DNA from: Corynebacterium marinum DSM 44953
GTDB taxonomy: Bacteria; Actinomycetota; Actinomycetes; Mycobacteriales; Mycobacteriaceae
DNA: 64,000 nt
Direction: 5' to 3'
Assembly (NCBI RefSeq): GCF_000835165.1
Contig: NZ_CP007790.1
Location: 992,001 to 1,056,000 of the forward strand
Positions 1 to 64,000 of this stretch are shown here, piece after piece (positions within the stretch are counted from its first letter, which is position 1; the number at the start of each line of letters is the position of its first letter). The notes beneath the pieces are model-generated. The model saw only the letters and a program-made list of their open reading frames with translations. It was not told the DNA's origin and did no database searches. Position numbers and translations under genes: made by a program.

Positions 1-79
1 GGGGAACTCCGTCAGGGCGAAGTCGGGCGGACTGCCTGGGAGTAGCCGGCGGAGGTTCTAGGCAGGGAATGTCGGAACT

Positions 80-259
80 CTACCGCTCCTGCACCCACAT
101 CCGCCGAAACACTGGCCCACCACCTGTCCGGCCGGCCAGCTCCTGGGCCTCCTCGAGAGAAGTGCAGTCTTCGGAGAACGCGCCCCAGGAGCGGTCGTAG
201 ACGATCCAGTCCACGTAGCCGTCGAGCTCAGGGTCTGAGGATGAAGGTTTCTGTGTCAT
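80..259 (-). CDS. Small hypothetical protein, 59 aa
   Basis: Short open frame that I start at the internal ATG at 259 rather than the far upstream one, because the 59-residue product has a plausible composition: a polar N-terminus, a WIVYDRSW stretch, then a short helix-like segment with SLEEAQELAG and a basic end (VFRRMWVQER). It recalls small host-adapted phage or island proteins, but I recognise no family. No strong ribosome binding site precedes the ATG. It is divergent from the methylase gene at 414, with a 154-base gap that must hold both promoters. The function is unknown, and it could be a chance frame. Confidence 0.4.
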   Translation of the reverse strand: MTQKPSSSDPELDGYVDWIVYDRSWGAFSEDCTSLEEAQELAGRTGGGPVFRRMWVQER

Positions 260-376
260 GCGGGTGATGGTAGCTTCGAAGCCAGTGGGGGGGGAGAAGA
301 GCCTGCACACTGTGGTGGGGGCGGGGTACACAGTGACGTTGCTATGGGTAAGTGCCTGAACATGCAGGTGATGCCC

Positions 377-389
377 TAGAATTACACTG
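377..389 (+). promoter_or_regulatory. Candidate -10 region for the EcoRI-family methylase operon
   Basis: TAGAAT (377-382) and TACACT (384-389) both fit the loose corynebacterial -10 pattern TAnnnT and lie 25 to 37 bases before the methylase ATG. A good Shine-Dalgarno sequence (AGAGGAGAA, about 398-406) follows. No clear -35 is seen, so the exact start site is uncertain. Confidence 0.35.
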
Positions 390-413
390 GAGTGATTAGA
401 GGAGAACCTGAAA

Positions 414-1619
414 ATGGGCAACACGAGTCTCACCACCGCTAAGCGCAACAAGAATGATGAGTTTTACACGATGTATCCCGACATCGAGCGCGAGATGGTG
501 GCCTACTGGAACTTCAACAAGAATGTCTTCCGGGACAAGGTCGTACTATGTCCTGCCGATGATCCTGAGTGGTCCAACTTCCGGAAGTTCTTTGCAGATG
601 TGTTCGAGGAGTGGGGACTCAAGAAACTGATCTGTACCAGCTATGCCCCGCGGTCGAACCAAGATGCGTTGTTCGCTGTGGACATCGTTGAAGAGCGGAA
701 TGATCCAAAGTACGACCCGAAGCTGTCCGAAGAACGTGGCCGCGTCTTGGTGCTGGAGCGTGAAGATCTCAACGATGACGGCCGGATCGACCGTGCTGAT
801 ATGAAGTGGGAATACCTCGAAGGCGACGGCGACTTCCGAAGTGCAGAAGTTACGGCGCTGCGTGATGAAGCCGACATAGTCGTTACCAATCCCCCTTTCA
901 GCTTGTTCCGGGAGTTCCTCGCCTGGCTGGAGGACGGGGGCGTGCAGTATTCGATCATCGGAACGATCAATGCGACGACGTACAAGGAGACCTTCGCGCT
1001 GATTCGTGAGAACAGACTGTGGAAGGGCGCTACCGCCAATAGCACTGACATGATCTTCCGAGTCCCGAAGGGTGCTGAAGTTAAAGCTGATGACCGGGCG
1101 AAGGCGATTCGAATGCTCAGGAAGATCGGCGGTCAGTATGCCGACCTCCCAGACGACGCTGATTTCACGCGACAGGGTAGCTCGTGTTGGTACACGAACA
1201 TCGATCACGGCGTTCGTCACGAATGGCTCGAGCTTGACACGATGGAGCGGAATCAGACTAAAAGAAATGCGAAAAAGAAGGTGCGGGAGCACGGATACCT
1301 GAAATACGACAACTATGACGCGATTGAAGTCCCTTTCACGGATGCCATCCCTTGTGACTATGACGGCGTGATGGGCGTTCCGACGACCTTCCTCGATAAA
1401 TACAACCCTGATCAGTTCGAGGTAATTGGTACGACAGAATCGAACGATCCAGAGAACCCCTGTCGAACTCGCTGGTACTCATCAGAAGAATGTCGAGCCG
1501 CATATCTAGACAGATTTGGTAAACCAGGGTCTTATGACTTAAATGCTTCCGGCGTTGTCAACGGTGTGAAGGTTTTCAAACGGGTGCTGATTCGTCGTCT
1601 AAACGGAACGGAGGGCTAG
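414..1619 (+). CDS. Adenine-specific DNA methyltransferase, EcoRI-methylase family
   Basis: This 401-residue protein should transfer a methyl group from S-adenosylmethionine to the N6 of adenine in a specific DNA site. The N-terminus carries a NKNDEFYT segment typical of M.EcoRI-like enzymes. A VLCPADDPEWSNF stretch (about 44-57) suits the SAM-binding region, and the catalytic NPPF motif is at residues 159-162. The start has a strong ribosome binding site (AGAGGAGAA). The stop is 3 bases before the next gene, a DUF262-HNH protein, so the two are almost certainly co-transcribed and probably form a modification-restriction pair. Base use is clearly less GC-rich than in the core genes, which suggests recent transfer. 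The recognition sequence cannot be read from the sequence. Confidence 0.88.
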   Translation: MGNTSLTTAKRNKNDEFYTMYPDIEREMVAYWNFNKNVFRDKVVLCPADDPEWSNFRKFFADVFEEWGLKKLICTSYAPRSNQDALFAVDIVEERNDPKYDPKLSEERGRVLVLEREDLNDDGRIDRADMKWEYLEGDGDFRSAEVTALRDEADIVVTNPPFSLFREFLAWLEDGGVQYSIIGTINATTYKETFALIRENRLWKGATANSTDMIFRVPKGAEVKADDRAKAIRMLRKIGGQYADLPDDADFTRQGSSCWYTNIDHGVRHEWLELDTMERNQTKRNAKKKVREHGYLKYDNYDAIEVPFTDAIPCDYDGVMGVPTTFLDKYNPDQFEVIGTTESNDPENPCRTRWYSSEECRAAYLDRFGKPGSYDLNASGVVNGVKVFKRVLIRRLNGTEG

Positions 1620-1622
1620 ATT

Positions 1623-2882
1623 ATGAAGACGACGCTTTTGACGGACACTACCGTCGGTGAGATTTTGTCCGGATTCGAATGGGACGCTATCGAGGCTAAG
1701 GGTCTCTACGGATGGGACGGGGCACTCACAATCCAGCCCGAGTACCAACGTAACTATGTATATGGACTCGATGGAGGAGCCAAAGAGGCCAAAGTAATTG
1801 AGTCTTTGCTGAATGAGTATCCACTGGGATTGCTCTACTTCGTCCATGATCCAAAGAAAACCGATCACCCTTACGAGGTTCTCGACGGGCAGCAGCGAAT
1901 CACGAGTGTGGGCCGGTTCCTGCAGGGGCAGTTCTCTGTCCTGGTGAATGGCTACGAGAAACGATGGGCGAGCCTGGACCCAGCGATTAAGGATCAGATC
2001 CTCAATGCACGTCTGCTTATCTATGCGTGTGAAGGCACTGAGACTGAGATCAAAAGGTGGTTTGAGACCATCAACATCGCCGGTGAACCGTTGACCAGGC
2101 AGGAGTTGCGCAACGCGGTTTATGCTGGTCCCTTTGTTACTGCTGCGAAGCAGGTGTTCAGCAAGACCAATAACAACAAGCGGTTGGAACGCTGGCTTGA
2201 GTGGATGCCGTTCAAGGCTGAGGATGCGACACGTCAGCGAGTGCTGGAACGAGCTCTGGAATGGGTAAGCCTCTTAGATAGCTCCGAAGAGGAGGATGCC
2301 GACCGTCGCGTCAACCTCTACATGGATGAGCACCAGGAAAGTGATGACGTGAGTCAGGTCATCAATCATATGAACACGGTGATTGACTGGGCTGAGTCAT
2401 TGTTCCCTTCGGGCGGGTCGCCCAAGCTGAAACTCTCTACCCAGGACTGGCATAGTTTGTGGAGCCAGTATCGTTCGGTGGTTGGCAGCGGCACCAACGC
2501 CGAGATGACGGCCGATGAGTTTGAAACAACGTGCTTGAAACTCCTGGCTGACGATGAGATTAAGGGGGAATCAGGGATCGTTGAGTTCGTGCTCGGAGGT
2601 CAGACAGACCATCGTCTCTTGAACCTGCGCGAGTTTGAAAATGTGGTCAAGAAGCGTGTCTACAATCGGCAGACGCATGAAGCTAATTTGGTTGACGTAT
2701 CGAATTGCCCTGACTGCGTGAAATACCCCGAAAATCGAAACGATGCCGGTACAAAGACCTGGGCTCTCAAAGAGATGGAAGGTGATCACATCAAACCATG
2801 GTCGCAGGGCGGTAAAACTACCGAGGATAACTGTCAGATGTTGTGTAAACGGCACAACAATGCCAAGAGTAATATTTGGTAA
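1623..2882 (+). CDS. DUF262 and HNH endonuclease domain protein, putative restriction partner
   Basis: A 419-residue protein with an N-terminal DUF262 (ParB/sulfiredoxin-like) domain, shown by YQRNYVYG near 41-48 and DGQQR at 88-92, the motif used for nucleotide binding or hydrolysis in GmrSD and SspE-type proteins. The C-terminus is an HNH nuclease: CPDC at 362-365, DH at 388-389, N403, C404, C408 and H411-N412 give a zinc-supported beta-beta-alpha-metal fold. It starts 3 bases after the EcoRI-family methylase and shares its lower GC. I infer a restriction nuclease controlled by the state of modification. Whether it cuts unmodified DNA (type II-like) or modified DNA (type IV-like) cannot be told here. 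Confidence 0.85.
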   Translation: MKTTLLTDTTVGEILSGFEWDAIEAKGLYGWDGALTIQPEYQRNYVYGLDGGAKEAKVIESLLNEYPLGLLYFVHDPKKTDHPYEVLDGQQRITSVGRFLQGQFSVLVNGYEKRWASLDPAIKDQILNARLLIYACEGTETEIKRWFETINIAGEPLTRQELRNAVYAGPFVTAAKQVFSKTNNNKRLERWLEWMPFKAEDATRQRVLERALEWVSLLDSSEEEDADRRVNLYMDEHQESDDVSQVINHMNTVIDWAESLFPSGGSPKLKLSTQDWHSLWSQYRSVVGSGTNAEMTADEFETTCLKLLADDEIKGESGIVEFVLGGQTDHRLLNLREFENVVKKRVYNRQTHEANLVDVSNCPDCVKYPENRNDAGTKTWALKEMEGDHIKPWSQGGKTTEDNCQMLCKRHNNAKSNIW

Positions 2883-2963
2883 TTAAGTAATCTCCCTGGA
2901 ATTACTCACTGGCGATGGGATTACGTCCTCTAAAGGTCTTTGAACGCGCAGGCACCGTTAGCA

Positions 2964-2987
2964 ACGGGGCCATCTACCTGGCCCCGT
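2964..2987. terminator. Hairpin between convergent genes
   Basis: Perfect 8-bp stem ACGGGGCC/GGCCCCGT with an 8-base loop, lying between the convergent DUF262-HNH gene and the lipoprotein gene. There is no T-tract on either strand, so it would be a GC-rich bidirectional terminator of the kind common in actinobacteria. Confidence 0.5.
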
Positions 2988-2996
2988 CCCCCGGCT

Positions 2997-3641
2997 CTAC
3001 AGCCCCTGAATCTGGTCAGCGGAGAAGGACCAGCGTCCTCCTGACTGTGTTTCCGTCAGGCGCAGTTCCTCGGTGCCGACGGGCAGGTCAGCGTAGTGGA
3101 CATGTCGGACGGTGTCACCGACACGGATCCTGCTCGACCAGTGTGTTTCTTCCCGCGGCTCAGCGCACCACGTAGACCCGTCCAAAGGCTGGTTGATGCC
3201 GTCCGCGGTCAGCGCCGACCAGTCCGACCACACAGCGAAAGTACTGGGGTCATAGTCGAAGTCGGAGGGCTTCGTCTTGATGAGCACCGGGATCCTCAGC
3301 AGCTGGGTGTCCGCCGGCTGCTCGTTGTATGCACTTCCCGGGCAGCTATCCAGGATTTCCAGTGCCTCCACGGTGAACAGGACCGAGCAGTCCCCGTACT
3401 CAAGGCAGTCGAACCCTGCTTCCTTTCCCACAGCCGCCTCACGGACCCCCTCACCGGGTGTCATCATCTCCGTATCCTCCGCTGCGCGCGTTTCTTCCGC
3501 AGACGTCGACGGATCACCCGTCGAGTACGTGGTCGTGGCCTCGTTGGGCGAGCTGCCGGTGTCAGCACTGTCCGCGCTACAGGCACCGAGAGCGAGCGAC
3601 AGGGCAACAGCGCCGGCAACCAGAGGTGTCGTGATCTTCAT
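2997..3641 (-). CDS. Putative secreted lipoprotein
   Basis: A 214-residue protein with an N-terminal export signal (basic MKI, hydrophobic core) ending in a lipobox LGAC with the acylated cysteine at residue 21, followed by a Ser/Thr/Glu-rich linker of about 45 residues. The mature part has four cysteines (GFDCLEYGDC, DSCPG, STWCAEP) and no motif I recognise. It is predicted to sit on the outer face of the cytoplasmic membrane. It lies between the two restriction modules, on the same strand as the type III-like pair but about 100 bases downstream of it, so it may be cargo of the island rather than part of either system. The function is unknown. Confidence 0.7.
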   Translation of the reverse strand: MKITTPLVAGAVALSLALGACSADSADTGSSPNEATTTYSTGDPSTSAEETRAAEDTEMMTPGEGVREAAVGKEAGFDCLEYGDCSVLFTVEALEILDSCPGSAYNEQPADTQLLRIPVLIKTKPSDFDYDPSTFAVWSDWSALTADGINQPLDGSTWCAEPREETHWSSRIRVGDTVRHVHYADLPVGTEELRLTETQSGGRWSFSADQIQGL

Positions 3642-3743
3642 GAGGGGTCATTCCTTTCAGGAGTACGCGGCTCTATCAGGGGAAACAGCGAATCCCCGGA
3701 GCCTGTGCATGTCGCATACTACAGACATGCCGCACATGCGTCC

Positions 3744-6284
3744 CTACAGGTTCGAGTGCCAGTTCGACAGCCGCTCATCCTGGAACAGGGCCTCGACGCT
3801 AACCTGCTCCGCGACCAGGGCCTCCTGAACGCGAGCGTCCTTGTGGTCGATAGCACGCAGCGTCTCACCAACCCGGGCAATGGAGTCGATGCGCGAGTAG
3901 AGGTGACCGTGCTGCTTCGCATAGGCCGACAGCCCCCGCAACTTGGGCAGGGCATCGGTCAGGTGAGTGCCGTGCGGGTCGATGATCGACACCCCGACGT
4001 CATCGCCGGAGCGGGAGAAGACGAGGAAGTCCGGACGCAGAATCGCCTCCGACCCGTCCTCCCGCACCCACGGCACACCCAGGGACTCCCGACCGGAAGA
4101 CGACGGGTTGCGGTACCAGCCGACCGTGAAGTCATGAGCCAGCTCCGCCTCGATGACCGTCTGCTCCCAGGCGTTGAGCTGCACCGGGGCCTGACCGTGG
4201 CTGTCCGCCAGCAGGTGCTTGGCAAAGGTCGGCACCGGCACCTCCGACGAGCCGCGCCCTGCGACCAGGGAGGTGGGAAGACTCAGCCCGACCGGCTCGG
4301 GACGATCCGACATGAGCCGGATCGCGTCGTACTTCTCGCGCAGCTCCGGCCGGGTGGTGATCCGCGCCCGGTTCTTCTCGTACAGGGTGGTCACCTGGGC
4401 ACGTGCCGCAGCGTAGACGGCGTCGACAATCCCGCGGATGCTGGCAGCGGCGGAAATCGTCGCCACGGCCTGACGGATACCCTCCTCAAGTCCCTCCGGG
4501 GCCTGGCTGTCATGGACGAGCAGATACTTCACATAACGGTTCGCCAGCTCCGGGAAGACCCGCTTGGCACCGGAATACGCAGCGTCCACCGCCGCGGCAT
4601 TGGCACGCCGGCTGCGTGTCGTGCTCCGGGTCTGGCCTGTCATCCGGTCCACGAAGGTGGTGTGCACATCGACGTGCAGAACGTCATGGAGGGCCGCATC
4701 GAACTCCTCGCGGTGTGACTCGATCTCAAAATCGACCACCCGGCACAACGCGGCGTTGACCTCGGCAAAGGGCGCTACGTCGGGGAAGTCGATGGCCAGC
4801 TGCGAGGCGAGCGTGTACATCCGGGTCAGCGGGTGACGCTGCACGCCCGGCAGACGGTAGCTCGGCAACGTCTCAAGAACCTCGACCACCTGATCACAGT
4901 CCTCGATGTGCTCGTTGCGGGTGAGCGTGACCGGGTTGAGGACGACGTCGCGGCCCGGGATCTTCTCTCCCGTTTCCGCGTCGACGGAACCGTGTTCGAG
5001 TCGCTGGACGATGCTGTCCAGGGTGTCCGCGTCGAACCGGGGCAGGACCGCGAACGCCGCATTGAGCACATCGTCACCGTCAATCCGACGGGCAAGCGGA
5101 GTCCGCAGCAGCCGACCGATGAGCTGGGTGATGTAGGTGTGCTCCGCGGCGGTCTTCAACGACACGAGCACCTCCGCCCGCGGGCAGTCCCAGCCGGTGG
5201 TCACCGCCTCCTGGACGAGCAGGACACGGACGTCGTTGGCGTGCTGCACGGAGGTCGGCGCGATATAGGGCACGCGGTACCGACCCAGATCCCACTCGGT
5301 GTGCGTCTGCCGGGCATGTGCGAAGGAGCCGGCGTGAAGGTCGGGGTAGGTGGTGATAAGCGCGTCCATGAGGCCGGCAACCTCATCAGGCTTTGGTGTG
5401 GCGGGCAGCTGCAAGACCATAAGCGGAATGACCACACGGTCCCCGGTACGTCGGCTGTGCTGCTGCCAGGCACGGGTCACCTCCTTGAGACGCTCCGCAC
5501 CGAGCTGGACGAAGCTCAGATCATAACGCCCCTCCTCGCCGCGGGTATCGAGCACTATGGTGTCCTTGAGCAGGCCGGATGCCTGAACCTCCTCGACCGG
5601 CACCTCGACGGCCTTGACCGGCAGGCGCTCACTGGTGCTACGCATCGCCTGCTCGAAACGCTCAGCGGTAGCCGACATGCCGAGCACGACGGGCATGGCC
5701 GGGGCCTTCCCGTGACCGTTGATCAGCCGGGAGACGATGGTGTCAGAGTCCTTGCCGGCCGCGGCCTCCCGCTGACCCTGGTGGGCCTCGTCCACGACGA
5801 ACAGCAGATTGGTGTCCGGGTCAGCCAGGGTGTTGTCGAGGATGTCGTAGATCGTGTAGCCGGTGTTATCGCCCTTCTCCCGGACCAGGTGGTTGCCTGC
5901 GCTGAGCTTCTGGGCGTTGAGGAGGTAGACGTGGCCGGGGTCCAGGCGGGCCGCGGAGAAGTGGGAGTCGATGATCTTCACCCGCCCGTTGAGCACCTCG
6001 GAGTGGGCTTCGAGGCGCTCGCGGGTCTGACGGTTAAGCTCCGGGTCATGGGAGAACCAGAGGACGACGGGGCGGCTCACCGGAGCCAGGTCGTAGTCGG
6101 GGGATCCGGCGACCAGGGCCTCGAGGACAGCCGCGGCGATAACGGTCTTGCCGGCACCGGTCGGGGCGATCAGCGGGATGGAGGTGGTGACCTTGGCGGA
6201 ACGGTAGCGGTCGAAGGCGGTGGTCACTGCCTCAAGAGTGGCGCGGGCGGCGGTGTGCTGGAAATCGAATAGGTCGAGTTTCAT
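3744..6284 (-). CDS. Type III-like restriction helicase/nuclease subunit (Res)
   Basis: An 846-residue superfamily 2 helicase. Visible motifs are Walker A PTGAGKT (41-47), DEAH (165-168), MSATAERF (about 204), TTGWDCPRAEVLVS and the arginine-finger region QLIGRLLRT. The C-terminus has an RPDFLVF block that resembles the start of a PD-(D/E)xK nuclease, but the expected acidic-x-Lys strand reads SIIDPHGTH, without the usual lysine. It lies 11 bases downstream of the methylase gene (6296-8401) on the same strand, as in type III res genes. It should translocate along DNA and, if the nuclease is active, cut it when unmodified sites are met. An alternative is a helicase-only defence or regulatory role. 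Confidence 0.8.
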   Translation of the reverse strand: MKLDLFDFQHTAARATLEAVTTAFDRYRSAKVTTSIPLIAPTGAGKTVIAAAVLEALVAGSPDYDLAPVSRPVVLWFSHDPELNRQTRERLEAHSEVLNGRVKIIDSHFSAARLDPGHVYLLNAQKLSAGNHLVREKGDNTGYTIYDILDNTLADPDTNLLFVVDEAHQGQREAAAGKDSDTIVSRLINGHGKAPAMPVVLGMSATAERFEQAMRSTSERLPVKAVEVPVEEVQASGLLKDTIVLDTRGEEGRYDLSFVQLGAERLKEVTRAWQQHSRRTGDRVVIPLMVLQLPATPKPDEVAGLMDALITTYPDLHAGSFAHARQTHTEWDLGRYRVPYIAPTSVQHANDVRVLLVQEAVTTGWDCPRAEVLVSLKTAAEHTYITQLIGRLLRTPLARRIDGDDVLNAAFAVLPRFDADTLDSIVQRLEHGSVDAETGEKIPGRDVVLNPVTLTRNEHIEDCDQVVEVLETLPSYRLPGVQRHPLTRMYTLASQLAIDFPDVAPFAEVNAALCRVVDFEIESHREEFDAALHDVLHVDVHTTFVDRMTGQTRSTTRSRRANAAAVDAAYSGAKRVFPELANRYVKYLLVHDSQAPEGLEEGIRQAVATISAAASIRGIVDAVYAAARAQVTTLYEKNRARITTRPELREKYDAIRLMSDRPEPVGLSLPTSLVAGRGSSEVPVPTFAKHLLADSHGQAPVQLNAWEQTVIEAELAHDFTVGWYRNPSSSGRESLGVPWVREDGSEAILRPDFLVFSRSGDDVGVSIIDPHGTHLTDALPKLRGLSAYAKQHGHLYSRIDSIARVGETLRAIDHKDARVQEALVAEQVSVEALFQDERLSNWHSNL

Positions 6285-6295
6285 GGCGGGGAGTC

Positions 6296-8401
6296 CTAGT
6301 CGTTGGCGATCTTGAAGGTGGTCAGGTAGTCCTCGTAGAGACGCGTCGAGGCGACTCCTGGGGGAAGGTGGTCGTTGACCTGCCGGAAGGTGGCCTGGCT
6401 GTCGGTGATGACGAAGACGTGCCTAAGGTCAGGGCGGTCCTTGAGGTTGTCCAGGAAGGCCGCGGTCTGGTCGGTATCGCGCAGCACGGCATAGGTGTCG
6501 GTCGCAGCCCATCCGTGGTCAGGAATCTCGGTGATGACCTCGCCTCGGGAACCGGCCTTGAGCCAGAGGGCGGGGGCGACTTTGGCGAAGGCGAGGTCGT
6601 GCTGGATAGCGGCGGGGGCCTCGTAGGTCAGCGTGAAGAAGTTGACGCGGCCGGCGGTGGGGTTCGTGTACGGGGTGCCGTCGACGCGGGTGCCGGTGAG
6701 GATCGTTTCGATGCGCGGCTTGGTCACATGCCGGTAGACCCCGTGCTCCTCCCACTGAGGGTCCCCTGGGCGCAGGCCGTCCTTACGCAGCTGCTGTGCA
6801 TCCTTGTGGTTAAGTTCGTTGTTCGTGACGAGGATGCAGGTGCGCTCCGAGGTGGCGTTCTCCTCATTGAGGCGCAGGACGGCCTCCATCGTGGACCCGG
6901 AGCCGCCGAAGAAGTCGAGGATGACGCCGTCGCGCGGGGTCATAAGATCCAGCCACTCCATGAGGACGGTGTGGTCCTTGGGGTAGGGGAAACGCGCGTC
7001 AGGGAACACGCCGCTGTCGTTCTGCGGGTAGTGCAGGTGACGGGTGCCGTGGGTGCGCTGACGGTCGAAGACGGACAGAGCGACCTGGCCGGTGACACCC
7101 TCCAACGGGCGCTTCTCACTGATCGGATCCGTGTGGTCTTCCCGGAACAGGATCCGCCCCTCAGCGATCATCTGCCGCATCCCGTCCTCGGTAGAGCGCC
7201 ATCCCCTGCTGGGTGCAGGGACCGGGAGGTTAGTCACTGGGTGAAGAACGTCGTAGCGGAAACCGTTGCCGCCCGGCGCGGAAATATCCCCGTCACGCGC
7301 CAGGGCTCCATCAGGGAGGAAGTAGATGTTTCGTGCCATCTTCTTCTCCGGAGCGTCCCCGGGAAGGGACTTGAACCAGGCCCGCATCAGCGCCGTAGCT
7401 TTCTCCTCGTCTCCGCCGGCCTCCTCCCATGCCTTGCGGCCCTGGGCCAGGACGTTGTCGACACCCGGCTTGGGAACCCGCCACTTCGCACCGCGCTCCT
7501 GAATCTCGTCCGCGCGGATCGTGGAGACACTGGGAGCTTCCTTGAGCGGCACGCCCGGCTTCGACCAGGTCGAGAGGTTCTTCGCGTAGGCGAGCATGTA
7601 GTCCGCGCCGTTGGAGATGAAACGCGCGTTGTTCTTCCGTCCGCCCTGCCAGACGACGCTGGAAATGAAATTGTGCTCCCCGAACACCTTGTCCATGAGC
7701 ATGCGGAGGCGGTGATGCTCGTCGTCTCCGATAGCCACGACGATGACACCGGTCTCCTTGAGCAGGTCGCGGGCCAGGGTGAGGCGGCGGTCCATGAAGC
7801 TCAGCCACTTGGAGTGCCGGAAAGAGTCGTCACCGGAGACGTAGCGGTCGTTGTAGATCCAGGAGTTTGAGCCGGTGTTGTAGGGCGGGTCAATGTAGAT
7901 CGTGTCCACGGATTCGCGATGGGTGAAGCCGAGCATGCGGAGGGCGTGGGAGTTCTCGGCGTTGATGACCGCGTGCACCGGTTCCTTGGTATCCTCCGTG
8001 TCGACCTGCCCGTCGAGGCACAGGCCGGGGTAGACGGTGTCCTTGTAACGGGCCACGGCCACGACGTCCTTGCGGGAGGCGGTGACCGTCTCGATGACTT
8101 CCCCGCCGGCCTCGTCGGTGTCCGCGCCCTGATTCTCAGGGGTCAGGAGAAACTCGTCGTCGGAGACCTCAACGACCTCGTAGACGTCCGGCTCCGGCTG
8201 GGTGGTCGAGCCGCGGGGCGGGAGGATGCGGACAAAGGAACCCTCCTGGACAGGCACCATCGGCATCTCCACGGCCTCGGGTAAGTGGTCCTCGAAGACC
8301 AGCCCAAAGGAGGTGCGTTCCTTGATTGCCGCGGCCAATTCCCGTCCGAGAGCGGGGTCGAGAGCGCGTGCCTGGGAGAGAAGGTCGTCAATGCGTGCCA
8401 T
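6296..8401 (-). CDS. Type III-like adenine DNA methyltransferase (Mod)
   Basis: A 701-residue beta-class N6-adenine methylase with DPPYNTG at 171-177 (catalytic motif IV) and FGGSGST (SAM-binding motif I) much later, the permuted order typical of Mod subunits. The first 120 residues and the last 150 or so are less familiar and probably carry target recognition and Res contact. The gene is first in a two-gene operon with the helicase gene 11 bases downstream. Its upstream region is a 305-base divergent spacer shared with the recombinase-like gene. The modification should protect the host from the Res partner. The target sequence is unknown. Confidence 0.85.
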   Translation of the reverse strand: MARIDDLLSQARALDPALGRELAAAIKERTSFGLVFEDHLPEAVEMPMVPVQEGSFVRILPPRGSTTQPEPDVYEVVEVSDDEFLLTPENQGADTDEAGGEVIETVTASRKDVVAVARYKDTVYPGLCLDGQVDTEDTKEPVHAVINAENSHALRMLGFTHRESVDTIYIDPPYNTGSNSWIYNDRYVSGDDSFRHSKWLSFMDRRLTLARDLLKETGVIVVAIGDDEHHRLRMLMDKVFGEHNFISSVVWQGGRKNNARFISNGADYMLAYAKNLSTWSKPGVPLKEAPSVSTIRADEIQERGAKWRVPKPGVDNVLAQGRKAWEEAGGDEEKATALMRAWFKSLPGDAPEKKMARNIYFLPDGALARDGDISAPGGNGFRYDVLHPVTNLPVPAPSRGWRSTEDGMRQMIAEGRILFREDHTDPISEKRPLEGVTGQVALSVFDRQRTHGTRHLHYPQNDSGVFPDARFPYPKDHTVLMEWLDLMTPRDGVILDFFGGSGSTMEAVLRLNEENATSERTCILVTNNELNHKDAQQLRKDGLRPGDPQWEEHGVYRHVTKPRIETILTGTRVDGTPYTNPTAGRVNFFTLTYEAPAAIQHDLAFAKVAPALWLKAGSRGEVITEIPDHGWAATDTYAVLRDTDQTAAFLDNLKDRPDLRHVFVITDSQATFRQVNDHLPPGVASTRLYEDYLTTFKIAND

Positions 8402-8706
8402 GGGAGAGTGTCACCTTTACGGGGTCGATACATAAATGTAGAAAGAGACACTAGCTGATTTTCGAGTAGGCAAATGTCAAGTCGTTCGGTAGGCGAATGG
8501 CAGGCATTGTCGCTTGCATGTGCTAGATCAATGTCCCCATGTGCAGGGAGAAGCTGACGTTGCAAAAACCGCTTGCATCTTCCCTCCCGGTGATACATGA
8601 TTAGCGTTACTGGATGTTAAAAGAAACATCGTGTTTGGTCACCGTCTCCCTGGTGGCGCTCGAAGCCTGAACCCCCGTTGACTCCCGCAACTTGGAAGGT
8701 TTCCCC
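8402..8706. promoter_or_regulatory. Divergent promoter region between mod and recombinase-like gene A
   Basis: No gene is seen in these 305 bases. A TTGACA hexamer on the minus strand (8475-8480) could be the -35 of the mod promoter. An inverted repeat GATGTT-N6-AACATC (8613-8630) lies about 80 bases before the recombinase-like gene and looks like a dimeric-protein operator. The Shine-Dalgarno for gene A is GGAAGG at 8694-8699. Confidence 0.4.
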
Positions 8707-9675
8707 ATGTCAACTCCATATTTTGTCTCCCGGTACCGACCAGCACCGGAAACCGTGTCGCCCCGCCGGTGGGCGGATGTCGCTGACTTCTCCCGTAACG
8801 CAGTTCTCGAAGCTGTCGACATCGAGCACTACAGCGACGACCAGACCCGCGCCTACTTGGGTTATGTTGCGCGCCTGGCCTCCTATGTCCACCACATCTG
8901 CGGCCGACCCCTGACCTACGAGGACGTGTTCACGCAGGCAGCGGTGCATAACCTCTTCGAGTTCCACGTCGATGCCGGAGCCCGGGCCAGAGGCTCACGC
9001 CGCTCCATGCTGGAAAGTGTTGGCCGCTACCTCAATCCCGCCGGCTTCCCGCTCGACGTCGAGGTTCGCTACGGCTATGAGCCGCCGGCCGGTCCCTATA
9101 CGCAGGCTGAGGTGCGCGCCCTGCATGAGTGGAGCCGCAGTCAGGGCGACGCAGGGCGTAACGCAGATGCACGCATGATCCTTGCTCTGGGGCTCGGGGC
9201 GGGGCTGCGGGCATCGGAGATCATGTCCACGGTCGGTTCGCACGTCACGCGCGAAGGTGAAGCTGTCATTGTCCTGCCTCGCGGCTATCGGAATACCGGC
9301 CCGCGGCACACGGTGGTCACCGCGGATTTCGAGGAAGATGTCCTGCGCCGCGCCGAGCAGGTGGGTCAGGACGGGCACCTCTTCCGCCCGGACAGTGAGA
9401 ACCGGACGACGTCGGTGCTGACGACCTTCATGAAACGCACCCACGCTGACCGGAGGATCCGCCCTGACACGCGCCGGCTCCGGAGCACCTGGATCGTGGA
9501 CCACATTCTCGAAGGGCTGCCGGCCGCGGTCATTGTTGAGATGGCAGGCCTCGCTGACCTCCAGCACTACCGGGCCTGGGTTCAGCGCGCCGGGGCGGAG
9601 CGGGCATCGCTCTACGTCGAACGCAGTCGAAGGCTCGGACAGGTGCACGGACTTCCGCCGGAGAGGAAGGGGTGA
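8707..9675 (+). CDS. Tyrosine-recombinase-fold protein A, degenerate active site
   Basis: A 322-residue protein. I start it at ATG 8707, which has GGAAGG 8 bases upstream, rather than at the in-frame TTG at 8692. The layout is that of a tyrosine recombinase: an N-terminal helical DNA-binding half, then the catalytic half beginning near PYTQAEVRAL. GLGAGLRASEI holds the first catalytic arginine and RRLRSTW the second. The usual histidines are replaced (His of HxxR by Arg, His of LGH by Leu in AGLADLQ), and the tyrosine position aligns with Trp in HYRAW. A tyrosine three residues earlier is shared with protein B. It may be inactive, a DNA-binding partner, or use a shifted nucleophile. It is part of a module with protein B and a DDE transposase. 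Confidence 0.7.
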   Translation: MSTPYFVSRYRPAPETVSPRRWADVADFSRNAVLEAVDIEHYSDDQTRAYLGYVARLASYVHHICGRPLTYEDVFTQAAVHNLFEFHVDAGARARGSRRSMLESVGRYLNPAGFPLDVEVRYGYEPPAGPYTQAEVRALHEWSRSQGDAGRNADARMILALGLGAGLRASEIMSTVGSHVTREGEAVIVLPRGYRNTGPRHTVVTADFEEDVLRRAEQVGQDGHLFRPDSENRTTSVLTTFMKRTHADRRIRPDTRRLRSTWIVDHILEGLPAAVIVEMAGLADLQHYRAWVQRAGAERASLYVERSRRLGQVHGLPPERKG

Positions 9676-9952
9676 GCCTCATGGGCCAATAAGGGGCATA
9701 AACGTGGCGTTGTGAGCAAAAGGCATTTATCTTTCAATAGTCGTAGATAAGTTTCCATGCATACTGAAAGACCAGATCAGAGATGTTTTTGGTGAGGAAG
9801 GGGTGAAATATAGGGGTAATTATAGTATTTACTAATGGATTACCACGGAAATCTGCAAAAGATGATCCAATACGTCCATGCAAAAACGACCAGCTCAGGA
9901 CCGCGATCAGACCACTCTCGAATCAGGGGAGGGGTGGGCGAGTGTTACCCAC
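9676..9952. other. AT-rich spacer between convergent genes
   Basis: No gene is seen. The region is noticeably richer in A+T than its surroundings. It contains an imperfect inverted repeat, CTTTCAATA (9731-9739) with TACTGAAAG (9762-9770), 8 of 9 paired, which could end transcription of recombinase-like gene A or be a protein-binding or recombination site. Confidence 0.4.
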
Positions 9953-10279
9953 CTATTCCAGATCCCCGAAGCCAAGTTCATTCGGACTGGGCCACAGACT
10001 GATTCCCAGCTCGACTTCGAGACGGGCAATAGTCATCGAGTCGAGGATGCTGTCGCCTCTGAGGGCTTTCTGCAGGATCGCGTGATTCATGTCGATTTCC
10101 GCCGCAAAGCTACGCACACTGCCCCGGCCCCGCATCGGGGACTCGAGGATGACGTAGCGGAGGTTCAGCGTCAGCTGCCGGAGCTTCTCGAAGACCGGGT
10201 CAGGGACCGGAGTGTCGGGCCAGTCCGGGAACAACTCCCGGGGAGTCTCACGGGCAGGGCGGCCGATGGGCTTGGACAT
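9953..10279 (-). CDS. Small helix-turn-helix (XRE-like) protein
   Basis: A 108-residue frame, which I start at ATG 10279. Residues about 53-98 (SFAAEIDMNHAILQKALRG then SMTIARLEVELGISLWP) have the spacing of an XRE-type helix-turn-helix: a helix, a turn, a recognition helix and a closing helix with a Leu-Trp-Pro end. The N-terminus is proline- and arginine-rich. It is divergent from recombinase-like gene B across a 120-base spacer that carries an 11-bp inverted repeat, so it is a good candidate regulator of the mobility module. The plus-strand frame overlapping it is a 5' extension of gene B without a ribosome binding site, so I prefer this gene. No exact family is recognised. Confidence 0.6.
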   Translation of the reverse strand: MSKPIGRPARETPRELFPDWPDTPVPDPVFEKLRQLTLNLRYVILESPMRGRGSVRSFAAEIDMNHAILQKALRGDSILDSMTIARLEVELGISLWPSPNELGFGDLE

Positions 10280-10304
10280 GCTGTCGACCCTACTTCCACG
10301 GCGT

Positions 10305-10369
10305 CGGAATCCACCGCTCGCCGCGAACTGAATACCCCCGTTCATCGGGTCATTTACGGGTGGAATCCG
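10305..10369. repeat. 11-bp inverted repeat in the divergent spacer, candidate operator
   Basis: CGGAATCCACC at 10305-10315 is exactly mirrored by GGTGGAATCCG at 10359-10369, with 43 bases between. The two arms lie between the divergent helix-turn-helix gene and recombinase-like gene B, so they may be operator half-sites for looping repression, or binding/crossover sites of the recombinase-like proteins. Confidence 0.5.
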
Positions 10370-10399
10370 CGGAATATTGACCAGAAGGGATGGAGAATT

Positions 10400-11179
10400 G
10401 TGAGGCCGAAGACCATTGAGATCCTGGAATGGTTGCACACTGAGCGCAGCTGGGGTGCCAAAGGTCTTAGCAGTATCCGTGGCTACATAGCCACCTTCCT
10501 CCTGCATTGCCACACCCGATTCGATGCAGAGCCGGACATCTCACTTTTCCGTCCTGACATGCTCGAGAGCTACTTCACGGAGCGCCGCGACACAGCGGAC
10601 GCCCGCCAACGCCTGACGTTCATCTCCGAGCACTTCTACCCCGAACTCTGGGAACGGGTTGGTCCTCGCCAACGTCAGCACAACCCTCCCTACACCGCAG
10701 CGGAGGACCGGGCATTTCTCGAGTGGGCACGCTCGCAGTCCACCGCGGAACGCCGCCACTACTGCACTCTGATCCTCGCCCTGGCACGGGGTGTGGGGCT
10801 GCGGGCGCAGGAGATTGAGGGGCTACAGGCCGACGACGTCCTGGTCACCGGAGACGGTGTGTATGTCGAGACGGGCAGACTCCGCGGGACCGATGCCGTC
10901 CTCGTGCCGGTGGCGGAGCCGTTCGCGGGCATCGTGGCAGACGCCGCACGGGGCGCGCTCCCGGATACCCGCATCAGCAAGCCGGGCCAGCAGCGACTGA
11001 GCGTCTACCTGCGCCGCGGTAAAAGCGTCCACGGCGGCGTCCCCCTCCTCCAGCGGCTGCGCAACACCTGGGTGGTGGAACGTCTCCGGGAGGGCATGGA
11101 CGAGGACGTTATTTCGCGCTGGGCGGGTTTGAGCCATGTCACCGACTACCGGGACTGGGCCGCGGACACACAGTACTAA
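10400..11179 (+). CDS. Tyrosine-recombinase-fold protein B, degenerate active site
   Basis: A 259-residue protein, which I start at GTG 10400 because a purine-rich AAGGGATGGAGA precedes it; the frame stays open upstream only across the antisense helix-turn-helix gene. The N-terminal helical part is followed by a catalytic-fold half from PYTAAEDRAFLEW. GVGLRAQEIEGL holds the first catalytic arginine and LQRLRNTW the second. As in protein A, the HxxR histidine is missing (Gln), LGH reads AGL, and the nucleophile position aligns with Trp in DYRDW. The YRxW pattern is shared by both proteins, so they are paralogues. Its stop is 50 bases before the DDE transposase-like gene, which suggests one operon. 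Confidence 0.68.
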   Translation: MRPKTIEILEWLHTERSWGAKGLSSIRGYIATFLLHCHTRFDAEPDISLFRPDMLESYFTERRDTADARQRLTFISEHFYPELWERVGPRQRQHNPPYTAAEDRAFLEWARSQSTAERRHYCTLILALARGVGLRAQEIEGLQADDVLVTGDGVYVETGRLRGTDAVLVPVAEPFAGIVADAARGALPDTRISKPGQQRLSVYLRRGKSVHGGVPLLQRLRNTWVVERLREGMDEDVISRWAGLSHVTDYRDWAADTQY

Positions 11180-11229
11180 CAGACGACACCACAGAGCAAC
11201 GAGCAGAAGAAGAGGAGGTGACCAGCGTC

Positions 11230-13038
11230 ATGAGCCGACACGTACAGAAGGCACCCGGTATTCTCGGCCTGTCCCTGGTCACCCCTGAGCACGTCAAAGT
11301 CGCACTCCAGGTGGTCGAAGCAGCCGGAGTCATGGAGCTGTGGGAACAGTGGCGCCGCGAGGATGGCTACCGCGATGCCCGCCCCGGCCGGCCCAAGGAG
11401 GTGGACGAGAAGACCATGCTCGTCCTGTTCATTCTCCTGGCTATCGAGGGGTCGGCGCTGCACATCACCCGGGCACGCGACGTCATCGTCTACCGCGCGA
11501 CCCCTGAAGCCCTTGCCATGCTCGGCCTGCCGCAGCGTGACGACTGGAACTTCTGCTGGCACGACGAGCTGCGTGACCGCCGCTGGGATAATCGCCTCTA
11601 CGCGGCCCTCCGCCGGCTGATCGCACCACTTGACCTCTACCCGGATAACTCCTACGCCCGGCGCTACACGAAAGAGGAGTTCGCTCAGGTCGAGTCCGCG
11701 CGTGACCCGGAACTGATCGCACAGCGCCGCCGTCGCAGCCAGGAGTTCTACGGCCCCATTCTCATGGAGTCCGCGAAACTGCTTGGCACAGACTTCTCCC
11801 GCTGGACCGGGGACATCGTGGTCGACGGCACGCCGATCCCGGCCTCCGGCACCGGTACCGCTGCCCGCTCCACGCGGGTATCGAGTGAGCCGGACGCGGG
11901 ATGGTACCGCCGCGGCGGCGACCACAACGGTGACGACGCGAACGGACGCGAGGCGATTTTCTGGGCGTTCGAGGCCTCGTTGATCGCCATGTCCGGCAAG
12001 GACTTCGGTAGTAGTGGCTTGCCGGCACCGATCATCGGTCTCTCGCTCGATAAGCCCGGGCACAGCATTTCTGAGCGTGCCCTGGATGCCCTCAGCCACG
12101 TCACCTCTGACCCGTCTACGCCGCGCGGCTTCTTCATCGGAGACCGTGCCTACACGCCCGGTGCCAAGGCGGAGAAGCTCCAACAGCCCATCCGTCAGGC
12201 CGGCTACCGCATTGTCGGAGACCTCTACGAGGAGCAGAAGGGCCAGGTCACCGCCGTCTATGAAGGGGCACAACAGGTCGACGGTTCCTGGTTCTGCCCG
12301 GCCTTACCGGACAGCCTCGTCGGCTTCACAGCCGGTCGCGACAATAAGGCCCTGCTCGATGACCCCGAGGCGCAGCGGATGCTCAAAGAGCGAGACAAAT
12401 ACCGCCTGCGGATCAAGGAGGTCACCCAGGACGGATCGGTGAAGTTCATGTGCCCGGCCCGCGGCCCCGGCGCCACGGTGACCTGCCCTATTGCCTCTGG
12501 TCAGATGCCGGACAAACCGGTACTCGGAATGAAGCGTCGAGGTCCGCGTCTGCGCCCCAAGACAGCAACGCCTCCTGCGACGGGGAAGAAGTCCTCCCGG
12601 CTCACGCTTGTCCCAGAGCAGCTGCCCAAGGGCAGTGCCTGCGGCAAAGTCTGCTCGAATAAGTCATCGCTGACGATTCCCCTGCATGTCGCCTCCAAGC
12701 AGGCACATCAGGGACCGTCCTGGGCGACGAAGGCCTGGGGCGAGGTGTATCACCGCGGCCGAAACATCATCGAGTCCCGTAACGGTCTGCTCAAGAACGC
12801 CTCGGGTGTCGGTATCGGTGATCGCACCGGCCGGCTGATCCGCGGCTTCTCGAAGCAGTGGTTCCTCGTTGCTGCCGCGGCGGTCGCCGTCAATATCCGT
12901 CTGGTTGACGCTTATCTGCGTCGCACGGGACAGGAGCTGACCCCCGTTCCTCCACCGCCGACCCCGCCGGTACGTAAGACAAACCGTGACGCTGAGGCTG
13001 AGCCGTACTGGTCGAACGCGCCTCCCGCTGCCGCCTGA
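11230..13038 (+). CDS. DDE transposase-like protein
   Basis: A 602-residue protein, started at ATG 11230 with AGGAGG (11213-11218) upstream; the earlier in-frame GTG at 11218 overlaps the ribosome binding site. A DDE triad fits: Asp189 in DIVVDGTPIP, Asp295 in FFIGDRAYT and Glu505 in NIIESRNGLL, with the large gap between the second Asp and Glu holding an insertion with Cys398, Cys409, Cys461 and Cys465 that may bind zinc. The general plan resembles IS1182/IS4-type transposases. It follows two recombinase-fold genes on the same strand. I see no convincing terminal inverted repeats at its edges, so it does not look like a simple insertion sequence. It may be a transposase or a domesticated relative working with proteins A and B. 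Confidence 0.72.
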   Translation: MSRHVQKAPGILGLSLVTPEHVKVALQVVEAAGVMELWEQWRREDGYRDARPGRPKEVDEKTMLVLFILLAIEGSALHITRARDVIVYRATPEALAMLGLPQRDDWNFCWHDELRDRRWDNRLYAALRRLIAPLDLYPDNSYARRYTKEEFAQVESARDPELIAQRRRRSQEFYGPILMESAKLLGTDFSRWTGDIVVDGTPIPASGTGTAARSTRVSSEPDAGWYRRGGDHNGDDANGREAIFWAFEASLIAMSGKDFGSSGLPAPIIGLSLDKPGHSISERALDALSHVTSDPSTPRGFFIGDRAYTPGAKAEKLQQPIRQAGYRIVGDLYEEQKGQVTAVYEGAQQVDGSWFCPALPDSLVGFTAGRDNKALLDDPEAQRMLKERDKYRLRIKEVTQDGSVKFMCPARGPGATVTCPIASGQMPDKPVLGMKRRGPRLRPKTATPPATGKKSSRLTLVPEQLPKGSACGKVCSNKSSLTIPLHVASKQAHQGPSWATKAWGEVYHRGRNIIESRNGLLKNASGVGIGDRTGRLIRGFSKQWFLVAAAAVAVNIRLVDAYLRRTGQELTPVPPPPTPPVRKTNRDAEAEPYWSNAPPAAA

Positions 13039-13040
13039 TT

Positions 13041-13063
13041 GGACGACTCGTGGTGGGTCGTCC
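13041..13063 (+). terminator. Hairpin just after the DDE transposase-like gene
   Basis: GGACGAC (13041-13047) pairs with GTCGTCC (13057-13063) around a 9-base loop, starting 2 bases after the stop codon. No T-tract follows, so it may be a weak terminator or an mRNA-stabilising hairpin. Confidence 0.35.
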
Positions 13064-13207
13064 CTGAGGAGCTAATTAAAGAGAATGTCGCGTGGGCAGC
13101 ACCACGGCTACAGGCTGACGCGAAACACCCTGCGAGAAGAACCCTCTCGACAGGGTTACACACCATCCGGGAGTCGATAATCGGGGACCTGGTGGACGAC
13201 GAAAAAC

Positions 13208-13250
13208 GACACCGATCCAGCCTCATTACGAGGACTGATCGGTGTCATTT
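13208..13250 (+). terminator. Rho-independent terminator-like hairpin at the island edge
   Basis: Perfect 10-bp stem GACACCGATC (13208-13217) / GATCGGTGTC (13237-13246) with a 19-base loop, followed by ATTTTCT. It could end transcription from the mobility module before the tRNA gene. The 170 bases before it hold no gene I can support. Confidence 0.55.
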
Positions 13251-13270
13251 TCTGGGGCGCCGGTCAGGGT

Positions 13271-13304
13271 AATAAACCAAGTATGTGCTGGTCAATAAGC
13301 CAAG
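13271..13304. repeat. Direct repeats next to the tRNA 3' end
   Basis: AATAAACCAAG (13271-13281) and AATAAGCCAAG (13294-13304) differ at one base and are spaced 23 bases apart, about two helical turns. They lie 15 bases outside the 3' end of tRNA-Arg, where an integrase arm-type binding site would be expected in an integrated element. Confidence 0.35.
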
Positions 13305-13318
13305 ACCGCCACTTCACC

Positions 13319-13394
13319 TGGTGTCCCCGACAGGATTCGAACCTGCGACCTTTGGTACCGGAAACCAGTGCTCTATCCACTGAGCTACGGAGAC
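13319..13394 (-). tRNA. tRNA-Arg (anticodon CCG)
   Basis: A 76-base tRNA including an encoded CCA end. The acceptor stem pairs GTCTCCG with CGGGGAC, the D arm is GCTC...GAGC, the T arm is GCAGG-TTCGAAT-CCTGT, and the anticodon loop TTCCGGT gives CCG, reading the arginine codon CGG. One mismatch is seen at the base of the anticodon stem. The 3' end faces the accessory island, the usual orientation when a tRNA gene is an integration site. A -10-like TAGACT on the minus strand (13432-13437) lies 38 bases upstream. Confidence 0.95.
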
Positions 13395-13431
13395 ATCGCG
13401 GTCATCCCTCAGCGGGGATGACAACGGTGAA

Positions 13432-13437
13432 AGTCTA
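13432..13437 (-). promoter_or_regulatory. Candidate -10 of the tRNA-Arg promoter
   Basis: TAGACT preceded by TGC on the minus strand, 38 bases before the mature 5' end of the tRNA. The -35 is unclear. Confidence 0.4.
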
Positions 13438-13476
13438 GCACCTCCCCGGGTGGGAGTCCCAAATCACCCCGGTTGA

Positions 13477-15072
13477 TCAGCGGTTGACGCCGTCGACGTC
13501 GGTGGTGGCTGTGCGGCCGGTGCGCAGGTACTCCACGACGGCCTCGTCGACGTCGGCGTTGCCCAGCCCGACGTGGCCGTGGCCGTTGCCGTGGACGGTG
13601 ATGACGTGGGCGTCCATGGCGCCGGCGAGGTTGGTGTGGTGGGCGTAGGGGGTCTGCGGGTCGCCGGTGGCCTGGACGAGCAGGGGACGGGTGTCCAGCC
13701 GGGAGCCGTCGACGGCGGGCAGGGCGGCGACGGGCTCGGCGCCCGCACAGGCCGCGCCGGAAGTGAACATCGCGTTGGGTGCGGTGAAGATGTCGCCGGT
13801 GACGTAGTTGGTCCAGGCGTACCTGGGGGCGTCGGCGAGGTTGGCCGGATACTGGTTCTCGTTGCACATGATCAGCCGCTGTATGAACTGGGCGTTCACG
13901 GTGGCCAGGAGCTCATCCTCGGGCATCTGATCGACGAGTGCGTTGAAGTCCGGGAGGGCTTCCGTGCCGTTGATGGTGCGGGCGAGGGTGTCCCATGCGG
14001 TGGCCGTCGGCAGGATCTGGCGGGTGAGGCTCAGGGTGGGGGAGTTCGCCTGGTTGCCGCCGGTGGCGGCCTGGGAGCTCAGCCCCTGGGAGGAGACCGC
14101 GAAGGGGTTCACGGCGTTCATGACGTCCACGCCGGCGCTCTGGGAGGACTCGAGACCGGGCGGGAGGTCGCCGACGCGGGCGGGCGGCGGGACGACGGTG
14201 GGGTTGGTGCCGGACTCGGCGACGATCTTGCGCGACCAGGCCTGGTACACGGCGAGCGGGGTGTCGCCCAGGCCGTAGATGTCGTTGCGCTCGGCGGTCC
14301 AGGCCATGAAGTCGTGGAGGGAGTTCTCGTAGCCGGCCTGCTGGGAGCCCATGATGCCGTTCCAGGCCAGGCCGGGGTCCATGGCGGAGTCGAGGACGAC
14401 ACGGTCGGTGTTGCCGGGGTAGCGGGTGGCGTAGGCGGAGCCGAGGAAGGTGCCGTAAGACAGGCCCATGACGGAGATCTTGTCCCGGCCGAGGGCGTTG
14501 CGGACCCACTCCCAGTCGTCGACGGTGTTGTCGGTGGTCAGGGACGCGGTGTAACCGGGGGTCGCGGTTTCGCAGGCCTCGCGGATGAGTCCGCCCTAGC
14601 GGACGAAGAGATCGACGGGGTTGGCGGCGGCCCGGGCGTTGAGCTCGTCGTTGCAGTTGACCGGGGTGGAGCCGCGCAGGCCACGGGGTTGGACGGCCAC
14701 GCGGTCCCATTCGTCGGTGATGCCCGCCGGCCAGGACATGGCCTCCGGGTTACCGAAGTAGGAGTACGCGTCGCCGCCGGGGCCGCCCGGGTTGCCGAAG
14801 AGGGTGCCCCGCGCGGTGCCGGAGGCGGCCGGAACCCGGACGAAGCCGACGGAGATGGTCGGGCCGGCCGGGTCGGAGTGGTGCATGGGCACGTCGATGC
14901 GCCCGCACTCGGCGGACGGGTCGGCGACCTGGGCGGGGCAGTCCTCCCACGTGATCGGCGGGGCTGATGCAGGGGCCGGGGCGGCGGAGCCCACCGGTGC
15001 CAGCCCGAGCAGTGCGACGGCGGTCAAGGTTGCGGCGAGGGGGCGGGTGAGGGTGCGCATGGGGGAAATCAT
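13477..15072 (-). pseudogene. Secreted alpha/beta hydrolase (tripeptidyl aminopeptidase-like), broken by an amber codon
   Basis: The reading frame would encode 531 residues. There is a signal peptide ([23 protein letters not shown]-rich cleavage region), then a serine-peptidase-type alpha/beta hydrolase with the nucleophile in GLSYG, the acid in ATGDPQTPY and the histidine in GNGHGHVG. A single TAG at 14596-14598 (minus strand) follows VDLFVR. The same frame continues directly with GGLIREACET and stays open to 13477, so one base change, most simply CAG to TAG, explains the break. The family cleaves short peptides or esters outside the cell. The catalytic part has an internal ATG at 14469 just before GLSYG, too late to give a complete enzyme. 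A sequencing error would also explain it. Confidence 0.8.
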
Positions 15073-15189
15073 CTCTTCGGCGGCATGAGGTACGACGAAA
15101 CTTCAGGTCGGGGTACATGCTAACCGGGATCGGCGTGCTCCGGGCGGGTATCGGCCGGACGTCAGTGGGAGGGTCGTGCGTCGGTGCAC

Positions 15190-15195
15190 TAGACT
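15190..15195 (+). promoter_or_regulatory. -10 element of argS, leaderless-type
   Basis: TAGACT ends 8 bases before the argS ATG at 15204, so transcription would start at or very near the start codon. This agrees with the absence of a Shine-Dalgarno sequence there. Confidence 0.5.
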
Positions 15196-15203
15196 TTCTG
15201 CCC

Positions 15204-16850
15204 ATGACACCTGCTGATCTTGCGTCCCTCATCCGGGAGACGGCCACCGGAGTGCTGGCTTCCCGTGACCTCGACACCTCCGTTCTTCCTGATCAGGTCG
15301 TGGTCGAGCGTCCCCGCAACCCGGAGCACGGCGATTACGCCACCAACCTGGCCCTGCAGGTGGCCAAGAAGGTGGGCGCCAACCCGCGCGAGTTGGCGAC
15401 CTGGCTCGCCGAGGCGCTCGCGGCCGACCCCGCCGTCGACTCAGCGGAGATCGCCGGCCCGGGCTTCCTCAACATCCGCCTGGCCGCCGCGGCGCAGGGC
15501 GAGATCGTGGCGAAGATCCTCGAGGCCGGGGAGGAGTTCGGCCACGTGGACAGGTACCAGGGGCAGAAGATCAACCTGGAGTTCGTCTCCGCGAACCCGA
15601 CCGGCCCGATCCACCTGGGCGGCACCCGCTGGGCGGCCGTCGGTGACTCACTGGGCCGCGTGCTCACCGCCGCCGGCGCCCAGGTCACCCGCGAGTACTA
15701 CTTCAACGACCACGGCGGCCAGATCGACCGCTTCGCCCGCTCGCTGCTCGCGGCGGCGAAGGGTGAGCCCACGCCGGAGGACGGCTACGGCGGCGCGTAC
15801 ATCGGCGAGATCGCGCAGGCGGTCGTCGATAAGCAGCCGGACGCCCTGACCGGTTCGGACCCGCAGGAGACCTTCCGCGCCCTGGGCGTGGAGATGATGT
15901 TCGAGCACATCCGCGAGTCCCTCCACGAGTTCGGCACCGACTTCGACGTGTTCTTCCACGAGAACTCCCTGTTCGAGTCCGGCGCGGTCGACCGGGCGGT
16001 GCAGAAGCTGAAGGACAACGGCAACCTCTACGAGTCCGAGGGCGCGTGGTGGCTGCGCTCCACCAACTTCGGCGACGACAAGGACCGGGTGGTCATCAAG
16101 TCCGACGGCGAGGCCGCCTACATCGCCGGCGACATCGCCTACGTCGCCGACAAGTTCGACCGCGGCCACACCCTGGCCATCTACATGCTCGGCGCCGACC
16201 ACCACGGCTACATCGCCCGCCTCAAGGCCGCCGCCGCGGCGCTGGGCTACGACCCCGACCAGGTCGAGGTGATGATCGGCCAGATGGTCAACCTGGTCCG
16301 CGACGGCCAGGCGATGCGCATGTCCAAGCGCGCCGGCAACGTGATCACCCTCGACGACCTCGTCGAGGCCATCGGCATCGACGCCGCCCGCTACTCCCTC
16401 ATCCGCTCCTCGGTCGACTCCTCCCTCGACATCGACCTCGCGCTGTGGGCCTCCCAGTCCTCCGACAACCCCGTCTACTACGTGCAGTACGGCCACGCCC
16501 GCCTCTGCTCGATCGCCCGCAAGGCCGCCGAGCTCGGTGTGACCTACGACGGCGCGGACTTCGCCCTGCTCACCCACGAGCGGGAGGGCGACCTCATCCG
16601 CACCCTGGGCGAGTTCCCGGCCATCGTGCTCGGCGCCGCGGAATTGCGTGAACCGCACCGCGTGGCCCGCTACGCTGAAGAACTGGCGGGTGTCTTCCAC
16701 CGCTTCTACGACAACTGCCAGATTCTGCCCAAGGCCGACGAAGAGGCCGCACCAATCCACACCGCCCGCCTCGCACTCGCCGCAGCCACCCGCCAGACCC
16801 TGGCCAACGCGCTCGGCCTGGTCGGTGTCTCTGCTCCGGAGAGGATGTAA
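15204..16850 (+). CDS. argS: Arginyl-tRNA synthetase
   Basis: A 548-residue class I aminoacyl-tRNA synthetase that charges tRNA-Arg with arginine using ATP in the cytoplasm. I start it at ATG 15204 ([13 protein letters not shown]), not at an upstream in-frame ATG, because a -10-like TAGACT lies just before it and the length then matches known corynebacterial ArgS (about 550). Visible: the N-terminal tRNA-recognition domain, [11 protein letters not shown] (the HIGH-like motif), RMSKRAGN (the KMSKS-like motif) and the C-terminal anticodon-binding DALR domain. lysA follows 4 bases after the stop, the classical argS-lysA operon of corynebacteria. A tRNA-Arg gene lies 1.8 kb upstream on the other strand. 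Confidence 0.97.
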
Positions 16851-16854
16851 GTCG

Positions 16855-18183
16855 ATGACCGACTTCAACAACCTGCCTGCCCACGTCTGGCCGCGCAACG
16901 CGTGCCGCCAGGAGGACGGCGTGGTCACCATCGCGGGCGTGCCCCTGCCGGAGATCGCCGAGGACTACGGCACCCCCGTCTTCGTCGTCGACGAGGATGA
17001 CTTCCGCTCCCGCTGCCAGGACATGGCCCGCGCCTTCGGCGGCCCGGAGAACGTCCACTACGCCTCCAAGGCGTTCCTGACCCGCACCGTCGCCCGCTGG
17101 GTCGACGAGGAGGGCCTCTCCCTCGACGTCGCCTCCCTCAACGAACTGAAGATCGCCCTGGCCGCCGACTTCCCGGCCGGGCGTATCACCGCACACGGCA
17201 ACAACAAGGGCACCGCCTTCCTGCGGGCCTGCGTCACCGAGGGCGTCGGCCACGTCGTACTCGACTCCGAGCAGGAGCTCGTCGACCTCGACCTCATCGC
17301 CGCCGGCGCCGGCCGGGTGCAGAAGGTGATGATCCGCGTGAAGCCGGGCATCGAGGCCCACACCCACGAGGCCATCGCCACCAGCCACGAGGACCAGAAG
17401 TTCGGCTTCTCGCTGGCCTCCGGATCCGCGTTCCGCGCCGCCGAGGCCGCCATCCGCGCCGAGAACCTCGAGCTCGTGGGCCTGCACTGCCACGTCGGCT
17501 CCCAGGTCTTCGACGCCGAGGGCTTCACCATGGCCGCCGACCGCGTCCTCGGCCTGTACTCCAGGATCCACCGCGAGCTCGGCGTGCAGCTGCCCGAGCT
17601 CGACCTCGGCGGCGGCTACGGCATCGCCTACACCGAGGACGAGCAGCCCCTCAACGTCGACGAGGTCGCCCACGACCTGCTCACCGCCGTGGCCAAGACC
17701 GCCGCTGAGCTGGGTATCGACGCCCCCGTCGTCCTCGTCGAACCCGGCCGCGCCATCGCCGGCCCCGGCACCGTCACCGTCTACGAGGTCGGCACAGTCA
17801 AGGACGTCACCGTCGACGAGGGAGTCACCCGCCGTTACCTCTCCGTCGACGGTGGCATGTCCGACAACATCCGCCCCGCCCTCTACGGCTCGCTTTACGA
17901 CGCCCGCGTGGTCAACCGCTTCACCGAGGCCGTCCCCGTCTCCTCCCGCCTGGTCGGCGCGCACTGCGAGTCCGGCGACATCCTGGTGCGCGGCGCCTCC
18001 TACCCGGCCGACATCGAGACCGGCGACCTGGTGGCCCTGGCCGCCACCGGCGCCTACGCCTACGCCATGTCCAGCCGCTACAACGCCTTCGGCCGCCCCG
18101 CCGTGGTCACCGTCCGCGCCGGCAAGACCAAGCTGATGCTGCGCCGCGAGACCGTCGAGGACATTCTGGCGCTGGAGGCCTAG
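16855..18183 (+). CDS. lysA: Diaminopimelate decarboxylase
   Basis: This 442-residue PLP enzyme (fold type III) decarboxylates meso-diaminopimelate to L-lysine, the last step of lysine synthesis. The start is ATG 16855, four bases after the argS stop, with GGAGAGG upstream inside the argS end. Motifs: YASKAF with the PLP-binding lysine, [21 protein letters not shown] and CESGDI, in the family order. It is co-transcribed with argS. In C. glutamicum this operon responds to lysine and arginine; no such regulatory site could be picked out here. Confidence 0.97.
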
Positions 18184-18187
18184 CCTG

Positions 18188-18204
18188 CCGCCAAATTCTG
18201 GCGG
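18188..18204 (+). terminator. Hairpin after lysA
   Basis: CCGCCA (18188-18193) and TGGCGG (18199-18204) form a 6-bp stem with a 5-base loop, 4 bases after the lysA stop. No T-tract follows, so this is a probable GC-type terminator. Confidence 0.45.
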
Positions 18205-18210
18205 GGCCGG

Positions 18211-18444
18211 ACGGGTTAGCGGCCACCTGGGCCCTGGTCCAGGGCGACGTGCTGCGGTTGCCCGCCCGTGGAACGGCCGTGGCGGCCACACGGTTGCTCT
18301 TCGCGGCGCTGGTCGGCGTGGGCCACCCGTCTACTGGTGATGGAGCTGTCGGGCACCCCGCACTTCGACGTTCCCGGACTTATGGGGATGAGCACCCGGG
18401 GTCTGCGCCTGGGCGAGAGTCACCGCGTCCGGATCAGCGGCTGA
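18211..18444 (+). pseudogene. Possible frameshifted gene remnant between lysA and a secreted-protein gene
   Basis: Two plus-strand frames give protein-like segments that join only with a frameshift. The first runs ATWALVQGDVLRLPARG then TRLLFAALVGVGH up to about 18330. The second runs LLVMELSGTPHFDVPG then GMSTRGLRLGE and RVRISG, and stops at 18442-18444. No start codon with a ribosome binding site is seen. I do not recognise the family. It could be a decayed small gene or chance coding-like sequence. It overlaps the end of the convergent secreted-protein gene by about 10 bases. Confidence 0.3.
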
Positions 18445-19201
18445 GGACGCCGACCTCCCGGAACAGCTCCAGGACCGTAGTCAGGTGGATCTGGCCCAGG
18501 GGCAGGCCCAGGACGAGCGGGGGAAGCTCGGGGGAGGGCGACGGTTGTGCCGTGGCGTTCGCCCGGTCCACCGTGCCGGAGGCCTGCTCGGCGCACAGGC
18601 GCAGCTCGGCGCCGGCGGCGGCGGTCTCCGCGCTCGCCCCGGGGGTGCGCTCCCACGCCCGCTGCCAGGATTCCTCCGCCGGGACGGACAACTGCTCCCG
18701 GAGGTCGGCGAGCATGGGCGGCGCACCGGTGCGCAGTGAGGTTTCCAGGTCGGCCGCGGCGCGGTCGACGCTCATGGTCAACGGGGCGGTGCCCGCCCGG
18801 CGGAGGTCGTTGCGTTCCACGAGCACGCGCAGAGGGGCGGTGGCCTCATCCCCCCGGTAGCCCACGCGCTGGCCGGCGGCGTTGACCCAGTCGACGGCCT
18901 CCCGCACATGGACGGGCATCTCCGCCGATGCTTCGGAGGTCTTGTCCGCGTGCCAGCTCCGGGCCACAGCCATCTCCTCGGCGGCCGCCGGGATGTCCCG
19001 CAGGATTTCCGCGGACCAGTTGGCGGCGAACACGCCGGACAGCGCGAGGACGTCCTCCTGCTCGGTGGCGGTGCGCAGCACGGTGCACCTGGAACCGGCC
19101 GAGATGACCTCGGAGGCGGAGGCGGAGGGGACGTCGGCAAGCGGGGCGGCGAGCGGCGCGGTGAGGATCAGCGCCGCTGCGAGAGTGGTGCGGGCGGACA
19201 C
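18434..19201 (-). CDS. Secreted protein of unknown function
   Basis: A 255-residue protein with a clear signal peptide (MSARTTLAAALILTAPLAAPLADVPSASAS, cleavage expected near residue 29). The mature part is rich in Ala and Glu and mostly helical. It has single cysteines in SRCTVL and LRLCAEQ that could form one disulfide, and a proline/serine-rich segment near the end. I recognise no family. A secreted-protein gene is also found between lysA and hom in C. glutamicum, so this is likely a conserved corynebacterial envelope protein. It is divergent from hom with a 184-base spacer. Confidence 0.7.
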   Translation of the reverse strand: MSARTTLAAALILTAPLAAPLADVPSASASEVISAGSRCTVLRTATEQEDVLALSGVFAANWSAEILRDIPAAAEEMAVARSWHADKTSEASAEMPVHVREAVDWVNAAGQRVGYRGDEATAPLRVLVERNDLRRAGTAPLTMSVDRAAADLETSLRTGAPPMLADLREQLSVPAEESWQRAWERTPGASAETAAAGAELRLCAEQASGTVDRANATAQPSPSPELPPLVLGLPLGQIHLTTVLELFREVGVLSR

Positions 19202-19385
19202 AGGGCGGCTCTTTCCGGGGCGGGAGAGGAGGTGGTGGCACCAGAATAATTAATCTCCGCAGATATGTCGAGAGGTGTGACCTATTTGAAACGCGACCAC
19301 CCGCGGGCTGAGGGACCACCTCGCCCCCGGTAGGCTGGTCGGAGAAAGTTTCCGCCCCGGACCTGCGACACACCCCAGGAGAACA

Positions 19386-20717
19386 ATGACCGAGAACAAG
19401 CAGCCCACGTACAACCCCGGCAAGGGAGCCGGCGAGCCGGTCGGCGTCGCCATTCTCGGCCACGGCACGGTCGGTTCCGAGGTGCTGCGGCTCATGGAGG
19501 AGAACTCCGACGCCTTCGCGCACCGCATCGGCGGCACGCTGGAGATCAAGGGCGTGGCAGTGTCCGACCTCGGCAAGCCGCGCGAGGGCGTGGACCCGGC
19601 GCTGCTCACCGACGACGCCATGGCCCTGATCAACCGGGACGACGTGGACATCGTGGTCGAGGTCATCGGCGGCATCGATTACCCGCGTGAACTGGTGCTT
19701 GCCGCGCTGCGTGCCGGGAAGTCCGTGGTCACCGCCAACAAGGCGCTCGTCGCGGCGCACGCCGACGAACTCGCCGCCGCCGCGGACGCCGCCAACGTCG
19801 ACCTCTACTTCGAGGCCGCCGTCGCCGCCGCCATCCCGGTGGTCGGCATGCTGCGCCGCTCCCTGGCGGGCGACAACATCCTGCGCATCTCCGGTATCGT
19901 CAACGGCACCACCAACTTCATCCTCGACGCGATGGAGTCCACCGGCGCCACCTACGACGACGCCCTCGCCGAGGCCACCCGCCTCGGTTACGCGGAGGCT
20001 GACCCCACCGCAGACGTGGAGGGCCACGACGCCGCATCCAAGGCCGCGATCCTCGCCTCCCTGGGCTTCCACACCCGCGTCAAGTTCGACGACGTCCACT
20101 GCGAGGGCATCTCCAGCATCACCGCCGAAGACATCCAGGCCGCCCGCGACGCCGGCTACGTGATCAAGCTGCTGGCCATCTGTGAGCGCGTCACCGACGA
20201 GCAGGGCAACGAGTCCGTCGCCGCCAGCGTCCACCCGACCCTCGTCCCGAAGGAGCACCCGCTGGCATCCGTCAACGAGTCCTATAACGCCATCTTCGTC
20301 GAGGCGGAAGCCGCCGGGCGCCTCATGTTCTACGGCAACGGCGCGGGCGGTGCCCCCACCGCCTCCGCTGTGCTGGGCGACCTGGTCGGCGCCGCCCGCA
20401 ACAAGGTCCACGGCGGCCGTGCCCCGGGCGAGAACACCTACGCCAACCTGCCCGTGGCGGACTTCGGCGACGTCACCACCCGCTACCACATCGACATGGA
20501 GGTGGAGGACCGGACGGGCGTGCTCGCCGAACTCGCCGCCATCTTCGCGGCGCGCGGCATCTCGCTCAAGACCATCCGCCAGGAGGAGTCCGGCGACAAC
20601 GCCCGCCTCATCGTGGTCACCCACTCCGCCCGTGAGTCGAACCTCGCGGCCACCGTCGAGGAACTGCAGAAGATCTCCGCCGTCAAGGCCGTCAACAGCG
20701 TCATCCGCCTGATCTAG
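19386..20717 (+). CDS. hom: Homoserine dehydrogenase
   Basis: A 443-residue enzyme reducing aspartate semialdehyde to homoserine with NAD(P)H, a branch point to threonine, methionine and isoleucine. The N-terminal Rossmann part has GHGTVGSEV (residues about 22-30). The central catalytic part carries NGTTNFILD and [13 protein letters not shown], and the C-terminus ([14 protein letters not shown] onward) is an ACT domain, the site of threonine feedback inhibition in C. glutamicum Hom. The sequence is close to C. glutamicum Hom throughout. The start has AGGAG 5 to 9 bases upstream. thrB follows 22 bases after the stop, forming the hom-thrB operon. Confidence 0.97.
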
Positions 20718-20739
20718 CGCAAAGGACACCGAGTCACTC

Positions 20740-21666
20740 ATGAGCATTGAGCTCGAGGTGGGCACCAAGGCCACCGTCACCGTCCCCGGCTCCTCCGCGA
20801 ACCTGGGGCCAGGTTTCGACACCCTCGGTCTGGCCCTGGGCATCTACGACACCGTCGAGGTGGAGGTCACCGAGTCCGGCCTCGAGGTGGAGGTGTACGG
20901 GGAGGGCGAGGAGGACCTTCCCCGCGACGGCTCCCACCTGGTGGTCAAGGCCATCCGCTCCGGCCTGCACGCGGCCAACGCGGAGGCCCCCGGGCTGCGG
21001 GTCGTCTGCACCAACGCCATCCCGCAGTCCCGCGGCCTGGGTTCCTCGGCGGCCGCCGCGGTGGCCGGCGTCGCGGCGGCGAACGCGTTGGCGGGCAGCC
21101 CGCTGACCTCCGAGCAGATCGTCCAGCTCTCCTCCGCTTTCGAGGGGCACCCGGACAACGCCGCCGCCTCCGTCCTCGGCTCGGCGGTCGTCTCCTGGAC
21201 CACCACTCCCGTCGACGGGTCCCAGCCCGGGTACCGGGCGGTTGCCGTCGATGTCGACCCGCGTATCAGGGCCACCGCCCTCGTGCCGGATTTCCACGCC
21301 TCCACTCAGGCGGTCCGCCGGGTCCTGCCCAGCCACGTCACCCACACGGACGCGCGTTTCAACGTCTCCCGTGTGGCGGTGATGACCGTGGCGCTGCAGA
21401 ACCATCCCGAGCTGCTGTGGGAGGGCACCCGCGACCGGCTCCACCAGCCGTACCGGGCCGACGTCCTGCCGGTGACCGCCGAATGGGTCAACCGCCTGCG
21501 CAACCGGGGCTACGCCGCCTATCTCTCCGGCGCCGGCCCGACCGTCATGGTGCTGTCCGTCGATCCGGTGGAGGGCAAGATCCTCGACCAGGCACGGGAG
21601 GACGGGCTGAAGGTCCACGAGCTCGAGGTCGCGGGCCCGGTGCGGGTGGAGACCTCCCGCGCCTGA
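20740..21666 (+). CDS. thrB: Homoserine kinase
   Basis: A 308-residue GHMP-family kinase that phosphorylates homoserine to O-phosphohomoserine, the substrate of threonine synthase. Visible: the N-terminal [11 protein letters not shown] motif, the ATP-binding [14 protein letters not shown] glycine/serine-rich loop (about 92-105) and LSGAGPTVM near the C-terminus. It is second in the hom-thrB operon. The gene converges on arnR, with a hairpin-rich 66-base spacer between them. Confidence 0.96.
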
Positions 21667-21673
21667 GCGGCGC

Positions 21674-21728
21674 GGCGCCCCAGTTCCCGGTGAACTCCCG
21701 GGAATCCGGGTGGGGTGGGTGGGGCGCC
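21674..21728. terminator. Bidirectional terminator between thrB and arnR
   Basis: An inner hairpin TTCCCGG-N7-CCGGGAA (21684-21704) is enclosed by GGCGCCCC (21674-21681) and GGGGCGCC (21721-21728). It lies exactly between the convergent thrB and arnR genes. There is no strong T-tract. Confidence 0.5.
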
Positions 21729-21732
21729 CGGA

Positions 21733-22458
21733 TCAGGAATCGGCGGTGTCCCGGTCCTTGTCCACCCTGATCACGCACGCGCCGTTGTCGGCGTAGGGCA
21801 GGAGAGTCAGCTCCGCCGGCCCTGGTCCGCCGCCCGGGCGTGAGCCGGTGGCCTCCCGGAGGAAACCCTCGTGGATCGCGCAGATGAAGGGGCTGGGCCG
21901 CTGGTCCCCGGTGACGAAGGGACAGGCGTGCAGCGAGAGCTGGGCGGCCTCGTTCTCGGGGGCGGAGACGACGGGATCGAAGCCCAGGTCCCGGAGCTTG
22001 ACGTAGAGGAGGTCCACCACGTCGGGGACGCTTTCCGGGGCCCGGCCGGACACCTCCATCTTCCGGGCCCAGGTGCGGCCGATCTCCCTCGCCTTGCCCA
22101 GGGTCTCGGGGGTGAGCTGTCCGGTGTCGGCGACGACACCGGCCAGAACCTCGACCAGGGTCACATACTCCTGGGCGACGGCACGGTTGTCGGGCACCCG
22201 GACCCGGAAGACGAGGGAGGGGCGCCCCCGTCCCTCGGCCGGGGTGGTGGAGACGCGCACGGCGCCGCGCTCGATCAGTTCGTCCAGGTGTCCCCGGGCG
22301 GTGTTGACGTGCATCCCGAGTTTTTCGGCGATCTCGACGGAGCGGGCCCCCTGCGGGAAAGCCTGGAGGGCGTCCAGGACCTCCCGCTGTTTGAGACTCA
22401 GGGGGAGTGCCTCAGGGAAGAGGTCGAGGGCCGGGCGCGGTGCGGGAGCGTCCGTCAT
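21733..22458 (-). CDS. arnR: NO-responsive transcriptional regulator of nitrate respiration (ArnR)
   Basis: A 241-residue protein, which I start at ATG 22458 with AGAAGAAG upstream. The N-terminal winged helix-turn-helix (LKQREVLDALQ, SVEIAEKLGMHVNTARGHLD) is followed by an effector domain with three cysteines late in the chain (HACPF, ICAIH, GACVI), as expected for an Fe-S cluster regulator of the ArnR/SufR type. In C. glutamicum ArnR represses narKGHJI and hmp and releases them in response to NO. The place between thrB and narI matches. Here modA and modBC sit between narI and arnR, and the arnR start lies inside the end of modBC (47-base overlap), so it is probably translated from the same mRNA. 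Confidence 0.87.
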   Translation of the reverse strand: MTDAPAPRPALDLFPEALPLSLKQREVLDALQAFPQGARSVEIAEKLGMHVNTARGHLDELIERGAVRVSTTPAEGRGRPSLVFRVRVPDNRAVAQEYVTLVEVLAGVVADTGQLTPETLGKAREIGRTWARKMEVSGRAPESVPDVVDLLYVKLRDLGFDPVVSAPENEAAQLSLHACPFVTGDQRPSPFICAIHEGFLREATGSRPGGGPGPAELTLLPYADNGACVIRVDKDRDTADS

Positions 22459-24376
22459 GGTGATCTTCTTCTTTCTGTCTCCGGTGTACCGGGTGGACAC
22501 GAATCGCCAGGGCTTTGGTCACGCAGTCGACTGCCATTCCCGGTACCAGACCGAGATCGAGCACGGATCTGCGGGTGACCGGGACGGTGAGCCGGGTGTC
22601 GCCGATCGTCACTGTGACGATAGTGCCCGAGTGGGTCACTGATGCTACCACTGATTCTACGACCCCACGCCAGACGTTGCGCGCGGACTCCCTGGGTTCC
22701 TGTTCTCCGCCGGGCAGGCGGAGGGTGGTGGCCTCGGGAGGGAACACCGCCACCGCTGTGTCCCCCGGCAGGAGGGGGTCCTCCTCCGAAGCGGCGGGAA
22801 TTCCCGTCACCGCCAGATCCTGCCCCTGGATACTGACCGTGTCAACTTCTCTGGTACTCACTGTGCCGGCGATCCGGGCCAGTCCGGCCAGCTCCGCGAC
22901 ATAGTCGTCCGGGGGGAGGTTGAGCAGCGTCGCGGTCGGGCCCGCGGCGCTGACCGCGCCGTGGTGGAGGACGACCAGGTGCTCGGAGAGCGTCGCGACG
23001 TCGACGGCGTCGTGGGTAACCAGCAGGGTGGTGCGGTCCTGGGCCGCGGCGCGCAGGACCCGCCGCCAGCGGGTGGCGGAGGCGGCATCGACGGCCGCCA
23101 GCGGCTCGTCGAGGATGAGGACCGCCGGCCGGGTGCCCAACGCGCGGACCAGGGCGACCTGCGCCGCCTGGCCGCCGGAGAGCGCGGGGACAGGGACGTC
23201 GGCGAGGGCGGCGAGGCCGGCGGCGTCGAGAAGCTCCGCGGTCAACGACCGGTCACGGGTGGCCATGGTGACGGCCCCGGCGACGGTGGCGGTGCGGGGC
23301 AGCCCCGGACGCTGGGTGAGCAGGACCACGCCGCGTTCGGACGCCGGGACGAAGCGGCTGCCGTCGACGGAGCGACCGCCGATGGCGACCTCCGCGCCCT
23401 GCAGCCGCCCGGCCACCAGCCCCATGAGCGTCGTCTTGCCGGAACCGTTGGGGCCCACCACAGCGGTGATGCGTCCGGCGGGGAAGACGGTGCCGTCGAT
23501 GGTCACGGGCAGCCCGCCGGCGGGCGGGGAGGTCAGGGAGCGCAGCTTCTCCGTGTCCAACGCACCGATGGCACGGGCGCGGGGCCGGGGGGTGCGGCGA
23601 AGAGCGGAGGGTAGGGCGGCCAGGGCCAGCACCACGACGGCGCAGCAGATGAGGATCACGCCGAGGGCGTTGGCGCTACCCGGGTCGGTCTCGCGTTCCA
23701 GGTAGATGCCCAGCGGCATGGTGCGGGTGACTCCGGGCATGGATCCCGCAAAAGTCAGGGTGGTGCCGAACTCGCCGAGGGAACGGGCGAACGCGAGCCC
23801 GGCGCCCGTGGCCACGGCCGGCCCGACGGCGGGGAGGAGGACTTTGCGCAACACTTCCCCGGGACGCATCCCGAGGCCGGCGGCGCTGGCGGGTATCTCC
23901 GGGTCGACCTGACGCAGCGCCGCGTCGACGGCGACCACCACGAAGGGGAGAGCGATGAAGACGTGGGCGAGCACGACGCCGGGGAAGGCGAAGGCGAACT
24001 GGAGGCCGAGGACGTCCAGGAGCGGGGCGGTCACACCCCGTCTGCCGACGGCGGCCGTCAGCGCCAGACCGGCGACCACCGGCGGCATGGCCAGGGGGAG
24101 CATGACCAGCAGCCGGACCAGGCGGCCGCCGCGCGGCCACGAGCGGATGGCCAGCGCGAGCGGCACACCGAGCAGGGTGGTCAGCAGCGTCGCCCACGCG
24201 GCGGCGAGGAAGGTGACGCGCAACAGCTCGGCGGTGGCAGAGTCGCGCAGCACCTCGCCGAAACGTTCCCAGGGGACCCGGATCCCCAGCGCCAGGAGCG
24301 GACCGACAATGACCACGAGGGCGACTGCGCCGAGCACGGCCACCACCAGGGGGGTGCGGGCGGGCGCGGTTCTCAC
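22412..24376 (-). CDS. Fused molybdate ABC transporter permease and ATPase (ModB-ModC)
   Basis: A 654-residue fusion. Residues 1 to about 260 are a ModB-type permease with several membrane helices and the EAA-type cytoplasmic loop (SAAGLGMRPGEVLRKVLLPA, about 164-183). From about 290 follows a ModC-type ATPase with Walker A GPNGSGKT (308-315), LSGGQ and LILDEP. The end (about 540-640) is a TOBE-like regulatory domain that may bind molybdate. Start GTG 24376 overlaps the modA stop (GTGA), so translation is coupled. Permease and ATPase are usually separate genes. It imports molybdate for the NarG cofactor; tungstate is a possible alternative. It may be called modBC. Confidence 0.85.
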   Translation of the reverse strand: MRTAPARTPLVVAVLGAVALVVIVGPLLALGIRVPWERFGEVLRDSATAELLRVTFLAAAWATLLTTLLGVPLALAIRSWPRGGRLVRLLVMLPLAMPPVVAGLALTAAVGRRGVTAPLLDVLGLQFAFAFPGVVLAHVFIALPFVVVAVDAALRQVDPEIPASAAGLGMRPGEVLRKVLLPAVGPAVATGAGLAFARSLGEFGTTLTFAGSMPGVTRTMPLGIYLERETDPGSANALGVILICCAVVVLALAALPSALRRTPRPRARAIGALDTEKLRSLTSPPAGGLPVTIDGTVFPAGRITAVVGPNGSGKTTLMGLVAGRLQGAEVAIGGRSVDGSRFVPASERGVVLLTQRPGLPRTATVAGAVTMATRDRSLTAELLDAAGLAALADVPVPALSGGQAAQVALVRALGTRPAVLILDEPLAAVDAASATRWRRVLRAAAQDRTTLLVTHDAVDVATLSEHLVVLHHGAVSAAGPTATLLNLPPDDYVAELAGLARIAGTVSTREVDTVSIQGQDLAVTGIPAASEEDPLLPGDTAVAVFPPEATTLRLPGGEQEPRESARNVWRGVVESVVASVTHSGTIVTVTIGDTRLTVPVTRRSVLDLGLVPGMAVDCVTKALAIRVHPVHRRQKEEDHHDGRSRTAPGPRPLP

Positions 24377-25116
24377 GGCTGCCCGGCCGGAGACCACCCG
24401 AACCGGGCCCAGATCTCCCCGGTCTCCTCGGCGGCGAGGGCGTTGACGAAACCGCGGGCGGCCTGCTTGTCGACGGCCGTCGCGGTCACCGCCGCCACCA
24501 CCTCGTTCGGGTGCGCGGCGCTGCCGGGGATCTCGATGACATCGACCCCGTCGCCCGCGGAGAGGGCGTCGGTGCGGTAGACCCAGCCGGCGTCCGCCTC
24601 GCCGGAGACGACTTTGCCCAGGACGTCGGCGACCTGGTGCTCGAGGGAGGCGGGCTCGACCACGAGACCGGTGTCCGCCATGATGGCCTCCGCCGCCGCT
24701 CCGCAGGGGACCTGCGGGTCGCACAGGACGAAGGTGCTGCCCGCCAGATCAGTCACGGAGGTGATATCGGCCGGGTTACCCGCGGGGACCACCATGACCA
24801 GCGCATTGAGTGCCACGGACCGGGGGTCCTCGACGAGCCCCCGTCGCGCCGCTTCGTCCATGTTCTCCCGGTCGGCGGTGATGAGGACATCGCCGGGGGA
24901 ACCGTCGGCCAGTTGCTGCACGAGGGTGGAGGATCCGGCGTAGACGGTGTTGAGCTCCGAGCTGCTCAGCTCGCGGAAGTCCGCGTCGAGCACGCGGGTG
25001 GAGGATGCGGAGAGCAGGGTCAGCGAGTCCGCGCCGGGCCCCGGGGCGCAGCCGGCGGGCAGCAGGCCCGCCCCGGCCAGGAAGACGGCGGCGGCGGTGG
25101 CGCGGGTCGGGCGCAT
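24373..25116 (-). CDS. modA: Molybdate-binding lipoprotein (ModA)
   Basis: A 247-residue periplasmic-type binding protein. It has a signal peptide ending in a lipobox (LLPAGC, Cys23), then the ModA fold with LLSASSTRVLDADF near the start, YAGSSTLVQQLADGSPGDVL, and the conserved later segment with QVADVLGKVVSGEADAGWVY. It captures molybdate outside the membrane and hands it to the fused ModBC, whose GTG start overlaps its stop by three bases. A hairpin lies between narI and modA, so modA may have its own promoter as well as read-through from narKGHJI. A tungstate role cannot be excluded. Confidence 0.86.
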   Translation of the reverse strand: MRPTRATAAAVFLAGAGLLPAGCAPGPGADSLTLLSASSTRVLDADFRELSSSELNTVYAGSSTLVQQLADGSPGDVLITADRENMDEAARRGLVEDPRSVALNALVMVVPAGNPADITSVTDLAGSTFVLCDPQVPCGAAAEAIMADTGLVVEPASLEHQVADVLGKVVSGEADAGWVYRTDALSAGDGVDVIEIPGSAAHPNEVVAAVTATAVDKQAARGFVNALAAEETGEIWARFGWSPAGQP

Positions 25117-25145
25117 GGTGGGAGACCTCCCGGGTCAAGGACAAA

Positions 25146-25176
25146 GGCCGGTACGTCAGACGTTAACGCACCGGCC
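25146..25176 (-). terminator. Hairpin between narI and modA
   Basis: GGCCGGT (25170-25176 on the minus strand) pairs with ACCGGCC (25146-25152) around a 17-base loop, followed on the minus strand by TTTGTCC. It probably ends or attenuates the narKGHJI message before modA. Confidence 0.5.
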
Positions 25177-25191
25177 CCGGTTGAGCGTGCG

Positions 25192-25977
25192 TCAGGCTCC
25201 GCGGGACGGGGTCTGGTTGCGCTCGTCGAGCTGTTCGGTGTGGGAGCGGATCGGCTCCCACGCGACGTGCTCCTTGACCGGCCCGGTGCGGGTGTCGCGG
25301 GAACGGTAGACCACGTACGGGCGGGTGGTGTAGCCGAGCGGCGCGGAGAAGGCGTGCACCAGACGGGTGAACGGCCAGAGCGCGATGAGCGTGAACCCGG
25401 CGATGACATGCACCTTGAACTCCCAGGGGACGTCCGCCATCAGCTCGGGCCGGGCCTGGAAGATGAACAGCTGGCGCAGCCACGGCGAGATGGTCTCGCG
25501 GTAGTCGTAGCCGTGCGGGCCGCCCAGCAGCTGCAGGGACACGGTGGCGAAGAAGCCCGAGAGCAGCGCCCCGCCGAGCAGGACGTACATGACCTTGTCC
25601 GACCTGGAGGTGGCCAGGAAGACCGAGCGGTTGACCACGCGGCGGTAGATCAGGCCGGCCAGTCCGAGGATCGCGGCGATGCCGGCGATCGTGCCGGGGT
25701 AGGTGGCGATCACGTGGTACATCTCGTCGCTGATGCCCACCGTCTCCGTCCAGGACTTGGGGATGGCCAGGCCCATGACGTGGCCGATGAACACGAAGAG
25801 GATCCCCCAGTGGAACAGCGGGGAGGACAGCCGGAGGAGCTTTGACTCGTAGATCTGGGAGGAATGGCTCGTCCACCCGAACTGGTCGGTGCGCCAGCGC
25901 CAGATGATGCCGATGACGAAAGCGGCGGCTGCCAGCCACGGGAAAGCCACCCACAGGAATTCATTGAAGTTGTCCAT
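25192..25977 (-). CDS. narI: Respiratory nitrate reductase gamma subunit (cytochrome b)
   Basis: A 261-residue integral membrane cytochrome b with about five hydrophobic segments, starting LWVAFPWLAAAAFVIGIIWRW. Histidines in the membrane helices (SPLFHWGILFVFIGHVMG, KVHVIAGFTLIALWPFTRLVH) fit the ligands of the two b hemes. It takes electrons from menaquinol and passes them to NarH and NarG on the cytoplasmic face. It is the last gene of narKGHJI, 8 bases after narJ. Confidence 0.95.
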   Translation of the reverse strand: MDNFNEFLWVAFPWLAAAAFVIGIIWRWRTDQFGWTSHSSQIYESKLLRLSSPLFHWGILFVFIGHVMGLAIPKSWTETVGISDEMYHVIATYPGTIAGIAAILGLAGLIYRRVVNRSVFLATSRSDKVMYVLLGGALLSGFFATVSLQLLGGPHGYDYRETISPWLRQLFIFQARPELMADVPWEFKVHVIAGFTLIALWPFTRLVHAFSAPLGYTTRPYVVYRSRDTRTGPVKEHVAWEPIRSHTEQLDERNQTPSRGA

Positions 25978-25985
25978 GGTGTGTC

Positions 25986-26675
25986 CTAAGTGATGTCCGG
26001 TTGAGCGGTGGGGAAGGGCAGGGGGGTACCGATGCCGACGAGTTCCGCCGGCGGGCCCGAACGGATGAGGTCGAGGTAGTTGTGGGTGGTCTCGGCGTCG
26101 ATCTCAGGCAGCGCCATCGCGACCGCGACGACGAGGTGCGCGAACGGCGAGCCGATGCCGCTCAGGGCGGCGCGGAGCACCTCGAGCCCGTCGCGGTGCG
26201 CGGCGAGCAACTCGACGGTCTGCGCATGCTGATTACCCTCGGACAGCGCCACCGCCTCGAGGACGACGCAGAGGTGGTCGGGCAGTTCTTCGCGGCGTTC
26301 CTCGAATCCCAGCTGGGCCAGCGCCTGACGGAAGGCCAGGATGGCGGTGCCGCGTTGCCGGGTGTCGCCCACCGAGTAGTAGGAGAGGAACAAAGAGCAG
26401 CGGCGCCGCTGGTCGAAGGTGTCCACGTAGTGTTCCTCCATCCCGCGCAGGCCCAGGCCGCGGGCGGCGTCGGTGAACGCCGCGAACTCCGCCGCGATGG
26501 CCGGCGGCAGCTGATCGAGGTGCGTGTCGACGGCCGCGAGCTTCTCCGCGAGGTCCCCGCCAGGGTAGTCCAGCAGCAGGGAGGCCGCCATGGCGGTGAT
26601 GCGCCGCTGGTCGTCGGTCACGGTCACCGGCCGGGTGATGTCGTCGGGGATGAGGCCGACGTGGGTGCGGGCCAT
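25986..26675 (-). CDS. narJ: Nitrate reductase assembly chaperone
   Basis: A 229-residue cytoplasmic chaperone (NarJ/TorD family), started at ATG 26675 (MARTHVGLIPDDI), two bases after the narH stop. It is mostly helical, with the conserved LLDYPGGDL near residue 35, GMEEHYVDTFDQRRRCSLFLSYY in the middle, and PDHLCVVLE. It binds the NarG apoprotein and helps insert the molybdenum cofactor before membrane attachment. It is not part of the mature enzyme. Confidence 0.95.
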   Translation of the reverse strand: MARTHVGLIPDDITRPVTVTDDQRRITAMAASLLLDYPGGDLAEKLAAVDTHLDQLPPAIAAEFAAFTDAARGLGLRGMEEHYVDTFDQRRRCSLFLSYYSVGDTRQRGTAILAFRQALAQLGFEERREELPDHLCVVLEAVALSEGNQHAQTVELLAAHRDGLEVLRAALSGIGSPFAHLVVAVAMALPEIDAETTHNYLDLIRSGPPAELVGIGTPLPFPTAQPDIT

Positions 26676-26677
26676 GT

Positions 26678-28279
26678 CTACTCCTGGTCCTTGCGCGGCG
26701 GGAACATCCCGTCGGGCCGGTCGCCGTCCCAGCTGAGCAGGGAGACCTTTCCGGACGGTGCGGCGGCGTGGGTGGTGCAGGCCTCCGGGGCGCCCTCCCC
26801 GAGGTCGGGGAAGTTGAGGAGCGCGTCCGCGGGGTCGACGTCGCCGAAAGGATCGAGTGAGGTGATACCGCGCGGCGACTCGGGGGAGGCCGTCGGGATG
26901 ACGTAGCGGTCGTCGTACTTGGCGATGCCGAGCAGACGGTACATCTGCTGGATCTCCTTGCCCGTCATGCCGACCGCCTCGGCGATCCGCTCCTGCGGTT
27001 CGTTGCCCAGGTTGAGGTCGCGCATGTAGGAACGCATGGCCACCAGGCGGCGCAGCGAACGCTCCACGGGGGCGGTGTCGCCGGCGGTGAACAACCCGGC
27101 GAGGTACTCCAGCGGGATGCGCATCGTCGACAGGGCGGTGAACAGGACCTTGTCGTCCTCGCCGTCGTTGCCGGAGGCGGTGACGGCGTCGACCACGGGC
27201 GAGAGCGGCGGGATGTACCAGACCATCGGCAGGGTGCGGTACTCCGGGTGCAGCGGCAGCGCCACCTCGTACTTGAAGATGAGGTCCCAGATCGGGGACT
27301 GCTGGGCCGCGTCGATCCAGGAGTGGGGGATGCCGGCCTGCTGGGCCGCATCGACGACGCGGGGGTCCCGCGGGTCGAGCAGGATCGACTTCTGCGCCTC
27401 GAAGAGGTCCTGCGGGTCTTCGGTGGCGGCGGCCTCGGCGACCCGGTCGGCGTCGTAGAGCAGGACGCCGAGATAGCGCAGGCGGCCGACGCAGGTCTCG
27501 GAGCAGACGGTCGGCTGGCCTACCTCGATGCGCGGGTAGCACAGCGTGCACTTCTCGGCCTTGCCGGACTTGTGGTTGAAGTAGACCTTCTTGTACGGGC
27601 AGCCGGAGACGCACATGCGCCAGCCGCGGCAGTGGTCCTGGTCGACCAGGACGATGCCGTCCTCCGTGCGCTTGTACATCGCGCCGGAGGGGCAGGAGGA
27701 GACGCAGGTCGGGTTGAGGCAGTGCTCGCAGATGCGGGGCAGGTAGAACATGAAGGAGTCCTCGATCTCCTTCTTCACCTCCAGGTTCATCTGGTGGAGG
27801 ACCGGATCCTCGTCGAGAGTGGCGGAGGAGCCGCCGAGGTTGTCGTCCCAGTTGGAGGACCAGCTGATGGTGTCCATGGGACGTCCGTCGAGCTGGGAGA
27901 CGGGCCGCGCGGTGGGCTGGGTGTTCTGGTTGCCCGGGGTGGACAGGAGCTTGTCGTACTCGTAGGTCCACGGCTCGTAGTAGTCGTGGATGGTGGGCAG
28001 CTTCGGGTTGTGGAAGATGTTGAACAGCTTGGACAGGCGGCCGCCCGAGCGGGGCTTGAGCTTGCCGGAGGAGGTGCGGGTCCAGCCGCCCTCCCACTTG
28101 TCCTGGTCCTCCCAGCCGCGGGGGTAGCCCACCCCGGGCCGGGTCTCGACGTTGTTGAACCAGATGTACTCGGTGCCTTCGCGGTTGGTCCACGCCTGCT
28201 TGCACGTGACCGAACAGGTGTGGCAGCCGATGCACTTGTCCAGGTTCATGACCATGGCGATCTGAGCCATAACCTTCAT
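26678..28279 (-). CDS. narH: Respiratory nitrate reductase beta subunit (iron-sulfur)
   Basis: A 533-residue electron-transfer subunit. The start ATG at 28279 overlaps the narG stop by one base (TAATG). Four cysteine groups are visible: CIGCHTCSVTC near the N-terminus, CEHCLNPTCVSSCP, CRGWRMCVSGCP and CTLCYPRIEVG followed by CSETCVGRLR. The third has Trp in place of the second Cys, the signature of the [3Fe-4S] centre in NarH; the others bind [4Fe-4S] clusters. It links NarI hemes to NarG. Confidence 0.96.
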   Translation of the reverse strand: MKVMAQIAMVMNLDKCIGCHTCSVTCKQAWTNREGTEYIWFNNVETRPGVGYPRGWEDQDKWEGGWTRTSSGKLKPRSGGRLSKLFNIFHNPKLPTIHDYYEPWTYEYDKLLSTPGNQNTQPTARPVSQLDGRPMDTISWSSNWDDNLGGSSATLDEDPVLHQMNLEVKKEIEDSFMFYLPRICEHCLNPTCVSSCPSGAMYKRTEDGIVLVDQDHCRGWRMCVSGCPYKKVYFNHKSGKAEKCTLCYPRIEVGQPTVCSETCVGRLRYLGVLLYDADRVAEAAATEDPQDLFEAQKSILLDPRDPRVVDAAQQAGIPHSWIDAAQQSPIWDLIFKYEVALPLHPEYRTLPMVWYIPPLSPVVDAVTASGNDGEDDKVLFTALSTMRIPLEYLAGLFTAGDTAPVERSLRRLVAMRSYMRDLNLGNEPQERIAEAVGMTGKEIQQMYRLLGIAKYDDRYVIPTASPESPRGITSLDPFGDVDPADALLNFPDLGEGAPEACTTHAAAPSGKVSLLSWDGDRPDGMFPPRKDQE

Positions 28280-31200
28280 TAGAACTGCACCTCCTGGGAG
28301 CGGCGACGGATGCGGGTGACCTCGTCGCGGTTGTTGCCGGTGGGGCCGATGTAGTTGAAGCCGTAGGTCAGGTGGCCGTAGCCGCCAGCGACATGCACCG
28401 GTTTGATCATGATGCGGGTCAGCGAGTTGTGGGTGCCGCCGCGGCGGCCCGTGTTCTCGTTCAGGGGAGTGCCCACGGTGCGCTCCTGGGCGTGGTTCAT
28501 GATCGCCGTGCCCTCCGGGATGCGGTGGGAGACGATCGCCCGGGCGGAGACGATGCCGTTGCGGTTGTAGAGCTCGACCCACTCGTTGTCGGCGACCCCG
28601 AGCTTGGCGGCGTCCTTGTCGGACATCCACACCACCTGGCCGCCGCGGGAGATCGACAGCAAATGCAGGTTGTCGAAGTACTGCGAGTGGATCGACCACT
28701 TGTTGTGCGGGGTGAGGTAGCGCACGGTGATCTCCGGGTTCCCGTCCTCGCCGCGCACGAGCTCACCCGGGTTGTTCTCGCCGTTGAGGTGCAGGCGGTC
28801 CAACGGCGGCCGGAACACGGGCAGAGCCTCCCCGTAGTCCAGGTACCAGTCGTGGTCGAGGTAGTAGTGCATTCGGCCCGACAGTGTGTGGAAGGGCTTG
28901 TCGTACTCGATGTTGATGGAGAAGGCGGTGTAACGGCGGCCGTTGCGCTTGTCGCCCGTCCACTCCGGCGAGGTCAGGACCTCCACGGGACGTTCCTTCA
29001 CCCGGTCCCAGTCGATGCGGGTGCCCACGTTGTCCTCGATGAGGTCCGACATGTCGGTGCCCACCCGGTTGCCCTGGTTCCGGAAGCCCTCCTCGGCGAC
29101 CGCGCCGTTCGACACGCCCGACAGGTGCAGGATCATCTCGATGACCTTGATGTCGGTGTCCAGGTCCGGGAGCGTGCCGGCCATGGAGGTCTCCGAGGTG
29201 CCGTTCTTCACGCCGAGCTCCTCGACCTGCCTGGCCACGTTGTACGGCGTGCCGTGCACGCCCGTGCCCTTCTCCCCGGTGAGCGGCCCGAGGTGGGTCC
29301 ACTTCTCGAAGATCTTGGTGTAGTCACGCTCCACGGGGATGAGCTTGGCCATCGTCTGGCCCGGGATCAGGCCCGTCTCGGCGATATCGGGGACGACGCC
29401 GTTGGGCATGCTCAGCTCGTCCGGGGAGTCGTGTCCCAGCGGGGCGGAGATGACGTCCGTCTGGGTGCCCAACCAGCGCACCGCCTGCTGGGACACCGAC
29501 TTCGTCAGGTCGCGGAAGACCTCGAAGTCGGTGCGCGCCTCCCACGGCGGGTTGATCGCGGCGTTGAAGGAGTGGATGAACGGGTGCATGTCTGTGGTGG
29601 ACAGGTCGTGCTTCTCGTACCAGGTCGCGGCCGGCAGGACGATGTCCGAGACCAGGGTCGTCGACGTGTTCCGGAAGTCCGTCGTCAGCATCAGGTCGAG
29701 CTTGCCGGTGGGGGCCTCGTCGCGCCACCGGATGGACTCGGGGCGCTCGTGCGGCTCGAGCTCCTTCGCTGTGGCGTCCGAGTCCACCCCCAGCATGTGC
29801 CGCAGGAAGAACTCGGTGCCCTTGGCGGAGGAGCCCATGAGGTTGGTGCGCCAGTTGAGCAGGATGCGCGGCCAGTTCTCCGGGGCATCCGGGTCCTCCG
29901 CGGCGAACTGCATGTTCCCGCTCTCCAGCTCGGAGACGATGTAGTCCTTGACGTCCATGCCCTTGTCCCGGGCCTCGTCGGCCAGCAGCAGCGGGTTGCG
30001 GTTGAACTGCGGGTAGGCCGGCATCCAGCCGCGCTTCATCGACTCGATGAGCGTGTCGGACAGCGACTTGGTGCCCACCGCGCCGCGGTTGGCCAACGGG
30101 GAGGCCAGGCGGGCGGCCTTGGAGTTGTCGTAGCGCCACTGGTCGGTGGTCAGGTAGTAGAAGCCGGTGGTGATCATCTGGCGCGCCGGGCGCTGCCAAT
30201 CCAGGGCGAAGGCGTACTGGGACCAGCCGTTCATCGGGCGCAGCTTCTCCTGGCCGACGTAGTGGGCCCAGCCGCCGCCGTTGACTCCCTGTGTGCCGCA
30301 CATGGAGGTCAGGGCGAGGAAGGTGCGGTAGATGTTGTCGGCGTGGAAGTAGTGGTTGACGCCGGCGCCCATGATGATCTGGCTGCGGCCGTTCGAGTCG
30401 TCCGCGTTCTGGGCGAACTCGCGTCCGATGCGGATGGCGGCGTTGGCCGGCACGCCGGTCAGTTCCTCCTGCCAGGCGGGGGTGCCCGGCGAGGTGGCGT
30501 CGTGGAAGTCGGCCGGCCACTGGCCCGGCAGGTTCAGCTCGGGGCGGGCGACGCCGTAGTGCGCGAGCATGACGTCGAAGACCGTGGTGACCTTGTGGCC
30601 GTCAATCTCGCGGTAGGGGACGCCGCGGCGGACCACGCCCGCGCCGATCGGGCCGGTGCCGTCGATGTCCGCCGGGTCCGCGTCGAGGTCGAAGCGGGGG
30701 AAGAGCACCTCCGCGGTGCCGAACTCGCCGGTCTCGGCGACGGACATGACGGATTCGACGCCGTCCTGCCGCAGGTTCCACTTGCCCACCCCGGCGTCGC
30801 CGTAGCGGTCGGCCACGGTGCCGCCGGGGTCGGCGACGCTGCCGTCGGGTTGCATGGTCAGCAGGCGGTGGGTGGCGTTGGCGGAGTCGCGCAGTTCGGT
30901 GTGGGCCGGCGACGCGTCGTCGAGAAGCGAGGCGGTGAGGAACTTGCCCGGGGTGAGCGTGCCGTCCTCGCGCTCGTCCAGCGCGATGAGGAACGGGGCG
31001 TCGGTGTACTTGCGCATGTAGTTGATGAAGTACGGCGTCTGCCGGCCCACGTGGAATTCGGAGAGGATGACGTGGCCCATGGCGAAGGCCAGGGCGGCGT
31101 CGGTGCCCGGGTTGATGCGCAGCCACTCGTCGGCGAACTTCGTGCTGTCGGCGAAGTCCGGGGAGACGACGACGACCTTGGTGCCGTTGTAGCGGGTCTC

Positions 31201-32019
31201 CACCATGAAGTGGGAGTCCGGGGTACGGGTGACCGGGATGTTGGAGCCCCACATCATGAGGTAGGAGGAGTTGTACCAGTCACCGGACTCCGGTACGTCG
31301 GTCTGGTCGCCGAAGGTCTGCGGGGAAGCGGGCGGTAGGTCGGCGTACCAGTCGTAGAAGGACAGGGCGACGCCGCCGATCATCTGCAGGAAACGGGTGC
31401 CCGCGCCGTAGGAGACCTGCGACATCGCGGGGATGACCGTGAAGCCGGCGATACGGTCCGGCCCGTACTGGCGGATGGTGTAGGTGTGGGCGGCGGCCGC
31501 GATCTCGATGGCCTCCTCGTAGGTGATGCGGATGAGGCCGCCCTTGCCGCGCTGGGAGACGTAGGCGTGGCGCTTCTCCGGGGTCTCGACGATCTCGCGC
31601 CAGGCCAGGACCGGGTCGCCGAGCCGCGCCTTGGCCTCGCGGTACATGTCCACGAGAACGCCGCGGGCGTAGGGGTAGCGGACACGCGTGGGGGAGTAGG
31701 TGTACCAGGAGAACGAGGCTCCGCGGGGGCAGCCGCGCGGCTCGTAGTCGGGCATGTCCGGGCCGGTCGAGGGATAGTCCACGGCCTGGGACTCCCAGGT
31801 GATCACGCCGTCCTTGACGTAGACCTTCCAGGAGCAGGAACCCGTGCAGTTCACGCCGTGCGTGGAGCGGACCATCTTGTCGAAGGACCAGCGGTTGCGG
31901 TAGAAGATGTCCGCCTGGCGGCCGCCCTTGAGGAAGAGCTGCTGACCGCTCTCGGTCATCTCGCCCTTGCGGAGGAAGCTCCCGAACTTGAACAACGGGT
32001 TGGCTGCGGTGGTTGTCAT
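28279..32019 (-). CDS. narG: Respiratory nitrate reductase alpha subunit (catalytic)
   Basis: A 1246-residue molybdenum bis-MGD enzyme that reduces nitrate to nitrite on the cytoplasmic side. The start is ATG 32019, with AAAGGA 8 bases upstream; a TTG just before it is in frame but less likely. The N-terminus has HGVNCTGSC followed by a third Cys in PRGCPRG, the His/Cys set of the FS0 cluster. DWYNSSYLMMWGSN then TRTPDSHF carries the Asp region that binds Mo in NarG. There is no Tat signal, as in membrane-bound inward-facing NarG. It needs molybdate from ModABC and cofactor from the Moa/Moe/Mob/Mog genes nearby. Confidence 0.97.
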   Translation of the reverse strand: MTTTAANPLFKFGSFLRKGEMTESGQQLFLKGGRQADIFYRNRWSFDKMVRSTHGVNCTGSCSWKVYVKDGVITWESQAVDYPSTGPDMPDYEPRGCPRGASFSWYTYSPTRVRYPYARGVLVDMYREAKARLGDPVLAWREIVETPEKRHAYVSQRGKGGLIRITYEEAIEIAAAAHTYTIRQYGPDRIAGFTVIPAMSQVSYGAGTRFLQMIGGVALSFYDWYADLPPASPQTFGDQTDVPESGDWYNSSYLMMWGSNIPVTRTPDSHFMVETRYNGTKVVVVSPDFADSTKFADEWLRINPGTDAALAFAMGHVILSEFHVGRQTPYFINYMRKYTDAPFLIALDEREDGTLTPGKFLTASLLDDASPAHTELRDSANATHRLLTMQPDGSVADPGGTVADRYGDAGVGKWNLRQDGVESVMSVAETGEFGTAEVLFPRFDLDADPADIDGTGPIGAGVVRRGVPYREIDGHKVTTVFDVMLAHYGVARPELNLPGQWPADFHDATSPGTPAWQEELTGVPANAAIRIGREFAQNADDSNGRSQIIMGAGVNHYFHADNIYRTFLALTSMCGTQGVNGGGWAHYVGQEKLRPMNGWSQYAFALDWQRPARQMITTGFYYLTTDQWRYDNSKAARLASPLANRGAVGTKSLSDTLIESMKRGWMPAYPQFNRNPLLLADEARDKGMDVKDYIVSELESGNMQFAAEDPDAPENWPRILLNWRTNLMGSSAKGTEFFLRHMLGVDSDATAKELEPHERPESIRWRDEAPTGKLDLMLTTDFRNTSTTLVSDIVLPAATWYEKHDLSTTDMHPFIHSFNAAINPPWEARTDFEVFRDLTKSVSQQAVRWLGTQTDVISAPLGHDSPDELSMPNGVVPDIAETGLIPGQTMAKLIPVERDYTKIFEKWTHLGPLTGEKGTGVHGTPYNVARQVEELGVKNGTSETSMAGTLPDLDTDIKVIEMILHLSGVSNGAVAEEGFRNQGNRVGTDMSDLIEDNVGTRIDWDRVKERPVEVLTSPEWTGDKRNGRRYTAFSINIEYDKPFHTLSGRMHYYLDHDWYLDYGEALPVFRPPLDRLHLNGENNPGELVRGEDGNPEITVRYLTPHNKWSIHSQYFDNLHLLSISRGGQVVWMSDKDAAKLGVADNEWVELYNRNGIVSARAIVSHRIPEGTAIMNHAQERTVGTPLNENTGRRGGTHNSLTRIMIKPVHVAGGYGHLTYGFNYIGPTGNNRDEVTRIRRRSQEVQF

Positions 32020-32050
32020 CAAAATATCCTTTGCTCTTCGGGTCGGTGGT

Positions 32051-33388
32051 TCAGCCCGGGAACGGGGCGTTGGGGCGGGCGTAGTAGATCCAGACGAGGG
32101 CGGTGGCGACCGCGAAGAACACCACGCAACCCCAGAAGAAGATCACCGGGGCCATCAGCGACAGCAGGACGCCGACGATGAACGGGCCGAAGGCGCCGAT
32201 CGCGCCGGTCCAGCCGATCACGCCGCCGGCCTGGCGCTTGGGCAGGATCATCGGCATCTGCTTGAAGGTGCCGGCGTTGCCCAGGCCGGTGAAGAAGAAC
32301 ATGATGAGCATCGACCCGAGGAACCAGATGTACTGGTCCGGGGAGTCCGGGGTGAGGAACAGCGCGGCGATCGCGGTGAACACGGTCATGCCCGCACCGC
32401 CGATGAAGGTCCAGACGGCGCCGCCGTATTTGTCGCACAGCGGGCCCCACATGGCGCGGACGAGGGCGCCGATGAACGGGCCGATGAAGGCGTAGGCGGC
32501 GCCGCGGGGCAGGTCCTCCACCGCGTAGGTGGCGGCGAACTCGGAGCCGGAGCCGAAGACGTTGTTGATGATCAGCGCCAGCTGGGCGGCGAAGCCGGAG
32601 AAGGCGCCGAAGGTCATCAGGTAGACGGCGGTGAGGATCCAGGTGTTCTTGTTGCCGAAGATGTCGATCTGCTGACGGAAGTTGGCCTTGACCGGAACGT
32701 CCTTGAGGAGAACCCAGGCGACGACCGCCATGATGATCGCCCACGGCACCATGACGATGGCGGGGTTGTGCACGAAGAGGGCTTCCCCGTCCCCGGAACG
32801 CTGCGGGGCGACGAAGCCGATGCCCAGGAGGGTGACACCCATGAGCCACGGGGCGATCAGCATGATGAAGGACATGCCGAAGTTGCCCAGGCCGGCCTGC
32901 AGGCCCAGCGCCGTGCCGGACAGCCTCTTCGGGAAGAAATAGCCGGTCGAGGGCATGAATCCGGAGAACACGCCGCCGCCGATGCCCGTGATGAACGCCA
33001 GGACGAGCAGCCACCAGTAGGGGGTGTCGGTGTTCTGGACCGCGAAGTACCAGCCGAACATCGGGATGATGAACAGCAGCGAGGACATGGAGACCAGGCG
33101 GCGGGTGCCCATCGTCGCGGGGAGGAACATGAACACCAGGCGGAAGAGGCCGCAGGCGAGGCCGGGGATGGAGGTGAGCCAGTAGAGCTGGGTGGTGCTC
33201 AGGTCGAAACCGATCGAGTTGAGGACCGGCGCGATAGCGGACACGAGGTACCAGGTGGCGAAGCCGATGAACAGGATGATCGTGGAGACCCACAGGGTCC
33301 GCCACGCGATGGAGGAGTCCCAGCTCTCCTCGTGTTCCGGGTCCCAGCCTTGCAGGACGCGGCCTTCTGTGTTGAGTGTCGTACTCAT
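32051..33388 (-). CDS. narK: Nitrate/nitrite transporter
   Basis: A 445-residue major facilitator protein with about 12 membrane helices. It moves nitrate in and nitrite out. Conserved features are the FDLSTTQLYWLTSIPGLACG segment after helix 1 and the glycine-rich GLGNFGMSF and GLGNAGTF stretches, the nitrate signature of the NarK family. The start ATG 33388 has GAGGA upstream. It is the first gene of narKGHJI. The 31-base gap to narG supports one operon. The upstream spacer carries repeated GGTTA motifs. Confidence 0.95.
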   Translation of the reverse strand: MSTTLNTEGRVLQGWDPEHEESWDSSIAWRTLWVSTIILFIGFATWYLVSAIAPVLNSIGFDLSTTQLYWLTSIPGLACGLFRLVFMFLPATMGTRRLVSMSSLLFIIPMFGWYFAVQNTDTPYWWLLVLAFITGIGGGVFSGFMPSTGYFFPKRLSGTALGLQAGLGNFGMSFIMLIAPWLMGVTLLGIGFVAPQRSGDGEALFVHNPAIVMVPWAIIMAVVAWVLLKDVPVKANFRQQIDIFGNKNTWILTAVYLMTFGAFSGFAAQLALIINNVFGSGSEFAATYAVEDLPRGAAYAFIGPFIGALVRAMWGPLCDKYGGAVWTFIGGAGMTVFTAIAALFLTPDSPDQYIWFLGSMLIMFFFTGLGNAGTFKQMPMILPKRQAGGVIGWTGAIGAFGPFIVGVLLSLMAPVIFFWGCVVFFAVATALVWIYYARPNAPFPG

Positions 33389-33430
33389 GTAGTCCTCACT
33401 AAACAGGGGCGTTCATTCGATGAGAATCGG

Positions 33431-33481
33431 TGGTTAAATGAAACGATATAACCAATAGGTTGCAATATCCTAAATTTAACC
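33431..33481. promoter_or_regulatory. Repeated GGTTA/TAACC motifs in the narK-mog divergent spacer
   Basis: GGTTAAAT (33432-33439) and ATTTAACC (33474-33481) form a perfect 8-bp inverted repeat. A third copy, TAACCA (33449-33454), pairs with TGGTTA (33431-33436). This AT-rich 50-base block lies 40 to 95 bases before the narK start and could hold the operator of ArnR or another regulator, plus the narK promoter. The rest of the 251-base spacer shows no gene. Confidence 0.45.
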
Positions 33482-33639
33482 GAGAATTTCCGTTTAATTT
33501 GGTTTGAAGGGTGTGTCGCTGGTCCCTTATCTTCCGTCGGCACCGTCGGCGGAGAGGGTTTGCCGTGCGGGCGGCCGCCCCTCACCTGTGAATCATTATG
33601 GCCCAGATCACAACTGTCCGCCGGGAAAGGGGACTGGAT

Positions 33640-34119
33640 ATGACAAATAATCTCACTGGTGCCGTCATCGTGGTCTCCGACCGCATCGTCGACGGACTGC
33701 GGGAGGACAAGGCCGGCCCGGTCGCCCGCCGGCTGCTGGCGGACGCCGGGGTCGAGGCGGAGGTGGTCACCGTGGGGGAGGGGCTCGAGGAGGTGTCCCG
33801 CGCGCTCGCCGACGCCCGCTCCCGCGGCCGCCGCGTCATCGTCACTGTCGGCGGGACCGGGCTGGGGCCCCGGAACCAGACCCCCGAGGCCACCGCCCCC
33901 CTGCTGGAGGTCCGCCTCGACGGGCTGGTCACGCAGGTGCTGATCCAGGGGCTGGCCTCCACCGGCCAGGCGGGGCTGTCGCGGGCGCTCATCGGCCTGA
34001 CGGGGCGGGGTCCGGGCGACGCGCTCATCATCAACTCCCCGGGTTCCGCCGGCGGGGTCAACGACACTCTCGGCGTGGTCTGCCCCCTGCTGCCGAACAT
34101 CTTCGAGCGGATCGGGTGA
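33640..34119 (+). CDS. mog: Molybdopterin adenylyltransferase (Mog/MoaB type)
   Basis: A 159-residue protein that adenylates molybdopterin before Mo insertion by MoeA. I start it at ATG 33640 (MTNNLTGAVIVVSDR), which has AAGGGG upstream; an ATG 42 bases earlier has no site. Motifs: VSDRIVDGLREDKAGP, TVGGTGLGPRNQTPEAT and INSPGSAGG, the MPT-binding signature. It is divergent from narK, consistent with its use for the nitrate reductase cofactor. A strong hairpin follows. Confidence 0.9.
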   Translation: MTNNLTGAVIVVSDRIVDGLREDKAGPVARRLLADAGVEAEVVTVGEGLEEVSRALADARSRGRRVIVTVGGTGLGPRNQTPEATAPLLEVRLDGLVTQVLIQGLASTGQAGLSRALIGLTGRGPGDALIINSPGSAGGVNDTLGVVCPLLPNIFERIG

Positions 34120-34159
34120 CCCGGACGTGGCCCAGGGACTGCCCCGGGCCACGTCCGGG
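34120..34159. terminator. Strong bidirectional terminator after mog
   Basis: Perfect 14-bp stem CCCGGACGTGGCCC (34120-34133) / GGGCCACGTCCGGG (34146-34159) with a 12-base loop, between convergent mog and the DNA methylase gene. Confidence 0.75.
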
Positions 34160-34160
34160 G

Positions 34161-35435
34161 TCAGTCCGCCAGCTCGCCGTAGACCACGCTGCCGCCGCCG
34201 GCCCATCCCACGGCGTCGGAGATGCCGCTCCGCTCGCCGGCGATGACGTTCCGCAGCCTCCGGAGGGCGACCGTTTCGGCCCATTCCCGCTGCTCGATGC
34301 CGATGTGCCGGCGGCCCAGCTTGTGTGCCACAGCCGAGGTCGTGCCGGATCCCAGGTGGTAGTCGAGCACGGTGTCGCCCTCCTCGGTGAACCATTCGAT
34401 GAGCAGCTGCAGGAGTGACTCCGGCTTCTTGCCGTTGCGGAAGCTCACTCCGCCTTCCGCGGCCACCCGGTTGTAGGCCGCGTGGACGTCGAGGAAATTC
34501 GGGCGGGGAAGCCTCGTGTGCGTCGAGGACTGCGGCACCCCCTGGAAGTAGGAGGCGTTCCGGTTGCCCTCCTTCGGGGTGTGGAAGTAACGGTGGCCCA
34601 GCCCGTCGTCGCCGATGCCGGGGACGGAGATGAGCGTCATCGGCGGGAGGCCGAGGGGCTCCAGGTGCGTGACCCAGAAGCGGCCCGACGAGTTCTTCTC
34701 CCGCAGCGACCCCCGGATGGAGTGGGTGCGGAAGTCCCCGTGGCCCGGCCCGGCGTCGACTTTGCGCCATTCGCCGGGGGCGTGGACGGTGCAGGCGCGC
34801 CCGCCCAGCGTGAGCGGCGTTCCCGGGCCGGTGGCCTCCACCCGCCAGCGGTAGTCGGCCGGATCCCTCTCACGCACGCGGCCCGGCATGCGGAAGCGGG
34901 GGTCCGGGGAGTAGACGAGGATCTGCTCGACCACGTCGTTGAACTGCTTATCCGCGGTCAGCGCCCGGTCCGGGTGGCGGACCAGGGCGTGGATGACCGC
35001 GACCTTGTGCAGCCCCTCGTGCTGGTCCAGCATCACCTCGAGGTAGGCGGACTGGTGAAAGCTGCACTGGATGACGAAGGCGGCGTCGCCGCGCAGGAGG
35101 GGGAGGGCGGCGTCGACACGCTCGCGCACGAAGCTGAGCCAGTCGGCCCGGCTGCGACGGTCGGGGTAGAGGTAGTCCGAGCTGCCCGTGTTGTAGGGCG
35201 GGTCGATGTAGACCAGCCGCACGCAGGCGCCGACGAGGGGGTGCAGCGCGCGCAGCGCCGGGAGGTTGTCGCCGCGCACCACCAGGTTATCCTGCTCCGT
35301 CGGGGCGTCGACCGGCTCCACGGTTGACCGGGTGTGGCGGCGCAGTCCGGTCAGCCGCCCCGGCCGGGACGGCGTGCGGGTGTCCATCCCCTGCCAGATG
35401 AGTCGGACGTCATCGCGCGGGGGAGGGCTGGGCAT
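34161..35435 (-). CDS. Orphan site-specific DNA adenine methyltransferase
   Basis: A 424-residue beta-class DNA methylase with DPPYNTGSSDYLY (catalytic motif IV, about 97-109) and LGSGTTSAVAHKLGRRHIG (SAM-binding motif I, near the C-terminus). The order matches type III Mod and related N6-adenine enzymes. No restriction gene is beside it: it sits between mog and a DUF2249 gene, inside the nitrate/molybdenum region, and its GC level looks like that of the core. It may be a solitary methylase for gene control or genome protection, or the remnant of a restriction system. A second ATG at 35387 (MDTRTPSRPG) is also possible. Confidence 0.85.
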   Translation of the reverse strand: MPSPPPRDDVRLIWQGMDTRTPSRPGRLTGLRRHTRSTVEPVDAPTEQDNLVVRGDNLPALRALHPLVGACVRLVYIDPPYNTGSSDYLYPDRRSRADWLSFVRERVDAALPLLRGDAAFVIQCSFHQSAYLEVMLDQHEGLHKVAVIHALVRHPDRALTADKQFNDVVEQILVYSPDPRFRMPGRVRERDPADYRWRVEATGPGTPLTLGGRACTVHAPGEWRKVDAGPGHGDFRTHSIRGSLREKNSSGRFWVTHLEPLGLPPMTLISVPGIGDDGLGHRYFHTPKEGNRNASYFQGVPQSSTHTRLPRPNFLDVHAAYNRVAAEGGVSFRNGKKPESLLQLLIEWFTEEGDTVLDYHLGSGTTSAVAHKLGRRHIGIEQREWAETVALRRLRNVIAGERSGISDAVGWAGGGSVVYGELAD

Positions 35436-35465
35436 GGGCCGAGTCTAGCGGGCCCGCGGGATTCC

Positions 35466-35732
35466 TCAGGCGGTTCTGGTGAACTTCAGGCGCCAGTCGC
35501 GCGGGCCCTCCTGCAGGTAGGCCACGTCGAAAGTCTCCTCGCGGGCCCCGATCTCCTCGAGTAGGGGCAGGGGGTTGTGCGGGGCGATGAGGATGAGTGA
35601 CTCGCCGACGCCCCGGGAGCCGAGCGCGCCGTGGATGGCGCCGTGGCGCACCGCGTGGGGGATGATGGCGGCGTTGAGGGTCGGAACGTCGTCGACCTCG
35701 CGGGCGTCGGTGAGGGGCAGCTGCATGATCAT
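35466..35732 (-). CDS. DUF2249 domain protein
   Basis: An 88-residue protein, started at ATG 35732 (MIMQLPLTD) with AGGAAAGG 9 bases upstream. The DUF2249 pattern is seen as LILIAPHNPLPLL in the middle and QEGPRDWRLKF at the end, a SirA-like small alpha/beta fold. Such proteins are often found with nitric oxide and denitrification genes. Here it is divergent from the membrane protein-nirK operon, with back-to-back -10 elements about 27 bases apart, so shared regulation is likely. The exact role is unknown. Confidence 0.75.
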   Translation of the reverse strand: MIMQLPLTDAREVDDVPTLNAAIIPHAVRHGAIHGALGSRGVGESLILIAPHNPLPLLEEIGAREETFDVAYLQEGPRDWRLKFTRTA

Positions 35733-35760
35733 GTGGGGTGGCCTTTCCTGGGTCGGGGAG

Positions 35761-35798
35761 AATGTATCCTTTCGAGCCTGTGGGATAAATAGTACGAT
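35761..35798. promoter_or_regulatory. Back-to-back promoters for DUF2249 and the nirK operon
   Basis: On the minus strand TACATT (35761-35766) is 29 bases before the DUF2249 start. On the plus strand TACGAT (35793-35798) ends 7 bases before the GTG at 35806, which lacks a ribosome binding site, so this mRNA is probably leaderless. The space between is short enough for one regulator to control both. Confidence 0.45.
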
Positions 35799-35805
35799 AA
35801 AACCC

Positions 35806-36924
35806 GTGACAAAACACAGGTCCCCCGTCTGGCCCCGCGGGCTGCTGCTCATGTTCGTGGGCGCCGCGCTGCTCACCGGCCTGCTCGCGGGGCTCACCCT
35901 GCTCGGCGTGTGGGCGGACACCCCCGCCGCCTCCCTGGGCGCCGACCACGGCGCCCTCATGGTGTTCGGCTTCGTCGGCGGGGCGATCGGGTTGGAGCGC
36001 ACCGTCGCGGCGAAGACCCGCTGGTCCTGGGTGGGCCCGGTGGCCAGCGCCCTCGGTGTGGTCACGCTCCTGGCCGGCGCACCCCGCATCGTCCCCGCGG
36101 CGGCGTTCACCGTCGCCTTCCTGGTGCTCGGCGCCGTCTACCTGACCATCCACCGGCGCCAGGCCACCCACGCGGTCCTGGTCCAGTCGGCGGGAGTGAT
36201 CGGCGCGGTCTTCGCCACCGTGTGGTGGGGCGGGGGAGCGGACTTCGCCGACATCGTCCCCGCGGCGGTCGTCTTCGCCGTGGCCACCATCATCGGCGAA
36301 CGTATGGAGCTGGCCCGCGTCTCCTTCGCCGGCACCGCCGCGGAGACGACGATCACCGCCCTCATACTGGCACTGGTAGCGGCCTCCCTGCTCTTCGCCC
36401 TGCACCCGCAGATCGGCTTCGCGGCCATGGGCGTGCTCCTTCTCGCGATCGCCGTGGTTACGGTGCGTATCGACGTCGCCCGCCGCCTCGTCCACGCCGG
36501 CAAACTGCCGAAATACACCGCCGTTTGCATGCTCGCCGGCTACGGGTGGTTGGCCGTGGCGGGCCTGCTCTGGCTCGGCTTCGGGCACACCCGCGCCGGG
36601 CACCTCCACGACGCCGCCGTGCACTCCGTCTTCCTCGGCTTCGTCGTGTCCATGATCTTCGCGCACGCCCCCTTCATCCTCGGCGGCGTCATCCGGAAGA
36701 CGATCCCCTACCACCCGGCGCTGTACGTCCCCGTCGTCCTGCTCCACGGCGGGCTCGCGCTGCGCGTGGTCGCCGACCTGCGGGCGGCCGGGCCCGCCTG
36801 GGTGGCGGGCGGGGTCATCAACGTCGTCGCCGTCCTGTTGTTCGCGGTGACCGGCTTTATCCTGGTGACCACCGACCGGCGGAGGCGCCGTGCCGCCCGC
36901 GAGAGGAGGTCAGCCCGTGTCTGA
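35806..36924 (+). CDS. Polytopic membrane protein, NnrS-like
   Basis: A 372-residue protein starting at GTG 35806 with a leaderless-type -10 in front. It is very hydrophobic with about ten to twelve membrane helices and a basic C-terminus. Near residue 45 GADHGALMVFGFVGG recalls the His-Gly-Phe-rich first helix of NnrS, a heme-copper protein that relieves NO stress; further in-membrane histidines are in HDAAVHSVFLGFV and FAHAPFILGG. It is first in an operon with another membrane protein (8-base overlap) and nirK, so a role in NO or nitrite handling, or copper or heme supply to NirK, is inferred. The family assignment is tentative. Confidence 0.6.
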   Translation: MTKHRSPVWPRGLLLMFVGAALLTGLLAGLTLLGVWADTPAASLGADHGALMVFGFVGGAIGLERTVAAKTRWSWVGPVASALGVVTLLAGAPRIVPAAAFTVAFLVLGAVYLTIHRRQATHAVLVQSAGVIGAVFATVWWGGGADFADIVPAAVVFAVATIIGERMELARVSFAGTAAETTITALILALVAASLLFALHPQIGFAAMGVLLLAIAVVTVRIDVARRLVHAGKLPKYTAVCMLAGYGWLAVAGLLWLGFGHTRAGHLHDAAVHSVFLGFVVSMIFAHAPFILGGVIRKTIPYHPALYVPVVLLHGGLALRVVADLRAAGPAWVAGGVINVVAVLLFAVTGFILVTTDRRRRRAARERRSARV

Positions 36925-38140
36925 TCTCCCGCTTTCCGACGTTTCCCTGCTCCGGCGCGGCCGCCACCACACCCTCGCGGCCGGGACTGTGGGCGTCTGG
37001 GTCCTCATCGGCGCAGGCGTTCTCGCCGCACGTGCCCTGGGTGCCCCGATCAGCTGGTGGGTCATGGTCCACTCCTTCACCCTCGGCGTGGTCACCACCG
37101 CGATCCTCATCTACTCCACGCACTTCACCGAGGCGCTGACCAGGACCGCGGGCGGCAGTTACCGGGGCGTGGTCACCCGGGTGGCACTGGTCCAGGCCGG
37201 CCTGATCCTGCTCATCGCGGGAAAGGCGGGCTACGATTGGGGAGCGCTCGCCGACTTCGCCGCCACCTTGGTGATCTGGGCGGTGCTGTGGCACATGGCC
37301 GTCATCTGGTCGCACCTGCGGCACAGCCTGGCCGGACAGTTCGCAGTCACGGTGCCCTACTATCTCGCCGCCGGAGCGTTTCTCGTCGTCGCGGGGCTCC
37401 TGGGAAACTTCGCCGGGCGCGGAGTGGGAGACTACGCGGGCATGATCGCGGCGCATTCCCGCGCCGCGATCTGGGGCTTCGCCCTCCTCACGGTCCTGGG
37501 CACCGTGATCACCCTGCTGCCGACCCTGTCCGGCACCCGCATCAGCGATCTCGCCCGCCGCCGGAGCACCCGGGCACTGCTCCTCCACAGCATCGGCCTC
37601 GGCGCGGCGGTCATGGCGCACATCCTGGGCAGCCCGGTCTGGGCGGGCAGCCTCCAGCTGCTGGTCGTGGTGGCCGCCCTGCTGGTCCTGCAGCCGGTCC
37701 TGGCGGAGGTGTTAGGCGCACAGCCCGAGTGGTCCACCTCGGCGGTCAGCGTCACCGCCGGCCTGCTCTGGCTGATCGCCGTGTGCGCCGCCGACGCCGT
37801 CAGCACCGTGGCAGGGGCCGACCCCCGCCACGTCACCGCACTGCTCATCCCCGCCTTCCTGGCCGCCGGCCTGCTGCAGCTGGTCCTCGGCGTCCTGCTG
37901 CACCTGCTGCCCACCCTCATCGGAGGCGGCCGTGACAGGGTCGTGCAGGCCCGCGCCGCGGCCGACCGGGGAGGAATGGCCCGCGTGCTGCTGATCAACC
38001 TCGGTGCGGTGTCCACCCTGCTCGCGGAAACCGGGCCGGCGCGGGCGGCCGGCCTCATCATGCTGGGAATCGGCCTGCTCGCGCATGCGGCGTTCCTCCT
38101 CCCGGCAGTCGCGCGTCAACACCGAACGGAGTCCTCATGA
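36917..38140 (+). CDS. Polytopic membrane protein linked to nirK
   Basis: A 407-residue membrane protein starting at GTG 36917 with GAGAGGAGG upstream, overlapping the previous gene by 8 bases and nirK by 4 (ATGA). About ten to twelve helices are predicted. Histidines lie at helix ends: WWVMVHSFTLG, LWHMAVIWSHLRHS, IAAHSRAAIWG, LLLHSIGLG and VMAHILG, which could bind heme or copper. The segment ALLTVLGTVITLLPTL resembles, from memory, the membrane part of large actinobacterial multicopper oxidase-type proteins. I infer an electron-delivery or assembly partner of NirK. No biochemical role is established. Confidence 0.6.
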   Translation: MSDLPLSDVSLLRRGRHHTLAAGTVGVWVLIGAGVLAARALGAPISWWVMVHSFTLGVVTTAILIYSTHFTEALTRTAGGSYRGVVTRVALVQAGLILLIAGKAGYDWGALADFAATLVIWAVLWHMAVIWSHLRHSLAGQFAVTVPYYLAAGAFLVVAGLLGNFAGRGVGDYAGMIAAHSRAAIWGFALLTVLGTVITLLPTLSGTRISDLARRRSTRALLLHSIGLGAAVMAHILGSPVWAGSLQLLVVVAALLVLQPVLAEVLGAQPEWSTSAVSVTAGLLWLIAVCAADAVSTVAGADPRHVTALLIPAFLAAGLLQLVLGVLLHLLPTLIGGGRDRVVQARAAADRGGMARVLLINLGAVSTLLAETGPARAAGLIMLGIGLLAHAAFLLPAVARQHRTESS

Positions 38141-39570
38141 CCATCCCCGTGGGCCCACCCACTTCCGGCGACCGGCCGGCGCCCGTCGCAGAGAAGTACA
38201 CCGACCGTGTCTCCTGGCTGGTGATCGGCCTGGCGATCGCCGCAGTGGTCATCCTCGGCGTCACGTTGACCTCCAGTCCGGGCGCCGAGCGGGCGTCCTC
38301 GCCCGCCGCGGTCGCCCAATCCGGGGAGACCGTCACCGAGACCATCCGCATCGAGGGCATGTCCTACCAGCCGAACCGGGTGGAGATCCCGACCGGCAGC
38401 CGTCTCGTCCTGGAGCTGGTCAACGAAGACAACCAGCCCCACGACCTCACCCTCAACGGCTACACCACGGAACTCGTCGCCCCCGGTGAGGCCGTGACCT
38501 TCGACGCCGGTGTCTTCACCGCCGACACGGAGGGCTGGTGCACCGTCGCCGGACACCGGGCGCAGGGGATGGTCTTCGACGTAGTGGTCACCGGAGGGAC
38601 GGCGGCCCCGCCTGCGGCAGCGGCCACGGGCCATGACATGCATGCCGGGACCGGTCAGGCGGACGGGGCAAACCCCTTCGCCGAGGTACCCGGCCCGGCC
38701 GCCCGACTGTCCGCGGAGCTGGACGAGCAGGCCTGGTTCGACCCCGTCCTCGAGCCGGCGCCGACCGGCACCGTGCATGAACTCGAGTTCAACGTCACCG
38801 AGGAGATCCGCGAGGTAGCCCCCGGCCACCGCCAGGCGCAGTGGCTGTTCAACGGGCAGGCGCCGGGTCCGACGCTGCGGGGCAAGGTCGGAGACACCTT
38901 CCGTATCACCCTGCGCAACGACGGCACAATGGGGCACTCCGTGGACTTCCACGTCGGCGAGGTCAGCCCCGATGCGCCGATGGCCACCATCGCCCCCGGC
39001 GAGAGTCTGGTCTACGAGTTCGTCGCGCGGCGCTGGGGAATCTGGATGTACCACTGCGCCACCGCGCCCATGAGCCTGCACATCGCCAACGGCATGGCCG
39101 GCGCCGTCATCATCGACCCGCCCGCCGGCCTCGATGCCGTCGACCATGAATACGCGCTGGTGGGACACGAGATCTTCCTCGGTCCGGAGGACACGGGTGC
39201 CGATGCCGAGCGCGTCAACGCCGGCCAGTACGACCTCACCGGCTTCAACGGCTTCCCCAACCAGTACGATCTGCGTCCCATCGAGATCGACGCAGGCCAG
39301 CGCGTCCGTATCTGGGTGCTCAACGTCGGCCCCGACAACCCGATCAGCTTCCACATCGTCGGCGCGATCTTCGACACCGTGTTCAGCGAAGGCCGGTACA
39401 CGGTCCGCGACGGCCTCGACGACGCCACCGGGGCGCAGGTGCTGCCCCTGCTGCCGGCGCAGGGCGGCTTCGTCGAGGTGACCTTCGACGAACCCGGCAC
39501 CTACACCTTCGTCAACCACATCATGACGGACGCGGAGAAGGGCCAGCACGGCAGCATCATCGTCCGGTAG
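38137..39570 (+). CDS. nirK: Copper nitrite reductase with an extra N-terminal cupredoxin domain
   Basis: A 477-residue protein that should reduce nitrite to NO outside the membrane. There is one N-terminal membrane anchor (about 27-46). Domain 1 is a cupredoxin with type 1 copper ligands His102, Cys135, His140 and Met145. The two-domain nitrite reductase follows: type 1 ligands His267, Cys307, His315 and Met320; type 2 ligands His272, His306 and His461; active-site Asp270 and His406. The spacings match AniA/NirK. The extra cupredoxin may act as a built-in electron donor. The start overlaps the membrane-protein gene by 4 bases. A strong terminator follows. Other multicopper oxidases are less likely because the full active-site set is present. 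Confidence 0.88.
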   Translation: MTIPVGPPTSGDRPAPVAEKYTDRVSWLVIGLAIAAVVILGVTLTSSPGAERASSPAAVAQSGETVTETIRIEGMSYQPNRVEIPTGSRLVLELVNEDNQPHDLTLNGYTTELVAPGEAVTFDAGVFTADTEGWCTVAGHRAQGMVFDVVVTGGTAAPPAAAATGHDMHAGTGQADGANPFAEVPGPAARLSAELDEQAWFDPVLEPAPTGTVHELEFNVTEEIREVAPGHRQAQWLFNGQAPGPTLRGKVGDTFRITLRNDGTMGHSVDFHVGEVSPDAPMATIAPGESLVYEFVARRWGIWMYHCATAPMSLHIANGMAGAVIIDPPAGLDAVDHEYALVGHEIFLGPEDTGADAERVNAGQYDLTGFNGFPNQYDLRPIEIDAGQRVRIWVLNVGPDNPISFHIVGAIFDTVFSEGRYTVRDGLDDATGAQVLPLLPAQGGFVEVTFDEPGTYTFVNHIMTDAEKGQHGSIIVR

Positions 39571-39588
39571 CGCCCGCACCGCCCGGCA

Positions 39589-39632
39589 AAGCTGGTTGAC
39601 CCCGGCGCACCTGCACCGGGGCCAACCAGCTT
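39589..39632. terminator. Strong terminator between nirK and mobA
   Basis: AAGCTGGTTG (39589-39598) pairs with CAACCAGCTT (39623-39632), and inside it CCCCGG (39600-39605) pairs with CCGGGG (39616-39621). It serves the convergent nirK and mobA genes. Confidence 0.75.
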
Positions 39633-39640
39633 CGCCGGGG

Positions 39641-40201
39641 TCAGGGCAGCTCCGCGTGGCCCCGCCGGCTGAGTTCCGCCATCGTGTCGTAGTCGCGTTC
39701 CGCCCCATCACCGGGGACCTCGATCACCCGCTCGGCCGCGCGCAGGAGCTTCTTCGCGGACTGATCGCGCACGGTGTCCAGCCGCGCCAGGGCCTCCCGC
39801 AGCCCCCCGGCCCGCCACACCGCGCACAGCGGCTGCACCTGGCCGTCGGCCGCTCGCACGACGGCGACGTCGGCGGCCGGGTCGGCGCGCAGGGCGTCGA
39901 CAAGCGACGGGAGCAGGGCGGGGGAGTCGGGCGCGTCGACGGAGAGGACACCCACCAAACCGGGGGAGTCGAGCGCCCCGAAGCCGGCGGCGATGCCCGC
40001 GACGGGGCCGCCGAAGGGCGGATCCTCGCTGACGACGGGTACGTCCAGGGCGAGCCGCGGGGAGACCACGACCAGCGGGATGCCCGCGAGCGCACCGACG
40101 AGGTGGTCGACCAGGCGGACACCGTCGAGGGTGACCTGCGCCTTGTCCACCCCGCCCATGCGCGCGCCGCGGCCGCCGGCCAGGACGATGACCTGCAGCA
40201 T
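39641..40201 (-). CDS. mobA: Molybdenum cofactor guanylyltransferase
   Basis: A 186-residue nucleotidyltransferase that adds GMP to Mo-molybdopterin, giving the MGD cofactor used by NarG. The N-terminal LAGGRGARMGGVDKA is the GTP-binding signature, and SEDPPFGGPVAGI and VDAPDSPAL follow in family order. It overlaps the moaC stop by one base (TGATG), so the two are translationally coupled. It is last in the moaC-mobA pair. Confidence 0.9.
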   Translation of the reverse strand: MLQVIVLAGGRGARMGGVDKAQVTLDGVRLVDHLVGALAGIPLVVVSPRLALDVPVVSEDPPFGGPVAGIAAGFGALDSPGLVGVLSVDAPDSPALLPSLVDALRADPAADVAVVRAADGQVQPLCAVWRAGGLREALARLDTVRDQSAKKLLRAAERVIEVPGDGAERDYDTMAELSRRGHAELP

Positions 40202-40677
40202 CAGCGGGGCAGCTCGCGCGACCAGTCGCCGGAGCGCCCGCCGGATTTCGCCGTGATACCGCAGGTGCGGATGTATGCGGAGCGGTCCACGCCCTTGACC
40301 ATGTCGATGACCGCGAGCGCGGCGACGGTGACGGCCGTCAGGGCCTCCATCTCCACGCCGGTGCGGTCGGCCGTGCGGACGGTGGCCTCGATGGCGACGT
40401 GGTCGTCGAGGATCTCCAGATCCACCGCGCAGCCGTGCACCCCGATCGTGTGCGCCAGGGGCAGCAGATCCGGCACCTTCTTCGCCGCCGAGATACCGGC
40501 GATCCGGGCGACGGCGAGGACGTCGCCCTTGGGCACGGTGCCGTCGCGGAGCGCGCCGAGCACATCCGGGGAGCAGGCGACCTCGCCGCGGGCGGTGGCG
40601 GCGCGGACCGTCGGCTGCTTTTCGGTCACGTCGACCATGTAGGCGGTGCCGGCCTCATTGAGGTGGGTGAACTTCAT
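40201..40677 (-). CDS. moaC: Cyclic pyranopterin monophosphate synthase
   Basis: A 158-residue enzyme, started at ATG 40677 (MKFTHLNEAGTAYMVDV). With MoaA it turns GTP into cyclic pyranopterin monophosphate, the first stage of the molybdenum cofactor. Visible: PTVRAATARGEV, AGISAAKKVPDLLPLAHTI, GVEMEALTAVTVAAL and IDMVKGVDRSA, the last being the active-site MVK..DR motif of the family. It lies between moeA and mobA on the same strand, 28 bases after moeA. Confidence 0.95.
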   Translation of the reverse strand: MKFTHLNEAGTAYMVDVTEKQPTVRAATARGEVACSPDVLGALRDGTVPKGDVLAVARIAGISAAKKVPDLLPLAHTIGVHGCAVDLEILDDHVAIEATVRTADRTGVEMEALTAVTVAALAVIDMVKGVDRSAYIRTCGITAKSGGRSGDWSRELPR

Positions 40678-40705
40678 GTCTTCCTTATCTTTAGGTGGGG
40701 GAGGG

Positions 40706-41944
40706 TCACGCGCGGCGCAGGAGGACCCCGACGGTGTCGCCCGGACCGGTTCGGCCGGTGCCGGGCTCAACGACGGCGATACCGTCCGTGCCCGCCAGGG
40801 AGGCGACCAGATGCGAGCCGGTGCTGCGCCGGTTGAAGGGCGCGGCCACGGGGCGTCCGCCCGACCAGTCCAGGTGGACGGGGGCGAGGAACGCCCGGTC
40901 GGGTGAGACCGGGAGGCTCGCCCCCTCCGCGAGGAGGGCGCGGACGTGCGCACGCTCCCACAACCCGCGGCCCGGCGGAGTGCCGGACAAAGCCGCCAGC
41001 AGCGGTGGCACATACAGGCACCAGGAGACGAAGGCTGCGACCGGGTTACCCGGCAGGCACATCAGCACCGCACTTCCCCGGACCCCCAACCCCTGCGGCG
41101 AGCCCGGGCGTTGGGCGACGGAACCGAACCACATGCCCTCTCCGGAAGTGGCCTCCCGCACCACGTCGAAGGCGCCCTCGGAGACCCCGCCGGTGGTGAC
41201 CACCAGGTCGTGGGTGGCGCACAGCCGGTCGAGCACCGCACGGAAATCCAGCGGCCGATCCCCGGAATGGACCTCGGTGACCTCGATCCCCTGCTCGGCG
41301 AACAGGGCGGCGAGCATCGGCCGGTTCGAGTCGGGGAGCTGACCGGGTCCCGGCCGGATGCCGGGTTCCACCAGTTCACTGCCGGAGGACAGCACCGCCA
41401 CCCGGGGGCGGGGGAAGGCCGTCACCCGGGCCGCCCCCGCGGAGATCAGGGCTGCCACGGCACCGGGATCGACGCGGGTTCCGGCCGGTACCACGACCTC
41501 GCCGGGGGAGATGTTCTCGCCCAGCGCACGGATATGGCGGCGTTCCGGCCGCACGGAACGCACTGTCACCGACTCCGGCAGGGGATGCGGGCCGCCGGGG
41601 ACGTCGGTGTCCTCCACCGGGATCACCCGGAGGCCGTCATGGTCCTCGCCGACAGGAGCGCCCGTCATGATCCGCACAGCACCTCCGGCCGGGACCCCGG
41701 TGGCAACGCCCCCGGCCGGGACATCCGCGACCACGGGTAGCGTCCACGGGCCGGTGCCGGTGAGGTCGGCCGAGCGGACGAGGAATCCGTCCATGGCGGA
41801 GTTGGAGAAAGGCGGCACGGACAGCGTCGCGACGGCGTCGTCGGCGAGGACCAACCCCCGGGCGTTGACGGGGGAGACGGCCACGGGCTCGCCGGGGGAG
41901 GCGAGGTCGAGGACCGCCGCGAGGTGTTCGGTGATGGACCGCAT
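40706..41944 (-). CDS. moeA: Molybdopterin molybdenumtransferase
   Basis: A 412-residue protein, started at ATG 41944 (MRSITEHLAAVLDLA), 10 bases after the moaA stop. It inserts molybdate into adenylated molybdopterin made by Mog. Motifs: PPFSNSAMDGFLVR, GTRVDPGAVAALISAG, VAVLSSGSEL, VTTGGVSEGAFD and GLPGNP-like LPGNPVAAF. Domains follow the MoeA order (I/II, III MPT-binding, IV C-terminal barrel). No strong ribosome binding site is present; translation is probably coupled to moaA. Confidence 0.94.
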   Translation of the reverse strand: MRSITEHLAAVLDLASPGEPVAVSPVNARGLVLADDAVATLSVPPFSNSAMDGFLVRSADLTGTGPWTLPVVADVPAGGVATGVPAGGAVRIMTGAPVGEDHDGLRVIPVEDTDVPGGPHPLPESVTVRSVRPERRHIRALGENISPGEVVVPAGTRVDPGAVAALISAGAARVTAFPRPRVAVLSSGSELVEPGIRPGPGQLPDSNRPMLAALFAEQGIEVTEVHSGDRPLDFRAVLDRLCATHDLVVTTGGVSEGAFDVVREATSGEGMWFGSVAQRPGSPQGLGVRGSAVLMCLPGNPVAAFVSWCLYVPPLLAALSGTPPGRGLWERAHVRALLAEGASLPVSPDRAFLAPVHLDWSGGRPVAAPFNRRSTGSHLVASLAGTDGIAVVEPGTGRTGPGDTVGVLLRRA

Positions 41945-41954
41945 GCGGTCGAGA

Positions 41955-43031
41955 CTAGCCACCGATCGCCGACATGGGACGTTGGGGCTGGAGGAAACCG
42001 GGGTCATCGATGCCGTGACCCGGCAGTTTACCCCACATTGCCCCGGCCCAGACCGCCGCGAGTTCCCCGTCGTCCGCGCCGCTGCGGATCAGCTCGCGCA
42101 ATGAGGTTTCGGAGCGGGAGAACAGGCACGTGCGGATCGCGCCGTCGGTGGTCAGACGGGTGCGGTCGCAGTCGCCGCAGAACGGGCTGCTCACCGAGGC
42201 GATCACGCCGATCCGGCCGTTCAGGCCGCGCTTATCGACGCCCCGCGCGTGCCACAGCGCCGCCGGCGCCGCGCCCCGTGGCTCCTCCGCCGGGGTGAGG
42301 TGGAATCCGGTGCGCAGGCGCGCGAGGATCTGCTCTGCCGTGACCATGTCCTCCCGCTTCCACTTCTCCCGCGGGCCCAGCGGCATCTGCTCGATGAAGC
42401 GCAGCTCGGCGCCCTTCTCCAGGCAGTACTCCGCCAGGGGGACCACATCTTCCTCGTTGACGCCCGGCATGATCACGGAATTGACCTTGACCGGGTGCAT
42501 GCCGGCAGCCAGGGCGGCGTCGATCGCCTCGAGCACGTCCGGGAGCCGGTCCCGGCGGGTCAGGCGGGCGTAACGTTCCCGGTCGAGGGTGTCCAGGGAG
42601 ATGTTGACCCGGTCGAGGCCGGCCCCCCTCAGTCCGGGGAGCCGTCGGGGCAGGCCCAGGCCGTTGGTGGTCAGGGCCGTGGCGACGTTGCCCCCCTCGT
42701 CGGTGCGCAGCGACGACGTGGCGGCGACGATTTTCTCCAACGACTTCCGCAGCAGAGGCTCGCCGCCGGTGAAACGGACCTGGCGGATACCCAGGCGGGT
42801 GACAGCGATGGTGATGAGCCGGATGACCTCCTCATCGCTGAGGGAGAGCTCGGTGGGCAGCCAGTCCAGCCCCTCGGCTGGCATGCAGTAGGTGCACCGG
42901 AGGTTGCAGCGGTCCGTGAGGCTGACCCGCAGATCCCTGGCCACCCGGCCGTGAGTGTCGATGAGCTGACGGGCGCCGTCGATCCGTGCCGGGGGCAGGG
43001 TGGGGGTCGGCAGAAGAAGTCGTTTCGTCAT
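41955..43031 (-). CDS. moaA: GTP 3',8-cyclase (radical SAM, MoaA)
   Basis: A 358-residue radical SAM enzyme that starts molybdenum cofactor synthesis from GTP. The N-terminal CNLRCTYCMP binds the SAM [4Fe-4S] cluster. TGGEPLLRK and SLDTLDRERY follow. The C-terminal FCGDCDRTRLTTDG with a third Cys in IRTCLFS binds the second cluster. The chain ends in Gly-Gly, needed for activity in MoaA. It heads a moaA-moeA-moaC-mobA group on the minus strand. Confidence 0.96.
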   Translation of the reverse strand: MTKRLLLPTPTLPPARIDGARQLIDTHGRVARDLRVSLTDRCNLRCTYCMPAEGLDWLPTELSLSDEEVIRLITIAVTRLGIRQVRFTGGEPLLRKSLEKIVAATSSLRTDEGGNVATALTTNGLGLPRRLPGLRGAGLDRVNISLDTLDRERYARLTRRDRLPDVLEAIDAALAAGMHPVKVNSVIMPGVNEEDVVPLAEYCLEKGAELRFIEQMPLGPREKWKREDMVTAEQILARLRTGFHLTPAEEPRGAAPAALWHARGVDKRGLNGRIGVIASVSSPFCGDCDRTRLTTDGAIRTCLFSRSETSLRELIRSGADDGELAAVWAGAMWGKLPGHGIDDPGFLQPQRPMSAIGG

Positions 43032-43093
43032 GTCTCTCCCATAGTAGGAACGGGCGGCCCGGATAACCAGTATTAAAATAAGAAAACTTTGTA

Positions 43094-44836
43094 CTAAATC
43101 ATCTGGTCCGTCCGGATCTCCTTCGGCTGGCCGGGACCCTTGAGCGCGATCACCGTGAAATCTCCGTCAGCCAGGTGCTTCCGGAGGTCCTTCTTGTCGA
43201 ACTTACCCACCGATGTCTTGTCGATGTCCCGCACAAAAGTCCAGTATTCGGGAAGCATCCAACCCGGGAGGCTGGCGCGGAGTCCCTCGCGCAGCTCTTC
43301 CGCGGTCTGTGTGGTCTGGGCGATGTCCTCATGGAGCACCGTCACCGCGAGCGGGCGTTCGCCCCACTTGTCGTCCGGATAGCCGATGACGGCGCATTCC
43401 ACCACCTCGGGAGCGTCCATGATGAGGTTTTCCAGCATCGCGGAGTAGATCCACTCGCCGCCCGAACGGATGACGTCGCGGGAACGGTCCGACACCGTGA
43501 GGTAACCGTCCGAGGTCACCGACCCCACGTCGCCCGTGCGCAGCCAGCCGTCGCCGGTGAACAGTTCGTCTCCCTGCCCGGCGTCGCGGCCGCGGAAGCG
43601 GCTGGTGGAGCCGTCGCCCTCCTCGGTGGGTGAGTGGTAGTAGGACCCGGTGACGATGTTGCCGCGGACCTGGATCTCGCCCTGGTTGCGGTCGGTGGAG
43701 GAGACGACCTCGCCGTCGTTGACCACGCGGTACTCCAGCAGGTTGGAGAACCTGCCCTGGCTCACGCGGTAGGCCCAGCGGGCCTCGCCGGAGGAACCCG
43801 ACGGGGGCCGGGCCACCGTGCCGACGGATGAGGTTTCCGTCATCCCCCACACATGGACGATGTCCACGCCGTAGCGCTCCTCCCACAGCTTGATGAGGAT
43901 CGGCGGGGCCGGCGAACCACCCACGTAGATCTCGGTGAGGGACATCCGCTCCGGCGGGTTGTGCAGGTAGTGCACCATGAGCTGGATCCACAGCGTCGGG
44001 ACGCCGTGCGCCACACGGGGGTGCGTGGCGGCGATCAGCCGGGCCAGCGTCGGGGCGGAGACATCCGAATCCGGGAAGACCAGGGGAGTGCCCGACATGA
44101 ATGCCGCGTAGGGCACCCCCCAGGACAGGACGTGGTAGATGGGCACGCAGCACAGGAAGGACTCGCCGTGGGAGACTGCGAGGGAATCGGTGGTGCGCAG
44201 CGACATCGCCTGAAGATAGATGGAACGGTGCGAGTAGGCCACGCCCTTCGGCGCACCCGATGTGCCGGTGGAGTAGCAGATGGCGGCGGTGGTGTTCTCG
44301 TCGAGCTCGGGCCAGGCGTAGACGGTGGAGCGGGCGTCGAGAAGCTCCTCGTAGGAATGGACGGCGACGCCCTCCGGAATCTGCTCCGCCGCCGGGCCCA
44401 GCGGCTCCAGCCCGGTGAACACCACCGCCCGGACCGTCGGGCATTCCCTCAGCGCCGTGCCCAGGGGGCCCGCCAGGTGGGGATCGGCGACGATGACCTC
44501 CACCTCGGCGTGGTTGATGATGTGCCGCACCTGGTCCGTCATCAGCTGCTTGTTGAGCGGGGTGAAGACTGCGCCCATGCTCGACACCGCGAACTGCACC
44601 TCCAGGTGCTCGGCGCAGTTGTGCATGAACGATCCCACCCGTTGGTCGCCGGTGATCCCCAGATCGTCGTGCAGCGCATGCGCGAACGCCGCCGCCCGTG
44701 CGTGGACCTCCTCGAACGTGGTCTCCTCTGCCTGGTCGGTGCGCCACGTGGTCACCTTCGTCGACGCATGCGCAGTGGAGCCGTACTCCAGGATGCGCGA
44801 GATCGACAGCGGCACATTCTGCATGGTGGAGAGCAT
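43094..44836 (-). CDS. Acyl-CoA synthetase (AMP-forming), FadD-like
   Basis: A 580-residue ANL-family adenylating enzyme. I start it at ATG 44836 (MLSTMQNVPLSISR), with AGGGG just upstream; ATG 44824 is an alternative. The AMP-binding loop YSTGTSGAPKGVAYSH, WGMTETSSVG, GWLRTGDVG and RSGGEWIYS are in the usual order, and the C-terminal lysine is in KTSVGKFDKKDL. It should activate a fatty acid with ATP and CoA. The chain length is unknown. The C. glutamicum region has a similar gene at the same place before rho. It ends 62 bases before the moaA start on the same strand. Confidence 0.88.
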   Translation of the reverse strand: MLSTMQNVPLSISRILEYGSTAHASTKVTTWRTDQAEETTFEEVHARAAAFAHALHDDLGITGDQRVGSFMHNCAEHLEVQFAVSSMGAVFTPLNKQLMTDQVRHIINHAEVEVIVADPHLAGPLGTALRECPTVRAVVFTGLEPLGPAAEQIPEGVAVHSYEELLDARSTVYAWPELDENTTAAICYSTGTSGAPKGVAYSHRSIYLQAMSLRTTDSLAVSHGESFLCCVPIYHVLSWGVPYAAFMSGTPLVFPDSDVSAPTLARLIAATHPRVAHGVPTLWIQLMVHYLHNPPERMSLTEIYVGGSPAPPILIKLWEERYGVDIVHVWGMTETSSVGTVARPPSGSSGEARWAYRVSQGRFSNLLEYRVVNDGEVVSSTDRNQGEIQVRGNIVTGSYYHSPTEEGDGSTSRFRGRDAGQGDELFTGDGWLRTGDVGSVTSDGYLTVSDRSRDVIRSGGEWIYSAMLENLIMDAPEVVECAVIGYPDDKWGERPLAVTVLHEDIAQTTQTAEELREGLRASLPGWMLPEYWTFVRDIDKTSVGKFDKKDLRKHLADGDFTVIALKGPGQPKEIRTDQMI

Positions 44837-45214
44837 GCCCCTCACTCTAGCCCGGAGGGGTAATGCGGATGTGTGTGCGTCATGCGCTACACTGTTCGCA
44901 GATCGACGGGGGTCCGCGGTCATCCGCACAGACCTCCGGCCCGTCCGGACCACGCGTCCACCCATCCTTCGTCGCTGAGCCGCCCATGCGGCCCCGGCCC
45001 CGCAGGTTGCGGTCCTTCAAGGCCCGGCCCGGTCTGATCTCCACTGAAGTACGGCTCCGTCCCCGTTAATCCTGCCCTAGGCAAACATGCCCAGAGGTGG
45101 TGGGGGACGTCGAGTTGCTCAACTCCACAGAAGGCTTCCAACCTGGTGCACCCCGATGCGCGACGCATCGAACCACGACGCACCAGTGGCTGGTCAAGCA
45201 ACGAAAGGACATCC
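44837..45214 (+). promoter_or_regulatory. Divergent promoter and long rho leader
   Basis: No gene is supported in these 378 bases. TACACT (44888-44893) is a good -10 for rho, which would give a 5' untranslated leader of about 315 bases. A long leader is usual for rho and fits autoregulation by premature termination, but no specific structure was proven here. Confidence 0.45.
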
Positions 45215-47185
45215 GTGACCGATACGGACACCGCCCCCGCTTCGGCTGACCTCGCGTCGCTGAAGCTCACCGAGCTGCGCAAGCTCGCCGCAGAAAAGGG
45301 ACTCAAGGGAACCTCCGGTCTGCGGAAGGGTGATCTGATCACCGCCATCCAGACCGGTACCGTTCCGACACGTTCCCGCGCTCCTGAAGCAGCCGGGCAG
45401 GCTGCTCCGGCAGCGGTTGCTGAGGCGGCGGCTCCGGCTGAGCAGCCGTCGCAGGCGCCCACCCGGACTGAGACATCGGCGGCCTCTGCCGCCGATGCCC
45501 CGGCTCCCGCAAAGACGCAGCCGGAGGAGAACGATAAGTCCGGTACGGATTCCGCCGCCGACGATGCGCGGTACGAGTCCCGTTCCGCCGCCCGCCGTGC
45601 CCGCCGCAACCGGGCCCGCCACGGCCAGCGCGAGCAGGATTCAGGCCAGGAGCAGCCCCACCGGGAGCAGAGCTCCGGTCAGGAGCGTCAGGAGCAGGAC
45701 CGCGACCAGCGCGACTCCGGCCAGGAGCGCCAGGAGCGCCAGGAGCGCCAGGAGCAGAACCGCGACCAGCGCGACTCCGGCGACGACGATCAGGGTCAGC
45801 GCGGACAGCGCGACCAGCGAGATCAGGGTCAGCGTGGCCAGCGTGGCGACCAGCGCAACCAGCGCAACCAGCGCAACGACAACGACAACGGTGAGGGCGA
45901 AGGCCGCCGGGGACGCCGCAGCCGCCGGAACCGTCGCGGCCGCGCGAACGACCAGCACGACGGCGGACAGCAGCAGAACCAGCAGCAGGAGCCGCAGCAG
46001 CAGCAGGATTCCGGTGATCTGCAGGACGTCGCGGGCATCCTCGACATCGTGGACAGCAACGTCGCGTTCGTCCGCACCACCGGCTACCATGCGTCGCCGG
46101 CCGACGTCTTCGTCCCGAACCAGCTGATCCGTCGCGCGGGTCTGCGTTCCGGTGACGCCGTGACGGGCAAGGTCCGCATGGGTGGCAGCCAGACCCACGG
46201 TCAGGGCCGCAACCGCCAGAAGTACAACCAGCTGGTCAGTGTCGACACCGCCAACGGTCTGAGCCTGGAAGACGCGCGGAAGCGTCCGGACTTCGCCAAG
46301 CTGACGCCGCTGTACCCGAACCAGCGTCTGCGCCTGGAGACCGACCCGAAGATCCTGACCACCCGGGTCATCGACCTGATCATGCCGATCGGCAAGGGGC
46401 AGCGCGCCCTGATCGTGTCCCCGCCCAAGGCGGGCAAGACGACGATCATGCAGAACATCGCCAACGCCATCGCCACGAACAACCCCGAGTGCTACCTCAT
46501 GGTGGTGCTGGTGGACGAGCGTCCCGAGGAAGTCACCGACATGCAGCGTTCGGTCAAGGGTGAGGTCATCGCCTCCACCTTCGACCGTCCGCCGGGGGAG
46601 CACACCGCCGTCGCCGAACTCGCCATCGAGCGGGCGAAGCGTCTGGTGGAGCAGGGCAAGGACGTCGTCGTCCTGCTGGACTCCATCACCCGTCTGGGCC
46701 GCGCCTACAACAACTCCTCGCCGGCGTCGGGCCGCATCCTCTCGGGCGGCGTGGATTCGAATGCGCTGTACCCGCCGAAGCGTTTCCTGGGCGCCGCCCG
46801 CAACATCGAGAACGGCGGCTCGCTGACCATCATCGCCACGGCGATGGTGGAGACCGGTTCCGCCGGCGACACCGTGATCTTCGAGGAGTTCAAGGGCACC
46901 GGCAACGCGGAGCTCAAGCTGGACCGGAAGATCTCGGAGCGTCGCGTGTTCCCGGCCGTGGACGTCAACCCCTCGGGCACCCGCAAGGACGAGCTGCTGC
47001 TCGGCCCGGACGAGGCCCGCGTCATGCACAAGCTGCGCCGTATTCTGTCCGCGCTGGATCCGCAGCAGGCCATCGATCTGCTGATCAGGCAGCTGAAGAA
47101 GACCAAGTCGAACGGCGAGTTCCTCATGCAGGTCGCCTCCAGCGCTCCGATGGCCGCCGACAAGGATGAGGAGGAGTACTCCTAG
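45215..47185 (+). CDS. rho: Transcription termination factor Rho
   Basis: A 656-residue hexameric RNA helicase that ends transcription. I start it at GTG 45215 (VTDTDTAPAS), with GAAAGGA upstream. The Rho N-terminal helical domain (about 14-50) is followed by an insertion up to about residue 270: first Ala/Glu-rich, then Arg/Gln/Asp/Asn-rich low-complexity repeats ending in RRGRRSRRNRRGR and a poly-Gln stretch. The RNA-binding domain follows (LDIVDSNVAFVRTTGYHASP, DVFVPNQLIRR), then the ATPase with SPPKAGKTTIM and VVLLDSITRLGRAYN. Actinobacterial Rho proteins carry such insertions, which bind RNA. It is the first gene of a run into prfA. Confidence 0.97.
   Translation: MTDTDTAPASADLASLKLTELRKLAAEKGLKGTSGLRKGDLITAIQTGTVPTRSRAPEAAGQAAPAAVAEAAAPAEQPSQAPTRTETSAASAADAPAPAKTQPEENDKSGTDSAADDARYESRSAARRARRNRARHGQREQDSGQEQPHREQSSGQERQEQDRDQRDSGQERQERQERQEQNRDQRDSGDDDQGQRGQRDQRDQGQRGQRGDQRNQRNQRNDNDNGEGEGRRGRRSRRNRRGRANDQHDGGQQQNQQQEPQQQQDSGDLQDVAGILDIVDSNVAFVRTTGYHASPADVFVPNQLIRRAGLRSGDAVTGKVRMGGSQTHGQGRNRQKYNQLVSVDTANGLSLEDARKRPDFAKLTPLYPNQRLRLETDPKILTTRVIDLIMPIGKGQRALIVSPPKAGKTTIMQNIANAIATNNPECYLMVVLVDERPEEVTDMQRSVKGEVIASTFDRPPGEHTAVAELAIERAKRLVEQGKDVVVLLDSITRLGRAYNNSSPASGRILSGGVDSNALYPPKRFLGAARNIENGGSLTIIATAMVETGSAGDTVIFEEFKGTGNAELKLDRKISERRVFPAVDVNPSGTRKDELLLGPDEARVMHKLRRILSALDPQQAIDLLIRQLKKTKSNGEFLMQVASSAPMAADKDEEEYS
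45681..45877 (+). repeat. Tandem and direct repeats within rho
   Basis: A 40-base block at 45681-45720 recurs at 45741-45780 with 2 differences. Between and around them, the 9-base unit CAGGAGCGC is repeated from 45722 to 45757 (3 exact and 1 variant copy), and CAGCGCAAC is repeated three times from 45851 to 45877. All copies keep the reading frame, so copy number can change without breaking rho. Confidence 0.85.
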
Positions 47186-48259
47186 ATGGCAGGATATGTT
47201 TCCGCGGTAGACGACATCGTCTCCGAGTACGAGGGCATCGAGGCTCAGATGGCCGACCCGGAGACCGCCGGGGATCAGAAGCTGTTCCGCAAGCTCTCGA
47301 AGCGTTACGCGGAGCTGCAGCCGATCATCAAGATCAACCGTGAGCTGGTGAGCACCCGCGAGGATCTCGCGGATGCCCGCGAGATGGCGCACGAGGACAA
47401 GGAGTTCGCCGCCGAGGCCGAGCGCCTGTCCGCCCGCGCGGTCGAACTCGAGGAGCAGCTCGCCGATCTCCTCGCCCCGCGCGACCCGCACGACGCGGAC
47501 GACATCATCATGGAGATCAAGGCCGGTGCCGGCGGCGAGGAGGCCGCGTTGTTCGCGGCCGAGCTGGCCCGCATGTACGAGCGCTACGCCGACAAGCACG
47601 GTTTCACCTGGGAGGTGCTCGGCCTCTCCGAATCCGATCTCGGCGGAGTCAAGGACATGACCTTGTCTTTCCGTGCAAAGACCCCTTCCCGGGACGGCGC
47701 GTGGAGCAAGTTCAAGTTCGAGGGCGGCGTCCACCGCGTCCAGCGCGTCCCCGTGACCGAGTCACAGGGCCGAATCCAGACCTCGGCCGCCGGCGTCATG
47801 GTCTTCCCGGAGACCGACGATCCGGGCGCGGTGGTCATCGACGACAAGGACATCCGCGTCGACGTCTACCGTTCCTCCGGCAAGGGCGGCCAGGGCGTCA
47901 ACACCACCGACTCCGCCGTCCGCCTGACCCACCTGCCCACCGGCATCGTGGTCACGTGCCAGAAGGAGCGCTCGCAGATCCAGAACAAGGCGCGCGCCAT
48001 GCAGGTCCTGCAGTCCCGTCTGGAGCAGATGGAGCGCGAGAAGGCTGATGCGGAGGCGGCCGAGGGCCGTGCCGCCCAGGTGCGTTCCATGGACCGCTCC
48101 GAGCGGATCCGCACCTACAACTGGCCGGAGAACCGCATCAGCGACCACCGGATCGGTTTCAAGGCGAACAACCTGGATTCCGTCCTCGACGGCAACCTCG
48201 ACGACCTGTTCACCGCACTGCAGGCGGCGGAGCGGTCCGAGCGCCTCGAGGCCGAGTAG
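47186..48259 (+). CDS. prfA: Peptide chain release factor 1
   Basis: A 357-residue class I release factor that reads UAA and UAG stop codons and triggers peptide release. The GGQ motif lies in [12 protein letters not shown], within a long basic stretch. The upstream codon-recognition domain carries an anticodon-like region in [17 protein letters not shown]. The start follows the rho stop directly, so the genes are co-transcribed. prmC, which methylates the glutamine of GGQ, starts one base after the stop. Confidence 0.97.
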
Positions 48260-48260
48260 G

Positions 48261-49124
48261 GTGACCCCCCGCCGTACGCTCCGCGAGTCGCTTGTCGACG
48301 CCGCGGAGCGTTTCGCGTCCGCGGGTGTCCCCTCCCCGGAGGTCGACGCCCGCCTCATCGCCGCGCACTTGCTGAAGGTCGGCCCCATGGAGGTTGCCCT
48401 TCACTCCCGCGGGGAGGTTCCCGGGGGCTTCGAGGAGATGGTCGCGCGCCGCGAGCGCCGCGAGCCTCTCCAGCACATCCTGGGCGTTGCCCCTTTCGGC
48501 CCGCTCGACCTCGAGGTCGGGCCCGGTGTGTTCATCCCGCGCCCGGAGACCGAGGTCCTCGCCGACTGGGGGGTGCGGCAGCTGATGCGTGCCGGCGTCC
48601 GCCCCGGCCGCCCCGCCAGGGTCGTCGACCTGTGCACCGGCACCGGAGCCCTGGCACTCTACGTCGCCGAGGTCTTTCCCGGCGGGGTGGAGGTGATCGG
48701 CGTCGAGAAGCACGACGAGGCGCTGGCCTACGCCCGGCGCAACGCGGCGGGAACGGCGGTGACGGTCGTCCGGGGCGACGTCACGGACCCGGCGCTGCTC
48801 GCCGATTGGCACGGCACGGTCGACCTCGTCCTGTCGAACCCGCCCTACGTGCCGGAGACCCCCGACCTCGACACCGAGGTCTACGCGGATCCGCCGCAGG
48901 CCGTCTTCGCCGGCGAGAGCGGCATGGAGGTCATCCACGAGATGCTGCCGACCGTGGCCGCCCTGCTCCGGCCGGGCGGGCTGGTGGGCATCGAGCACGA
49001 CGACACCACCTCGCAGGCGGTCCTGGACGCACTGACCGCCCACGGCGGTTTCGGTGGCGCCGCGGTGCTCCACGACCTGACCGGTCGGGCGCGCTTCGCC
49101 ACGGCGAGTAAGCTGTCAGACTGA
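48261..49124 (+). CDS. prmC: Release factor glutamine methyltransferase
   Basis: A 287-residue SAM-dependent enzyme, started at GTG 48261. It methylates the GGQ glutamine of release factors. The N-terminal helical domain (LIAAHLL) is followed by a methyltransferase fold: [24 protein letters not shown] (SAM-binding) and the catalytic SNPPYVPE (about 191-198). It is placed directly after its substrate gene prfA. Confidence 0.95.
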
Positions 49125-49155
49125 CCTACCCGGACCCATCTACGAGGAAGGCCCC

Positions 49156-49815
49156 ATGAGCCGCATCTACTCCTGTGCCGACGCCGCCGAACGCGCCGAA
49201 GGCATCCGCGCCGCCGTCGACGCCGCCCGCGGGGGCCGTCTGGTCGTCCTGCCCACCGACACGCTCTACGGGCTGGGTTGCGACGCCTTCGACAACCAGG
49301 CCGTGGCCACCCTCCTGGCCACCAAACGGCGCGGCCCCGACATGCCGGTCCCTGTCCTCGTCGGCTCCTGGGACACCGTGCGCGGCCTTGTCCGCGAGTT
49401 CACCCCCCAGGCGGAGGCCCTGGTGGAGGCGTTCTGGCCGGGCGGGCTCTCCCTCGTCGTGCCGCAGGCGCCCTCCCTGCCGTGGAACCTGGGCGACACC
49501 CGCGGGACTGTCATGCTGCGCATGCCGCTGCACCCGGTGGCCATCGAGCTGCTGCGCGAGGTCGGCCCCATGGCAGTGTCCAGCGCCAACATCTCCGGCC
49601 ACGAGCCGCCCACCACAGCCATCGCCGCCAAACAGCAGCTGGGCACCGCCGTCGCGGTCTACCTCGACGGCGGGGAGACCCCGGTGGGCAAACCCTCCAC
49701 GATCATCGATCTCTCCGGCCCTGCCCCGCGCATCCTGCGGGAGGGCGCGATCTCGGCGGAAGCCATCGGCGAGGTCCTCGGGGTCGACCCGGAGCTGCTG
49801 CGGAGCCGGACCTAG
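49156..49815 (+). CDS. L-threonylcarbamoyladenylate synthase (Sua5/YrdC family)
   Basis: A 219-residue protein that makes threonylcarbamoyl-AMP from threonine, bicarbonate and ATP for the t6A37 modification of ANN-reading tRNAs. The basic double-stranded RNA/nucleotide-binding groove is seen as VVLPTDTLYGLGCDA, KRRGPDMPVPVLV and SSANISGHEPP. It lacks the C-terminal Sua5 domain, so it is the short YrdC/YwlC form. It lies 31 bases after prmC in the same run. Confidence 0.92.
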   Translation: MSRIYSCADAAERAEGIRAAVDAARGGRLVVLPTDTLYGLGCDAFDNQAVATLLATKRRGPDMPVPVLVGSWDTVRGLVREFTPQAEALVEAFWPGGLSLVVPQAPSLPWNLGDTRGTVMLRMPLHPVAIELLREVGPMAVSSANISGHEPPTTAIAAKQQLGTAVAVYLDGGETPVGKPSTIIDLSGPAPRILREGAISAEAIGEVLGVDPELLRSRT

Positions 49816-49832
49816 AAGGGGAGAAGGCCATC

Positions 49833-51008
49833 ATGGGCGCCGGCGTCCCGCTGCGCGAACTCGGCCTGGTGATCCTCGTCGCGGCGACGGTCACCTACCT
49901 CGCCACGGGCATCGTGCGCTCCATGATGGTGCGGGCCGGCAAGGTCGCCGAAATCCGCCAACGCGACGTCCACACCCAGCCCACCCCGCGGCTGGGCGGC
50001 GTGGCCATGTTCTCGGGGTTCCTGGCCGCCGTCTTCCTGGCCAGTCAGCTACCCGCCCTGACCAGGGGATTCATGCCGATCACCCCGGAGATGAACGCCG
50101 TGGTGTGGGCGGCCTTCGCCATCGTGCTGGTCGGCGTGCTCGACGACCTCTATGAACTGGACGCCATCACCAAACTCATCGGGCAGATCCTCGCGTCCGT
50201 GCTGCTCGGCGTCCTCGGGTTGTCGTGGACCTTGCTCTACCTCCCCTTCGGCGACGGCACCACGGTCGTGCTGGACCAGTTGCAGGCGAGCATCGTCACC
50301 TCCCTGTTCACGGTCGCGCTGATCAACGCCATCAACTTCGTCGACGGCCTGGACGGGCTGGCCGCCGGGCTGGGCATGATCGGCGGCGGGGCGATCCTGA
50401 TCTTCTCCCTGACGGTGCTCCACGACCAGGGCGGGGCGGTGTCCGCCTATCCGCCGGCCATCATCGCCGCCGGGCTGGTGGGCATCTGCCTGGGCTTCCT
50501 TCCCCACAACTTCGAGCCCTCGCGCATCTTCATGGGGGATTCCGGTTCGATGCTCATCGGGCTGCTGCTCGCCGCGGCGGCGACGTCGGCGTCGGGAAAG
50601 ATCAACATGTCCCTCTACGGGACGGCGGACATGGTGGCGCTAATGAGCCCCATCCTCGTGGTGGCCGCGGCGATCTTCGTTCCAGTTCTGGACCTTGTCC
50701 TGGCGGTGGTGCGGCGTCTGTCGAAGGGCACCTCGCCGTTTGCGGCGGACAAGCTCCACCTCCACCACCGGCTGCTCTCGCTGGGCCACACCCACCGGCG
50801 TACCGTGCTCGTCCTCTATCTGTGGGTCAGCGTGGTCGCCTTCGGGGCGGTGAGCTTCTCCGTCGTCCCGGCCCGGGTGGCCCTGTCGCTGTTCCTCGTG
50901 GCGCTGGTCGTGGCGTTCCTGGTCACCCTCATTCCGCTGCGGGCGGGCAAGCTGGGACGCCGCGCCCCACGCTCCCGCGTGGTCGTCGAGACTGAGCCCA
51001 CCGCCTGA
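49833..51008 (+). CDS. wecA: Undecaprenyl-phosphate sugar-1-phosphate transferase (WecA/Rfe-like)
   Basis: A 391-residue membrane enzyme with about eleven helices, started at ATG 49833 after AAGGGGAGAAGG. It should move GlcNAc-1-phosphate from UDP-GlcNAc to decaprenyl phosphate, the first step of the arabinogalactan linker in corynebacteria and mycobacteria. Motifs: RDVHTQPTPRLGG, VLDDLYELDA, NAINFVDGLDGLA (metal/catalytic Asp), GDSGSMLIG and HLHHRLL at the cytoplasmic end. The product assignment is by family and place before the atp genes, as in C. glutamicum. Confidence 0.9.
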   Translation: MGAGVPLRELGLVILVAATVTYLATGIVRSMMVRAGKVAEIRQRDVHTQPTPRLGGVAMFSGFLAAVFLASQLPALTRGFMPITPEMNAVVWAAFAIVLVGVLDDLYELDAITKLIGQILASVLLGVLGLSWTLLYLPFGDGTTVVLDQLQASIVTSLFTVALINAINFVDGLDGLAAGLGMIGGGAILIFSLTVLHDQGGAVSAYPPAIIAAGLVGICLGFLPHNFEPSRIFMGDSGSMLIGLLLAAAATSASGKINMSLYGTADMVALMSPILVVAAAIFVPVLDLVLAVVRRLSKGTSPFAADKLHLHHRLLSLGHTHRRTVLVLYLWVSVVAFGAVSFSVVPARVALSLFLVALVVAFLVTLIPLRAGKLGRRAPRSRVVVETEPTA

Positions 51009-51025
51009 GCCCCGGCCCGGGCGGG

Positions 51026-51031
51026 TAGGAT
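51026..51031 (+). promoter_or_regulatory. -10 element before atpI, leaderless-type
   Basis: TAGGAT ends 8 bases before the GTG start of atpI at 51040, with no Shine-Dalgarno sequence between, which suggests a leaderless transcript. Confidence 0.4.
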
Positions 51032-51039
51032 CCGGTGGC

Positions 51040-51483
51040 GTGAGTACTCCTGACACTGCACCGGACAGCGCCCCGCGCTCGGAATACGACGACCCCCGCC
51101 GCCCCCTCCTGCGGGCGGTCCGCTTCGGCACCATCGCGCTCGTCGTCATCACGATCATCTCGCTGGCCGTCTGGGGCGGCATGCGGGATCTCCCCGGCAT
51201 CTGGGGGGTGCTCATCGGCGCGGCGATCGGCGGCGGATTCGTCCTGCTGACCGCGGCCAGCGTGCTGTTCACCTCCTCGACCAACCCGTCCACCACCGGG
51301 GCAGTGGTCCTGGGCAGCTGGCTGCTCAAGATCGTGGTCCTGATCATCGTCCTGGCGGTCATCCGCGACCTGACCTTCTACGACCGCACGGCCCTGCTGG
51401 TCACCACCGTGCTGGCGCTCGTCGTCGTGCTGGCCACCGAGGTGTGGGGCGTCATCACCGCCCGCGTCACCTACGTGAACTAG
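51040..51483 (+). CDS. atpI: ATP synthase protein I-like membrane protein
   Basis: A 147-residue protein starting at GTG 51040, with a charged N-terminus and four membrane segments (ALVVITIISLAVWGG; IWGVLIGAAIGGGFVLL; AVVLGSWLLKIVVLIIVLAVI; LLVTTVLALVVVLAT). AtpI-type proteins help the c-ring assemble or carry Mg2+ and are not part of the final enzyme. It lies upstream of atpB, separated by a 494-base spacer, so the main atp promoter is probably after it. Confidence 0.75.
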   Translation: MSTPDTAPDSAPRSEYDDPRRPLLRAVRFGTIALVVITIISLAVWGGMRDLPGIWGVLIGAAIGGGFVLLTAASVLFTSSTNPSTTGAVVLGSWLLKIVVLIIVLAVIRDLTFYDRTALLVTTVLALVVVLATEVWGVITARVTYVN

Positions 51484-51977
51484 CCGGGGCCTGCTGCAAC
51501 GCCCGGGCGGCGTCGGTGAGCGGGGCTCCGCACAGGGGTGGGCGGGGGCCCGAAACGATCCTCCGGGGCAGGGAAAACGGGGGTAATCACCCCCGCCGGG
51601 GGACACCCTTGCGCACCGTGTGACCGAGCTTACAACCATGTCCAAAGCTGCCGATACAGGCCTTTTTCGGGGCATGGTGCGGGACGTATCGCGCCACGTC
51701 AGGAAACATATCCGCACCCTTCGGGAGAAAACGGAAACACCCTGATAAGCTGTCCTGCGGGTTGCCCCGGCAAGGTGAAAGCGCCATCAGTGGAGACACA
51801 GGATGGCGCCGAACAGGGCTGCGGTCCAGCCCCTGTCACCGCCTTCGCTGATGTGCGACGGAGTCCGAGGTGGTGGCGGCAACAAAGATTTTCAGACGTC
51901 CATCGCACCGTATGTGAAGTGACACTCCACCTACGGCCCGAACACGGGAGAGAACGCTGAGCGTTACAACACTGGCC
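51484..51977 (+). promoter_or_regulatory. Long atpB leader and promoter region
   Basis: No gene is supported in these 494 bases. A G/C-run segment can form two exclusive hairpins (51579-51602). Further on, 51761-51883 folds into a closed multi-stem element: GTTGCC (51761-51766) with GGCAAC (51878-51883), enclosing GCGCCATC/GATGGCGC (51781-51788/51802-51809) and ACAGGG/CCCTGT (51813-51818/51831-51836). It ends 95 bases before atpB and may be a regulatory leader. Confidence 0.5.
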
Positions 51978-52775
51978 ATGAGGGGCGAGTTTCACGCACC
52001 CGAACTGGATCCTGAATTTTTCCCGGGGCAATACTACGGCCACATCCTGTTTGAGGATTTCGCAAACGGATGGTTCGCACTGGACCGACTGATGCTCGTC
52101 CGCATTCTCATGACGATCATCGTGGCGGTCCTTTTCCTTGTCGCCTTCCGGAGCCCCAAGCTGGTTCCGTCGGGCCTGCAGAACTTCGCAGAACTCGCAC
52201 TGGATTTCGTCCGGGTCCACATCGCCGAGGACATTCTGGGCAAGAAGGAGGGGCGCCGGTTCCTGCCGGTCATCGCCACCATCTTCTTCGCCGTCCTGGC
52301 TTTCAACATCCCGACGATCATTCCTGGACTGAACATTTCGCCCAACGCACGTATCGGCATGCCGATCGTGCTGGCGCTCCTGGGCTACGTCACCATGATC
52401 TATGCCGGTGCCAAGCGTTACGGCTTCGGTAAGTTCGTCAAGTCCTCGGTGGTCATCCCGAATCTTCCCCCGGCACTGCACATCCTTGTCGTGCCGATCG
52501 AGTTCTTCTCGACGTTCATCATGCGTCCGGTCACTCTCGCACTTCGTCTTATGGCGAACTTCCTTGCGGGACACCTCATTCTGGTCCTCCTGTACTCCGC
52601 CACGAACTTCTTCTTCTGGCAGCTGAACGGCTGGACCGTGCTTTCTGGTGTGACCATTGTCGCGGCTGTCGCGTTCACGCTCTATGAGATCATCATCATC
52701 TTCCTGCAGGCGTACATCTTCGCCCTGCTGGTTGCGGTGTACATCGAGCTGTCGCTGCACGCGGACTCTCACTGA
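51978..52775 (+). CDS. atpB: ATP synthase Fo subunit a
   Basis: A 265-residue membrane protein forming the proton half-channels beside the c-ring. The start ATG 51978 (MRGEFHAPELDPEFF) matches the MKGEFHAP start I recall for C. glutamicum AtpB. The essential arginine is in RPVTLALRLMANFLAGHL; the later helix with YEIIIIFLQAYIFALLVAVYI completes the channel. About six helices. It is the first gene of atpBEFHAGDC, after a long leader. Confidence 0.95.
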   Translation: MRGEFHAPELDPEFFPGQYYGHILFEDFANGWFALDRLMLVRILMTIIVAVLFLVAFRSPKLVPSGLQNFAELALDFVRVHIAEDILGKKEGRRFLPVIATIFFAVLAFNIPTIIPGLNISPNARIGMPIVLALLGYVTMIYAGAKRYGFGKFVKSSVVIPNLPPALHILVVPIEFFSTFIMRPVTLALRLMANFLAGHLILVLLYSATNFFFWQLNGWTVLSGVTIVAAVAFTLYEIIIIFLQAYIFALLVAVYIELSLHADSH

Positions 52776-52828
52776 CAAGTCGCGGACCTCGCGGCCAACT
52801 GAATACCCCCACTTCAATCACCACCTGA

Positions 52829-53116
<288 letters not shown>

Positions 53117-53154
53117 TTTCGAGCGGAAACACACCCCTTTAAGACTGGAGACTC

Positions 53155-53724
53155 ATGACGAACGTCATTTACTACCTTGCGCAGGAGGCTGAGACCCTTC
53201 CCCTCGAGGGCGGCAACTCGATTCTTCTGCCCAAGGCATACGACATCGTCTGGTCCATCATTCCGCTCGTCGTTATTCTGCTGATCTTCTGGAAGTTCGT
53301 TCTTCCGAAGTTCCAGGAGGTCCTGACTGAGCGTGAGGACCGGATCAAGGGTGGCATTCAGCGCGCCGAGGCCGCACAGGCCGAGGCCAAGGCCGCTCTT
53401 GAGAAGTACAACGCGCAGCTCGCCGAGGCCCGTGCCGAGGCAGCCGAGATCCGTGAGCAGGCCCGCGAAAAGGGCAAGCTGATCGAGGCTGAGATGAAGG
53501 CACAGGCCACCGAGGAGAGCAACCGCATCGTCGCGTCCGGTGAGAAGCAGCTGTCGGCCCAGCGTGAGCAGGTCGTGGCGGAGCTTCGCCAGGAGATGGG
53601 ACAGAACTCGATCAACCTGGCAGAGCGGCTGATCGGTGGCGAGCTTTCCGACGCCACCAAGCGCTCCGGCACGATTGACTCGTTCCTGTCCGAGCTCGAC
53701 ACCGTCGCACCGGCAGGAAAGTGA
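53155..53724 (+). CDS. atpF: ATP synthase Fo subunit b
   Basis: A 189-residue protein with a single membrane helix ([20 protein letters not shown], about 40-59) and a long charged coiled coil after it, rich in Ala, Glu, Arg and Gln. It is the peripheral stalk that holds F1 still. Its end overlaps the atpH start (GTGA). Confidence 0.95.
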
Positions 53725-54548
53725 GCGCAATGCACGCAGCGAGCCGCGAAGCACTAGCAACGGTTGAGTCCCACCTGGACGGTCTCGTCCATGGTTCGGG
53801 CAACACCGTCGCCGTCGCCGCCCAGATCGGCACCGAGCTGTTCGACGTCGTCGAGGTTCTCGACGGTGACCGCGCCCTGCGTGTCGCTGTCGCTGAAGCT
53901 TCGGCTACGCCGGCGCAGCGCACGGGCCTGGTCCGGACCGTGTTCGGCGGCAAGGTCTCCGACAGCACCCTTTCGGTACTCGACGAGGCAGCCGCACGCA
54001 CCTGGTCCACCCCGCGTGAATTCCGGGCCGGCCTCGTTTCCCTCGGCCGCCGCGCATTCCTGCGCGGCGCCGAGAAGCAGGGTCAGCTGGGGCAGGTCGA
54101 GGACGAACTGTTCCGACTCTCCCGCGTTCTGGACCGTGAGGGCGAGCTGACCCAGCTCCTCTCCGACAAGGCGGCGGATCCTGCGCGCAAGCGCGCCCTG
54201 CTGGCTGGAGTTCTCTACGGCAAGGTCAACATGTTCACCGAGGCGCTCGCGCTTCAGGCGATCGGCCGGCCGGAGAAGAACCCCATCGACGACATCGCGA
54301 AACTGGTCGACGCAGCTGCCAAGCTGCAGGGCCGTTCCGTGGCGCATGTCGTCACATCCGAGCAGCTGACCATGGGCCAGCAGGCGGCGCTCGCCGACAA
54401 GCTGGGACGAATTTACGGTCGTGCGATGTCCATCCACTCTGAGGTTGACCCCAGCCTCCTCGGTGGCGTGACCATCCGCGTCGACGACGAGATCATCGAC
54501 GGCAGCATGGCAGGCAAGATTGCCAGGCTCCGCGCGAACCTCGCGTAA
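53721..54548 (+). CDS. atpH: ATP synthase F1 subunit delta
   Basis: A 275-residue protein joining the stalk to the top of F1. GTG 53721 overlaps the atpF stop; an ATG three codons later (53730) is also possible. Corynebacterial delta is longer than the 180 residues of most bacteria, about 271 in C. glutamicum. The N-terminal helical bundle and the C-terminal segment ending [28 protein letters not shown] are typical. Confidence 0.94.
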
Positions 54549-54608
54549 GACACGACTACACACACAATCCAAAATATGCTGGAAGATACAACTGAGAGCA
54601 GGAAGAAC

Positions 54609-56252
54609 ATGGCGGAGCTGACGATCTCCTCCGATGAGATCCGTAGCGCGATAGCGAACTACACCTCGAGCTACTCCGCGGAGGCCTCCCGTGAGGAGGT
54701 CGGCGTGGTCATTTCGGCAGCTGACGGTATTGCCCAGGTTTCGGGCCTTCCGTCGGTCATGGCGAATGAGCTGCTTGAGTTCCCCGGCGGCGTCATCGGC
54801 GTCGCACAGAACCTGGAAACTGACACCGTTGGTGTCGTCGTCCTGGGCAGCTTCGAGACCCTCAAGGAGGGCGACGAAGTGAAGCGGACCGGTGAGGTCC
54901 TCTCCATCCCGGTCGGCGAGAAGTTCCTGGGCCGAGTAATCAACCCCCTGGCGGTGCCGATCGACGGCCTGGGCGCCATCGAGGACGAAGAGTTCCGTGT
55001 CCTCGAGCTGCAGGCCCCGGGCGTGCTGGACCGTCAGCCCGTCGAGGAGCCGATGGCCACCGGCATCAAGGCCATCGACGCGATGACCCCGATCGGCCGC
55101 GGACAGCGACAGCTGATCATCGGCGACCGTAAGACCGGCAAGACCGCGGTCTGCATCGACACCATCCTCAACCAGAAGGCGAACTGGGAGACCGGCGACA
55201 AGACCAAGCAGGTCCGCTGCATCTACGTCGCCATCGGTCAGAAGGGCTCGACCATCGCGGCGGTCCGCAAGACCCTCGAAGAGCACGGCGCGCTGGACTA
55301 CACCACCATCGTGGCAGCTCCGGCGTCCGACTCCGCCGGCTTCAAGTGGCTCGCCCCGTTCACCGGTGCGGCCCTGGCCCAGCACTGGATGTACCAGGGC
55401 AACCACGTCCTGGTCATCTACGATGATCTGACCAAGCAGGCCGAGGCCTACCGTGCGATCTCCCTGCTGCTGCGCCGCCCGCCGGGCCGCGAGGCATACC
55501 CGGGCGACGTGTTCTACCTGCACTCCCGTCTGCTGGAGCGCGCCGCCAAGCTGTCCGACGAGCTGGGAGCCGGTTCCATCACGGCCCTCCCGATCATCGA
55601 GACCAAGGCGAACGACGTGTCGGCCTTCATCCCGACCAACGTCATCTCCATCACCGACGGTCAGGTCTTCCTGGAGTCCGACCTGTTCAACCAGGGCGTC
55701 CGCCCCGCGATCAACGTCGGTGTCTCCGTCTCCCGTGTCGGTGGCGCCGCCCAGACCAAGGGCATGAAGAAGGTCGCAGGTTCCCTGCGTCTGGACCTCG
55801 CCGCCTACCGCGACCTCGAGGCATTCGCCACCTTCGCGTCTGACCTGGATGCCGCATCCAAGGCTCAGCTGGAGCGTGGACAGCGTCTCGTCGAGCTGCT
55901 GAAGCAGGCCGAGAACACCCCGCAGGCCGTCGAGTTCCAGATCATCTCGATCTGGGCCGCAGGCGAGGGCGTCTTCGACGTCGTTCCCGTCGAGGACGTC
56001 CGCCGCTACGAGGCTGAGCTGCACGAGTACCTCCGCGCCAACAACCCGGAGATCTACGAGCAGATCGCAGGCGGCAAGGCCCTGTCCGACGAGTCCCAGG
56101 CTGCCCTGCTGGCCGCCAACGACGAGTTCGTGAAGACCTTCCAGACCACTGACGGTCACCCGGTCATCAACGAGCCCGAGGTTGAGGCGCTGTCCAGCGA
56201 CCAGCACAAGAAGACCCAGCTCACCGTCCCTCGCAAGACGGCCAAGAAGTAA
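54609..56252 (+). CDS. atpA: ATP synthase F1 subunit alpha
   Basis: A 547-residue non-catalytic nucleotide-binding subunit. I start it at ATG 54609 ([11 protein letters not shown]), with AGGAAGA upstream. P-loop GDRKTGKTA (about 172-180); [27 protein letters not shown] is the typical alpha signature region. Three copies alternate with beta in the F1 head. Confidence 0.97.
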
Positions 56253-56309
56253 GGGCCTCAATGCCCAACTTTGAATCCGTCAATAAAAACGAAGGGAGGA
56301 GAGTGAACC

Positions 56310-57287
56310 ATGGCTAGTCTTCGCGAATTGCGCGACCGTATCCGGTCCGTCAACTCGACCAAGAAGATCACCAAGGCTCAGGAGCTGATCGCGACTTCGC
56401 GCATCACCAAGGCTCAGGCCAAGGTCGAGGCTTCCCTGCCGTACGCCCAGGAACTGTCCCACGTGATGGAGCGTCTGGCGTCGGCGAGCTCGCTCGACCA
56501 CCCGATGCTGCACGAGCGTGAGGGCGGCAAGGTCGCCGCTGTTCTCGTGGTCACTTCCGACCGCGGCATGGCCGGTGGCTACAACCACAACGTCTTCAAG
56601 AAGGCTGCAGAGCTGGAGAAGATGCTGACGCAGGCCGGCTACGAGATCGTCCGTTACGTCACGGGCGGCAAGGCCGTCGGCTTCTACAAGTTCCGCGGTG
56701 AGAACATCGCGGGCCAGTGGACCGGTTTCTCCCAGGCTCCGACCTGGGAGGCCACCCACGACGTCCGCCACCACCTCATCGATGGCTTCAACGCCAGCTC
56801 CACCGGCGAGGCCAAGTACCGCAAGGGCCTCAACACCGATGGCGCCGACATCCGCGGCTTCGACCAGGTGCACGTCGTCTACACCGAGTTCGTCTCGATG
56901 CTCTCGCAGGTTCCGGTCGCACACCAGTTGCTTCCGATCGAGCCTGTCGTGCGTCTGGACGAGCTGGACACGGGGGAGTCCCTCCAGGACTCCCACGAGG
57001 ACGGCATCACCCCGGACGTCGAGTTCGAGCCCGACGCCGATGCGCTCATGGATGCGTTGCTTCCGAAGTACGTGTCGCGTCGTCTGTACGCGATGTTCCT
57101 CGAGGCATCCGCAGCCGAGTCCGCATCGCGCCGTAACGCGATGAAGTCTGCGACTGACAACGCGACCGAGCTGGTCAAGGACCTCTCCCGCGTGGCCAAC
57201 CAGGCCCGTCAGGCACAGATCACCCAGGAAATCACAGAGATCGTCGGTGGCGCTGGTGCGCTCGCCGAAAGCGGAGAAAGTGACTAG
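56310..57287 (+). CDS. atpG: ATP synthase F1 subunit gamma
   Basis: A 325-residue central rotor shaft. The N-terminal MASLRELRDRIRSVNSTKKITKAQELIA and the C-terminal helix with RRNAMKSATDNATELVKDL pair as a coiled coil inside the F1 head. An insertion around 195-230 (rich in Asp and Glu) is usual in actinobacteria. GGGAGGAGAG precedes the start. Confidence 0.96.
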   Translation: MASLRELRDRIRSVNSTKKITKAQELIATSRITKAQAKVEASLPYAQELSHVMERLASASSLDHPMLHEREGGKVAAVLVVTSDRGMAGGYNHNVFKKAAELEKMLTQAGYEIVRYVTGGKAVGFYKFRGENIAGQWTGFSQAPTWEATHDVRHHLIDGFNASSTGEAKYRKGLNTDGADIRGFDQVHVVYTEFVSMLSQVPVAHQLLPIEPVVRLDELDTGESLQDSHEDGITPDVEFEPDADALMDALLPKYVSRRLYAMFLEASAAESASRRNAMKSATDNATELVKDLSRVANQARQAQITQEITEIVGGAGALAESGESD

Positions 57288-58736
<1,449 letters not shown>

Positions 58737-58748
58737 GAGGAGACGCAC

Positions 58749-59120
58749 ATGGCTGACATCACCGTTGAACTGGTCTCCGTGGAGCGCATGCTCTGGTCGG
58801 GTTCGGCCAGCATCGTCACCGCGCAGACCACTGAGGGTGAGATCGGCGTGCTGTCCGGTCACGAGCCGATGCTCGGGCAGCTGCGCGAGAACGGCGTCGT
58901 GACCATCCGTCCGGTCGACGGCGGCAAGCTCGTCGCCGCCGTCCACGGTGGCTTCCTTTCCATCTCCCCGGAAAAGGTCACCATCCTCGCGGATTACGCG
59001 ATCTGGGCCGATGAGGTCGACACTGCGCTCGCAGAGTCCCAGCTCCAGGATGCGGACGAGTTCACCCGCACCCGCGCTGAGGCCGAGATGAGCGCCGTGC
59101 GCCGTAAGGCCGAGGCCTAA
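58749..59120 (+). CDS. atpC: ATP synthase F1 subunit epsilon
   Basis: A 123-residue rotor subunit with the N-terminal beta-sandwich ([45 protein letters not shown]) and a short C-terminal helix. Actinobacterial epsilon lacks the long inhibitory helix pair. It is last in the operon, followed by a strong terminator. Confidence 0.96.
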
Positions 59121-59175
59121 ACTGGCTGGGGACCTGTTCAAGGTCCCCCGAGGCACCGCCTCTTCCTCTCTCAGA

Positions 59176-59215
59176 CCGGCACCCGCCGCCCTTAACGGCG
59201 GCGGGTGCCGGTTTT
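59176..59215 (+). terminator. Rho-independent terminator of the atp operon
   Basis: Perfect 15-bp stem CCGGCACCCGCCGCC (59176-59190) / GGCGGCGGGTGCCGG (59197-59211), 6-base loop, followed by TTTT. Confidence 0.92.
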
Positions 59216-59332
59216 CGTCGTATCTGCCGGTGGCACCCTTCCGCACGGCTGTTCCCACCGGCGGCGGCCCGTTGGGTAATCGGCTGACAGGGGGCTACGA
59301 TAAGCCGACAAGCGTCCGAAAGGGGTATCTCC

Positions 59333-59797
59333 GTGGAGATCGTTGCCTGGGTACTGATTGTGTTGGCCGTCCTGGCCGTGCTGCTCGCCATCTGGCGTCT
59401 CCTCACGCTGCGGTCCAGAGGTTCGACGATTCTCCTGCGCACTCTTCCGGCATCGGGCGTCCACGGTTGGCGCCACGGCATGATCCGCTACAACGGCGAC
59501 GACCTGGAGTACTTCAAACTGCGCTCCATCTCTCCCATGGCGGATCAGGTGTTCACCCGCCAGCGGCTGGAGTTCCACGAGCCCCGGAAGATGACCCCGG
59601 AGGAGGAGGGCTTCATGTCGGAGGGTCTGGCCATCGCCACCCTGTGCGACGGAGGCTCCCACTACGAACTGGCACTCGACCAGCACGGACTCATGGCTTT
59701 GACCGCCTGGATCGAATCCGCCCCGCACGCGCGGCAGGAGCGCATCGACCACCACCGTCTGCGCAGCAGGATCACCCGGGGTCAGTCGGGGAAGTGA
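59333..59797 (+). CDS. DUF2550 membrane-anchored protein
   Basis: A 154-residue protein starting at GTG 59333, with one N-terminal membrane helix (IVAWVLIVLAVLAVLLAIW) and a cytoplasmic part with GWRHGMIRYNGDDLEYFKLRS and ALDQHGLMALTAWIES. This DUF2550 family is restricted to actinobacteria and lies after the atp operon there. Its function is not known. It ends 21 bases before nucS. Confidence 0.85.
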   Translation: MEIVAWVLIVLAVLAVLLAIWRLLTLRSRGSTILLRTLPASGVHGWRHGMIRYNGDDLEYFKLRSISPMADQVFTRQRLEFHEPRKMTPEEEGFMSEGLAIATLCDGGSHYELALDQHGLMALTAWIESAPHARQERIDHHRLRSRITRGQSGK

Positions 59798-59805
59798 CGT
59801 CGGGC

Positions 59806-59811
59806 TAGGCT
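59806..59811 (+). promoter_or_regulatory. -10 element before nucS, leaderless-type
   Basis: TAGGCT ends 7 bases before the nucS ATG at 59819 without a ribosome binding site, so a leaderless transcript is likely, in addition to read-through from the DUF2550 gene. Confidence 0.4.
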
Positions 59812-59818
59812 GTAGCGC

Positions 59819-60511
59819 ATGCGTTTAGTCATCGCCCGTTGTTCCGTGGATTATGTCGGCCGTCTGGAGGCCCATCTACCCGTGGCCGACCGCCTGCTCA
59901 TGATCAAGGCGGACGGCTCAGTGTCGGTGCACGCCGACGACCGCGCCTACAAGCCGTTGAACTGGATGACGCCCCCTTGCTCGCTCACGGAGACGGCGAT
60001 CACCGACATCGACGGGGGAGACACCGGCGAACTGCTGTGGATCGTGGAGAACTCGAAGGGCGAGCAGCTGCGGATCACCATCGAGAACGTCCACCACGAG
60101 ACCAGCCACGATCTGGGGGTGGATCCCGGACTGGTGAAGGACGGCGTGGAGGCGCACCTCCAGGAACTGCTCGCGGAGCACATCACCACCCTCGGGGACG
60201 GCTACAGCCTCGTCCGCCGGGAGTTCCCCACGGCCATCGGCCCCGTGGACCTCCTGGCCCGGGACGGCGCCGGCGGGACCGTCGCCGTGGAGGTCAAACG
60301 TCGGGGCGGCATCGACGGGGTCGAGCAGCTCACCCGGTACTTGGAATTGCTCAACCGCGATGAACTGCTCCGCCCCGTCCGCGGAGTCTTCGCCGCCCAG
60401 GAGATCAAACCCCAGGCCCGCACCCTGGCGGAGGACCGCGGCATCCGCTGCCTGACCCTGGACTACCGGGAACTGCGCGGGATCGAGACCGACGAACTGC
60501 GGCTGTTCTAG
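59819..60511 (+). CDS. nucS: Mismatch-specific endonuclease NucS/EndoMS
   Basis: A 230-residue enzyme that cuts both strands at mismatches and gives actinobacteria a mismatch repair path without MutS/MutL. The N-terminal DNA-binding and dimer domain ([39 protein letters not shown]) is followed by the RecB-like nuclease with GPVDLLARD and VAVEVKRRG (catalytic Asp, Glu and Lys), then QLTRYLE. The C-terminal end [10 protein letters not shown] may fit the beta-clamp binding role. Confidence 0.95.
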
Positions 60512-60513
60512 CC

Positions 60514-60837
60514 GTGCCGCGCCGGAACACCCCCCGGCGGCAGACGCCGCGGCGGGGAAGCGGGGGGCGTCGGGAAGCGATGACCCCCCGGGAGCTGCCG
60601 CGCGACGGCACGGCCTTCTACGGCACCCAGGCGGTGGAGGGCCCCTCGTGGACCCAGGGGGAGATGTATCTCTTCCGGCACATGGGCTCGCACTCCGCGA
60701 CGAAGTTCTACGTCTGCCCGGGCTGCAACCAGAATATCCCGCCGGGTGTGGCGCATATCGTCGCCTGGCCGCGCGACACAGGGCGCGGGGCAGAGGACCG
60801 GCGCCACTGGCACCGCCACTGCTGGGATCGCAGGTAA
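60514..60837 (+). CDS. Small Cys/His protein of unknown function
   Basis: A 107-residue protein starting at GTG 60514, two bases after the nucS stop. The first 25 residues are Arg/Pro-rich. The later half has CPGCNQNIPPGVAHIVAWP and then HWHRHCW, so two cysteines and several histidines could bind zinc as a small HNH-like or zinc-ribbon fold. Homologues in actinobacteria are often labelled ATP/GTP-binding without support. Its tight place after nucS suggests a possible link to DNA repair, but this is only inferred. Confidence 0.65.
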   Translation: MPRRNTPRRQTPRRGSGGRREAMTPRELPRDGTAFYGTQAVEGPSWTQGEMYLFRHMGSHSATKFYVCPGCNQNIPPGVAHIVAWPRDTGRGAEDRRHWHRHCWDRR

Positions 60838-60840
60838 CCT
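60835..60840 (+). promoter_or_regulatory. -10 element before the thiamine-binding-family gene
   Basis: TAACCT overlaps the stop of the previous gene and ends 7 bases before the ATG at 60848, consistent with a leaderless mRNA. Confidence 0.4.
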
Positions 60841-60847
60841 GGACGCC

Positions 60848-61147
60848 ATGATCATCGCCTTTTCCGTGGCGCCGGCCGTCACCGCCACTCCTGACGCAGA
60901 GATGTCCGCCGCCGTCGCCGATGCCGTACGGATCGTGCGCGATTCCGGGCTGCCCAACGAGACCAACGCCATGTTCACCCTCGTCGAGGGGGAGTGGGAC
61001 GAGGTCATGGACGTGGTCAAACGGGCGACGGAGGCGGTTGCCGCCGTCTCGCCGCGCGTGTCCCTGGTGCTCAAGGCGGACATCCGCGCAGGGTACGGCG
61101 ACCAGCTCCACCAGAAGGTTGAATCCCTCGAGAAGCATCTGCATTAA
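60848..61147 (+). CDS. MTH1187/YkoF-type thiamine-binding family protein
   Basis: A 99-residue protein of the UPF0045/MTH1187 family, with a ferredoxin-like fold. Visible: MIIAFSVAPAVTA at the N-terminus, ETNAMFTLVEGEWDEVMDVV in the middle and RVSLVLKADIR near the end. Members bind thiamine or its precursors. The cellular role is unclear. It is followed 14 bases later by the YbbN-like gene. Confidence 0.8.
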   Translation: MIIAFSVAPAVTATPDAEMSAAVADAVRIVRDSGLPNETNAMFTLVEGEWDEVMDVVKRATEAVAAVSPRVSLVLKADIRAGYGDQLHQKVESLEKHLH

Positions 61148-61161
61148 GGAGAACACACACC

Positions 61162-62067
61162 TTGAACACCCCACACCGTTATGTTTCGGGAGCCATCGAC
61201 CTCGGCGAGGTGAAGGCCCGCGCGGAGGCGCGGGAGCAGGCCTCCCAGCCGGCGGCGCCCGGTGACGGCCCCGCGCCCTTCTTCACTGTCACCCCGCAGA
61301 ATTTCGAGAGCGACGTTGTCCACCGCTCCCTGGAGGTGCCGGTCGTGGTGCTCGTCGGCACGCCGCGCAGCCCCGAGTCGGAGCAGCTGCGGGAGGACCT
61401 GCGCCAGTTCGCGGAGGGGGCGGGCCTGAGCTACCTTGTCGGCTACGTCGACGCGGACGTCACCCCGGAGGTCGCCCAGGCCTTCGGCGTGCAGGTCCTG
61501 CCCACCGTCATCGCGCTCGGCGGAGGCCAGCCGGTCACCCAGTTCGAGGGCGGCCAGCCCGCCGAGGCGCTGCGCACCTGGCTCGACGCCCTGGTCACGC
61601 AGGTGGGTCCGCAGCTGTCGGGACTGCAGCCGGCCCCCGAGGAAGCGCCCGAGGACCCGCGACTGGAGCAGGCGCTGACCGCGCTGAACACGGGCGACTT
61701 CGCCGCCGCCATCGCCGTCTACGACGAGATTCTGGCGGGGGACCCGGGCAACCGGGAGATCAGCCAGGCGCGGGACACCGCCCGGCTGCTCCAGCGCCTC
61801 GACCCGGCCGCGCGGACCGAGGACCCCGTCGAGGCCGCCGACGCGGCCCCCGGGGACGTCGAGAAGCAGTTCACCGCCGCCGACGCGGAGGTGGTCGCCG
61901 GCGCCCCCGAACACGCCTTCGACCGCCTCATCGCCCTGATGACCACGCTCGCGGGCGACGAGAAGATGCGGGTGCGCGACCGGCTCGTCGAGCTCTTCGC
62001 GCTTTTCGACGCCGCCGACCCCCGCGTCGCCGCCGCGCGGACGAAGATGGCCTCGACGTTGTTCTGA
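61162..62067 (+). CDS. Thioredoxin-fold plus TPR protein, YbbN-like co-chaperone
   Basis: A 301-residue protein. Residues about 40-150 have a thioredoxin fold (VVVLVGTPRSPESEQL, FGVQVLPTVIAL), but the CxxC site reads TPRSP, with no cysteine in the whole chain, so it cannot act as a redox enzyme. Residues 165-295 form TPR-like helices (ALNTGDFAAAIAVYDEILAGDPGN, and a C-terminal repeat ending KMASTLF). This plan fits CnoX/YbbN-type holdases. It converges on glgB with a terminator between. Confidence 0.85.
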   Translation: MNTPHRYVSGAIDLGEVKARAEAREQASQPAAPGDGPAPFFTVTPQNFESDVVHRSLEVPVVVLVGTPRSPESEQLREDLRQFAEGAGLSYLVGYVDADVTPEVAQAFGVQVLPTVIALGGGQPVTQFEGGQPAEALRTWLDALVTQVGPQLSGLQPAPEEAPEDPRLEQALTALNTGDFAAAIAVYDEILAGDPGNREISQARDTARLLQRLDPAARTEDPVEAADAAPGDVEKQFTAADAEVVAGAPEHAFDRLIALMTTLAGDEKMRVRDRLVELFALFDAADPRVAAARTKMASTLF

Positions 62068-62080
62068 CCCCGGACGCGCG

Positions 62081-62119
62081 ACGGCGCCCGCCTCCCCGGG
62101 AAGGGGCGGCGGGCGCCGT
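62081..62119. terminator. Bidirectional terminator between the YbbN-like gene and glgB
   Basis: 12-bp stem ACGGCGCCCGCC (62081-62092) / GGCGGGCGCCGT (62108-62119), 15-base loop, then GGTGTTTGT on the plus strand. Confidence 0.75.
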
Positions 62120-62134
62120 GGTGTTTGTCCGGTG

Positions 62135-64000
62135 CTAGCTGTTGCGGCGGTGGCGGTACCACTGGACGGAGTTGGCCGGCACGTGCAGGGTCAGTTTGTG
62201 CTCGAATCCGTCCCATCCGCTGGCGTCGGTGCTGACGACAGCAGGCAGGTCGTTGCCGGCGCCCTGGTACTCGGCGGCGTCGGTGTTGAGCACGAGCTCC
62301 CACTCGCCGGCGCGCGGGGTTCCCAGGGGGTAGGACTCCTGCGAGCTGCCCGACAGGTTGACCACCGCGAGGAGGGCGGAATCGTCGGCGCCCCAACGGA
62401 GGTAGGCGAGGATGTTGTTCGCCGCATCGTCGCCCTTGACCCACTGGAAGCCCTCGTAGGTGTGGTCCTGCGAGTAGAGGGCGGGGGAGGAGCGGTACAC
62501 CTGGTGGATGTCGCGGACGAGCTTCTGGATGCCCTCGTGGTACTCGTGGCCCCAGCCCTCCAGGTTGGACCAGTCGACCGAGTGCGCCTCGTCCCACTCC
62601 CCGGTCTGCCCGAATTCCTGGCCCATGAACAGCAGGTTCTTGCCCGGGTGGGAGAACATGTAGCCGTAGAGGGCGCGCAGGCCAGCTGCCTTGTTCCAGT
62701 CGTCGCCCGGCATGCGGCCCCAGAGGGAGCCCTTGCCGTGGACGACCTCGTCGTGGGAGAAGGGGAGGACGTACTTCTCGGAGTAGGCGTAGATCATGGA
62801 GAAGGTGATCTCGTTGTGGTGGTGCTCGCGGTGGATCGGGTCGAGCTTGAAGTACTCGAGCGTGTCGTTCATCCAGCCCATGTTCCACTTGAGGGAGAAG
62901 CCCAGCCCGCCCTGCTCCGTGGGGGCGGTGACGCCCTGCCAGGAGGTGGATTCCTCGGCGATGGTGAGCACACCGGGGTGCGTGCGGTGGACGGTGGCGT
63001 TCATCTCCTGGAGGAACTGCACGGCGTCGAGGTTTTCGCGGCCGCCGTACTGGTTGGGCGTCCACTCGCCCTCCTCGCGGGAGTAGTCGAGGTAGAGCAT
63101 CGAGGCGACGGCGTCGACCCGCAGGCCGTCGATGTGGAACTCCTCGATCCAGTAGAGGGCGTTGGCGACGAGGAAGTTGCGGACCTCGTTGCGGCCGAAG
63201 TCGAAGACGTAGGTGCCCCACTCCTTCTGCTCGCCGCGGCGCCAGTCGGCGTGCTCGTAGAGCGCGGGACCGTCGAAACGCGCCAGTGCCCAGTCGTCCT
63301 TCGGGAAGTGCGCCGGGACCCAGTCCACGATGACGCCGATGCCGCGGTTGTGGAACTCGTCGATGAGGGCGCGCAGCTCATCCGGGGAACCCCACCGGGC
63401 GGTGGGGGCGTAGTAGCCGGAGACCTGGTAGCCCCAGGAACCGCCGAAGGGGTGCTCGGAGACAGGCATGAGTTCCACGTGGGTGAATCCCTGCTCTGCC
63501 ACGTAGTCGACCAGCTCGGTGGTCAGATCGCGGTAGCCCTTGCCGATCTTCCAGGAACCGAGGTGGACCTCGTAGATGGACATCGGCTCGTTGAGCAGGT
63601 CGGCGGAGGAGCGGTTGCGCAGCCACTCGCCGTCGCACCACTCGTACCGGGAGTCGACCACGACGGAGGCGGTCTCCGGGGGGCACTGCGCGGCCTTGGC
63701 CATGGGGTCGGCCTTGTCGCGGCGGTGGCCTTCCTTCGTCTGGACGGCGAACTTGTAGGCCGCGCCCGCGCCGACGTCGGGGATGAACAGTTCCCACACC
63801 CCGCTGGAGCCGAGCGAACGCATCGGGTACTGGGAGGCGTTCCAGACGCAGAACTCGCCGACGACTGCCACTCCGATGGCGTTGGGGGCCCACACCGCGA
63901 AAGCGGTGCCGGTGACGGTGCCCAGCGCCGTCTCGTAGGAGCGGACGTTGGCGCCCAGGACGTCCCAGAGACGCTCGTGGCGGCCCTCGGAGACGAGGTG
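62135..64000 (-). CDS. glgB: 1,4-alpha-glucan branching enzyme, partial (5' end outside window)
   Basis: A glycogen branching enzyme that makes alpha-1,6 branches. The frame runs on past the window edge: the first 35 codons before VWAPNAIGV are read as far as 64000 ([17 protein letters not shown] onward), so 621 codons are seen and the start is missing. The GH13 catalytic residues are visible in [12 protein letters not shown] (nucleophile Asp), TIAEESTSW (acid Glu) and FSHDEVVHG. The CBM48-like domain lies before them, and the C-terminal all-beta domain ends in VQWYRHRR. Its partner glgE would be expected beyond the right edge. Confidence 0.95.

Follow-up and report, generated by a model that had tools for sequence, protein, structure and literature searches.

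A short module in the genome of Corynebacterium marinum DSM 44953 raises the question of what two tyrosine recombinases with degenerate catalytic sites are doing beside a DDE transposase. The module lies in a window of 64,000 nucleotides (NZ_CP007790.1, positions 992,001 to 1,056,000), to which the coordinates below refer. An earlier note on this DNA had described four genes, and all four lie where it had placed them. Gene A, of the alpha type (8707-9675, plus strand), encodes 322 aa. Gene B (10400-11179, plus strand) encodes 259 aa if the GTG at 10400 is the start, which is uncertain, as the frame is open from 9878. The divergent helix-turn-helix (HTH) gene (9953-10513, minus strand) is a probable regulator of the module, and the DDE transposase gene (11230-13038, plus strand) encodes 602 aa from the ATG at 11230. 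Judged from sequence comparisons, this module is the right-hand end of a site-specific transposon of 16,345 bp, in which A and B, having apparently lost the ability to cut, are probably used to find the insertion site.

The loss of recombinase residues is the first piece of evidence. The proposed paralogy of A and B holds, since A, used as a query in its own genome, retrieves B with E 1.1e-17 and 35% identity. Both proteins have the two-domain recombinase fold, and both gave weak integrase matches in Pfam, NCBIfam and PHROGs, the best being PHROG_1 for A (E 4e-7). Both keep the two catalytic arginine motifs, GLRxxE and RLRxTW, and have AGL in place of LGH, as the earlier note had observed. A tryptophan stands nine residues after AGL, and A has an arginine in place of the HxxR histidine. 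In an alignment of 111 relatives, the HxxR histidine occurs once, the LGH histidine never, and a tyrosine in the nucleophile column in 16 sequences; at least two of these three residues are found together in none. The first arginine is kept in 60 of the 111 and the second in 106. An intact R-H-R-H-Y set, as in active tyrosine recombinases and integrases, which the note had said would count against it if found in close relatives of A and B, was seen in none of the 111. The recombinases of RIT and Tn554 multi-recombinase elements are catalytically competent by definition, and the A/B family differs from them in this respect. The residues of the YRxW motif are present in A and B as the note had listed them, but its tyrosine is not conserved: at this position, six residues after AGL, the 111 sequences have Y in 26, L in 57 and F in 18 cases. 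This tyrosine was accordingly rejected as a relocated nucleophile.

The transposase has a Tn5-like DDE fold (Tn5 / IS4 superfamily), and the acidic triad claimed for it is real, although numbering from the ATG at 11230 makes its residues D199, D305 and E515, ten above the earlier numbering. In both alignments, D199 and E515 are fully conserved; D305 is fully conserved in one alignment and almost fully in the second. The cysteines of the DDE insertion are likewise present in the window protein but absent from some relatives. Transposases of the Tn5 / IS4 superfamily carry the YREK signature, Y-2-R-3-E-6-K; the window protein has Y507-3-R511-3-E515-6-K522, with a spacing one residue longer, and R511, E515 and K522 are invariant in a 16-row alignment of DDE relatives. 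A comparison of the DDE profile with PDB sequences gave no meaningful match, and nothing significant was found for the DDE and HTH proteins in Pfam, NCBIfam or PHROGs. By phmmer, 12 of the first 20 loci retrieved have a relative of the HTH protein, and the relatives in two elements (L035 and L192) match the Pfam family HTH_3, whereas the window protein matches no Pfam family.

The joint occurrence of these genes, which the note had proposed to examine across genomes, recurs far beyond chance. Relatives matching the DDE profile occur in 39 of 201 related genomes, in 77 of 242 genomes of the same genus, Corynebacterium, and, within the class, in 27 of 394 genomes and 18 of 137 genera, many of the matches being fragments or containing stops. 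Searches with the DDE protein gave six Streptomyces records among plasmids and no match among phages; a first scan of genome contigs with the window transposase gave no confirmed match. A subset of the matches was examined, comprising the window and 51 loci fetched from the genus and order (52 in all) together with 15 from the class. A strict definition of the module, namely a tyrosine-recombinase-like (YR) gene on the same strand, ending no more than 1 kb upstream of the DDE gene and overlapping it by less than 300 nt, applied to 41 of 45 genus and order loci and to 9 of 13 class loci with a DDE frame of at least 550 aa. Six of the eight remaining loci still have a YR-like gene: in L031 it is on the opposite strand, towards the element's other end; in L043, L048, L166, L167 and L171 its frame overlaps the DDE frame by more than the definition allows. 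Only in L045 and L174 was no YR gene detected beside the long transposase frame, and in L044, the sister of L045, the YR genes are in pieces. Two of 58 loci are too few for an ordinary insertion sequence, such as the lone DDE elements that the note had named as evidence to the contrary. Many relatives have one YR gene. In a sister clade (L049, L050, L108, L111-L124), the YR gene overlaps or adjoins the DDE gene.

The borders of the window element could be traced through its repeats. The part inside the window covers positions 1-13310, as delimited by terminal inverted repeats and a 5-bp target duplication, and the left end lies outside, at G000:C1:988966, which is window position -3034 (the base before position 1 being 0). 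The right terminal inverted repeat (13293-13310) matches the left end at 18 of 18 positions and is followed by ACTTC (13311-13315), the right copy of a duplication seen in both flanks. Genome G217 has the site without the element, and there ACTTC is present in a single copy. On the right, the flank in G217 aligns at 88% for 2.7 kb, starting with ACTTC, and is directly preceded by 20 of the last 21 left-flank bases. On the left, one block aligns at 84% over 7.1 kb and another at 74% over 0.6 kb; G217 has about 3 kb of other DNA between these two blocks, and about 200 bp beside the site align poorly. A terminator-like inverted repeat (13203-13251; 22-nt arms, 82% complementary) lies between the transposase gene and the right end.

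The same kind of end is found in relatives. An exact 5-bp duplication flanks 20 of 22 elements with called ends (21 of 23 when L102 is counted), in 20 different sequences, the exceptions being L039, which has none, and L040, which has six bases (AACAAC). The ends of L031, L035, L043, L047, L096, L103, L105, L107 and L125 were called with a duplication as a scan requirement, for which a control reached at least 14 of 18 in 10 of 260 displaced scans. For the window element, L037 and L040-L042, the repeat alone sufficed to locate the ends, and a motif served for L039, L097, L102, L104, L106, L109 and L110; a duplication is present in 10 of these 12. For L044 and L045, the right end was set one base off the repeat register to obtain the duplication. 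L098 and L099 entered only the count of tRNA offsets, from the likeness of their right ends to that of L035, and the ends of the Streptomyces plasmid element, read by eye, entered no count. Left or right ends were not resolved for L032, L033, L034, L036, L038, L046, L048, L098-L101, L126 and the sister clade.

The place of insertion is the next line of evidence. The window element stops beside a tRNA-Arg(CCG) gene (13319-13394, minus strand; ARAGORN), which is intact, encodes its CCA and has its 3' end facing the element. A tRNA gene on the opposite strand, with its 3' end facing the transposase gene within 3.5 kb, is present at 24 of the 52 loci and at 12 of the 15 from the class, whereas a plus-strand tRNA gene in the same position occurs in none of the 52. 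ARAGORN found 32 tRNA genes in these 52 loci (1.24 Mb), and 24 of them are the element-facing cases. Taken together, the 36 cases represent 13 anticodons and eight amino acids (Ala, Arg, Glu, Gly, Leu, Met, Pro, Ser), and the gap between transposase gene and tRNA is 108-281 bp in 33 of them, the outliers being L100 (766), L031 (1,533) and L047 (2,915). Other insertion sequences apparently lie between the transposase gene and the right end in L031 (about 12557-14085) and L047 (about 13890-16477, both in oriented coordinates). A readable right end is available for 17 Corynebacterium tRNA cases (the window element, L031, L035, L037, L039-L042, L047, L097-L099, L102-L105, L110), and in 15 of them, read by eye, the element ends 8 bp away from the CCA if this is encoded and 11 bp away from the discriminator base if it is not; the offset is 12 in L040 and 5 in L031. 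Outside Corynebacterium the offset is shorter, at 1-2 bp before CCA in L043, L165 and L173.

Other sites are used as well. The end of glnA is a repeated site, with L044, L045, L106, L107, L109 and L125 ending 7 bp past the glutamine synthetase stop codon. The L096 element (10144-18585) lies in a Corynebacterium CRISPR array, 6 bp before a repeat, and the Streptomyces plasmid element L192 (NZ_CP108257.1, 217264-230625), with HTH, YR-like (E 1e-49) and DDE (E 1e-71) genes, lies between two CRISPR array blocks. Annotated type I-E cas1e/cas2e genes adjoin L192. Since the duplicated 5-mers differ, specificity appears to reside in the neighbouring gene and not at the cut. In the sister clade, none of 17 Corynebacterium loci with YR genes has a tRNA gene at the target position; several right flanks there resemble, by eye, intrinsic transcription terminators. 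No target was assigned for L032 and L046, nor for L033 and L034, where the draft contigs stop about 120 bp beyond the transposase gene.

Repeated use of a site is also visible. L037 and L109 each have the right end of an older element as their left flank, so that the same target was used twice; at glnA, L109 thus sits behind an older copy. Moreover, C. glaucum DSM 30827 has two copies, L102 and L103, at tRNA-Arg(CCT) and tRNA-Arg(CCG), respectively, with identities of 100% for the transposase, 99% for alpha and 83% for beta. The note had offered a new transposition or target-site system, or a domesticated one. The former agrees with the inverted repeats, the target duplications and the fixed position next to tRNA genes, while domestication is countered by the duplications, the unoccupied site, the tandem insertions and the identical transposases occurring twice in one genome.

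The reading that we consider quite probable is a site-specific transposon in which the DDE protein would cut and join, and A and B would select the target without cutting. In such a mechanism, the Tn5-fold DDE protein would bind the element ends. A and B would recognize the 3' portion of the tRNA gene, or in other lineages the end of glnA, much as an integrase binds its attachment site, and would pass the target to the transposase, the ends then being joined with a 5-bp stagger at a fixed distance. The target gene would be left intact and thus open to further insertion. The HTH protein would probably repress the module. Several observations weigh against this reading: L045 (at glnA) and L174 (at tRNA-Ala) lack a detected YR gene, the 17 sister-clade loci have YR genes but are not beside tRNA genes, some ends were called only with a duplication required, and single elements deviate in their duplication (L039, L040) or in their offset (L031, L040).

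The main rival, which we regard as unlikely but by no means negligible, is that the DDE protein itself recognizes the tRNA or glnA end, with A and B acting as MrpR-like repressors or end-binding accessory factors. The Dada elements illustrate that DDE transposons can be tRNA-specific, as described in PMC3706591. However, YR loss after insertion is plausible for L045, given the fragmented genes of its sister L044, and changeable selectors would make it easier for a single transposase family to use sites as varied as glnA, a CRISPR array and the tRNA genes of eight amino acids. A repressor would also need less than two YR genes and a separate HTH gene, though many relatives have a single YR gene. 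Discordance between the transposase and YR trees (AU tests, p 0.155 to 0.44) is too small to credit the YR proteins with targeting, and since selector and transposase are inherited together, the present trees cannot separate their roles. The beta-type YR protein was also considered as the determinant of Arg-CCT versus Arg-CCG and rejected, as the betas of L103 (CCG) and L039 (CCT) are close in the tree, with short branches.

It is very improbable that A and B recombine by unusual chemistry, so that the island would be an ordinary tRNA-targeting integrative element and the DDE gene a passenger insertion sequence. The recombinase fold and the location at a tRNA 3' end would suit this. At the far junction of the window element, however, no copy of the tRNA 3' end is found, and only ACTTC is repeated, outside the tRNA and beside inverted repeats at both ends; no relative among the 111 keeps two of H, H and Y, and the DDE gene accompanies the YR genes at a set place in element after element. 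That an insertion sequence landed by chance beside a decayed integrase pair is hardly credible, even at tRNA genes, which are common island sites, because the same genes stand together in many Corynebacterium species and other genera of the class, at a nearly constant offset from the tRNA gene.

A targeted transposon of this kind invites comparison with known systems. Like Tn7-type elements, the family inserts site-specifically past a conserved gene with a short duplication; Tn7 makes a 5-bp duplication, and its TnsD pathway gives a fixed offset with varied duplications. With TnsD, Tn7 likewise inserts immediately beyond a conserved gene, at attTn7 (PMC2918618). The closest idea is found in the Tn7-like Tn6022, in which an inactivated tyrosine recombinase, TnsF, described as having zinc fingers and tandem CB domains, selects the target comM (PMC10293859). 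The likeness, a dead tyrosine recombinase as selector and a conserved-gene site, was judged from this description of TnsF. Tn6022 is described with TniQ and, like Tn7 systems generally, TnsC (PMC10293859), whereas the window family has a Tn5-fold transposase, no ATPase recognized in its smallest element, and tRNA ends and glnA as targets. In Tn7 and the tRNA-homing CAST, selector and transposase belong to other families than here, and CAST insertion is given as about 30-33 nt past the tRNA (PMC10293859), compared with 8-11 in the window family. L035 (6.9 kb), the smallest of the elements that have an intact module and two called ends, carries beyond the module an ArsR-type HTH gene and two unrecognized ORFs of 264 and 102 aa; at Pfam sensitivity, no TnsC-type AAA+ ATPase was found in it, and its other ORFs of at least 90 aa match HTH families or nothing.

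With the Tn5 / IS4 superfamily, the family shares the transposase fold and, between the second Asp and the Glu, a long insertion. Duplications in that superfamily are about 9 bp, in contrast to 5 bp here, and we know of no members with target-selector genes or a tie to tRNA ends. In Tsy, tyrosine-recombinase proteins and an HTH gene likewise act at a conserved gene, but the recombinase activity of both proteins is reported as essential (PMC10293859), whereas in the window family it is apparently lost and a DDE transposase is present. Dada elements, which also target tRNA genes, have duplications of 6-7 bp, are eukaryotic and belong to another transposase superfamily, with no recombinase-like partner in their description (PMC3706591). 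MrpR/YopR of SPbeta resembles A and B in using the recombinase fold for DNA binding without recombination, though it is a prophage repressor, with no transposase in its description (PMC10516654).

No description of the family was found in the literature searched, that is, open-licence PMC papers, excluding subscription papers and preprints. It is apparently a new transposon family; since a dead recombinase is already known as a selector, the novelty lies in its pairing with a different transposase and other targets. We lean, though only slightly, towards a second, independent origin of Tn7-style targeting, in which a Tn5-fold transposase working without an AAA+ ATPase would take its direction straight from dead tyrosine recombinases, frequently a divergent pair, and so reach tRNA ends of many isotypes, glnA and, in some cases at least, CRISPR arrays. 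In bacteria, the best-known examples of site-specific DDE transposition are Tn7-like elements, in which an ATPase links selector and transposase. If the present reading is correct, a Tn5-type transposase given a fixed address by retired integrases would reach the same result more simply. Such a system could help to explain why defence genes accumulate at the ends of tRNA genes and glnA in actinobacteria, and the reuse of integrase DNA binding to aim other enzymes would become testable.

The cargo of the window element, two restriction-modification systems, may benefit the host. An EcoRI-type adenine methyltransferase (414-1619, plus strand; PF13651, E 2.5e-109; PADLOC MTase_II) is followed by a restriction endonuclease with GmrSD_N and HNH domains (1623-2882, plus strand; PF03235, PF01844; PADLOC REase_II). 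A type III restriction subunit (3744-6284; PF04851; PADLOC REase_III) and a type III methyltransferase (6296-8401; PF01555; PADLOC MTase_III) lie on the minus strand. The left part of the element, outside the window (L053:17170-19657), holds three ORFs of 138, 281 and 203 aa, which match no Pfam family. Among relatives, L040 carries both type III genes, L041 a type III restriction gene and L042 a P-type ATPase.
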